Below are positions 1 to 52,923 of a DNA stretch of 52,923 nucleotides, one piece after another. Source of the DNA: Diplocarpon mali (Eukaryota > Ascomycota > Leotiomycetes > Helotiales > Drepanopezizaceae); assembly GCA_024741835.1 (NCBI GenBank), contig JAENRP010000308.1, positions 1 through 52,923 on the forward strand, given 5' to 3'. The first letter of the stretch is position 1; every line of letters starts with the position of its first letter. The notes beneath the pieces were generated by a model. The model saw nothing but the letters and a program-made list of their open reading frames with translations. It was not told where the DNA came from and searched no databases. The position numbers were made by a program, and so were the translations under genes.

Positions 1-118
1 TCCTGTAGTTAGGAATCAAGCCTCCTAAGTCTCCAAGTTCAACAACTACTACTATTACTTACTACTCAATACTACCTTATACTCTCTTTACCATATCGGC
101 CAGCCCTCATATTACACA
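1..118 (+). repeat. 3' end of a family B LTR (partial)
   Basis: These bases match, almost base for base, the reverse complement of 29697-29818, and end in the same CTCATATT-x-CACA terminus. The element therefore lies in plus orientation and its LTR ends at 118. LINE ORF1 reading frame starts immediately after it, so this is the 3' LTR of an element, or a solo LTR, inserted in the LINE. The two B copies differ mainly by a three-base indel, which is unusually little divergence for this window. Confidence 0.8.
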
Positions 119-1700
119 AGGGATAACCCTATTGTAAGAGGTAGAGATTCGAGTATTAACCCCCTTAATCTTACCCCTATTTAAACCAACGCTAGCCGAA
201 TGTAGAATACGGCTCCTTTGGCTAATTCAAGCTAAATTGTTAATAATGCCAAAAGGGGACTACTGTCCCTAATCGATTAGAGAGCTAATAAAACCCTTAG
301 AATTGACTTCTCCTTTTAAAACGATGCTAGTAGTAGTAGTACTAATGAATTAATTAAGCTTGTACTTTAAGCAAGAGACCTCCTTATTAAAGCATACTTA
401 GCGACTAATTCTTAGGAAAAACAGATGAAACTACTTGATTTACTTAAGGTTTTTAAAGAGTATATAGAGTATAACTGTATTAAAAACACTTCTATAATTC
501 TAGCTATATAAGTAGCTAATTTAAAGAGAGTAATATGGAAAATCGAGCAAATGCTAAAAACGTATATTTAAGTAATTAAGTCAGTAGCAGTAGCTACTAT
601 AGCTACTATTGTAAATCATAGTACTAGCGCTACTACTAGTAGTACTAGTATAGGTGGCGCTAATAGGAATAGGGCTAGGGCTGCAGGTAGCCCTAGGAAC
701 CCTACCGAGAATTCGGGGCCTAATAAGCTAAAGGGAAACGGTAAGCCAGTCCTTTCTAGGAGATGCACCCTCCTATAGTCCCCTTTGGCTTCGATTACTT
801 CTTTTTCGTTAATTGCTTTATATAATCGAATTAATGCTGCTTTTAAAAAGAACGGTTTTAGTGATTTAGTAATTGCTACTGCGTCCTTTTCTTTATATGG
901 AAATATTATTTTAACTACTACTCTTGCGTTTAGCGTTAATTTTTTAATTTCAAATAAAGCTATTATTAAAGGGATGCTTCCTTAATTAACTAGCCTTAAA
1001 AAGGGAGAGCTATGGTATAAAGTAGCTATTTATAGTATTTTGTTTGCGGATTTTAATATAGAGCGTAGCTTAGACTTAGAGCTAGTCTTAGAAGAGATTA
1101 AAACCTTTAATAAGGGTTTTACCTTAATAGGAAAATCCTATTAGGCTACTTTAAGAGAGAAACGTAACTCTGGTTTATATAGGAGTAGTACAATTATTAT
1201 CTCTTTCTTAGATGAAAATCAAATTAAGCGAGCTATAAGCAAAAGACTATATATTAGTAGCGCTTTAATAAAAGTTGTTAAATATATAAATACTAGTAGT
1301 ACGTACTAGTGCAAAACCTATGCTAGATTTGGCTATTTAAAGGTTCTTTATAAAAGAGAACCAAAATGCTCCCTATATAGAGGCAACTATATAAGATAGG
1401 GAAATACTAAGTGCAAGCATACTAGTATTAAATGCGCTAATTACAAAGAAACTATACATTCGGCTGATTTTAAGCTATATGAAGTTTTTATTGCAATTAA
1501 AAACAAATCTATAGAGAAACGTACTACTAATAGTACTACTATTATAAATCGATTCGGCGCTCTATCTACTATTAATAATAATTAGGAATAAATGCCTATA
1601 AATTAACGTAAATAGAAGCTCGCCTACTATAGAGTACGTTTTATAAATGGCTATAGAGTTATCTATTGATTTAATTGCGATTTAGGAACCTTAGATTATA
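119..1700 (+). pseudogene. LINE ORF1 (gag-like, zinc knuckles), degraded, 5' truncated
   Basis: One frame (codons starting at positions equal to 2 modulo 3) stays readable from 119 to about 1700, broken only by TAA/TAG codons. It holds a Ser/Thr/Asn/Arg-rich segment (about 600-780), the longest clean stretch (785-982), a WYKV segment near 1014, and a cysteine-rich tail at about 1310-1490. In the tail, expected CCHC knuckle residues are partly replaced by Tyr (CKTYARFGY, CSLYRGNY, KCANYKETIH), as G-to-A in TGC/TGT and C-to-T in CAT/CAC would produce. In Tad-type elements ORF1 encodes an RNA-binding protein of the retrotransposition particle. The native start is lost upstream of the B LTR, and the native stop is uncertain because ORF2 begins close by in another frame. 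Confidence 0.75.
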
Positions 1701-3503
1701 TAAGAGAATAATTTATCATATAGATCTATTGTATACTTTAGTTTTAAATAAATCCTTCCGAATCAAAATTCCTTTAGGCTTAGAATGTTATTTTATATTT
1801 CAAATAAAATATACGCTACGCTAGCGCCTAGCTTACTAATTGATCCTAATTGTATTATTATAAACGTTTTTCATATTCAATTAATTAACGTCTATAATGC
1901 AAGTCACTTTAAAATGCCGAATAATATTAAATTCTTAAAAAGAGACTATTTACCAGTGTTATTTTCTAAGGATTTAATATTTTTAAAAGACTTTAATATA
2001 TATCACCCTTGGTAGAACCCCCTTAGAGAAACTGATTACTACGCTTAAATTTTATTAGATATTATAGAGAAATACTCTTTATATCTATTAAATACTCTAA
2101 GGGAAGGAACTTATTTTAAATCAAATATAATAACTCCCTCTATTATTAATTTAACATTTGCTACTTAAGGAATAGTAAATAAAATCGTAAACTAGCAAAC
2201 TATACCAGATCTAAGTTCTAATCACTTCGGGGTTCTATTTACTATTACTACTAATACTAGTAATACTAGGTCTTACCTTACTATTCTACGATATAATACA
2301 AAAAATTTAGATTAGGAAAAATTTAAAAGGACAATTAAAAACGTCTTCTTAGATTTCGAATATTTTAAAGATTTTAATACAAATCAAGAACTAGAAGACT
2401 TAGTAAATACTTTTACTATAAAATTCATAGAAGCTATAGATAAGGTAATACCTAAATCCAAGTTATCTATAAATAGTAAACCCTAGTAGAATAAGGATTT
2501 AAAAAATCTATATAAAATCATATAACGATTCTACTGTAAAAGCAAATCCTCAAGGTATACTCTTTTTTAATAAGAACTAAAACAAGCTAGAAATACGTAT
2601 TTTAATTCAATTAAAATAGCAAAAACAAAGCACTAGAACCAATTCTTAGAAAAAGAGGACTCCTAATCGATATTTAAAGCTATATTATATACTAAGGGAT
2701 TAAGCTTTTAATTAATCCCTAGTTTATTTGACTCTAATACTTAAGAGCTTGAATCGACTTTTTAAAAAAAGTATAATATCTTTAAAAGTACTCTCTTTCT
2801 AACTCTACCTATTTCTAATAGTCTAAATCTATAAGAGTTAGAGAATGATATTAATTATTCAAATAAGAGTAATAAGTGGAGTTAGCCATTATTAACGCAA
2901 ATTGAGATTTAAAATGCATATACTTCAAAGATAAAGGGTAAAGCCCTAGGACTAGATTTTATTATATAAGAAATAATTATTTAAGCTTATTTAGCTATTC
3001 TAAAAGTGTTTTTTAAGGTCTATTTGTCCTTAATAAACCAGGGCTATTACCTTAAAGTATAGAAACAAGCTACTGGATTTATTCTTAAGAAGCCTAAAAA
3101 ACCAGACTATTCAAAACCAAAAGCATATAGAGTTATATCACTGCTTAATTATCTTAGTAAAATTTCCAAAAGAATACTAGCCTAGCGTCTTAGTCATTTA
3201 GCCGAAACTACTACTCTACTATACCATTCTCAAATTGGTAGTAGATTATATAAATCGGCTATTGACGCAGCTCTACTCCTGCAAAATGAAGTAGAGCTAA
3301 ATAAGACAAATAAGCTAAAAACAAGTATACTATTCCTTAATATTAAGGGCGCATTTGATCATATTGCAAAAAATAGACTATTATAGATTCTAGTTTCACT
3401 AAATCTCCCTATTAGTCTTATCATATAAGTTAAATCGTTCCTAAAAGACTATACTCTTAGACTTACCTTTAATAACTAAACAGAGGAATTTAAGTCTATT
3501 AAT
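1700..3503 (+). pseudogene. LINE ORF2, segment 1: endonuclease and N-terminal RT
   Basis: The readable frame (equal to 0 modulo 3) contains the apurinic-type endonuclease followed by the start of the reverse transcriptase. Endonuclease marks are the block after 1785 (MLFYISNK, then VYN), a KDFNIYHPW segment that corresponds to the usual GDFNxHHPxW near 1990, and NHFGV corresponding to SDHF near 2218. RT marks are KPKKPDYSKPKAYRVISLL (about 3088-3145), HSQIGSR (about 3223) and LFLNIKGAFDH near 3330, where the first catalytic Asp of the LDxKxAFD motif now reads Asn. The frame is cut at 3503 by A1, whose TTAAT target duplication is at 3499-3503. The exact ORF2 start is not visible. Confidence 0.8.
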
Positions 3504-3698
3504 TGTTGAGATGGGTAATACAGCCATCACTCCGATGTATTATCATGTGACCCTACTGCTTAGTCAGTAGGATATTGACACGTATATAGCTGTAAGGAAG
3601 AAAGGGGTAACCTTCTTTCCCTAACTCTTACTAATATATCGACCATCGACCTCTAGAAGTTTCCTATACCTACTACGCCGACTTACTTAAGCTTAATA
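3504..3698 (+). repeat. A1 5' LTR
   Basis: This 195-bp LTR begins TGTTGAG and ends CTTAATA. It pairs with 9298-9492, differing mainly by C/T and G/A exchanges. Similar LTRs occur at 16711-16905 (reverse) and, truncated, at 51065-51192. Confidence 0.92.
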
Positions 3699-3709
3699 GG
3701 TTATAAGCC
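3699..3709 (+). promoter_or_regulatory. A1 primer-binding site (initiator tRNA-Met anticodon-loop type)
   Basis: GGTTATAAGCC directly follows the 5' LTR. With one G-to-A change it equals GGTTATGAGCC, the reverse complement of GGCTCATAACC around the CAU anticodon of eukaryotic initiator tRNA-Met. Priming by an internal fragment of initiator tRNA-Met is known for Drosophila copia and relatives. The assignment is inference from complementarity. Confidence 0.65.
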
Positions 3710-4097
3710 TCGGATAGACCGATAATAGATTATTGACTTCCCTTGGAAAGCACTTGCGCCGCAACTATTAGTAGGAAGTTGAACGAGACTTGTAGTAAGA
3801 GGCGAGCAATCGGCGAATAGGAGGTGTGATTCCCTATTCAGCTAACCCGTATTGCAAAAGGTGTGATTCCTTGCTTTATAACCCTTTGGTATTACAAGAG
3901 GTGTGATTCCTTGCTTTACTATGTTTCATAAGAGGTGTGATTCCCTATATTACAGCCTAAAAACCCTTTTCGATAAGAGGACTTCCTCCTTATTTAATAC
4001 TTCTATAATACCTGCTATTTAATCATTTCAACTTTTCGATAAGAGGAGTGCCCTCAACTATTTAATTTATTTGATTTTAAACGCAATTCTATTCGAA
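3710..4097 (+). other. A1 untranslated leader with short repeats
   Basis: This is leader between the primer-binding site and gag. It contains several irregular copies of the phrase AAGAGGTGTGATTCC (about 3830-3940), followed by two CGATAAGAGGA segments (about 3970 and 4038). The same series is present in A3 (51310-51545). No reading frame is evident. The repeats could belong to the packaging or leader structure, but nothing in the sequence proves it. Confidence 0.6.
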
Positions 4098-7000
4098 ATG
4101 GTAATGGCATCCGATTCCGATCGAAACACCAAGCCTAGAGACCTCCAACTCTCTTGGAAGAACTAGCAACGATGGTTCGACGATTTAGAGCTTTACTTTA
4201 AGAGCAAAGGTATTGAAATAGCGATTTAAAAGACACTTATTAAATACGCAAGAATAGCCCCCTATACTCCCTCTACCGATTTGTCTACTTCCACTTTAAT
4301 AGCTAATACAACTGCTAAGGATTTGCCAAATATATTAAATAAGCTTAGCCTAGGAGCTTTAGTAGACAATAACTGAGAATCCCAAAGGCAGATTTTAAAC
4401 GTAGAAAAGGAGAAGGAGTATAGGCTGGCCTTAGTTAAATGTAAGCTTAAGATCAATAGAGGTTTAAGCAATAAAGACCGAGATTTTATTCGAGTTCATA
4501 ATGACGTAAAGATAAGATAGGATACTTTAAAGGTAAAATACTCTTAGACAACTGCCCTTAACACCTAGCATCTACTATAGTAGATCACTTCATTTTAGTA
4601 TAGAAAAGACAAAGATAGCAAGGATATAAATATGAATATAGACTTTGCCTAGTCTATACTATATAAAGCGAGGAGGAGAGTAAGAGCTGCAGATCCTAGG
4701 ATAGCTATGACTTTTAGGGAAACTTAGCTTTTTAGTTTCCTACTCAATAGCCTCCCTCCTAAGTTCGCCGTCGCGAAACAATCTCTTCTTGTCTAACCCA
4801 ACCTTAAGATCTACGAAAAGATCGACCTCCTTCGAACTGTCGAGCAAGACCTCGAAGGACACTCTAAATCGGCAAATGCCGCGTTATAGGGCAACGACAA
4901 GCCCGAGAAGAGGAAGGAGCATAGGACAAGCCCTCGAGCTCATCGGGGATACTACTTCTATAACGGTGCTTATAATATTACTGATTGTGAAGTTAAAAGG
5001 CAACTAATCGATATAGTCGCCAGCTTTAATATTAAGAAGCAATCGAAGCAGAAGTTAAGAAGCAAACTGCCCTTATCCTGCCGAAGGCCGCAACTACTAA
5101 GGAAAGGCAAAGGAAAAGGCTATTCAGCCAGAACTTTAGCAGACACCTCTGATGATAATAGTAGGTCATTTAAACCTGAATCCACTTCTGATGATTCAGA
5201 CGATAATTATAATGAAGATGCCTACATCTTAAAAGCCGATCTCCGTAAGATCCCTGAATCCGACTAGTGTAGTGATACTAGTTGCATAGCATATATGACT
5301 GATAAACCCTACCTATTTAAAGGCCCGCTTACTAAAATAAAAAGGCGCTCTATTAAGGTTAGTAGTAGAAGGTTATATATAGACTTAATAGGTATAGTAG
5401 AGATGAATATTGCTAGCGTTTCTTTCCTTTTGCAAAATGTTCTCCTTATGCCTAGCTTAAGTATCAATCTCTTATCTAGCTGCAAGATCTATGCAGAGTT
5501 AAATTATATAGGAGTTTTTAATAATCAATTCATATGGTTTATAAATAACGACTATAAAGTGATCTTTAAGGCTAAAATCAAAGATGGACTTTATATTATC
5601 TCAAAGGTGATATTATAGAAATTGACTCCTGGGCTGGACCTACGAGTGAATTCCTTTAAGGAAAGTGCACTCTCTGCCTTAATACAATTGAGTAAGGATA
5701 GGGAGAATGGATGGACTCTTAAGCTGGGATTATAAGTGAATTTGGCAGAAATGACTCCTAGGCCGGGACCGCGAGTGGATTCTGCAAATTCGCTAATGAC
5801 GACTCTTAGGCCGGGATCGCAAGTGAAATTCGTAGAAATGACTCCTGAGCTGGGACCGCGAGTGGATCTCGCTATTTCCGGGAAATCGACTCCCGAGCTG
5901 GGACCGCGAGTGGATCTCGCGGTTTCACTAAAAACGACTCCTGAGCTGGGCTCGCAATTAGAAAACGGCAAAACCTCAAACTGCTATCACTAGTCCTTTC
6001 TAGCTGCTAACGACGAAGTATCGACTGACGATAGGCTACTAAAGCTATCAGAAGCCGAAAGCCTATCAAGGTATCAGCTAATGTATAGAAGATTCGCGCA
6101 TCTAAGGCCAGAGAAATTGAAGGGCCTGCACAAGGTCTCGACCCTAAAACGGAAGATCCAAGTACTGAAGGATCGCCTGGTGTGCCGAATTTGCAAGCTG
6201 ATAAAACTTCGAAATCGGACGCGAACTAAGCTTAGTCTATAGAAAGATTTGATACTAGCGCTAATATCTATTGATACTACTAGACTATTTACGACCTTGA
6301 TTAAAGGAAATAATTGGTTTTCTTAAATAGTAGATAACTCCACTCGGCAGACATAGACCATTTGCGCTAGGACCAAATCTGAGCTTATAGAAAAGCTAGA
6401 AACTTAGAAAGTGATAGAAGAACACTAGACTTAGTTGAAGCTGATAGCTATTAGGTTTGATAACGCATTAGAGATTAGGGCAAAGCTTGATAAATAGGCA
6501 AAATAAGGAGTTTGTTATAAACTAACTGTAATATATAAAGGTTCCTACTAGAATGGTATCGCTAAGCAAAGCATCTAGTAAGTAGAGACTGACTGTCGCG
6601 CTCTACTGCAAGATGCTGACCTACTATTGGAATTCTAGGACCTTGCGGTTAAGGCAGACGCATACCTGCGAAATAGAACGGGTAGTGGACTAATAGTTAA
6701 TAGCACCCGAATATCGCCATACAAGGCATATTTCGGACAGAAACTAAGCTTAGACTATATCCGCGTCTTTAGAAGCGTCTGCTACTCTTATATTAGCCTG
6801 AAGTCTTAGCCCGCGGGTATAAAGAGCAAGAAGCTGATGGACTGAGGTAGAGAGTATATATTTGTTAGGTATATTAAATAGATAATAAAGCAATAGATAG
6901 TATATGCGCCAGATTTAAGGCGAGTAATCATATCCTCGGTAGTTGAGTTCGACGAATCTTAAAATAGGAGGGAGCTATCCTTAAAGCTCTGTATACCTAG

Positions 7001-9056
7001 AGATTCGCAAGGTATACCACTCGATAGTAATACTATTAAGCCGAACTAATAACCCCTTTCTCTTAGCTTAGGCATATCAAGCGCACCCGCTGATCGACGA
7101 CTAGCTGGTCGTCCAAAGGCCGAACAGACTATTCCTGTCGTTCGCGAACTGCTTAAAGTATAGAATAACTTTGATATTATCGTCCCTTTAGTTAAAGCGC
7201 CTATAGTAAAGGATATTCCTGAAATAGGTACGAGTAACGATAAGCCTCTACTACTGGAAAGCGGTTCCTTAAATGATAAGCCTATAGAACCCACAGCCGA
7301 ACCTATGTCCTTGAAGAGGAATAGAGACTTAGAACCGGAAGACACCTTAGACGAACGCGAGTTTAAGTGTATCTGGGCTATGATAGCGTATAGGATCTAC
7401 GAGCTCGAACTTTAATAGAGCTTCGATGAAGATAATGCGTTCTTAGCCGCTAGGGGGATAATGAAAATCTCTCTTCTAAAGACGTACGACGAAGCTGTTA
7501 ACGACTTAAAGAATAGAGTAGCATAGAGTAAGGCAATCTAAGAGGAGATAAGCTCTCTTATTGCAAATAGCATATAGATAAAGGAACCGACGCTAAAGGA
7601 CGTGAACCTAGTATTAACGAAGTAGGTCTTTACAATTAAGATATATGCAGATAGAATCCTAAAGCGTTATAAGGCAAGGCTTATAGCTAAGGGCTTCTCC
7701 TAATAGTATAGAGAAGACTACTTCGATACGTTCGCGCCGATAGTTCGCATGGATACCCTTTGCATATTTATAGCGATGGTAGCCGCTAAGGACCTTAAAT
7801 GCAGATAGTATGATATTAAAAATGCATTTACTAAAGCGACTATAAAGGAACGGATTTTTCTCTCCTGACCTAACGGTATTCTTATACGCGCTAGCCACTC
7901 TCTTTATATACTCTGCAGTATCTATAGGCTTAAACAATCAGCCTATAATTAGAACCTCTTGTGCAGCTCTGCTCTGGTGGAAATGGGATTCGTTTAGAGC
8001 CTAGCTGACCCTTGTCTATTTACCTATGCTGAGCGTGGAATTAAGTTGCTCTTATATGTCGACGATATTGCTGCAGCTGTAAAAACAACTACTTAATTAG
8101 ATTGGTTCTTTATGACGATTCGGAAACGTTTTAATACTAAGGATCTAGGGGGAATTTATAAGATCCTCGGCATCCGCGTTATAAGGAACCGCTCCACTCG
8201 AGAACTCTGGTTGGATTAAGAGTAGTATATTAAGAAGATCCTAGACCGAATGGGACTCTCCACTCATGCTCCCAACTTTAAGCCAAAGCGTACTCTAATC
8301 GAAGGAAAGTATAATAAGTTGGAGCCTGCTAATGAAAATAAGCAGAGAGGAGATTTGAAGAAGTACTAATAGGATATTGGAGCAATTATATATGCTATAG
8401 TATATATAAGACCAGATATCGCCTTTGTTACTAGGCAACTTAGTCAGAACCTAAAGGATCCGACGATTTGATACGAGAATGTAGTTAAGCGACTTGGAAG
8501 GTACCTTCGATTGACAATTATATAGAAGGTGAGATACGGACTAATAAAACATATAAGCGTAAAGCTTAAGGTATACACCGATTCCGACTAGGCAAATATG
8601 AAAGGTCGGAAAAGTATATCTGGAAGCGTAGCAATGCTATATGGCAGACCTATGTTGTAGGGAAATAGGAAGTAGAAATCAGTGGCTATCGCAAGCACTA
8701 AGGCCGAATATATATCGATGTCGTCAAATTGCAAGTAAGGATTATAGATCGCCTAAGTTCTAAAAGATATAGGTTTCGCTAAGTATATTAGATAAGATAG
8801 GAACTGTGTTAATCTTTGAGCAGATAATATAGAGGCGATTGCACTCGCAAAGAATCCACACTTGTATAAGCGATCGAAATATATTAATATTGCCTACTAC
8901 TTTATCCGCGACCTTATTGCGAAGAACAAGTTATCGATCACTTATATCCCAACCGATCGAATGGTGGTAGATAGATTTACAAAGCCACTAGAGACGGTTG
9001 CAAAGTTCGAAGCGTTTAAAGATATACTAGGGTTGCAGAAGATAGTAGGGGCTTAG
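4098..9056 (+). pseudogene. A1 gag-pol polyprotein (Copia), inactivated by nonsense changes
   Basis: A single frame runs from ATG 4098 to a TAG at 9054-9056, 1,652 codons, interrupted only by in-frame stops and with no frame change found. Order: gag (4098 to about 5000) with a wrecked CCHC knuckle near 4950 (YYFYNGAYNITDC, two Cys and the His now Tyr). Protease motif DTS then YMTD at 5274. The motif array (5624-5960). GAG-pre-integrase near 6085-6200 (YRRFAHL, CRICK). Integrase core with IAIRFDNALE, NGIAKQSI and SPYKAYFG (about 6440-6740). RT with IKNAFTKA and catalytic YVDD at 8055-8066. RNase H with YTDSD, IASTKAEY and RSKYINIAYYFIRDL. The end is PTDRMVVDRFTKPLE, where Copia usually has ADGLTKPL. 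Stops fit CAG, CAA or TGG changed by RIP. The protein would have built particles, copied and integrated the element. Confidence 0.92.
5624..5960 (+). repeat. In-frame array of the palindromic motif in A1, 7 units
   Basis: Seven copies of the motif (GACTCCTGAGCTGGGACCGCGAGT type) start at 5624, 5714, 5753, 5801, 5840, 5888 and 5936. The spacings are 90, 39, 48, 39, 48 and 48, all multiples of three. They are read in the gag-pol frame as repeats such as TPELGPRVDLA, TPRPGPRVD and TLRPGSQV. The array lies between protease and the GAG-pre-integrase domain. A homologous array with ten units is at 27879-28350 in A2. Confidence 0.9.
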
Positions 9057-9297
9057 CAGGCTCAAGGACGACTCCTAGGCCTGGACCGCGAGTCAAGTCA
9101 TATGGTCTTATAAAGGAATATCTTTTAGGAAATTTGACTCTTAGTCCCGCCCTGCGAGTAGGAATAGTGATTTCAATAGAGGTTGCTATTGATTGATTGT
9201 TTTTAATTTGAAGAGATACCTAGGAGTTGGATTAGCGCAAAAGGATAATTGTTGTTTTCCTGACTGTAGGTCAATTGGAGTAAGGTCTGAGTAGGGG
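9057..9297 (+). other. A1 3' untranslated region with two motif copies and polypurine tract
   Basis: Two palindromic motif copies lie after the stop codon (9070-9094, near-consensus, and 9136-9159). The region ends in the purine tract GAGTAGGGG at 9289-9297, directly before the 3' LTR. The same region is found in A4 (16589-16710) and, reversed, in A2 (16906-17210). Confidence 0.75.
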
Positions 9298-9492
9298 TAT
9301 TGAGATAGGTGATACAGCTATTACTCCGATGTATTATTATATGACCCTACTGCTTAGTTAATAGGATGTTGATACGTATATAGCTGTAGGGAAGAAAGGG
9401 GTAACCTTCCTTCTTTAACTCTTACTAATATATCGACCATCGACCTTTAGAAGTTTCCTATACCTACTGCGCCGACTTACTTAAGCTTAATA
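9298..9492 (+). repeat. A1 3' LTR
   Basis: This LTR is 195 bp, starting TATTGAG and ending CTTAATA. It is followed directly by the TTAAT duplication at 9493-9497 and then by the LINE RT. Confidence 0.92.
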
Positions 9493-9497
9493 TTAAT

Positions 9498-9786
9498 ACA
9501 GGTATTCCCTAAGGAAGTCCTATTTCACCGATTTTATTCTTGATCTATATTCGAGACCTATTTAAATCCTAAAACGTTAAACCATAGTCTTATATAGATG
9601 ATTTAAGTCTTATAGCCTCTTCTTTAAGTTTTAAGAGTAATATTAAAATTCTTAAAAGAGAGGTAAAAGATTTAATTAATTTAAGGGAATAATATTCAAT
9701 TAGCTTTAATATTGAAAAAACAGAATTAATTCATTTTTTCTATAGAAATCCCCTATCGATTAGACTTCTAGATAATACTTTATTAA
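9498..9786 (+). pseudogene. LINE ORF2, segment 2: RT catalytic core
   Basis: This continues the RT frame broken at 3503. It opens with NTGIPQGSPISPILFLIYI, the fungal LINE version of the GxPQGSPxSP motif, and carries the catalytic SYIDDL (YIDD codons at 9591-9602). It runs on to TELIHFFYR before E interrupts it at 9786. The catalytic Asp pair is intact here although the earlier RT Asp is lost. Joined to segments 1 and 3 it forms the polymerase domain of the same ORF2. Confidence 0.88.
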
Positions 9787-10033
9787 TATAAGAGGGTGCA
9801 GGAACAATATAAGAATAGGCCTATATAAAGACCAAAGACAAAGAGGGAGGAAGCACTATAAGCAGGCTCTCTAAAGACAAGAACTAGGACAATTCACTAG
9901 TTAGGGATAGAATAGGTGGTTGGTATTGCGCGCTATCTCTAAGTATAATAGTAGTCTTATATATACCCCTTTCTTAGTCCTCATCCGACTATATGACCTA
10001 TGTCACGAGATCCTCTACTTCTAGGTCTCTATA
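9787..10033 (-). repeat. E 3' LTR (low-coordinate copy)
   Basis: This is a 247-bp LTR, pair of 11495-11741 and clearly related to the 245-bp D LTRs (shared AAGAATAGGCCTA, GCACTATAAGC and GCGCGCTATCTCTA segments). On the minus strand it is preceded by the purine-rich GTTGGGGCA. Confidence 0.88.
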
Positions 10034-10420
10034 TATGCCCCAACCAACTTAAGTAGCGGCCCCTGCTACTATCAGCGAAGAATACAAAACTCTTATAGGT
10101 CGAGAATACTAGCCCTTTTATAAGTATAAGGAATAATAGCTAAATTAGTAAAGAGGGAAGGAAGGAAAGAAGAGAAAGGGGATTTTTTTTTTTTTTTTTT
10201 TAATAAGGTGACTCGCGGGCTAGGACTATAAGTGGATTTTGGAAAAACCGGTAGAGGGAAAGGGAAAGAGGTAAGAGGGTGATTTGATAAATTAAAAATC
10301 TTCTTTTAAGTAAGATAACTCATAAGTTAAAGCTATAAGTTAGAAATCCGAAAACTAGTAAAGCTATTAAAGCGTAAGTCGAAGAAAAATTAGAAACAAT
10401 TTCAAGCAATCTTAAGGATA
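10034..10420 (-). other. E interior: 3' region with T-run and palindromic motif
   Basis: This holds a small hairpin-capable segment (GTAGCGGCCCCTGCTAC, 10056-10072), a 19-base T run (10183-10201) and one palindromic motif copy (10210-10233). The matching part of D has the same hairpin segment (33750-33766), a T run ending in an assembly gap, and a motif copy. No reading frame is convincing. Confidence 0.6.
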
Positions 10421-10429
10421 TATAGCCTA

Positions 10430-10990
10430 ATTAACTTAAGAGGCGACCTTGTAGAATAGGGTAAAAACAATTAAAAACTGTATAAGCCTTAAAGTGACTT
10501 AGGCAAGTTTAAAAGGTTTCGATAGGAAAGTTATCGAAAGGTTTAAAGTTGTTTTCGATATATCTAAGTATCGAAATTGAAGAAGTTAGTAAGAAAGTCG
10601 AATTATCTAAAACCGTATTAGCATATTCCCACTTATAAGCTAGGCTCGGAAGTAGAATTCCAGTTTCTATATAAAGCTTAATTAGCCTTTGCTAAGTAAG
10701 TATAAGAAGGTATAAAATAGCTAATAGGGGTATTGCAATTAAATATAATAGAAAAAGGTTTACCTTATTTAAAATTAATTTTTAAGATAAGGTTTTTAAA
10801 ATAAAAGGGGGCTTTTTTTAGCTTTTAAAACAATTCCTATTAACTATCGAAATAAGGGGTTTTTCGGAATCGTTTTTAAAGCAAGATTTCGAGTTCTATC
10901 GAATTGAATATTCGATACTATAAGCGTTTAAGGTTACTAATATAGCTAATCAAACGTATCTATTCTAAAAGGGCTAGAATCTAAAAAAAT
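10430..10990 (-). pseudogene. E gag N-terminal remnant (minus strand)
   Basis: This segment lines up with the first part of D gag (about 48290-48560 on the minus strand). The stretches around 10630-10760 and 10810-10930 follow the D sequence with RIP-type differences. No continuous frame survives in E, and the rest of gag and all of pol are absent. It identifies E as a deletion derivative rather than an independent family. Confidence 0.55.
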
Positions 10991-11044
10991 CGTACTATTA
11001 AAGCTGACAATTTAAGCTTTTTAAGTAAAGAAAAGGGATAAGGG

Positions 11045-11405
11045 TTTTAATTAAGAAGTTGAAAGGGGGTAATCGAAAAAGAGGTTTTTAAAGCAGAGAC
11101 CGATAGTCACAATTAACTGAATGATTCTTATATCGAAAGAGGTTTTCGAAAAGGGGTTATCGAAAAAGAGTTTTTCGAAGCAGAGACCGACAGTTACAAT
11201 TAACTGAATGATTCTCGCGTCGAAAGAGGTTTTCGAAAGGGGGTTGTCGAAAAAGAGTTTTTCAAAGCAGAGACCGATAGTTACAATTAACTGAATGATT
11301 CTCGCGTCGAAAGGGGTTTATCGAAAAAGAGGTTTTCGAAGCAAAGACCGATAGTCACAATTAACTGAATGATTCTCGCATCGAAAGGGGGTTATCGAAA
11401 GGGGG
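11045..11405 (-). repeat. E leader tandem array, period about 87 bp
   Basis: Four tandem units each contain an AGCAGAGACCGAYAGT phrase, an AATTAACTGAATGATTCT phrase and TCGAAA blocks. The phrase starts at 11092, 11179, 11266 and 11340, giving periods of 87, 87 and 74. It lies in the leader between primer-binding site and gag remnant. D has no such expanded array in its leader. Confidence 0.85.
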
Positions 11406-11474
11406 TGATCTCTTATTTACAAACCAAGAGAATTAAAAGGAGAAGTTGTATAAAGACGAAATCTCAAAGAAATC

Positions 11475-11494
11475 GTCCCTGCGTAAGTCACCAA
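11475..11494 (-). promoter_or_regulatory. E primer-binding site
   Basis: Reading down the minus strand from the LTR, the sequence is TTGGTGACTTACGCAGGGAC. After one spacer T, TGG would pair with the CCA-3' end of a tRNA. D has the same site (48977-48996) with RIP differences. The tRNA identity is not determined. Confidence 0.6.
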
Positions 11495-11741
11495 TATAAG
11501 AAGGTATAGGAATAATATAAGAATAGGCCTATGTAAAGACCAAAGACAAAGAGGGAGGAAGCACTATAAGCAGGCTCTCTAAAGACAAGAACTAGGACAA
11601 TTCACTAGTTAGGGGTAGAATAGGTGGTTGGTATTGCGCGCTATCTCTAAGTATAATAGTAGTCTTATATATACCCCTTTCTTAGTCCTCATCCGACCAT
11701 ATGACCTATGTTACAAGATCCTCCACTTCCAGGTCTCTACA
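11495..11741 (-). repeat. E 5' LTR (high-coordinate copy)
   Basis: This is a 247-bp LTR. LINE ORF2 resumes directly after it. Confidence 0.88.
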
Positions 11742-13430
11742 TTAGCTCTAAAAAAGTTAATCAAGTGGTTAGGGATTTATTTCGACTCGAATCTATAATT
11801 CAAAGAATATAGAGCAATTAGGACTTCCTAGGGAAAGCAAATGTTATACCGTATAAATAGACTAGCTTCTATTATAAAAGGTCTCTCCTTATTCGCAATA
11901 CGTCAATTATACCTAGCCTGCGTTATAAGTATTATAAATTATAGTTTTATACTCTAGTAGAAACCTTAATATAAAAATAAGGCGATTCTAAAACTACTAT
12001 AAGCTATATAAAATCTAGCTTATAGAAAAATATTAAGGGTTTTTAAAACAGCCCCTTTTATCCTGATAAAACTAGAATCGGCCCTATTACTACTATAGAT
12101 AAGGCTAAACTATAGTACTAGACGCTACGCACTCTATTCCTTGAAATTAAGCTTAAAACACCCTATTAGGGTAGAAGTTTAAAAAACAATTCAAACAATT
12201 CAAGAAGAGGAAGAGGAAATTATTGCAAATGAAAATTTCTATATAAAATCCTCTTCTCAAATTAAGAGCTTAATTAAATTGATATACTTCTTAATCGACT
12301 CAGATTTATTAGAGATAATAAAGCACTTTTATTTTACCTTATAGGAAAAGGAAGTGCCTTATAATATCGAAATATTTAAACTATTAAAAAAAGAAGAAGC
12401 AGTACAATACCTATAGTATTTATAAAATATCTATAGTACTAATAATTTATCGATTTATACTAACGGCTCTCAAATAGCTAAAGGGAACGGAATTGGTTAT
12501 AACTACGCTCTATATTTATATAAAGACCTATTCATTCTAAAATTACTAGAATACTTTAATAGAGTAAATATTAGAAATTCAGAATTAGTCTATAATAGAG
12601 AGCTTAAAGCTATAGCTAAGGCAATCTTAAAAGCAAGCTTAATAGTAAAAGAAGGGGATATTTTTACAATTTTTTCAAATAATCAAGCGGCTATTTAAAG
12701 ATTAAAAACTCCCTTAGATAGCCTAGGATAAAACCACCAAGTTACTGCAATTACTACTTCTAAGACTTTAATTAGTAAAGGAGCTAGTATTGCAATTAAG
12801 TAGGTACTAGGGCATACTAATATAATTGGAAATAAAGAAGCAGATAAATTAGCTAAATAAGCTACGAAAACTACTCCTTCTTCTAATTATACTTCTTTTG
12901 CCTTTTTAAAGGTAAAAATAAGTGAAATCAAAAAGCAGGAAATATCTCTATTTATTTAAAATAACCTCGATTCTACTTCCTTAAAAAGTTATAAAAACCG
13001 ATATTCTTATAGAATATTAAAATAGATCTCTCTACTTATAAGTACTCTAAGAGAAACTGCTAGCGCCTTCTTTTAATTGAAACTAGGCTATAGGTATATT
13101 AAGTCTTACTTAAAAAGAATAGGTATAACTTAAAACCCCTATTATATTTATAGTAATAGAGAAACTCTAATCCACTTAATTCTTTCCTATAAAGAGTACT
13201 ATAATCAAAGACGTACTCTTATATAGAAAATAAAAGAAGAATATAAGGGATTTAAAGAGCTGTCTTTACCCTTACTATTTGAAATAAAAACTGGAATTAA
13301 ATACTTTTTAGTATTCTTAAAAGAAACTAAGATTTATACGCATTAATAGCACTTAAATAGAGAAACAAGGGCTATTATAGCTCCTGATTCGTAATACTAT
13401 TCTAATAAAGAATTCTAATAGGTGGTTTGA
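11742..13430 (+). pseudogene. LINE ORF2, segment 3: RT thumb, RNase H and C-terminal Cys/His region
   Basis: This continues ORF2 after E. The RT C-terminal part carries KWLGIYFDSNL and FAIRQLYLACVISIINYSF. RNase H follows from about 12450: SIYTNGSQ (catalytic Asp of TDGSQ now Asn), NRELKAIAKAI, FSNNQAAI (DNQAAI with Asp now Asn) and VLGHTNIIGNKEADKLAK. The C-terminal segment near 13130-13200 reads YYIYSNRETLIHLILSYKEYY, the CxxC...H...C motif with Cys changed to Tyr. The probable stop is TGA at 13428-13430. RNase H and the terminal knuckle are standard for Tad1-type ORF2. Confidence 0.85.
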
Positions 13431-13661
13431 ACTACCTATTAATCTCTTTTAAAAACCTATCTTTTGTTTAAGCGTTATAGTTTGTTTTTGTTTTTGGTTT
13501 TATTTTCTTTTAAGCGAATTTTTCGCTAGGGAGCCTATTCCCAAATGAATATTGGCAGTCATAGTGGAAAGGATACTATATATATACAATTAGACACGCT
13601 AGTAGACTAGCCGTGCTACATAGTTTAGAACTAATAAAGCACGTTAAAAGAAAAAAAAAAA
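13431..13661 (+). other. LINE 3' UTR and A-rich tail
   Basis: This is a T-rich then mixed untranslated region ending in the A run 13651-13661. It is the only place in the window with a LINE-like tail. A target duplication cannot be paired because the 5' end is missing. Confidence 0.6.
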
Positions 13662-13761
13662 GATCTATATACTATTATAAATAAGGGAGAAGATTATTCG
13701 ATCCTCTTACATTTGATTTGATAAAGATGGCTTAGTTATAGAGCCTTAATTAAGGGGTGAT

Positions 13762-15684
13762 TTCACTTTTAGGCCAGGCCTGCGAGTCACTTTTTAATAT
13801 AACGATATTTTCACTCTTAGGCTAAGACTGCGAGTTAATACTAACTCTTACGATAACTCTACTCTTAGGCCAGGACTGCGAGTTAATTTAAAAGAAACTA
13901 ATAAAGCTAAGCTTCTTACTTTAAAGATAAGAGGAAGATATCTTAATTTAAAGAATAAGGCTTACCTTTAGCCTTTTAAGAAGAGAGCTACTTGCTTTAC
14001 TGCTTTTAGATTAAAAGCTAATAACCCTAATAATAAAGAAGCTTATTTAAGCGCCTTTTATATAGCCTTACTAGACTCTTTATATTTAAATGACTTGAAA
14101 ACAGTCGAATAAGCCCTTTCTTACGCTAACGCTAATAAATAGCGATCTGCGATCAACTTTAAGTACAATTCCCTTACTTATAAGGATATATAAGTAGTAG
14201 TAAAACGCTTAAAACTCTTTAAAGATAATAGAGTACTTAAATTAAGACTTATCTTTAAAATAAAAAGAGATTAAAATAAGGAAATCTTTTAATAAAAGGT
14301 TAGATTTATTATATAAGGCTATATACAATAATAAGGTTGAGATTATAACTAAACCTTTGCTAGCATATGCAAATCTGCTATTTAAAAGATTGCAATTGCG
14401 CTCGCAGCTCTTTATAACTTTAAGCTAAATCAATTTAATGTTAAAATAGCTTTCCTTAATTTAGAAGCTGACTTTAATATCTATATTAAATTACCTTTTA
14501 AATATACTTAAGATAAGGTTGTTCTTTTACCTTAAGACTACTATCTTAAGCTTCTTAAGGCCTTATATAGCTTAAAGCAATCCTTACAACTATAATAAGA
14601 AAAGCTATAGTTTAAGTTATAAAAGCTCGATTTTCAACCTCTTAATACTAATAATTGCATATATATTAACTGCGCCTTTTAGATTCTTATTATTATATAC
14701 GTTAACGACTTCCTTATAATAGTAAAGAAGGGTTATATATATAATAAGTTTAAAAGAGACCTTTGCAACCTCTTTAAAATTATAAGTAGCGAACTGGCTA
14801 ACTACTTCTTAAGAGTACATATAGTTAAAGATTGATAAAATAGAACGATTTCACTTTAAGACGCCTACGTTAATAAGGTTCTTAAACGTTTTTATATAAC
14901 TAATTATAAGAGCGTACTAACGCCTTTTGCTAATAGCTATAAAGTTTATATAGTCAAATTTGAAGGCTAAGCCACTTTATAAGAAGTAAAGCTATATTAA
15001 AAGATCTGCGATTCTCTATAGTACTTTGCGTACTATATGCATTAAGATATATTATACTACTGCTCTATTCTTAGCAAATTCCTTACTAACCCTTTGATAT
15101 AATATATAGTAGCTTTAAAATGAGTTTTATAATACTTATAGGGAATGCGATTTTATTATACTACCTTTAGAAGTAAAATATTTAACTTAAAGCTTTAGAA
15201 ATTATATAGCTATTGCGATTCTAATTAGGCAGGCGATAGAGGAAGTAGAGCCTCCTATTCTAAGGCTATCTTCTTCTTTAATAATAGTATAATTACTGCC
15301 TCCTTTAAGCAATAGACTATTATCGCTCTCTTATCTATAGAAGTAAAGTACGTTACTATATGCAAATTTGCATAAGAGGCCTTTTAAATACGCTAGGTAC
15401 TTAAGGAAATAGGCTATAATAGCGATAACGCTATTAAAGTTAAGATAATCTGCGATAACTAAAGAGCGCTTTATCTTATTAAAACCCTTAAATATTATCA
15501 AAGAACGAAGTATATTAATATTAAGTTCTATTATATTCGGTAAGAGCTTTAAAAAGGCTATTTAGACCTCTAGTATACGAATACTAAAGATAATGCCGCT
15601 AATAGCCTTATTAAGAGCTTAACTAGCTTGAACTACGCCGCTTTTATTAAATTGTTAAATATAAAGGTTTTGCACCTTAATTAA
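13762..15684 (+). pseudogene. Copia family F pol: RT and RNase H, degraded
   Basis: The frame equal to 1 modulo 3 reads from the motif array into pol. RT (RVT_2 type): NFKYNSLTYKD, FIIxGYIQ, FNVKIAFLNLEADFNIYIKLP, LLKALYSLKQS, and IYVNDF at about 14695-14712, where the YVDD motif now reads YVND. RNase H: YCDSN then AGDRGSR (15210-15245), LLSIEVKYVTI, IICDNxRALYL, KYINIKFYYIR and NAANSLIKSL. The stop is TAA at 15682-15684. Many TAA/TAG codons fall at expected Gln positions. It is an inactive remnant that lacks integrase, protease and gag. Confidence 0.85.
13764..13884 (+). repeat. In-frame palindromic motif array in family F, 3 units at 48 bp
   Basis: Motif copies start at 13764, 13812 and 13860, exactly 48 bases apart. 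They are in frame with the RT that follows and read TFRPGLRV, TLRLRLRV and TLRPGLRV. This repeats the peptide and the 48-base period seen in the unrelated A family. Confidence 0.85.
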
Positions 15685-15781
15685 AGGGTGATTTTTTTAT
15701 ACCTTTATAAAAGGGTGATTTTTTTCTATACTTCTATTAAGAGGTGATTTTTTTTACTCTTAGGCTAGGCCCGCAGGTTGA
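15660..15781 (+). repeat. Short T-rich repeats plus one palindromic motif
   Basis: Three irregular copies of AAGGGTGATTTTTTT or AGAGGTGATTTTTTTT (about 15682, 15712 and 15740) precede one palindromic motif copy (about 15756-15781). A related GGGGTGATTTCAC phrase stands just before the first motif at 13755, so the GGTGATT phrase tends to accompany the motif. Confidence 0.6.
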
Positions 15782-15995
15782 TTTTGACTTTTTTTAAAAG
15801 GTGGATTTCCTACTTTAGAGTAGAGCGCGCTAGCGAACTCTACTCTATTTTCTATATCTATAGGTTGACTTTTCATACGAAACTGTATATTATAACAAAA
15901 GTTATAATATTATATATATTGCTAGCAAGTACTTTTAAAGGTCTCCCTAAAGGGGTATATTACAAGTATGCCTATTATATATTTGTTATATAATC

Positions 15996-16033
15996 TATTA
16001 TATAATATATTATATATATAATATATTATATAA
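15996..16033. repeat. AT-only near-perfect palindrome
   Basis: A run of TATTATATAATATAT is followed by its reverse complement ATATATTATATAA, forming a long AT-only inverted repeat within an already AT-rich stretch (15960-16040). It could extrude as a cruciform. No gene is associated with it. Confidence 0.7.
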
Positions 16034-16203
16034 CTTACTATATGACTTAGCGCCTTTGCTAAAAAGGCCGCTTACCTTAAATAGCTCGTAGTTAGAGAGC
16101 TCTTATAGAATCAAGACATCTAATATCGTCGTTTGCACCTTATACTTCTTCGTGCCCTCTTCTAGTTTACTATTAAGTTTACTATCAGAGAACCTCCTTG
16201 CTA

Positions 16204-16588
16204 TAAAAGGTTAGATATATAAATAGAGTTTTGCAAATAAGGTTTGATTAGAAAATAGAGATTTATTAATTGAAAATAAAGGTCCTTGAAGTTATTATAA
16301 ATACTTAAAAAGTCGGTTAGGAGCTTAAAGGGCCCTTTAGCCGGTTGCATACAAAGAGAAAGCATATTAGAGTACTTATAGGACTTATAACTATAGTGCG
16401 GTTAGCTAGAGGGCCTTTATTAGGTCGCTTTAAAGGCTTGCTAATATAGATAAAGATAATTGATTATATTATTATTTAATATATATATAATAAGGAGACT
16501 TCGGAAAGAGAAGGGAGAGTCTATGACTTAGTAGAGTCACGTAGAGGGTCTTTAGAATAAGTAGAGACTCCGCCTATTCTGCACAACA
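16204..16588 (-). mobile_element. C3: 5' end of a Copia C element (leader plus 5' LTR)
   Basis: The segment 16204-16391 matches the C1 leader (26730-26918), and 16392-16588 is a 197-bp C LTR. It is read on the minus strand and only the first part of the element remains; the rest is missing at 16203. The LTR ends exactly where A4 sequence begins, so C3 had inserted into an A element near its pol stop codon. Confidence 0.8.
16392..16588 (-). repeat. C3 5' LTR
   Basis: This is 197 bp, starting TATAGTGCGG and ending GCACAACA on the plus strand. It matches the C1 LTRs (19551-19747, 26919-27115) and the C2 LTR (50868-51064). Confidence 0.88.
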
Positions 16589-16710
16589 CTAAGGTTATAG
16601 AAGGCAGTAGGAGCTTAGTAGCCTTAAGGACGACTCTTAGGCCCGCCTTGCGAGTTAGGTTATATAGTCTTATAAAGGAAAGTTTTTAAATCGACTCTTA
16701 GGCTTAAACC
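16589..16710 (+). mobile_element. A4: fragment of an A-family 3' end
   Basis: This plus-strand sequence matches A1 from about 9028, covering the last pol codons, stop and 3' UTR. It includes one whole motif copy (16632-16655) and the left half of another (16693-16710). The second is cut by the A2 LTR at 16711, so A2 inserted inside a motif copy of A4. Confidence 0.78.
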
Positions 16711-16905
16711 TATTGAGCTTAAGTGAGTCGGCGCAGTAGGTAAGGGAAACTTCTAAAGGTCGATGGTCGATATATTAGTAAGAGTTAAGGAAGGAAGGTT
16801 ACCCCTTTCTTCCCTATAGCTATATACGTATTAATATCCTATTGATTAAGTAGTAGGGTCATATGATAATATATTAAAGTAATTGCTATATTACCTATCT
16901 TAATA
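16711..16905 (-). repeat. A2 3' LTR
   Basis: This is 195 bp, the reverse complement of the A1 LTR, with termini TATTGAG and CTTAATA. The adjoining five bases on the A4 side are AAACC; the partner duplication is lost with the A2 5' end. Confidence 0.88.
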
Positions 16906-17043
16906 CCCTTACTTAGACCTTACTCCAATTGACCTATAGTTAGGAAAATAATAACTATCCTTTTGCGCTAATCTAACTCCTAAGTATCTCTTTAAATTAA
17001 AAATAATCAATTAATAATAACTTCTATTAAAATTACCAAATTT

Positions 17044-17200
17044 TACTTATAAGGCGGGACTAGGAGTCAATTTTCCAAAAGCGTTCCTTTATAAGACTAC
17101 GTGAATTAACTCGCAGTCTAGGCCTAGGAGTCGATCTAAAAAAAAACTTTCCTTTATAAGACTATATGACCTAACTTATAAGGTAGGCCTAAGAGTCGTC
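17044..17200 (-). repeat. Three palindromic motif copies in the A2 3' UTR
   Basis: The copies are at about 17044-17068, 17109-17133 and 17176-17200, one more than in the A1 3' UTR. Each is separated by a TTTCCTTTATAAGACTA-type spacer, so motif plus spacer appears to have duplicated as a unit. Confidence 0.75.
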
Positions 17201-19550
17201 CTTAAGCCTACTAAGCCCTTATTATCTTTTGTAACCTTAGTATATCTTTAAACGCTTTAAACTTTGCAACTATCTCTAATAGCTTTATAAATCTATCTGC
17301 TACTATTCGATTAATTAAGATATAGGTAATTAATAACTTATTCTTTATAATAAGGTCGCAGATAAAGTAGTAAGTAATATTAATATATTTTAATTGCTTA
17401 TATAAGTGTGGATTCTTTATAAGTGCAATCGCCCTTATATTATCTACTTAAAGATTAATATAATTCCTATCTTATTTAATATACTAAGCTAAACCTATAT
17501 TTATTAGAACTTAGGCGATTTATAATCCTTACTTATAATTTGATAATATTAATATATATTCGGCCTTAGTGCTTGCGATAGCTATTGATTTCTACTTCCT
17601 ACTTCCTTATAATATAGGTCTGCTATATAGTACTATTATACTTCTAGATATACTTTTCCGACCTTTTATATTTGCCTAATTAGAATTAGTATATATCTTA
17701 AGCTTTATACTTATATATTTTATTAGTTTATATCTTACTTTTTATATGATTATCGATCGAAGGTACCTTTTAAGTCGCTTAATTGCATTCTTATATTAAA
17801 TCGTCGGATCCTTTAGGTTTTAATTAAGTTGCCTAATAATAAAGGCGATATCTAGTCTTATATATACTATAGTATATATAATTGCTCTAATATCCTATTA
17901 GTACTTCTTCAAATCTCCTCTTTACTTATTTTTATTAGTAGGCTCTAACTTATTATACTTTCCTTTGATTAAAGTACGCTTTAGCTTAAAATTGGAAGTA
18001 TAAGTAAAGAGTCCTATTCTGTCTAAGATCTTCTTAATATACTACTCTTAGTTTAATTAGAGTTCTTAAGTAGAGCGGTTCTTTATAATGCAGATGCTAA
18101 GGATCTTATGAATTCCCTTTAGATCCTTAGTATTAAAACGTTTCTAAATTTTTATAAAGAACCAATCTAATTAAGTGGTTGTTTTCGCAGCTATAGTAAT
18201 ATTATTAATATATAGTAGCAACTTGATTCTATATTTAATATAAGTAAATAGATAAGAGTTAGCTAAGCTTTAAACGAATCCTATTTCTACTAAAGTAAAG
18301 TTATATAAGAGGTTCTAATTATAAGCTGATTATTTAAGCCTATAGATATTATAAAGTATATAGAAAGAGTAGCTAGCATATATAGGAATACTATTAGGTC
18401 GGGAGAGAAAAATCCATTCCTTTATAGTCGCTTTAGTAAATGCATTTTTAATATTATACTATTTGCATTTAAGGTCCTTAGCGGCTACTATTGCTATAAA
18501 TATGCAAAGGGTATTTATACAAACTATTAGCGCAAATGTATTGAAGTAGTCTTCTCTATACTATTAAGAGAAGCCTTTAGCTATAAGCCTTGCTTTATAA
18601 TATTCTAAGGTCCTATTTGTATATATCTTAATTATAAAGACCCACTTTATTAATACTAGGTTCATATCCTTTAGTATCGCTTCCTTTATTTATATGCTAT
18701 TTGCAATAAGAGAGCTTCTCTCCTTTTAAATTGCCTTATTTTATACTGCTCTATTCTTTAGGTTATTAATAGCTTTATTATACGTCTTTAGAAGAGAGAT
18801 TTTCATTATCCTCTTAGTAGCTAGGAATGCATTATCTTTATTAAAGCTCTATTGAAGTTTGAGCTTATAGATCTTATACGCTATTATAGCTTAGATATGC
18901 TTAGACTTGCGTTTATCTAAGGTATCTTTTAATTCTAGGTCTTTATTCCTCTTTAAAGGCGTAGGTTCGGCTATAGGTTCTATAGGCTTATTATTTAAAG
19001 AACCGCTTTCTAATAGTAGAGGCTTATTATTACCTATACCTATTTTAAGAATATCCTTTACTATAGGTGCTTTAACTAAAGGGATAATGATATTAAAGTT
19101 ATTTTATACTTTAGGCAGTTCGCGGATAATAGGAATAGTCTATTCGGCCTTTAGGCGACCAGCAGGTCGTCGATTAGCAGGTATACTTAATATATTTGAG
19201 CTAAGAGAAAGGGGTTATTAGTTCGGCTTAATAGTATTACTATTAAGTGGTATACCTTGCGAATCTTTAAGTATATAAAGCTTTAAGGATAGCTCTCTCT
19301 TATTTTAAGATTCGTCGAACTTAACTATTAAGGATATAATTACTTACCTTAGATTTAGCGCATATATTATCTATTACTTTATTATCTATTTAATATACTT
19401 AATAAATATATACTCTTTACCTTGGTCTATTAGCTTCTTACTCTTTATACCTGCAGGCTAGGACTTTAGGCTAATATAGGAGTAGTAGACGCTTTTAAAA
19501 ATATAGATATAGTCTAGGCTTAGCTTCTATCCGAAATATACCTTATATAG

Positions 19551-19747
19551 TATGGTGCGGTCGGCTGGAGGGCCTTCATTAGGTCGCTCAGGAGGCTTGC
19601 AGAAGTAGGAGAAGATGATTGATTGTATTATTCTTTAGTATATGTATGGTAAGGAGACTTTGGAAAGAAAAGGGAGAGTCTATGACTTAGTAAAGTTATA
19701 TAAAGGGTCTTTAGAATAAGTGGAAACTCTGCCTATTCTATATAATA
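19551..19747 (-). repeat. C1 3' LTR
   Basis: This is 197 bp, the pair of 26919-27115. On the minus strand it is preceded by the polypurine tract AAGGGGTA (19748-19755). Confidence 0.9.
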
Positions 19748-19755
19748 TACCCCTT

Positions 19756-21182
19756 AGTTAGGCGATGCTCTTAGAATCGCTTAGCTATATAGATAAAATA
19801 AAGGAAAGAATAGCAGTTATAAAGAGAAGAGGCTCTATCTTATATACCGCCCTTCTAAAGGTTATTCCCTTTAAAATAAAAAGGGTTACTATAGGTAATA
19901 AGCGCGCTTAGGAATCTTCGCGATTCTATACTAGTACTCTATTAGGCTTCTTATAAAGTATTTCTATCGCAAAGGTTCTTATTCCCTTCTTTTAAAAACA
20001 ACCCTCTTTTATTATTTAAAAATATTATCTTTATTTTAATAATTTTCGAATATAGAAGGAACTCCTACTTATCGCAGCCCTGGCTACCCTTATAAAGTAA
20101 GACCCTTAGAGTCTTTATACCCTGCGTTATTATACTAACTTTGCGCTAGGTTATTAGCGCTCCTTAAGGAGTAGGAACCTTAGCCTGGTCGTCCTAGCGC
20201 CTGCTAGGCAATAAGCCGCTGCCGCTATCCCTACCGCCTCTGCCGCCGCCGCCACTGCTGCCTAAGAGCCCCGCCCTTGCTACGCGTTATATGCCAAAGC
20301 CTATAATAGAATATAATAACGCGTGCGTACGCTATATTATATATAGGAGTACTAGCAATCTCGATTATTAATACTTTAATAGTACCTTTAGTACGCATTG
20401 CGTTTATTATACTATATTAAGTAATAGCTGCTAGCAGGCCAGCGTCCTTCTCCTTGCCTTTTAAAAGGCTATTATATTAGCTCGCGCCTGCGGCGCCTTT
20501 AAAGAGGAGGTAGCATTACTACTTAATATAGTAAAGGGTACGCTTTAAAGCTTTTATAGTATATTTATTAAGTCTTATTAAGTTCTAAGCTAATTTTAAA
20601 AGATAAGAGCGATTAGACCCTAATACTAAGAGGGCCTGCTATTCCTATAAGTAGTAGTGCTACTGCCTCCTTTGCTCTTAGTATACCGTTTGCATTCGCC
20701 GCTGGCCTATCCTCTGCTATCCTATTCTCCTCGCTTGCCGCTACTGCTACTCCTATCCTTACTACTGCTACTAATACCGACCTATTTATATTTCCGTTTA
20801 TCTCCCTTGCCCTTATTATTACTGCTCTTACCTTTGCCGCTGCCCTTGCTATACCCTCTGCCTTTGCCTCTACTATTATTAGTATATTCGCTAGTAGGCC
20901 TTTGGCTAAGGGAGTGCCTCTAGGCCTCTCTTAGAAGGAGATCTATACGGAGCTTGTAGCTATAGCTTCGCAGGTCTTAGCCTTAGCTAGGAGAATCTGA
21001 AAGAGGGTTGCGCCTTATAATAGTAGCTTAGGAATATTACCTATTTTATATTTTTAGAAAAGGAAAAGCTTCTATAGTACGCTTTATAAGAGAAAACAAA
21101 TGAATATAATTATAAGAGAGTAGGAGCTTATAAGTATAAGTCTCTTAATAATAAGTAACTACTTACTAGTAAGTGCAAGTTG
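19756..21182 (-). other. C1 3' region with RIP-poor GGC/GCC islands
   Basis: About 1.4 kb lies between the probable pol stop and the 3' LTR. It contains islands of GCC/GGC triplets (about 20180-20290 and 20650-20935) that stand out from the AT-rich surroundings. In element direction, one frame over the larger island reads Gly/Lys/Arg/Ser-rich peptides (for example GKGRGYSKGSGKGK then GDKRKYK). That frame is different from the pol frame. Such peptides can come from simple repeats alone, so coding is not established. The same region lies in C2 at 49445-50867. Confidence 0.6.
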
Positions 21183-24100
21183 CTAAACAATTATTTGAAA
21201 GCTTTAGAGGTTTAATAAATAAATAAAGCTTTTAAACTTCTAGCGGTTTGGGTTCTTAATAAGCCTATTTGCGTATATCTTTTTAGTAAAAAGGTAGATT
21301 ATTTAAAAGCTTCCTCTTTAGTACTCTTAGCGGATCTATATATTATTAATTTTAATATATTAAAGGCTTATCTTAATCTTCTTATTTTCTATAATAATTA
21401 GCCGAATTATCTATTAATTATTATAATATATATTCTATTTAAAGAAGGAGTCTATGCGAATCTCCTTAAAGAGGCGTTTTATAGCTATTATCTCCTTTAT
21501 AGTAAAAACTATACTATAGAGTTCTACTTTAATAAAGGAAAGCGTGATAGTCGCTTAGCGATTTACTTTCTAAATAATCGGTCCTTTAAATAGGAAGAAG
21601 ATATATTCTTAAAAGGATCTACGGGTTTTTTAATCATCTTTAAAAGAAGCATTTAAAGATGTAACTAATTAGTATTCCTAAGCCTTAAAGCTATAGGCAA
21701 TTCTTAAGAAGCGCATACTATATAAGTATTAAAGCGTCTAATCCGCAGCTAAGAGGTGCTTAAAGCTTAGATTAGTTAAGAAGAAAGATAATTAAAAGGC
21801 TGCGAACGCAATATTTAAGTATATTATAATCGCTATATAAAGAATAGAGCCTATTTTCTCTTAGTACTCCTTTACCTTTTCTAAGAAAGCTTACCCTAAG
21901 TTCTTAATAAACTCCTTCTTTAGTAGTAGAGTATTAAGTACTCTTCTTATATTAGTTTTAAACTTTTAAGCGATCTTCTTAATATAAGTATTATAAATTA
22001 AGGAGATCCTCTTTGCCTTCCTATCTTAAATAATCCTTATTTTAAGGAACTAAGAGATATCTCTTATAATAATAAGCTTATATGCCCTCTTTAGGTCTTC
22101 AATTAGACGAATCGCCTAATTTAGGTTAAAGGCCTAATATAATACTTGAATATTGTTAATATAAAACGCTATAAAGACTATGCGATCCTTTATTATAAAA
22201 ATACAAGGCTCTTTACCTAGTAGCTTAAGTTAAAGGCCTTTAAGCGTTCCTACGAAGTTCTTATACTATAGTATTAAAGAGTCTTTTAGCTTATAGAGCG
22301 CGCAGTCCAGTTCTACTATTATACTAAGGCGCTTAAAGCCATTTAGTAAGAGGTATATAACTAGAGCACTCCTTAGGTCTTTAAGAGCGTTAATAAACAT
22401 ATTAATAATATCGAACTGCTTTACTTCTATATTAAAGTATATAGTAAGTACTATTAGTACTTTAAAAGACCTTACTATAAGCGTGGTTGCATAGGTTAAG
22501 AAAATTAAAGCTTTATCTTAAAGATCCCTTTGTATAATTAGCTATAATTAGCACTTTAAAAGCTCGCTAAGGCTATTAACCTTATAGGTAAAAACCTATT
22601 TTAATAGTATTAGCAGGGGTTTTAAGTAGTCCTTTTATATAATTCTTTAGTAACTCTAAGATTCTAGATTCCTAATCTCTTAATGCCCTCTTTTTTTAAA
22701 TCGTTTACTAAAAGGGTGCTTCTTTAGGTCTAGCCATCCTTTTAAAGGCTTTAGCAGAAAGCCTTAGTACTATAGGCGGTTAAAAGACTGCGCTCTATCC
22801 TTTACCTAACTATTAACTATAGCTTTAATAATTATATAAACTATCAAATAGTCCTTCCTATCCTCCCTTATCTATTTGTTTACTTAAAAGGTTGATATAA
22901 ACTCCTATATATATAAAGAGTAAAGTAAATTAATATTACTTTAAGAGAGTATATACTTTAAAGTAATAGTATATACTTTTAAAGTCTCCTATTGCTTAAC
23001 ACTTAAGCGTCTTATCCTCTTTTACCTAAGAAGAGGGAGTTCCTTTTTGCGCTTTTCTCTATAGGTCTTCTCCTCTATTTTTATTATTACTAAAGGTTCC
23101 TCTAAGAGTCTAAGTAGCTCTATCTCTTAAGCCTATAGTTTCTAAGCTAGTATTACAACTTAAGGTATTATATTATTAAGGCCTACTCCTTTTACTAAGT
23201 CGCTTCTTATAAGACTATTAAAGCTCCTTCCAGATCTTAGTAGTAGTGCCTCTAGCCTTCTATTAGAGTTTATTAAAGCTTGCCTTTATAATTAAAGACT
23301 TTATCTTAAAGCCCTTAAGCCATTTCTATTCTTATATAGAATAGTAGCTAAAGATCTGCCGATCGCCTTATAAAACTTATCTTTAAAGACTCCCTTAGAG
23401 TTATCTATAGTTCCTTCTTTAATAAGGCCTTTATAGGGAATTATTACTCTTAAGCTCTAGTCGCTATTTGCCTTCTTAAAGACTAGCGAAGTGGCTTCTA
23501 ATTTGCTTACTTCTACCCTTGAGTTTCTAAGTAGGTCTTTTAAAGAATTTGGATTTAAGTTAAAGCCTTTTATATTATTAATTAAAGGCTATAAAGTAGC
23601 ATTAGTCTATAATGCAGGCTCTTCTTATATAGCGGCTTCTTCTGCAGCGATTACATTTAGCCTTATAATAAGCTTTAATTCCTTAAAAATGCCTTTGAAC
23701 TTAGCGTCTTAAGCTCCCTCTCCCTCTTTAATTAATTAGAAGGTTATCTTAAGTTCCTAGCGCAATATAGGGTTTACGCACTTAGCTTTTGGACTATAGA
23801 AGAGAGACTTATCGAATTCGATATTATAAGTCATTATTACTTACTAGAGTATAGGAACCTAGATTCTATAAATATTAGAGGTAATATATCTAATTAAGTA
23901 ACTTAAGTACCTTTGTAGTTCAATTTTAAAGGTTCGGCAGTCCCTTCCTACCTCCCTCTCTTTAATTAAAAGGTATACGTAAGCGCTATATATATAAATG
24001 CGATTTTAGTCTAGCTTTAAGCTTACTATTATCTACTTAATAAGTAGCGGCTTATAGAATCGAAAATACTACTTAAACCAACTGTAAAGAGCCTTACTTA

Positions 24101-26714
24101 ATAAGATCATCTTCTTCTTAATAAGTGGGGAGATATTATAAAAGTATATAGCAGCCTTTACAACCTTTGGCCAAAGGCTTATTAAAAGCCTAGTATAGAT
24201 CCTTATTTTAATAAAGCGTTTAATTAACTCCCTTTCTACTTGCTCTGCACCTTTATTAGGTTGGTATATATAAGTAGGAGTAAGCTTTAAATCGATTCCC
24301 TCCTCTTTTACCTATCTTTAGTACTTTATAAGAGAGTCTTCCCTTAAGAAGATTATTAAAGTATTATTATCTTGCCTAATCTTGCAAATAGAAAGCTTAT
24401 ATTAGCGTTTTACTTATGCTTCAAAGGCCTAAAGGACTTCTATAACTACATCTTTGCCCTTCGATCTTAGTAGGAATATCTAAAGTATACTACTATACTT
24501 ATCCTTAATTAAAAGAACCTATAAGCAACTATTATATAAGTTATTTAAAAAGTTAAAAAGATCTTAAAAGATCTTAAAGAAGGGCTTTAAAGATCGGTTC
24601 TTAAAAGTAGCGTAAGAAATAACTTATTTAGCAGACGCTATTATATATGCAAGGCACTTTAGCCTTTATATTCCCTTGATCTTTACTCCTTTAGCGCACT
24701 TAACTAGCGCTTAGAAAGCCTTTACGCCTAGGTAGCCAGCGCAAAGGTGCTAAGTGTACGCATTATTATCCTATACCTTAATAGGCGTATAGCTAGACTA
24801 GAACCTATTATAAAGCGTTATCTTAATTATAAGGAACGCTATTAAGGTAGAGAAGTTATATTAAAGTATATTTAAAAGATCTAAATAGTTAATAGGCTTA
24901 TATTTAAAGAAAATGAGATTATAGCAACGCTTTAACTAAGCTCGCTTTATAGAATCTCTAATACTCTTAAAGTGTAAAGTGAGATCTACCCTAGAGTATT
25001 AAAAACCCTTATTTGCAAGGAGCCTCTTTAAGATAATATTAGTAGTAAACTCCTTTATAATAGTAATATTGTATAGCATTATCCTTATAAGAGAGCTATT
25101 ATATTATAGAAGAGAGTCTACTATATATCTATTACCTCTTTTAATAATTAGGAGTCTTAAGGTACTTGCTTTAATATATTATTATAAGTCGCCAAAAGAC
25201 TTAAAGGTACCTGCGATAAGTAAATCCTTTAAATTAATAATATAAGTAGCTGCGCAATTATTAAAGAGCATACTTAAGGAGAGCGGGTAGCATTCTAGCT
25301 TAAAGAGGTAGTAGACGTTAAACGATTCTTCAAAAGCATTAAAGGCAAAGGGATCTATTACTATAAAGACTAGTAAGTTCTCCCTTTTGCCTAAACTATC
25401 CTCTCTAAAGGCTAAAGCCTTTCCTTTAAATTTATCAATTGCTATTATCGCAATATCATTCTCCTTAAGCTATACTTAAAGACCTTTAAACTAATCTCTT
25501 GCGTTTAACGCCTTTTATATTTATAAGACCTCCTTTTGCAAAGGGAGAACCTTTATATTTTCCTTACGCCTATTTATAGTATATAACAGTTTCCGATAGT
25601 CCTAGGGCTTCTAATAGTAGTTGGTAGAGCCTTTATAAGGGCACTTAGGCCTGATCTCCCTTTTAGAGCTTATAAAGCGATTTCAGGAGCTGCTTGCTAA
25701 AGCCTGCGAAGGGGTTTCAGCATTTAGGAGAGACTCTTGAATAGCAAAAACTGCTAGCCCTTTATTATTAATTACTCTATTGGATTTAATGCTTACTAAG
25801 GCGCGGCTTAGCTATATTAAGTTATACTTGCATAGGGTTCTTATCTGCTTATTAATAATTATTTCCTCCTTTAAGCGGATCGCCTAACTTAGATTAATCT
25901 TTACTATAATTGAGTTTAAAAAGTCAATTACTCTTAGTCTCCCTTTGATCTTAGGAAGACTATATTACTCTACTAAGCGGTATGCCTCCTACTACTCCCA
26001 GATCTACTATTAAGTGTTAGTTCTCCTAATCTTACCTTAGTATAGTATATCGTAGTACTAAAGCCTTATCTAAGACTGAATAGCCTTATTGGAAGGCGCA
26101 ATATTACGCTTTAAAATAGATACTAAGCCTTAGAGTAAGAGTTGCTAGTTTACCAAATTGGCATATAGGTTATTAGCAGTGCTTCTACTTATAAGAGTAT
26201 CTCTATTAGGTATTAAAGAGGAGAGCTTCTTAATTTGGATTTATACTTAAGCTATTGCAAAAGCTAGAAGCGTTCTATCGATAGTCTTAGAGACCTATTC
26301 TAGTAGTAGCTTATAGTATTTGCATTAGGTCTTCTAAGTCTCCTTATATATAAGGTGCTCCTTTATTAGGATTTTATATTTATCCTTAATGTCTTTATAA
26401 AAGGCCTATAGAAAAGGAGCCTTTAATAGGTCTCTTAGGAGAAAGCGGGCGTAAATCTATTTAGATAAAGTTGCTATATACTTTTTATATAACCTCGCGT
26501 ATACTATGCAAAGGTTAGCTATTTCCAATTCCTTAAGCTCTTATATAAAGGGAGCTTAAGGCTCGGTCTTTATAATTAACTTAAATAAGAGTCTTAGATT
26601 GGTAAAAATGGTGATATTATAAAGCTTAATAAAGAATATATATTTACTAAACCACTTTACTTAAAAGGCAAAGGTATTAAAGCAAGGCTTAGAGATGCTT
26701 AAAGCATTAGATAT
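21183..26714 (-). pseudogene. C1 gag-pol polyprotein (Copia C), degraded
   Basis: One minus-strand frame (first codon base equal to 2 modulo 3) was checked at five points: gag start, protease, RT, RNase H and end. The start is a former ATG, now ATA, at 26714 (xSNALSISKPC). Gag occupies roughly 480 codons and ends with a degraded knuckle (CPYKGSTNYYQKPxDYRKL) near 25600. Protease: MLFNNCAATYI from 25271, where the usual DxGA Asp reads Asn. Integrase is in the 24900-23900 region. RT: FYINNIQVLY, with TAT at 22163, where YVDD has both Asp changed to Asn. RNase H: IKVELYSI near 21530 and IIYLFTKKIYANRLIKNPNR near 21270, corresponding to PTxxMxADxLTK. The stop at 21183-21185 is the likeliest end but could be a mutated Gln. 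Confidence 0.82.
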
Positions 26715-26906
26715 ATTAAATAGAGTCTAGTAAAAAGGTTAGATATATAAATGAAGTTTACAAATAAGGTTCGATCAGAAAATAGAGATTTATTAATTGA
26801 AAATGAAGGTCCTTTAAGTTATTATAAATACTCGAAAAGTCGGTCAAGAGCTTAAAGGGCCCTTTAGCCAGTTGCATATAAAGAGAAAGCATATTAAAGT
26901 GCTTAT

Positions 26907-26918
26907 AGGACTTATAAC
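26907..26918 (-). promoter_or_regulatory. C1 primer-binding site
   Basis: Adjoining the 5' LTR on the minus strand is AGTTATAAGTCC. Like the A1 site, this fits GGTTATGAGCC after RIP-type changes and suggests priming by the anticodon-loop region of initiator tRNA-Met. Confidence 0.5.
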
Positions 26919-27115
26919 TATGGTGCAATCGGCTGGAGGGCCTTTATTAGGTCGCTTAAGAGGCTTATAAAAGTAGGAGTAGATGATTAATTGTATTATT
27001 CTTTAATATATATATAGTAAAGAGACTTCGGAAAGAAAAGGGAGAGTCTATGACTCAGCAGAGTCACGTAGAGGGTCTCCAGAATAAGTGGAGACTCCGC
27101 CCATTCTGCACGACA
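26919..27115 (-). repeat. C1 5' LTR
   Basis: This is 197 bp, TATGGTGCAA to GCACGACA on the plus strand, followed by the TATAG duplication. Confidence 0.9.
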
Positions 27116-27878
27116 TATAGTAATATTTAAGTGCTATTGATTATTAGTCTACTACCTATTCTATTTCGCAGGTATATATCTGCCTTAACCGCAAGGTCCT
27201 AGAATTCCAATAGTAGGTTAGCATCTTGCAATAGAGCGCAATAGTTAGTCTCTACTTGCTAAATACTTTACTTAGCGATGCTATTTTAATAAGAGCCTTT
27301 ATATATTATGATTAGTTTGTAATAAACTCCTTATTTTACCTATTTATTAAGCTTTGCCTTAATCTCTAATATATTATTAGACCTAATAGCTATTAGCTTT
27401 AATTAGGTTTAGTATTCCTCTATTACTTTCTAAGTTTCCAACTTTTCTATAAGCTTAGATTTAGTCTTAGCGCAAATAGTCCATATCTATTAAGTAGAGT
27501 TATCTACTATTTAAGAAAACCAATTGTTTCCTTTAATTAAAGTTATAAATAGTTTAATAGTATTAATAGATATTAGTGCTAGTATTAAATCTTTTTATAG
27601 ATTAAGCTTAGTTTGCATTTGATTTCGAAGTTTTATTAGCTTGCAAATTCGGCATATTAGACGATCCTTTAGTACTTAGATCTTCTGTTTTAAAGTCGAG
27701 ACCTTATATAGGCCCTTTAATTTCTCTAGCCTTAGATGCGCGAATCTTCTATATATTAGCTAATACCTTAATAGGCTTTCGGCATCTAATAGCTTTAATA
27801 GCCTATTATTAGTTAATACTTTATTATTAGCAGCTAGAAAGGACTAGTAATAGTAATTTAAGGTTTTGCCATTTTCCA

Positions 27879-28350
27879 ATTATAAGCCCGGCTTAAGAGT
27901 CGTTTTTAATAAAACTATAAGATCTATTTACAGTCTTAACTTAAGAGTCGATTTCTTAGAAATGGCAAGATCTACTTGCAGTCTTAGCTTAAGAGTCATT
28001 TTTAATAAATTTGCAAAGTTCACTTGCGATCTTAGCTTAAAAGTCATTTCTGCGAATTTCACTTATAATCCTAGCTTAAGAGTTATTATTAGCAAATCTA
28101 TAAAATTCACTTATAGTCTTAGCTTAAGAGTTATTTCTACTAAATTCACTTATAATCTTAGCTTAAGAGTTATCTTTAAGGATATATTGCATTCTACTTA
28201 TAGTCTTAGCTTAAGAGTCATTTTCGCAAATTTCACTTATAATCTTAGCTTAGGAGTCTATCTATTCTCTTTATCTTTACTTAATTGTATTAGAGTAAAG
28301 AGTGCACTTTCCTTAAAGGAATCCACTTATAGATCTAGCTTAAGAGTTAA
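27879..28350 (-). repeat. Motif array in A2, 10 units
   Basis: Ten units are visible by their shared TTAAGAGT phrase at 27893, 27941, 27989, 28037 (TTAAAAGT), 28076, 28124, 28163, 28211, 28250 (TTAGGAGT) and 28340. The spacings are 48, 48, 48, 39, 48, 39, 48, 39 and 90. Read in element direction this is the A1 pattern (90, 39, 48, 39, 48, 48) plus three extra units, so the array changes by whole 39- or 48-base units. Confidence 0.88.
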
Positions 28351-29696
28351 TTTCTATAATATTACCTTTAAAATAATATAAAGTTTATCTTTAATTTTAA
28401 TTTTAAAGATTACTTTATAATTATTATTTATAAACTATATAAATTGATTATTAAAAACTCCTATATAATTCAACTTTATATAAATCTTATAATTAGATAA
28501 AAGATTAATACCTAAGCTAGGTATAAGGAGAACATTTTACAAAAGGAAAGAAATACTAGCGATATTTATCTTTACTATACTTATTAAGTTTATATATAAC
28601 CTTCTACTACTAACCTTAATAGAGCGCCTTTTTATTTTAATAAGTAGGCCTTTAAATAGGTAGGATTTGTTAGTTATATATATTATACAATTAGTATTAC
28701 TATACTAATTAGATTTAAGGATCTTATAAAGATTGGCTTTTAAAACGTAAGCATCTTTATTATAATTATCGTTTAAATTATTAAAAGTAGATTTAAGTTT
28801 AAATAACTTACTATTATTATTAGAGGTATTTGCTAAAGTTTTAGCTAAATAGCCTTTTCCTTTGCCTTTTCTTAATAGTTATAGCCTTTGGTAGGATAAG
28901 GGCAGTTTGCTTCTTAACTTTTACTTCGATTACTTCTTAATATTAAAGCTAGCGACTATATTAATCAGTTGCCTTTTAACTTTATAATTAGTAATATTAT
29001 AAGTACTATTATAGAAGTAGCATTCCTAATAAGCTTAAGGGCTTATCTTACGCTCTTTCCTCTTCTTAGGCTTATTATTGCCTTATAACGCAGCATTTGC
29101 TGATTTAAAGCGTCCTTTAAAGTCTTGCTTAATAGTTTAAAAGAGGTCGATCTTCTTATAGATCTTAAGGTTAGGTTAGATAAGAAGAGATTGTTTTATA
29201 ATAGTAAACTTAAGAGGAAGGCTATTGAGTAGGAAATTAAAAAGCTAAGTTTCCTTAAAAGTCATAGCTATCCTAGGATCTGCGGCTTTTACTCTCCTCT
29301 TTGCTTTATATAGTATAGACTAAGCAAAGTCTATATTTATATCTATATCCTTACTATCTTTATCTTTTCTATATTAAAATAAAGTGATCTACTATAATAG
29401 ATGCTAAGTATTAAAGGCAGTTATTTAAAAGTATTTTACCTTTAAAGTATCCTATCTTATCTTTATATTATTATAAACTTAAATAAAATCTTAGTCTTTA
29501 TTATTTAAACCTCTATTAATCTTAAGCTTGCATTTAGTTAAGGCCAGCCTATACTTCTTCTCCTTTTCTATATTTAAAATCTGCCTTTAGGATTCTTGGT
29601 TATTATTTATTAAAGCTCTTAGGCTAAGCTTATTTAACATATCTGGCAAATCCTTAGTAGTTATATTAGCTATTAAAATAGAAGTAGACAAATTAG

Positions 29697-30124
29697 TGTG
29701 AAATATGAGGGCTGGCCGATATGGTAAAGAGAGTATAAGGTAGTATTGAGTAGTAAGTAATAGTAGTAGTTGTTGAAGAACTTGGAGACTTAGGAGGCTT
29801 GATTCCTAACTACAGGAGCAAAGCAATCTATATATACAAAACATCTTGAGCTTCTAGAACCTTCTAGTATATTGGAGTTATACTAGATTATAAATCAATA
29901 TAGGTATACGTAATAGAATACGTAATCCTTTGATTTGTAATATAGTTTTAGCTAAACTTAGTACTATGAGTCATAGCTAAATATAGAACTATGACTTATA
30001 GCTAGGATATAGAGTTCATAGCTAATTTAGTATAGCTATGATTTCTAATCCAACTTAGCTAGTATAGCTACTCCACCTTAGCTATTCCTACTTAGCTAGT
30101 ATAGCTATGATTCTATATTCAACA
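29697..30124 (-). repeat. Family B LTR (3' LTR of a minus-strand element)
   Basis: This is a 428-bp LTR. On the minus strand it begins TGTTGAATATAG just after a G-rich tract (CAGGGGGCG) and ends TTTCACA, where A2 gag begins. It contains several irregular copies of a TAGCTATGATTCTA or TTAGCTAGTATAGCTA phrase (29945-30125). It keeps many CA and TG dinucleotides and is nearly identical to 1-118, so it seems much less RIP-affected than its surroundings. Confidence 0.82.
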
Positions 30125-30236
30125 CGCCCCCTGAATCATATCTTTAATAGCAATTAAAGAGCTTATTGCTAAGTGGTTTAGGGACTCGGCTAATTGAAGT
30201 TCTTTAGCCTAGTATAGCTATGATTCTATAATTAAC
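30125..30236 (-). mobile_element. Stub of family B interior
   Basis: About 110 bp of B interior remain. It reads on the minus strand as a short open peptide (LAESLNHLAISSLIAIKDMIQGA region) running into the polypurine tract. It also contains a second partial copy of the LTR-start phrase (30205-30236). The rest of B is absent and C2 begins abruptly at about 30237, so this is a deletion or recombination junction. Confidence 0.6.
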
Positions 30237-33200
30237 ATTATTTCTCGCGCTACCTCTAAGAACTGATCTCTAAGGCCCTTCTTTAGGATCTCCTAGGATC
30301 TCTTTAACTTTTTAAATAACTTATATAACAATTGCTTATAGGTTCTTTTAATTAAGGACGAGTATAGTGGTATACTTTAGATATTCCTATTAAGATCGAA
30401 GGGCGGAGATATAGTTATAGAGGTCCTCTAGGCCTTTAAAGTACAAGTGAAACGCTAATATAGGCTTTCTATTTGCAAAATTAGGCAAGATAATAACACT
30501 TTAGTAATCTTCTTAAGGGAAGACTCTCTTATAAAGTACTAAAGATAGGTAAAAGAGGAGGGAATCGATTTAGAGCTTACTCCTGCCTATATATACCAAC
30601 CTAATAAAGGTGCAGAGCAAGTAGAAAGGGAGTTAATTAAACGCTTTATTAAAATAAGGATCTATACTAGGCTTTTAGCAAGCCTTTGGCCAGAGGTTAT
30701 AAAGGCTGCTATATACCTTTATAATATCTCCTTACTTACTAGGAAGAAGATGATCTTATTAAGCGAGGCTCTCTATAGTTAGTTCAAGTAGTATTTTCGA
30801 TTCTATAAGCTACTGCTTATTAAGCAGATAACGGCAAGCTTAAAGCCTAACTAGAGTTACGTTTATATATATAGCGCTTACGCATACCCTTTAATTAAAG
30901 AGAGGGAGGTAAGGAGGGATTGTTAAACTTTTAAAATTGAATTATAAAGGCACCTAGGTTACTTAGTTAAATATATTACCTTTAATATTTATAGAATCTA
31001 AGTTCTTATACTTTAGTAAGTAATAACGATTTATAATATTAAATTCGATAAGTCTCTCTTCTATAGTCCAAAAGCTAAGCGCGCAAACCCTATATTATAT
31101 TAAGAACTTAAGATAACCTTCTAATTGATCGAAGAGAGAGAGGGAGCTTAGGATACTAAGTTCGAAGGCATTTTTAAAGAATCGGAGCTTATTATAAGGC
31201 CGAACGCAATCGCTGCAAAAGAAGCTACTATATAGGAAAAGCCTATATTATAGACCGACGCTGCTCTATAACCTTTAACTAATAATATAAAAGGCCTTAA
31301 CTTAAATCTAAATTCTTTAAGAGACCCGCTTAGAAACTCAAGGGTAGAAGCAAGCGAACTAGAAGCCACTTTGCTAATCTTTAAGAAGGCAAATAGCGAC
31401 TAAAGCTTAAGGGTGATAATTCCCTATAAAGGCCCTATTAAAGAAGGAATTATAGATAACTTTAAAGGAGTCTTTAAAGACGAGTTCTATAAAGCGATCG
31501 GCAGATCTCTAGCTATTATTCTATATAAGAATAGAGATAGCTTAAGGGCTTTAAGATAGAGTCTTTAGTTATAAAGGCAAGCTTTAATAAACTTTAGTAG
31601 AAGGCTAGAGGCATTGCTATTAAGATCTGGGAAGAGCTTTAATAGTCTTATAAGAAGCGACCTAATAAAAGGAGTAGGCCTTAATAATATAATACCTTAA
31701 GTTATAATACTAGCTTAAAGACTTTAGACTTAGGAGATAGAGCTACTTAAACTCTTAAAGGAACCTTTAATAATAATAAAAATAAAGGAAAAGACCTATA
31801 AAGAAGAGCGTAAGAAGGAACTCCTTCTTCTTAAGTAAAAGAGGATAAGACGCTTAAGCATTAAGCAATAGGAGACTTTAAAAGTATATAATACTACTTT
31901 AAAGTATATACTCTTTTAAAGTAATATTAATTTACCTTACTTCTTATATATAAGAGTTTATATTAACCTTTTAAGCGAACGAATAAATAAAGGAGGATAA
32001 GAAGGACTATTTAATAGTTTATATAATTATTAAAGCTATAATTAATAGTTAAGCAAAAGATAGAACGCAGTCTCTTAACTGCCTATAGTACTAAGGCTCT
32101 TTGCTAAAGCCTCCGAAAGGATAGCTAGACTTAAAGAAGTACCCTTTTAACAAACGATTTAAGAAAGGAGGGCGCTAGGAGATTAGGAATCTAGAATCTC
32201 AGAGTTGCTAGAGAATTATACAAAGGGACTACTTAAAGCCCTTACTAATACTATTAAAATAGGTTTTTACCTATAAGATTAATAGCTCTAGCGAGCTTCT
32301 AAAGTGCCGATCACAGCTAGTTATACAAGGGGATCTTTAAAATAAAGCTTTAATTTTCTCAACCTACGCAGCTACGCTTGCAGCAAGGTCTTTTAAGGTA
32401 CTAATAGCACTTACTATATACTTCGATATAGAAGTAAAGCAGTTCGACGTTATTAATGCATTTGTTAACGCTTTTAAAGACCTAAGGAGTGCTTTAATCA
32501 TATGCTTCTTACTAAATGGCTTTAAGCGCCTTAGTATAATAGTAGAACTGGACTGCGTGCTTTATAAGCTGAAAGACTCTCTAGTGCTATAGTATAGGAA
32601 CTTCGCAGGAACGCTCAAGGGCCTTTAACTTAAGCCATTAGGCGAGGAGCCTTGTATTTTTATAATAAAGGATTATATAGTCTTTATAGCGTTTTATATT
32701 AACGATATTTAAGTATTATATAAGGCCTTTAACTTAAATCAAGCGACTTATTTGATTGAAGACTTAAAGAGGGCGTATAAGCTTACTATTATAAGAGATA
32801 TCTCTTAGTTCCTTAAAGTAAGGATTATTTAGGATAAGAAGGTAAAGAGGATCTCCTTAGTTTATAATACCTATATTAAGAAGATCGCTTAAAAGTTCGG
32901 AGCTAATATAGGGAAAGTGCTTAATACTCTACTACTAAAGAAGGAGTTTATTAAGAACTTAAGGCAAGCTTCTTTAAAAAAGGTAAAGGAGTACTAAGAG
33001 AAAATAGGCTCTATTCTTTATATAGCGATTATAATACGCCTAGATATTGCGTTTGCAGCCTTCTAACTGTCTTTCTTCTTAACTAATCTAAGCTTTAAGC
33101 ACCTCTTAGCTACGGATTAGATGCTTTAATACTTATATAGCACGCGCTTCTTAGGAATTGCCTATAGCTTTAAGACTAAGGAATACTAATTAGTTATATC

Positions 33201-33485
33201 TTTAGATACTTCTTTTAAAGATAATTAAAAGACTTATAGATCCTTTTAAAGATATATCTTCTTTTTATTTAAAGGACCGATTATTTAAAAAGCGAATTGC
33301 TAAGCGATTGTTATACTCTCTTCTACTAAAGTAGAACTCTATAGTATAGTTTCTACTGCAAAGGAGATAATAGCTATAAAATGCCTCTTTAAGGAGATTT
33401 GTATAGACTCCCTCTTTAAATGGAATATATATTGCAATAACTAATAGACGATTTAGCTAATTGTTATAAAGAATAAGAAGATTAA
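30237..33485 (+). pseudogene. C2 pol: integrase, RT and RNase H, degraded
   Basis: The plus-strand frame matches C1 pol. The integrase part includes DLELTPAYIYQPNKGAEQVE (about 30567-30630), the PxxxxQNGxAER-type segment, and RTRLLASLWPEV-like sequence after it. RT and RNase H follow, with FYINDI near 32690 (one Asp of YVDD kept) and TKVELYSIVSTAKEIIA near 33325. The frame is cut by D in the last part of RNase H at 33485. Stops are at Gln/Trp positions as in the other elements. Gag and protease have been lost at the 30237 junction. Confidence 0.82.
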
Positions 33486-33730
33486 TATAAAACAGAGGGG
33501 AGACAACACAAGAATAGGCCTAAGGGAAGACCCAAAAACAAGAGGAGGCAGCACCACAAGCGGGCTCTCTTAAATAAGATATTAGGAATAAGTCCTAAGT
33601 ATAGGGTATATTCAGTACTATAGCGACGCGCGCTATCTCTATATACAGAAGATGGCCCTTTTATCCTCCTATTGTCCTACGCCGATCATATAATATATAT
33701 TATAAGACCTATCTATCTTAGGTCTTTATA
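33486..33730 (-). repeat. D 3' LTR
   Basis: This is a 245-bp LTR, pair of 48997-49241, related to the E LTRs. It contains GCGCGCTATCTCTATATA near its middle. Confidence 0.9.
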
Positions 33731-34060
33731 TATATCTTAAATAATAAAAGTAGTAGCCCTTACTACTATTAGTAAAGAATATAAAATAATACAAGTTAAG
33801 GTAATAGCATATCAATTATTAGCAAACCTTAAGTGTAAGAAAACTAATATATTAAAAGGCCTAAATTAAGGCTATATTATCATTAAAGGTAAAAAAAAAG
33901 AAGAGAGTTTTTTTTTTTTNNNNNNNNNNNNNNNNNNNNNNNNNNNTTTTATACGCTTTTTACCTATAGGCTAGGCCTAGGAGTTAGAAAACGAAACTAT
34001 TAAAATAAATAAGCAGATTATAAAATTGTAAAAATAATCAAAATAGAACTAACCTAGGTA
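33731..34060 (-). other. D 3' region with T-run, assembly gap and motif
   Basis: This contains the segment shared with E (33750-33800), a T run that leads into 27 undetermined bases (33920-33946), and a palindromic motif copy (33963-33986). No reading frame is apparent. Confidence 0.6.
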
Positions 34061-37000
34061 TTAGTTTCCCTTAGTTCTCTTTAGAGGATAGGGAGAACTA
34101 TTACTAGATAATACTCTCTTTGCCAAATGACTACTTCTTCTTATAGTATTGCTATTAGTATCTAATAAGATAGGTCTTAGTATAGTAAGGGCCTTAGTGC
34201 TTCTTACTAATGCTAGCGTAGTCTAATGACTTTGGCCAATAGGAAGGGAAACTTATATTATAGCATTATTATTATCTTTATCTTTATTATCATTACTATC
34301 CTTTAGAGAGTCATCTGCTACTAAGGGGGACGCAGTAGGCGATTCTATAGCTATAACCTCCTTAGCCTTGCCTTTCTCTAGATCGAGTCGCGGGCTGGGC
34401 CTAGGAGTTATATTAAGGGTTTTTATATAAGGCTTTTTAATACTATACTTCTTAAGAAGAATTGTTTTATCAATTATATTATTAGCCTTAATATTATTAT
34501 TAGTGCCTTTTATCTTAGCTTAGGATTTGTACTTATATAGTTATAGCTTTAAGTATTAAATCAGTTTCTAAGTATAGGTAAAATCATTAAAAAGTTCTTA
34601 CTTATACTTCTTTAGATAGGTTATTAGCTGACCTATATCTTTAGATAGTAACTCCTTTACTATTATTACTATTAATAAATCGTTCTATAGTCGTCTCTTT
34701 ATAAGTGCTTCTAATAGTAGGCCACCTTTTATTATACTAAGTGTTATACGAAACTTGGCTAACAATTCCCTAGCAATACTCTATCTTATAGTGCTCGGTT
34801 TCTTTATACAAATAGACTTAATATAAAACTCGTCTAAGTCGGTACCATTTTCAAATGAGTTATTACTAATAACTTCTGTATAGTTATTACTAATAATAAG
34901 AAACCTACCCTTTTTAAGTTCTCTATTAGATTCTAAGTTAATAAACGTTCCTTATCTTATAAATATAGAAAATAGGGTAGTCTTATTAAAGATATATTCC
35001 TTAAGTAGCGTCTTAGTCTTAGTATTTAATTCTTTCTACTATATTGCGTTTTATATTAGATTTAGTAAGACCTATTAAGCATTCTTTAAGCGATAGGAGG
35101 TAAGAGCTAATAATTCATAGGATTTTTCTTAAATAGCAAATTCTCTAATTGATTGTTTTACTATAGGTATTATATAGTAATCGATAGTCCTACTATTAGG
35201 GGAGCTAACCTGCGAGCCGGGCCTAGGAGTTAGCCTTACGAATCTCGTATTAGCGTTAATCTTAATAGAAACAACTCTTAAATAGTGGTTAATGCCTATA
35301 AATTATATAGCCTTAAGATATGCCATCAGCTTATATAAAGAATTATAGTAAATTAATAGAGTATTAAGATATAGCCTATAGTGTATTCTTAAAGTCTATT
35401 ATATTAAACTATAAGTTATATTATAAAGGAAGGTAGAAGGAAGGGAAGGCTTCTTATCTAAGATTTAGAAATAGTGCCTATATATTTCCATTTCCTCTTA
35501 TACTAATATTAAAAATGAATTCTTTCCTTAAGAACTATAATTATATATGCGAACTATGCTTAAGAATGCGCAATTAAATAATTTAAGCATATTTAAGAAA
35601 CCCTTAATGTAAAGCGATATTAAGGTATCCTTAGTTAGTATTATTTCATATTAAGCAAGGGTCCAAGCGATATTATAAAATAATTTCAAAGCCTGAAATG
35701 CTACTTTAAACTTAAAGAAACCTAGTAATATATCTTTTTTAATCTAATTGGCCATTCTATTACCAGTAGCCACTATTGCATAATTTCTAAAGTGTAATAA
35801 GAATAATCTTAGATTAAGAGTAGTATAAAATTTATAAAGGTTAGATGATACTTCTTTATTAGTAATGCCTATTAATACTAATCTATAGTATAGTATATAT
35901 TATCGTTTATAGAGGGCATAAAATTTCTTAAAATAGAAGTCTTTAAATATCCCTATTACGAATTTACTCAAGCGAGTCTTTATTTCTAGTATTACTATAA
36001 CTTTGAATTTATTACTATACTATAGTATTATCTTAATGTTAAAGGGGACTTAATAACATTCTATAGAGATTATTATTATAGTATCTTTAGGCTTCTCCTC
36101 AAGCATATAGTAGTCGCCCTTTAATTTCTTATAATTGATAAAGAACTATATAATATTATCTAAGGTAAATTCGTCTTATTACAGTTTTATAATCTATTTA
36201 ATAGCTCTTACTATTGCCTCTTATACTAATAAAATATCTCCCCGGTTTTCCTTCTTTAAACACTTTATTATAGACTTATAGAATTTCAAAACAAACTTTT
36301 GCAAATCTTTAGAAAAGGTCTATATAATATCAGATATATCCTTCTTAATATTATTAAAAATTTCTAATACATTAGTAATAGTGCTCTCTTCTTCATCTGA
36401 TAAATCTTCTTCTAAGTTTATATTATTATATATACTAACCTATAGGCTAGGCCTGCGACTCAATTTATTTGCTACTAGTGTTTGAGGTATTTGAGGCACT
36501 TCTAAGGATAGTAATTCAAACTTATCTAAGTCGGAAGATAAGTAGTTAAGCTAGTATTCTACTTAAGCTTTAGGTATTATAAGCACCTTATCCTTAAGGA
36601 TTTCTTTATTATATACTTCTTCTACTTATAGGCCAGGCTTATAAGTCAAGTCGGGCTTATTTATTGATTCGGCCACTAATAGTAGTAGCTTCGCAGCAGC
36701 AAGGATAATAAATTCCTATCTTTCCGTTTTATTATTAAAGTAGTTTATAGTATACTTAATAAGATAAATCATCTTTTCTTTTATAATAAGTAGACTATAT
36801 TATAATTATTATAAGCTAAGCGTATTTAAAACTATTTGATTAAGGAGTATAAAATTATTATATTAAGCAGGGCTGTCTTTTATAATCTAAATAATAGAGT
36901 GCATAATAGTGCTTGAGAATCTAATAAATCTTTTGCCTTAAATACTATTTCCTTATAACTTCTTTATGCCTTCTTAGATAGTGAAATAATTCAATACCTA

Positions 37001-37489
37001 TATGGCTTTAGCTACTGGTTAGTACATTTTAAAAATCTTACCGAGTCCCTATAGGGCGTTATTAGTAGTAATATTAGTTATAAAGTAGGTTTGGAAAAGT
37101 GTACTATAAGTGCTATTTATAAATTGCATTAATCTTTTTATATACTTATTTTTCTTATCTTAATTCTTTTAAAATAAATCAACTGAATTAGTATACCCTT
37201 AATACTCTTATAAAAACTTTTTATAATTAATTCCTTTGCCTTAGAGTTCCTTATTTAAGAAATCATTAAAACTTAAAAATCCTTCCTTAATAGTAGAAAT
37301 TCTATAGTTAAGCACCTTAATAGATGAATTTAAGAATACCTATTATTCGGTCTCACCTAATGTTCTATAAGTGCTTATTATATCTTTTAATGATCTTAGT
37401 GACTTGCTATCCTATAAGAACCCTCCCTCTAATATTAGTTTATTATTAGTAGTGCTTAAGGACTTGCTGCCTAAGGTAATAACCGATAT
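34061..37489 (-). pseudogene. D ORF3b: unknown protein, paralogue of ORF3a
   Basis: This minus-strand frame of exactly 1,143 codons runs from a former ATG (now ATA, 37489) to TAA at 34061-34063, with only substitution-type stops. It is homologous to ORF3a throughout. Examples are STYRTLGETE against STYIALGDIE, PVAKAIxVLNYFTI against PIAKAIxILNFFII, and IIQFFINYKK against IIQFFNNYRS. HYRLYL...LMAYLKAI pairs with YYRLYL...LIAYLKPL. An acidic stretch (EEDLSDEEES) lies near 36410. The C-terminal part has a helical, Gln/Lys-rich segment (YLKKYKxELFNDF), an acidic Asp/Asn run and a basic end (PLKRTKGN). Motif copies are in frame at about 36625, 36438, 35209 and 34385. I recognise no family and saw no signal peptide or membrane segment. 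Confidence 0.72.
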
Positions 37490-38081
37490 ATTCTTCTTAG
37501 GTGTGGCCTTTTTACTTATAGTTGGTAGTGCTATAATGTATTATTTAGCAAAGGAGAGTAGCTCTAAACGAAGAGATGATTATTTAAGAAAGATTAACGA
37601 TATAGTAGGCTTATATTTAAAAAGATTGATAATAGAAAGATAATAGTAGTGGTTCTAATATTATAGGTCTAGTAGGGTTGAAAAGAGAAGTAAAAAAAAG
37701 TAAAATTGTAGTATAGGAAGAGGCTTATTTATAGAGTTTAGAGTCGCACTAGTGTATAAAGGAAAAGTAGGTATAAAGAAGCTAGAAGTAGGAACAAAAG
37801 TAGGGTATAATATATATAAGGACCTATAATTGGTAAATGATAATTGTTAAAGGTAAGGTTGATATTTCAAAGGTAAGCGTTAGAAAGTTGCATATAAAGG
37901 GAATAATCAAAGAATAAATTATATAAAAAGTAAAGTAAATAAAAAAAATATATAGAATAGAATAATAGGTTAAGAATAAAGAGGTGCAAGTATATAGAAA
38001 GTAGATAATCTTAAAAAAATTCAACTATAATTTGCAATCTCTCCAAATGGTTTTTAAAGGGAAGGAGTAGATTATAATTCT
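37371..38081 (-). other. D spacer between ORF3a and ORF3b (38081-37490) and ORF3b N-terminus
   Basis: About 590 bases (37490-38081) separate the two extra frames. It is AT-rich and contains a hydrophobic open stretch (37824-38024, minus) without homology to the paralogue. I read it as intergenic or as a variable extension of ORF3a. The part below 37490 is the start of ORF3b. A plus-strand open stretch at 37371-37643 is antisense. Confidence 0.45.
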
Positions 38082-41000
38082 TTAGATTAAGTTGACTTAA
38101 TTATTAGTTCAATTATTACTTTAGAGTCTTCTTCTTTTACATTAGTTCTTATTTCTTAGCGATTTCTTAGCTTTAGGGACCTTTATCAAAGGATCTTCTA
38201 TTAGTATAACTAGATTTAATAATTAAGGTTTATTTAAACTATCTTATAGGCTTAAGCTAGCTAAGTCCAACCTTACTTATAGGCCAGGCTCGCAAGTCAG
38301 TCTTGGCGTTTCTAAGCTTAAGGGTAAAAATAGGGGATTAGTTTCCAAATTAGGGTCTGATACTATACTAGCGTCTCAGTTCGTCTCTTTTCCGAATTTT
38401 CTTATAATAATGCCTTTATTAATTAGTGCATCAGGCTCTTAGATAGCATTTACTTTATCGCATTATCCTTAAGACTTAAGTCTATAAAGAAGCGACTTAG
38501 TATTTATAATATTTGTTTAGGCCTTAATAAGGGCGTTAAAGAGCTTCTGATTATATTCTATAAGGTGGATTTTCAATTTGTCTTTATTAAAAAGAAATAA
38601 CTCCTATACTTCGATTATAACTAATGGATCCATTTAAGAGTATCGACTAATAATAGCTTTAAAGAGGCTGCTGCAGTTCTTAAGATAAAAAGCTACCTTA
38701 AAAGGTGCAGTAGTTCTACTTATATTAATCTATTAAGGTACTAAAGGTTATTTTAAAGTAGAAATTAAAAAGATAAGATTAGAGATTCGAGTCTTATTTT
38801 CTAAGGTATTCTTATTGCAAACGGTTGTATAGTTATTGCAAAAGGCTATAAAACCATTAGTCTTATAAGAATTGTCCGAAAGCATTTTAAAAAGGTATTC
38901 CTATTTTATTATTACTATAATTAGATTACTATTATTAGTAATAGGTCGCAAGATCTCCTTTCGCTTCAATTTTACAATTATTTAAGCTAGTTGAGATTTT
39001 AAACCAAGTGCTTAAGAAGTCTATCGACTTATCTTCTTTATAGATAAAGTAAGTTTCATATTCGATTAAGAGCTAACCTACCTATTAAGGCTTTTAGAAG
39101 CTGGCCCTTATCCGATCGGTAGGATCTAATAATCTAAGACTTGCTTTTTAATAAAATTGACTCATAGGCTAGGACCGCGAGTAAAAATCGGAATTTCTTT
39201 ATTAATAGTACTTGCATCTCTTTTTATCGAAACGACTTAATTATAAAGACTAAGGCCAATTAATTAAAGAGGTTTAAGGTAGGCTATAAGCTAATAGGTT
39301 CTTCTACTTCTTACTATTATAGCTAAGAGGTAGAGTCTATAGTATATTTAAAGGACTTATTAAGTAAGATTGAATATTATATTATAAAGAAAACAAAAAG
39401 GTATAGAGGTTACGCTATCTATAAGGCGGAAGTAATAAAGATATATCTTTGCTTCTTATCTTATAATAGAGAGGAATATACTTATAAAAGTACTATTATT
39501 AGTAGTAAAATTGTTAATTAAGAAGCGGCATCCGAAGGGTTTAAGTATTACAATTGACCCTTCTTCCTCTATTTCCTCTTACTATTTATTACTTAATAAT
39601 ATCGATAAGAAGGAATTGTTCTATTTAATCGGCTTTAACGCTTTTAAGGCTTTAGGATTAGCCTTGAATTTTATAGCACTTAAAGATGCCTCTATTATTA
39701 ATAGGTTAGATTTGCGTATCCTTAAAGAGATAAAGAATTGATTATTAAGGTAGATTAGAAAAAGATCGATATCTTCTATTATATAGAGAAGTTCGAGGTA
39801 TTTAATAGTTTTATTAATATTAAATCCTTTATAATTAAGATTATAGTAAATCGAAAGAGAGCGAATATAAAGGTCGTAAAGTCTTTTCCCTTTGATTCTT
39901 ACGCTAGGAAGATACTATCGAAAGCGAGTTTTTATTATAAAGGACACTTGAATATTATATCATTCTTTAAGCTTAAGGTTAAGAATGACCGATTAAGGTA
40001 TATTGCTATAATTACAAATGTCCTAATTAATAGATTCCTTTTCGCATTCTCTTTCTTATAAGACGAAATAGTCTTGCTTAGTATTTAAGAGACTAGGTTC
40101 TTAACTTCTATAATTATTAAAGAATTGAATAATATCTGCAAGGGCAAATTCATTTAAGGTAAGCTATTAAATCTATCTAATAGCTCTCTTAATTGTTTTT
40201 AAAGTAGTAGGAATAGGGTCTTCCCTTGTATTATTATTTTTAAAGCGGTTGTATATAGATATAAAAAAGTTAAGAACTAGCTCTTTTAAGTTATTAAAAA
40301 AGGAATCTAAATAGGCTTGCAATCCTTTAGTTTTAAATTACAAATTAGCTAAGGTGGCTATCGAATAATCTATCCTTTTTAAAGGTCGAGCTAAAATTGG
40401 TTGTTTAGCTAAAGAAGAGTCCTTTAAAGATTCCGAAAATTCTAATAAGATTACGCTAAGCGTTTGGGTAATTTGTTTAATAGCAGTTTTTAAAATCATT
40501 TTAGCAAAAGACAGGTTAGGTCTAGTTTTAAAATTCTCATTTCTAACTCTTAATCTAAGACCGTAAGTCAAATTATATAGTTTAATACTTATTATATCTT
40601 TAGGCTAAGAAGCGAATTTTAAGGTAGGCTTAATTATAAATAACCAATTCCCTTCTTTATTATTAAAGAAATCTTATTTAAACCCTATTATAAGAGTCTA
40701 GTTCTCTTTTAAAATAAGCAAACTATAAGCAGAAGCGTAAAGCCTTAGTATATTAATAGTAGTACTATTAGGTAAGGTAATATCTGCAGTCTAATTTGAT
40801 CTTTTTATAGTCCTATTAGCTACTATAAGTATTATATTAGATAGGCTTATAAATTTGCAACTGCGAATTCGATTGCCTTAGAATTTTACTACTCCTTTTT
40901 AAATAATAAAGAAATTGAGAATCTAAATAGCTTTAGCAATAGGAGTGTTTTCCTTAAGAATTTTTAATAATACTTATCTTCTATTATTAGAATTAATATT

Positions 41001-41393
41001 TATTAAAAAGCGCAAATAAAATAGGAGTCCTCTCTTATTAGTAGTTAAATTATCCAATTGTTAAATAGATTCTTCTCTTTTATCTCGGTCTATTCTAAAA
41101 GTGTCGGCCAAGGTTATATATTAATCTATATCAGCTAAGAATTCCTCTTTAAAGATTCCCTTTAATCTTAATTCTTCGGTTAAGAAGTTGTCAAATTGAA
41201 GAATTCCAAAGGCTACTTAGGTTAAAAGGTTATTAATAGCATTTGCATAAGCTAAAAGGAGTTTTTATTACTCTATATCTCCTAAGGCTATATAGGTCGA
41301 TTTAAAGCTCTCTAATAATACAATAGCTCTACTATCCTAAGAGAAGTTTATAACTAATAATTATTTATCCCCTATTATATTAGACAAAGCCAT
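38082..41393 (-). pseudogene. D ORF3a: unknown protein, paralogue of ORF3b
   Basis: This minus-strand frame starts at ATG 41393 (MALSNIIGDK). It stays in one frame to about 38082, about 1,104 codons, broken only by TAA/TAG/TGA at likely Gln/Arg/Trp sites. The native stop is uncertain within about 100 bases. Notable segments are ALGDIExxKLLLAYANAINN (N-terminal), PIAKAIxILNFFII, LNEFALADIIQFFNNYR near the middle, and KAKKSLRNKN...CKRRRL, a basic C-terminal patch that resembles a nuclear localisation signal. Motif copies lie in frame at 40546, 39167 and 38275 (TYGLRLRV, TRGPSLxV, TCEPGLxV). It occupies the place of env in some Gypsy elements, but I saw no signal peptide or membrane anchor. The function is unknown. 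Confidence 0.72.
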
Positions 41394-41783
41394 TTATAAG
41401 TTCTTTAAAAGTATATTACTTATAAAAGATAGGGAGTATAAATAAGAGAGTTTAATAAGGTATAAGAATTAAAAGGGTATATAAGCTGCAATAGGTTTAC
41501 TATATATATATTAAGGAAATTGGACTTTTTATTTATTATTTAAGGAAAGTAATAGGAATGCTATAATTAAAGGCTAATATTAAGAATATAAAATAAGTTA
41601 AAGCAAGTAAGAATTTAAAGTGATCTTAAAAGATCCATATCTTAAATAATAAAGGAGGCGACCTTACTAAAAATATAAAAATAAGGATTATAAGAAGGCA
41701 GGACAATTAATAGGCTAAGAAATCGCTTAGTATTCCTACTTACGTTCTTTAGATATTTTAAGAATAATAACTTAAGGTTATAA
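41394..41783 (-). other. D spacer between pol and ORF3a
   Basis: This is 390 bases of AT-rich sequence with no readable frame, between the pol stop (41784) and the ORF3a ATG. It is a candidate place for a separate promoter or splice acceptor for ORF3a, but no motif is convincing. Confidence 0.4.
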
Positions 41784-44700
41784 TTAGTTAGGTATTTTAA
41801 TATTCTTTACTTATAGGACTAGCTTATAGGTTAAGTTGGAAAAATCTTAGTCTTCGTCTAAGGATTTAAAATTACTTATATTACTATCAGTTCTTATAGA
41901 AGATTCGGAGGTTATATCAATTTCTGATTTATCTTTTAAAAGGAATAAGGTCTAGTCGTATTAATAAAAGCGCTTCAGTCGGTTGGCTACAAAGGTTCCT
42001 TTAATATCGACTCTATTAAGTTTCTAAAGAGAATAGTATCCCTTTTCTTTTTATTTAAATTTAACCTTAAATAGGCCAAGCTATTGATAGTTAAGTTTAA
42101 TATCTATTAATATATTAATACTTCTTATAATATTATAAACTAGGATAAGATTATCTTTTCAAATAGGGTGCGTTTTAAGTACTTTAAAAGCAGCCTATAC
42201 TTCCTTAGCTTTTTCCTAATATTATTTCTTTTGTAAAATGATTTCCTTTATATCTATATCTTAAAGCTTAAGTTATTAATATCTTATTATAAGCAAATCA
42301 GAATAGTTCTAAATTTGACTATAGTCGAATAATCTCTAAATAGGCTATTAGGATTTAAAAGGGAGCTATGCCTCTCTACTATAGATAAGGAAAAATAGTA
42401 TAACTCTAATCAGTTTATAAATTATCATTTAATAAGTAAAGAGTATTTTATAAAAGTATTTTATCTAATTCTTAAATCCTCTATAGGTAACTTTAGATAG
42501 CCTATTAAAAATATTATAATATCCTCGCTCTATTACTCTATTAGCTTTCGAGTTGTATACTAAGATTTAAACCCATTTAATACTATATTTTCATAAGAAA
42601 GCTTTAACTACTCCTTTATTTTCAAGGCCTTTATTAATAGTTAGTCTGCTAAAAAGTCTATAGCAATAGACTACATCTTCTTAAAGGAACTTTATAATAG
42701 ATTCAAAGTTAGTAAATCTTAAAGGTCGTCCTTTAAGCCATCTTAATAGGTCTTCCTTTATTAAAATAAAACATATAATCCTATTTTTAATTATTAATAC
42801 TTATATAATATTAAGATTGACTTTATAAAAAAGGCCTAATAGCTAGGTTAAAAATAAGGGATTCTCTTTATAATTAGGTTTTCATTTCTAATAAGAGATG
42901 CAACTTTTTATAAAGGCTTTGCAATCTTTAAAAGAACCCTTTTAAAAGAATTTCCTTAAGAGTCGGTAGTAGGTAGACTTAGCTCCTTAATAGCCAGTTT
43001 CCTTATAAATATCCTAGATAGCCTTAGCCTTTAGTTTTTCATTATCTAAGCAGAGTTATATAAGGAATAAGTTATTGCTTCTTTTAAATAATCGTCTTCC
43101 TTATATTAAATAAATTAAAGCTTTAGCTTTGAATTTCTAAAAATCCTTAAGAGCAACTATCTTTAACTATCTAAGTATAATTAAAAATTTCGCAATTTCT
43201 TTAAAGTTACTTAAGTAATTAGGTAATAAAATTCTCTTATCTAACTCGCAAGCTAGGATTAAAAGTCGAGTCCCTTTAAGGCAATATATTAATAAATAAT
43301 CAACTTTATTCTCTACCTACTTATTAATATCTATTTTATCTTCTTTAATTAAATCAAAGGGGTAAGGGCAAGTTCTTCTTAAAAGGCCATCTATAGTAGT
43401 ATTTTTCATTCTTAGAATATATTTGACTTTAAAGTCTATTAGTCTTATCTAAGCAATCTATTTCATTAGTAAGGCTTTAATTAGGTCGCTTATAGCTCTA
43501 TTTAGTTATTCTACTAGCACTTTAATATTAGTTTCAAAGATAAAGTAAGTGCTATAAAGGTCGCTTCTTATCTTTTTTATTACTTTTAAAGCTCCTTTGT
43601 ATTTTTATTTAATAGTATTATACTTTATCTCTATTAGATTCTAAAGACTACTTTTAAAGTAAGCTAAATATCTTTTTTATTAGCTATTAGCTTATTAAAA
43701 GATAGCACCCCATTTAATTAAGCTTGCGTTAATTATTAGTATAATTGGCCTAACGTTAGCTCTATAGTCTATTTTAATTAGATATAGCGCTTTAAGCAAC
43801 GCTTGCTTTAATTGTTTTATAGCCTTTATTTAAGGTTCCTCTTATTAAAACTCAGCCCCTTTCTAAAATAAGGCGTAAATAGGTGCTGCCTTTTTAATAA
43901 AATCTTTAATTCAAATGCGATAGTATACTATAATGCTAATAAACGCGCAGGCTTCTGCTATATTATTATACCTTTTCTATTTGTCGATTTTAAGTACTTT
44001 AGCCCTTTAAAGACTTCGGCTATTAGAATTAATAATAAAACTAATAATTTCTATTAATAGAAGATAGTATTATAACTTTAGACCAACTATTGCTCCTGCC
44101 CTTTCGAATTGTATAAGTACCTAGTTTAGGTTCTAAATATATTCTATTATAAATTATTATATGCTAAGGAGAACTTCTTTATAATTATAAAATGATCTTA
44201 ATTCTTTTACTCTTATATTATCTATATAAAGGAGCGTAATATTAAGTATACAATCTACTAGTATCTTATAGATTACTTAAATAAATTAAGCAATCGAATT
44301 TATAGCCTCTTAAGGTAATCTTATCATTTGAAGTAGCCTAAGAGGGATTTGAATTACTATTATATCTCTTGATTTAATATTAAGAATAAATTAGTTATAT
44401 CTAAAGAAGAAGTTAATAAAAGAGCTATAGGTTAATCCTACGAATTCATTTAAGAACTTATCTATATTCGGAGGAATATTAGCGTCTTTAATAGTTATTC
44501 GGTTTATCTCTACTACTACTATTATTAGTCTATAAGTTCTCTTCTCTTTTTTAGCAACTAAGAACTATTTATTCCTATAAGGGCTATTATAGAACTTAAG
44601 AACACTTTGCTTTAGCCTATCCTTTAATATTTCGATTACCTTTTCTTAAAGAGCTTTAAAGACCTTAAATGTTTTCTCTTACTAGGCTTCGTAGGGTATT

Positions 44701-45470
44701 ATCTTAATCTTAATATAAGGCGTAACCTCTTCTTAAATCTGGCCTAGTTCCGTTTAGTCAAAAGCTAAGGCGTCCTTTCGATTTATTAAGGTTTTATAAA
44801 GTAGTTTACGTTCTTACTCTATTAAGTCTTCTTTAATTTTTAGTATATTAAAACGTTCTTTTATTAACTAATATCCGATAGGTTTATTAGAGAATCTGCT
44901 TATAATAAACTTATTGAATTTGCTATTTAGCTTTAGAAGTCGAAGCTTCTTATCTTATTTAAACTAATTATTTAATCCTTTAAGCTTTAAGCTATTAGAG
45001 ATTCCCTAATCTATTAGTTGTACTTTATCAGCCTTACTTTTATATATAGTTCGAATATTAGCTAGTATTATACTTCTTTACTTCTTTCCTTCTTTATTAA
45101 ATCCTATAAAACGGTCCGAATTTTCCTTTTTAAAAACAAATAAAAGATTTTTTAAATCGTCAATTTAAAGTGCGTAAATAGAAATATTATTAGTAATTTT
45201 ATTATTTTTCACTTGCAGGTCTGACTTATAAGTGGTTTTTAAGTTTTTTAAAATGATTAGTGAATTATTAAAATTTATAAAACGAACTCTCTTCTCTACC
45301 TTATTTTTCTTTTTTCTTAATTATTAAACTAATAAAACGCCGATTGTACCATTTTTCAAAATTCCAGATTTGACTCTTAGTCTAAGATTGTAAGTTAAAT
45401 TACTATTATTCAAAATCGGCAAACTTACCTTTCTTTTACTATAACTTCTTGCTAAGTGCCTTCCCTTATT
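41784..45470 (-). pseudogene. D pol: Ty3/Gypsy RT, RNase H and integrase, degraded
   Basis: The minus-strand frame has first codon base equal to 2 modulo 3. RT begins with FYNSPYRNxxFLVAKKEKRTYRLI (about 44590), the fungal type with YRNPWFLVxKK. It continues with NIPPNIDKF, RLPxEAINSIAxF and LLYIDNIRVK, where the catalytic YLDD or YIDD now reads YIDN. RNase H follows with NASLIKWGAIF (usual DASxxGWGA), IKYNTIKxKYKGALKVIKKIRSDLY and ILRMKNTTIDGLLRR. Integrase includes GLENKGVVKAF, YNSKANRVIERGYY (final Glu kept, GTA at 42536) and a C-terminal GTFVANRLKRFY, which recalls the G-N-R-L-K-x-F box of Gypsy integrases. A motif-type TYKLVLxV stands just before the stop at 41784-41786. The start is set only by the frame change near 45470. 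Confidence 0.82.
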
Positions 45471-45479
45471 AGTATTAAG

Positions 45480-48400
45480 CCTAGCCCTTATACTAGCTAA
45501 TTGTTTCTTAAAACCTTATTCTAGAATTCGGCTATATCTCTTATAATAACCATTTGTCCTTTTAAGGATCGATTTATATTTTAAAGACTGGCTTTTATAA
45601 GACTATCTTTAAGATAATTAAATATTAGCTAAGATTCTAAAATAAAGGGCATTCTTAAAAGAATATTATTTAAAGAATTCTCTATTATTAGAAAGTTAAT
45701 ATAATTAATAATTCCTTTAACTCTAACCTTTACATTTTTCACCTATTTATTAAAATTGTATTTCGATCTAAAGATAATCGAATAAATAAGGAGTCGATCG
45801 CTAACAATTATCAATTGAGCTATTTCTACTACTTTTCTAATTATTATATTAACTTTTAAACTATAATTGATCAAAGCCTTTACTTTAACTAATTCTTTTA
45901 TTAAATAAATAACAATAGGGCTTTTTATTATAACTGCTAAACAATTTCAATTGATATTTTAAAATATTAAAGCTATTACTATAATATTATAATACCTTTA
46001 AGTTCTTTTATCTTTTGCAATTTAAAGATATTTAATTAAAGCTAAGTACTTTTTAAAGTTCTTTTATATTACAATTTCTATTTCCTTATTATCATTCAAA
46101 TCTTTAAAGGCAATTAGAATATACTTTCTTAGCACTTTATTAAAGTGTCTAATTAAATTAAATAGGTCTTTAAACGTAAGGTTAATTTGCTAAGCTATAA
46201 CATTCTTTATAGCTTTCTCTATTGCGGTTGAACTAGCGTATTTATTAACGAATTTCTCCTATTTTAATATCTATCTCTTTCGCTTAAAGTTAAGGGTCTG
46301 CGTAATAACTTCGACTTCTTAATCTTTAAGTTTAAAGCCATCTTTATCTATTATATCTCTGATCAATTCGTCTACTATATTAGCTTTATCCTTATCTACT
46401 ATAGTTCTAGATTATTAAGTATCTTTTAGTATTTGGACTCTATATTAAGATTCCTAAGTTATATATATTAATTTCTAGACTTTAGCTAGTTTTATTAGTA
46501 TTAAGGGAGTAGTAGATCTAAAAGGACGCTAAGTATTCTAAGGGTTTTTAGATATAAAAGTAGTATTAATATTAGTAGATATATTATTATTAACCTACTT
46601 TAAAATAGAAATACCTTTGACTTTAATAGTAGTTTAGTTCGAAGTTTAATTAATAAGCACTCCTTTAAGTAGATTGCTAGCTAGACTTATATATATATAA
46701 GTTAAGACCTTAGAGTCGATTTCGATAATACGCTTCTATTTAGCCAAATCCTTATCCTACTTTATACTATATATTATTATTCAAATAGTCTATAGCTATA
46801 AACGATTCTAGTGTTTTTTAATAAGGATAGCGTCTAGCCTAGGATCTCTAATATAAAGCATCCTATACTTATTAATATATATAACCCTAGTGTTAATAAA
46901 ACAAAGGAAAAGAGGGCAATCGTTATAATACTTATATAAAGCATAGTTAAGTTCTTTATTATTGCAAAAGTTATAAGTTAATCATCTTCTATTGCTATTT
47001 CCTTAATATCCTATAGTATTAATATTAGCAGAGTGCTAATTAGGATCAATTCCTCCTTCTTCAGCTAGCTATTGCGTTCTTATATTAGCTGGTTGTTTTA
47101 AATAATAAAAAGCAGGAGTCTGGTAATAGGAACTATTAAGTTAGCTTATAATAGCTAAGTTTTATCTATTATTAAATTAAGGAATATACTATTTTTCCTA
47201 TAAGAGATTATTAATTCTAGTTTCTAAGCTTTAGATTTAGAGTTCTGCAAATTAGGTCTTAAGTTCCTTAATTCTAAGGTTGGATCTTACTCCTAAGTCG
47301 GGCCTGCGAGTGAAAGGTATAACCACTAGGTTCTTCTTAGCCTCCTTTATAACTTCTAGAGCTTTTAAGTATTCTTGGACCAGGCTCTTAAGGTCTTTAG
47401 TATAAGAGGGAGTAAGGGCTTTTTCCTACTCTATAGTATTAATAGTTCTTTTATTAAGATCTGATTTTAAAGCAAAGGCCGAGAATTCCTTAAATAAGGC
47501 AAAGGTTATAAGGTCTTACTTATTAATCCTAAAATGCTTAATAATCTTATTTCAAAGGCTAATAGGTAATCTAAGTAAGAAAAGGCGGCCTCTTTCAATT
47601 TCGCTAAGTATTTTCTAGCTAATTAAAGTATTCGATATATAAGTAAAAGTCCGATAGTAGTTCTTAAGTTCCTTAAGAATATAAGTAATTAAAATAAATT
47701 CCTTTAAGAAAGCTAGGGTATCGCAAATCTGCTATCTATTAAATTCGCGGAATTTAGATTTAAGGGCCTTAATAAGGAGTTCTTATAAATTATAAGTTTT
47801 CCATTTAAAGAGGGACTTAATAATATCTTTACTTATATAATTATAGTAGTAAGGAAGTCGAGAAATCATATCCTCTTATATAATATTAAAATTATAATAA
47901 GTTTCCTTATATTACTTAAGGAAATCAGTAATATTAGCGCCTATAAAGTAAGGAGCGCTAGGGGAACTAGGGAGAGGAAAGTGACTAATAATAGCCTTAA
48001 ATGCAGCTATTATCGTTTTATATTAACCGTCTAAGTTAATAGAATCTATAGGAGGCAAAGGGGAAGCTTTAATATTATAAGATTGATTATTAAGAAGAGT
48101 ACTTCGAAATTCAAAAGGGCTTAAAGAACATTTAAAATCTAAGTCAATCTTAAAGTGATTAAGACGAGTTTAAAAAGATTCAAATAAAGGGTTAATAAAA
48201 AGTTTAAAATTATTATTATTATTAGTATTTTTAAGTATTGATATTAAAAAAGTAGGTAGTAGCCTTAAGTTATTTAAAGATATCTTTTTATCCTCTTACT
48301 TATAGGCCAGGCCTAAGAGTAGAATTCCGAATTCTGCTAAAAGTTTAATCCGAGTTTGCTAAAAGATTTTAAGTAAGTATTAAATAGCTAATAAGAGTAT

Positions 48401-48682
48401 CGCAACTAATTATAATAAGATAAGGTTTACTTAATTAAGGACCAATTTCTAAGATAAGGTTTATATTTAAGATTCTTCTTAGCCTTTAGGCTAATTCCTA
48501 TTAGTCCTTAGAATAAAGGGGTCTTTAAAGACGATTCTAAAGCAATTTTTAAAGTTCTATCTAGCTAAGGCGGCTGAATTATCAGATTCGGCTTTCTAAG
48601 GATTTTAAAGAGACACTTCTAGTTAGAGTTTGCGCTTGGTATTACTTAAGTACTCGAAACCACTACTATTAGAGATTGCCAT
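45480..48682 (-). pseudogene. D gag-protease, degraded
   Basis: The start is ATG 48682 (MAISNSSGFEYLSNTKRK), with the frame equal to 1 modulo 3. Capsid-like sequence reads YFIGANITDFLKxYKETYYNF and MISRLPYYYNYISKDIIKSLFKW (about 47960-47800), the usual pattern of fungal Gypsy gag. A motif copy reads TRRPDLGV at about 47312-47289. Downstream lies a Gln/Asn-rich part (YYLKQPANI..., 47110) and a degraded Cys/His region (NFCNNKELNYALYKYYNDCP) near 46960. Protease: VKALINYSLKVNI, with the former catalytic Asp as AAT at 45868, then LLRMPFILES near 45655, which corresponds to the GMxFL segment. The following RT is read in the minus-one frame relative to this. Confidence 0.72.
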
Positions 48683-48976
48683 TATAGGGTTTATTAAACT
48701 TTTCATACTAAAAAGCCGAAAATTCCAAGAATCTCAAAGTTAAGGAGAAAAATAAGGGTTTTTCGAAATGGAGTTAAAAAGGGAAATTCTAAAGTTATTA
48801 ATAATTGCTAAACGAAAATCGACAGTTCTAAGTAATTAAGCGATTAAAGATAAGGTTTTTAAAGTTAATTAAAATGCTATAAGTGCTTCAAAGATGTATT
48901 TTTCAAAAGGCCGGTCTCTTATCTGCGAACTAAGAGATCGATAAGGTCGTATAAGGATGGAAATCTTAAGAAATCG
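48683..48976 (-). other. D leader
   Basis: This is untranslated sequence between the primer-binding site and the gag ATG. Its outer part matches the E leader (CTCTTATNTNC...AAATCGGTCC region). It holds no tandem array of the kind found in E. Confidence 0.55.
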
Positions 48977-48996
48977 GTCCTTGCGTAGGTTACTAA
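48977..48996 (-). promoter_or_regulatory. D primer-binding site
   Basis: The minus strand reads TTAGTAACCTACGCAAGGAC next to the 5' LTR. With E (TTGGTGACTTACGCAGGGAC) as guide, the original had TGG just after one spacer base, complementary to a tRNA CCA end. Confidence 0.55.
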
Positions 48997-49241
48997 TATA
49001 AAACAGAAGGGAGACAATATAAGAATAGGCCTAAGGGAAGACCTAAAAACAAGAGGAGATAGCACTATAAGCGGGCTCTCCTAGATAAGATATTAGGAAT
49101 AAGTCCTAAGTATAAGGTATATTCAGTACTATAGCAACGCGCGCTATCTCTATATATAGAAGATGGCCCTTTTATCCTCCCATCATCCTGCGCCGATTAT
49201 ATGATATATATTACAAGACCTATCCATCTTAGGTCTCCATA
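48997..49241 (-). repeat. D 5' LTR
   Basis: This is a 245-bp LTR, pair of 33486-33730. ATTAA and C2 RNase H sequence follow immediately. Confidence 0.9.
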
Positions 49242-49444
49242 TTAAGATAAACCTTTAATATATCGAAATTAGTAATATATAGATCTGCTAAGAGTATTAG
49301 AAAGGAAGCTTTTAGATAATCTACCTCCTTACTAAGGAGATATACGTAAATAGGCTTATTAAGAACTTAGACTATTAGAAGTTTAAAAGCTTTATTCATT
49401 TATTAAACTTCTAAAGCTTTTAAATAATCGTTTAGCAACTTGCA
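49242..49444 (+). pseudogene. C2 pol, end of RNase H after D
   Basis: This resumes the frame broken at 33485 (IEISNIxIC...). It reads SFxIIYLLTKEIYVNRLIKNLD near 49320-49365, the PTxEMxADxLTK end of Copia RNase H, then KFKSFIHLLNF. It matches C1 21190-21400 in reverse. Confidence 0.8.
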
Positions 49445-50867
49445 CTTACTAGCAAGTAGTCATTTATTATTAAGAGACTTATACTTATAAGCTCTTACTC
49501 TTTTATAATTATATTTATTTATTTTCTCTTATAAAGCGTATTATAAAAGCTTTTCCTTTTTTAAAAATATAAAATAGGTAATATTCCTAAGCTGCTATTA
49601 TAGGGCGCAACCCTCTTTTAGATTCTCCTAGCTAAGGCTAAGAGCCGAGAAGCTATAGCTATAAGCTTTATACAGATCTCCTTTTAAGAGAGGCCTAGAG
49701 GCACTCCCTTAGCCAAAGGCCTACCGGCGAATATACTAGCGATAGCAAGGGCGAAGGCAGGGGGTACGGCGGCGGCAAGGACAGGCGCGGCGATGGTAGA
49801 GGCCAAGGAGATAAACGGAAATATAAAAGGGTCGGCGGCAGCGGCAGCAGCGGCAAGGATAGGAGCAGCAGTAGTAAGCAAGGGGAATAGGGCGGCAAAG
49901 GATAGGCCGGCGGCGAACGCAAATAGTATACTAAAAGTAGGAGAGGCAGTAGCACTACTACTTATAAGAGTAGCAGGCCCTTTTAGCACTAAGGTTTAAT
50001 TGCTCTTATCTTTTAAAATTAGCTTAAAACTTAATAAGACTTAATAAGATATACTATAAAAGCTTTAAAGCGCACCCTTTACTATATTAAGTAGTAGCGC
50101 TACCTCCTCTTTAAAAGCGCCGTAGGCATAGGCCGATATAATAGCCTCTTAAGAGGCAAGGAGAGGTCTGCTGGCCTATTAGTAGCTATTACTTAATACT
50201 ATATAATAAACGCAATACGTACTAAAGGTGCTATTAAAGTACTAATAATCGAGATTGCTAATACTCTTATATATAATATAGTATATATATGCGTTATTGC
50301 GCTCTATTATAGGCTTAGGTATACGGCGCACAGTAGGGGCAGGGCTCTTAGGCGGCGGCGGCGGTAGCGGCGGCGGCAAGGGCGGCAGGGATAGCGGCGG
50401 CGGCTTATTGCCTAGCAGGCGCTAGGACGACTGGGATAGGGTTCTTACTCTTTAAAGAGCGCTAGCAACTTAGCGCAAAGTTAGTATAACGCAAGGTATA
50501 AGGACTTTAAAGATCTTACTTTGCAAAGGCGGCTGGGGCTATAATAAGCAGGAGTTCCTTTTATATTTAAAAATTATTAATATAAAGATAATATTTTAAA
50601 TAATAAAAGAGGGTTGTTTTTAAAAGAAGGGAAGGAGAACCTCTGCGATGGAAATACTTTATAAAAAGCCTAATAGAGTATTAGTATAGAATTGCGAAGA
50701 TTCCTAAGAACACTTATTACTTATAGCAACCCTTCTTATTCTAAAAGGAACGACCTTTAAAAGGGTAGTATATAAGATAGAGCCTCTTTTCTTTACAACT
50801 GCTATTCTTTCCTTTGTTTTATCTATATAGCTAAGCGATTCTAGGAGCATCGCCTAATTAAGGGGTA
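49445..50867 (+). other. C2 3' region with GGC-rich islands
   Basis: This is the counterpart of 19756-21182. Islands at about 49715-49990 and 50330-50440 consist largely of GGC/GCG triplets. Sense frames over the first island read Ala/Gly/Lys-rich peptides (open 49793-49999). Antisense frames read Ala/Pro/Leu-rich peptides. The purine tract AAGGGGTA precedes the LTR. Coding is unproven. Confidence 0.6.
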
Positions 50868-51064
50868 TATTATATAGAATAGGCAGAGTCTCCACTTATT
50901 CTAGAGACCCTTTATATAACTTTGCTAAGTTATAGACTCTCCCTTTTCTTTCCGAAGTCTCCTTACTATATATATACTAGATAATAATACAATTAATCAT
51001 CTTCTCCTACTTCTGCGAGCCTCCTGAGCGACCCAATGAAGGCCCTCCAGCCGACCGCACCACA
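50868..51064 (+). repeat. C2 3' LTR
   Basis: This is 197 bp, TATTATATAG to CCGCACCACA, less mutated at its end than the C1 low LTR. It is followed by the interior of an A LTR. Confidence 0.9.
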
Positions 51065-52923
51065 GATATTGATATATATATAGCTATAGGGAAGAAAGGG
51101 GTAACCTTCCTTTCCTAACTCTTACTAATATATCGACCATCGACCTTTAGAAGCCTCCTTTACCTACTACGCCGACTTACTTAAACTCAATAAGTTATAA
51201 GCCCTAGCTAGACCGATAATAGATTATTAACTTCCTTTAGAAAGCACTTGCACTATAACTATTAGTAAGAAGTTGAACGAGACTTATAGTAAGAGGCAAG
51301 CAATCGGCGAATAGGAGGTATGATTTCCTATTAAGCTAACCTATATTGCAAGAGGTATAATTCCTTACTTTACAACCCTTTAGTACTATAAGAGGTATAA
51401 TTCCTTACTTTACTATATTTTATAAGAGGTATGATTCCTTGCGTTATAGCTTAAAAACCCTTTTCGATAAGAGGACTTCCTCCCTATTTAATACTTCTAT
51501 AACACCTGCTATTTAATCATTTCGACTTTTCGATAGGAGGAGTGCCCTTAACTATTTAATTTATTTAATTTTAATGCAATTCTATTTGAAACGGCAATAG
51601 CTTCTGATTCCAATCGAAATACTAGACTTAAAGACTTCTAACTCTTTCGAAAGAACTAGTAATAATAGTTCGACAATTTAAAGCTTTACTTTAAAAGCAA
51701 AGGTATTAAAATAGCAATTCAAAAGACACTTATTAAATATATAAGAATAGCCCCTTATACTCCCTTTACTAATTCGTCTACTTCTACTTTAATAGCTAAT
51801 ACAACTGCTAAGGATTTGCCAAATATATTAAATAAGCTTAACTTAAGAGCTTTAATAGATAATAACCGAGAATCCTAAAGGCAGATTCTAAATATAGAAA
51901 AGGAAAAGGAGTATAAGCTGGCCTTAGCTAAATATAAGCTTAAGATCAATAGAGGTTTAAGTAATAAAGATTAAGATTTTATTCAAGTTTATAATAATAT
52001 AAAAATAAGATAGGATACTTTAAAGGTAAAATACTCTTAGATAATTACCTTTAATACTTAATATCTACTATAGTAGATCACTTTATTTTAATATAAAAAA
52101 GATAAAGATAGTAAGGATATAAATATAAATATAGACTCTACCTAATCTATACTATATAAAGTAAAGAGGAGAGTAAGAGCCGCAGATCCTAAGATAGCTA
52201 TAACTTTTAAAGAAACTTAGCTCTTTAGTTTCCTACTTAATAGCTTCCCTCTTAAGTTTGCTATTATAAAACAATCTCTTCTTATCTAACCTAACCTTAA
52301 GATCTATAAGAAGATCGACCTCCTTTAAACTATTAAGCAAGACCTTAAAGGACGATTTAAATCAGCAAATGCTATATTATAAGGTAATGATAAGCTTAAG
52401 AAGAGGAAAGAGCATAGGACGAGCCCTTAAGCTTATTGGAGATACTACTTCTATAATAGTACTTATAATATTACTAATTATAAAGTTAAAAGGCAACTAA
52501 TCGATATAGTCGCTAGCTTTAATATTAAAAAGCAATTAAAGCAAAAGTTAAAAAGCAAACTGCCCTTATCCTATCAAAGGCTGCAACTACTAAGGAAAGG
52601 CAAAGGAAAAGGCTATTTAGCCAAAACTTTAGCAAATACCTTTAATAATAATAGTAGGTTATTTAAACCTAAATCCACTTTTAATAATTTAAATAATAAT
52701 TATAATAAAAATGCTTATATTTTAAAAGCCGATCTTTATAAGATCTTTAAATCCAATTAGTATAATAATATTAATTATATAGTATATATAATTGATAAAC
52801 CCTACCTATTTAAAGGCCTACTTATTAAAATAAAAAGGCGCTCTATTAAAGTTAATAGTAAAAGGTTATATATAAACTTAATAAGTATAGTAAAGATAAA
52901 TATCACTAGTATTTCTTTCCTTT
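51065..52923 (+). mobile_element. A3: Copia A element, 5' part, runs off the window
   Basis: This is plus strand. It consists of 128 bp of the 5' LTR (51065-51192), primer-binding site AGTTATAAGCC, leader with the same short repeats as A1, and then gag and the start of the protease region. The first 67 bases of the LTR are missing because C2 inserted there and C2's own left part is truncated. A3 is more heavily mutated than A1. Confidence 0.88.
51591..52923 (+). pseudogene. A3 gag and protease region, degraded, partial
   Basis: This matches A1 from its start codon (ATG in A1, ACG here at 51591) to the segment after the protease (KPYLFKGLLIKIKRRSIK near 52797). It is more degraded than A1. 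The zinc-knuckle area reads YYFYNSTYNITNYKVKR against NGAYNITDCEVKR in A1, and the protease DTS is lost. Differences from A1 are almost all transitions. The downstream remainder lies outside the window. Confidence 0.85.

What the first reader, a model, noticed from the sequence alone, without database searches (positions are those of the whole stretch)
34061..41393. Gypsy-type element D carries two tandem paralogous ~1,100-codon ORFs of unknown function downstream of pol
Between the integrase stop (41784) and the 3' LTR (33730), D holds two long single-frame coding remnants on the same strand as pol. They share collinear similarity from end to end, for example PIAKAIxILNFF against PVAKAIxVLNYF and ADIIQFFNNY against DNIIQFFINY. 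No LTRs, inverted repeats or LINE tail mark them as separate insertions. Each frame survives RIP with substitutions only, and ORF3b divides exactly into 1,143 codons. This suggests a 15.76-kb retrotransposon that acquired an extra gene and duplicated it. The origin could be a host gene, an envelope-like gene or a diverged gag; I cannot place it. The presence of both an acidic region and a basic C-terminus hints at a nucleic-acid or chromatin role, but that is speculation.
Basis: partly seen in the sequence, partly recalled or inferred. Interest (0 to 1): 0.88.

Follow-up and report, generated by a model that had tools for sequence, protein, structure and literature searches.

The report
Fungal retrotransposon with duplicated extra gene
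A large, now mutated jumping element in a fungus-like genome carries, beyond its usual genes, two related copies of an extra protein gene of unknown kind; one copy stayed stable while the other was repeatedly reshuffled.

Summary
Element D (33486-49241, minus strand, 15.76 kb) is one Ty3/gypsy-type unit: two 245-bp LTRs, an exact 4-bp target duplication, and an unoccupied relative of its target in the window. Downstream of pol lie two paralogous genes, ORF3a (38127-41393) and ORF3b (34043-37498), 30% identical over 976 aa, E 5e-68. They belong to the family: the IN-ORF3a and ORF3a-ORF3b junctions are contiguous in 40 of 40 scored matches each, window included, and six further copies show the same layout between their own LTRs. 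Transversions, which RIP cannot make, concentrate at third codon positions in ORF3a (15:12:41) and ORF3b (56:38:157), not in the spacer between them (11:14:14). Both were therefore selected as proteins before RIP. ORF3b is a mosaic of divergent segments. Best reading: a pair of non-envelope accessory genes of the element, one conserved, one diversifying. Their biochemical role is inferred only.

The parts
33486..33730 (-). 3' LTR of element D (on the transcribed strand the LTR begins TA or TG, depending on the copy, and ends TA)
   Evidence: self-comparison; boundaries read from seven copies; LTR pair 0 transversions in 246 sites
48997..49241 (-). 5' LTR of element D
33482..33485 (.). target-site duplication TTAA, left copy
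49242..49245 (.). target-site duplication TTAA, right copy
21330..21420 (-). unoccupied relative of the target repeat; reads straight through the insertion point
45399..48700 (-). gag and protease region (approximate ends; frame of 48700)
   Evidence: position and translation; no Pfam match for the degraded reading; transversions by codon position 5:5:17 in 46700-48399
41784..45698 (-). reverse transcriptase, RNase H and integrase (pol)
   Evidence: Pfam Integrase_H2C2 4e-06 (over its cut-off), RT_RNaseH_2 1.7e-05 (under its cut-off); PDB 7q5b, Ty3-G Gag-Pol, E 2.6e-11 and 4ol8, RT/RNase H, E 6.8e-13
38127..41393 (-). ORF3a, about 1,090 codons, conserved paralog, 59 stops in the reading
37499..38126 (-). 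spacer between ORF3a and ORF3b, no codon-position bias
   Evidence: transversion columns 11:14:14, p 0.79
34043..37498 (-). ORF3b, 1,152 codons, fast-evolving mosaic paralog, 59 stops in the reading

Best explanation
Element D is a 15.76-kb Ty3/gypsy-type LTR retrotransposon whose lineage gained a sense-strand gene of about 1,100 codons downstream of pol and duplicated it in tandem. Both copies then served the element as accessory proteins while it multiplied. Shown: one insertion unit, conservation in all scored family members, paralogy, and protein-level purifying selection on both genes before RIP. Inferred: the proteins act inside the cell, not as an envelope, and are made separately from gag-pol from their own downstream RNAs. 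Inferred with less confidence: ORF3a does a constant job for the element in the nucleus, such as handling genomic RNA or the pre-integration complex (C-terminal KRRR tail). ORF3b, rearranged by recombination between divergent subfamilies, does a related job against a changing partner, for instance host silencing. RIP later put dozens of stops into every full-length copy that was scored.
For: Unit: exact 4-bp target duplications in 7 of 7 copies read at both ends, and an empty-site relative in the window. Family: junctions contiguous in 40 of 40 and 40 of 40 scored matches, window included. ORF3b runs full length in one frame in 39 of 40 scored matches (64-83% identity besides itself), ORF3a in 42 of 42 (72-82%). 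13 of the 40 ORF3b places, window included, pair with an ORF3a place at a spacing of 621-636 bp. Selection: third-position excess of transversions, p 1.3e-5 for ORF3a and 4.4e-22 for ORF3b, none in the spacer between them. Diversification: 0.073 transversion columns per site in ORF3b against 0.021 in ORF3a and 0.021 in integrase; block-wise mosaic with 0 to 9.3% transversions between the same pairs of copies. Non-envelope: no 19-residue window of column-minimum hydropathy above 1.6, and one of mean hydropathy at 1.61 in ORF3a only.
Against: No relative with a known function was found, so the function is a guess. Dozens of stops in every full-length copy scored mean that expression cannot be judged. 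Basic charge is not distinctive. The KRRR tail is in ORF3a only; ORF3b has scattered short basic motifs. The non-coding spacer is nearly as variable as ORF3b (0.062 against 0.073 transversion columns per site), so the variation may be exchange of a whole spacer-and-ORF3b segment, or relaxed constraint, not an arms race. The per-site figures rest on different numbers of sequences (15, 18, 18, 13), the copies were picked by similarity to an ORF3b piece, and the tests treat related copies as independent.
Confidence: 0.6

Rival explanations
1. ORF3a and ORF3b are envelope-like genes, as in errantiviruses or plant Athila and Sire elements, giving an extracellular phase.
For: Position downstream of pol on the sense strand; ORF3b variability resembles that of surface proteins.
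Against: No clear transmembrane-like or signal-like stretch in either profile, although RIP tends to raise hydrophobicity. Cysteine is rare (1.1% and 0.4%), though RIP also removes cysteine codons. Two tandem 1,100-aa copies is not an envelope layout known to me (recalled).
Confidence: 0.1
2. ORF3a and ORF3b are diverged duplicates of gag or another structural (capsid-like) protein, perhaps taken from a mycovirus, and build part of the particle.
For: Large size, no catalytic motif consistent in both paralogs, paralog pair. One of 14 ORF3b copies gave a non-significant Gag_p24_C match, E 0.07.
Against: Profile comparison with the element's own gag gives probability 0.4% and 0.3%. No PDB profile match up to E 10, a library that holds mycovirus capsids (recalled). 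Both tests are weakened by RIP.
Confidence: 0.15
3. The ORFs are cargo: a captured host gene duplicated inside the element and carried passively, or a separate mobile gene pair that inserted into D.
For: No known function; two tandem copies could arise by unequal recombination. About 35-50 bp just after pol (41637-41683) resemble the sequence directly before the 3' LTR (33732-33781): blastn 80% over 50 bp, E 5e-6, score reached by 10 of 300 resamples. This may be a relic of an earlier 3' end, i.e. of how ORF3 was added, or chance in AT-rich DNA.
Against: Purifying selection on both genes among copies of the family. Junctions are the same in every scored copy, and the pair is kept in divergent copies. 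No terminal repeats mark the ORF3 block.
Confidence: 0.15

Closest known systems
Boty-like elements (BcGypsy1) of Botrytis cinerea with the extra gene brtn
   Same: Fungal gypsy element with an additional ORF besides gag and pol (PMC8365987, passages read; citation of Zhao et al. 2011 seen in the reference list of PMC7264820).
   Different: brtn is described as antisense in the title of Zhao et al. 2011 (title seen only). ORF3a and ORF3b are sense-strand, a tandem paralog pair, each about 1,100 codons.
Plant LTR retrotransposons with sense additional ORFs (aORF-3S)
   Same: Additional sense-strand ORFs besides gag and pol, some env-like (PMC7264820, passages read); capture downstream of pol is noted in PMC6431247 (passages).
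   Different: Some of those encode transmembrane, envelope-like proteins; none was detected here, and the host here is a RIP-active, fungus-like eukaryote.
Bdelloid rotifer LTR retrotransposons with diverse ORF3 types
   Same: Non-envelope ORF3 genes acquired in addition to gag and pol in LTR elements (PMC5408684, abstract and passages).
   Different: Those ORF3s encode GDSL esterases, DEDDy exonucleases, env or small membrane proteins; no such Pfam match was found here. The terms 'duplicat' and 'tandem' do not occur in that paper's main text.
Cer1 of C. elegans with CERV
   Same: LTR retrotransposon encoding a nuclear accessory protein besides gag and pol; the model for the nuclear role suggested here (PMC10309623, abstract and outline).
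   Different: No sequence comparison was made; CERV is a single protein made from a spliced mRNA.

Membership tests
Ty3/gypsy (Metaviridae) LTR retrotransposon | LTR pair with target-site duplication | tested here: met
   4-bp duplication in 7 of 7 copies read at both ends
Ty3/gypsy (Metaviridae) LTR retrotransposon | pol related to Ty3 with order RT, RNase H, integrase | tested here: met
   Ty3-G polyprotein 7q5b, residues 351-776 of the reading; RNase H 623-729, under its cut-off; integrase zinc domain 886-941, over its cut-off
Ty3/gypsy (Metaviridae) LTR retrotransposon | recognisable gag | tested here: inconclusive
   no Pfam match for the RIP-degraded reading; position and frame consistent
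envelope-bearing LTR element (errantivirus-like) | ORF3 with signal peptide and transmembrane segments | tested here: not met
   hydropathy only; no dedicated predictor was available
sense additional ORF (aORF-3S) kind | sense ORF between pol and 3' LTR conserved across copies | tested here: met
brtn-bearing Boty-like elements | extra gene antisense to gag-pol | tested here: not met
   ORF3a and ORF3b lie on the pol strand
brtn-bearing Boty-like elements | sequence homology to brtn | not tested
   no brtn sequence available in these tools
rotifer ORF3 types (GDSL, DEDDy, env) | domain match | tested here: inconclusive
   no Pfam match to those families, but RIP reduces power: gag of D also matched nothing

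The most novel reading that the evidence does not exclude
ORF3a and ORF3b are a previously undescribed protein family that turned a fungal gypsy element into a two-tier parasite: one conserved accessory protein, and one paralog that subfamilies swap and diversify segment by segment, as a counter-defence or host-interaction surface would be. In this respect it would work like a retroviral accessory or env gene, but inside the fungal cell.
Probability: 0.2. Interest if true: 0.75.

Novelty: new variant of a known kind. Interest (0 to 1): 0.5.

Why it matters
Extra genes in LTR elements are known from plants and animals. In the searches made here the only fungal precedent for a whole extra gene that turned up is the antisense brtn. 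A duplicated sense gene pair, kept under selection in a high-copy element and with one member evolving as a mosaic, would be a handle on how fungal retroelements cope with their hosts, in a genome where RIP records the outcome. The method also generalises: transversions by codon position recover past protein selection in RIP-destroyed genes.

Tried and rejected
Separate insertion of the ORF3 block: rejected. Relation to gag: rejected at this sensitivity. Known domains: Pfam on the window readings, 11 ORF3a copies and 14 ORF3b copies gave nothing significant; two families at E 0.07 and 0.18 in one ORF3b copy each. PDB profiles for ORF3a, ORF3b and both together gave no match up to E 10. As a yardstick, the equally degraded pol still matched Ty3 RT and integrase while gag matched nothing in Pfam, so absence is only moderate evidence. 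Viral contigs (two scans) and prokaryote genome contigs (one scan) gave no relative. AlphaFold2 on the two window readings gave pLDDT 26; it was not interpreted and no fold search was made. Similarity of the spacers upstream of the two genes: chance level (108 of 300 resamples reach it). Unusual basicity: rejected as distinctive. Motifs: no CCHC, C2H2 or YxDD in any row; Walker A in 1 of 14 ORF3b rows and no ORF3a row; a DExx string in 5 of 14 ORF3b rows; a loose D-35-E spacing in 11 of 11 ORF3a and 10 of 14 ORF3b rows, expected by chance in proteins of this length (my judgement, not tested) and not taken as catalytic. The host species was not identified; tubulin exons only show a eukaryote, and 'fungus' rests on the RIP signature.

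Full report
Anatomy. Element D occupies 33486-49241 on the minus strand, 15,756 bp. Its LTRs (245 bp each by the boundaries below) differ by 23 transitions, no transversion and no gap over the 246 sites compared, so the insertion was young when RIP struck. RIP indices over D are TpA/ApT 1.41 and (CpA+TpG)/(ApC+GpT) 0.54. Both flanks match a relative of the target repeat elsewhere in the window that reads straight through the insertion point. Taking the LTR as ending CTCYAYA on the plus strand, the duplication is 4 bp and exact in the window and in six further copies whose two ends were read (7 of 7, my reading of the ends printed). D is therefore one insertion unit.

Gene order on the transcribed strand. 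The 5' LTR is followed by a gag and protease frame (about 48700-45400), then RT, RNase H and integrase (about 45698-41784), ORF3a (41393-38127), ORF3b (37498-34043) and the 3' LTR. The degraded pol reading still matches the Ty3-G polyprotein (PDB 7q5b, E 2.6e-11) and an RT/RNase H chain (4ol8, E 6.8e-13), and Pfam Integrase_H2C2 over its cut-off (4e-06); two RNase H families match below their cut-offs. The gag reading matches nothing in Pfam, which calibrates how little an absent match means in this genome.

Paralogy. ORF3a and ORF3b are alike along nearly their whole length: BLASTP 30% over 976 aa, E 5e-68; profile against profile 31% over 1023 columns, E 1.6e-79.

Family. DNA pieces of ORF3b, RT and ORF3a each gave 40 scored matches, of 238, 274 and 246 first-look candidates. 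Queries across the IN-ORF3a junction and the ORF3a-ORF3b junction were contiguous in 40 of 40 scored matches each, window included, of 272 and 253 candidates; unscored candidates were not seen. Of 20 stretches fetched around ORF3b matches, 14 run from ORF3b into integrase without a large break, and a 3' LTR was matched in 9 of these 14. Six do not: L016, L020, L023, L024, L025 and L026 are broken, chimeric or cut short. As protein queries, ORF3b ran 1-1152 in one frame in 39 of 40 matches (64-83% identity besides itself; 32-60 stops) and ORF3a ran to its end in one frame in 42 of 42 (72-82%; 31-60 stops) (40 of 620 and 42 of 610 candidates scored). Thirteen of the 40 ORF3b places, window included, have an ORF3a partner at a spacing of 621-636 bp. 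No scored copy is free of stops.

Selection. RIP makes only transitions (established knowledge), so transversions date from other, mostly earlier, change. Transversion columns at codon positions 1:2:3, with the number of sequences including the window, are: ORF3a 15:12:41 (15, p 1.3e-5); ORF3b 56:38:157 (18, p 4.4e-22); its part 34043-36530 39:21:100 (20, p 1.1e-14); spacer between them 11:14:14 (18, p 0.79); spacer after integrase 3:1:5 (14, p 0.26); integrase part 9:3:13 (13, p 0.048); RT part 5:4:11 (7, p 0.12); gag 5:5:17 (7, p 0.0048), all. Rows are the window plus fetched copies covering at least 95% of the stretch. The copies share ancestry, so the p values are too sharp, but the contrast with the spacer stands. 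Pairwise, window against the most divergent ORF3b read (L040) gives 34:27:102. Both genes evolved as proteins.

Mosaic ORF3b. In 100-codon blocks, transversion divergence from the window copy jumps between 0 and 9.3%, and different copies share different divergent blocks (seven copies plus L040). L022 and L027 diverge mainly in codons 1-400. L018 and L028 diverge mainly beyond codon 600. L021 and L024 diverge in 201-400 and beyond 600 but not in 401-600. In the last block six of eight compared copies differ by 7.7% and L040 by 0. Across D, 500-bp windows of pol and ORF3a stay at or below 1.8% in the six copies compared, while ORF3b reaches 6.7%, the spacer 3.0%, and one gag-protease window (46232-46731) 3.0% in one copy. 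Per site, ORF3b has 0.073 transversion columns, the spacer 0.062, ORF3a 0.021 and integrase 0.021, on differing numbers of sequences. Exchange between subfamilies, for which template switching is the natural route (inference), is the simplest account. Whether the diversity itself was selected is not shown, and the variable spacer speaks for exchange of a longer segment.

What the proteins are. No Pfam, PDB-profile or viral-contig relative was found. The large protein database was switched off, so novelty of the family is not established. Hydropathy shows no clear transmembrane stretch: column-minimum windows peak at 0.82 and 0.83, mean windows at 1.61 and 1.58. Walker A occurs in no ORF3a row and 1 of 14 ORF3b rows; no CCHC or C2H2 finger and no YxDD occurs in any row. 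ORF3a ends in KRRR in 10 of 11 rows; the eleventh is truncated. Net charge is not distinctive. The structure model failed (pLDDT 26).

A possible trace of origin. About 35-50 bp just after pol (41637-41683) resemble the sequence directly before the 3' LTR (33732-33781): blastn 80% over 50 bp, E 5e-6. A local alignment score as high was reached by 10 of 300 composition-matched resamples, so this is suggestive only. If real, the element's old 3' end lay next to pol and ORF3 was added beyond it.

Interpretation. Established: a selected, duplicated, sense-strand extra gene pair belonging to the element. Inferred: accessory proteins acting inside the cell. Guess: a nuclear role such as that of CERV in Cer1 (PMC10309623, abstract and outline read), with ORF3b as the version facing a changing host partner.

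Literature. Additional ORFs in LTR elements are known in plants and rotifers (PMC7264820 and PMC5408684, passages read), and capture downstream of pol is noted in a review of giant elements (PMC6431247, passages). In fungi, the additional ORF brtn of Boty-like elements was found (PMC8365987, passages), antisense by the title of its source paper (title only). The survey of fungal LTR elements (PMC3248453, passages) mentions complex elements with added domains produced by multiple insertions into one locus; its figures were not seen. The listings showed no fungal element with a duplicated sense ORF3; most listed papers were not opened, and the library lacks most subscription journals.

Noticed in passing
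window 36438, 36624, 38275, 39160, 45211, 47289, 48298 and nine further places: A 23-bp palindromic repeat (about ACTCGCAGGCCNGGCCTGCGAGT, blurred by RIP) occurs 16 times in the window with up to 3 mismatches to a loosened pattern, against 0 in each of 100 shuffles, and 722 times in the genome against 0 for the reversed control. One literature search for such in-frame palindromes in fungi found nothing.
   Followed up: partly
window 34386, 35208, 36438, 36624 (ORF3b); 38275, 39160, 39697 (ORF3a): With a RIP-tolerant pattern D holds 15 matches against 0-4 in ten shuffles; all seven inside ORF3a and ORF3b sit in the same codon phase, giving peptides like TRRPGLRV, and are present in nearly all covering copies. 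Sites 35208 and 39160 align with each other in the two paralogs. This recalls the in-frame palindromic elements of Rickettsia (recalled); no sequence link was tested.
   Followed up: partly
window 41637-41683 and 33732-33781: Sequence just after pol resembles the stretch directly before the 3' LTR; a possible relic of an older 3' end, statistically weak.
   Followed up: partly
window 21330-21420: Uninterrupted relative of D's target repeat, so the window holds both filled and empty site.
   Followed up: yes
window 19553-24622 against 49241-51062 and 30238-33490: D interrupts another long repeat whose other copy lies inverted in the same window; much of the window matches other parts of itself as nested, RIP-degraded repeats.
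   Followed up: no
L016, L020, L023, L024, L025, L026: Copies of D that are broken, rearranged or cut short within or near the ORF3 genes.
   Followed up: no
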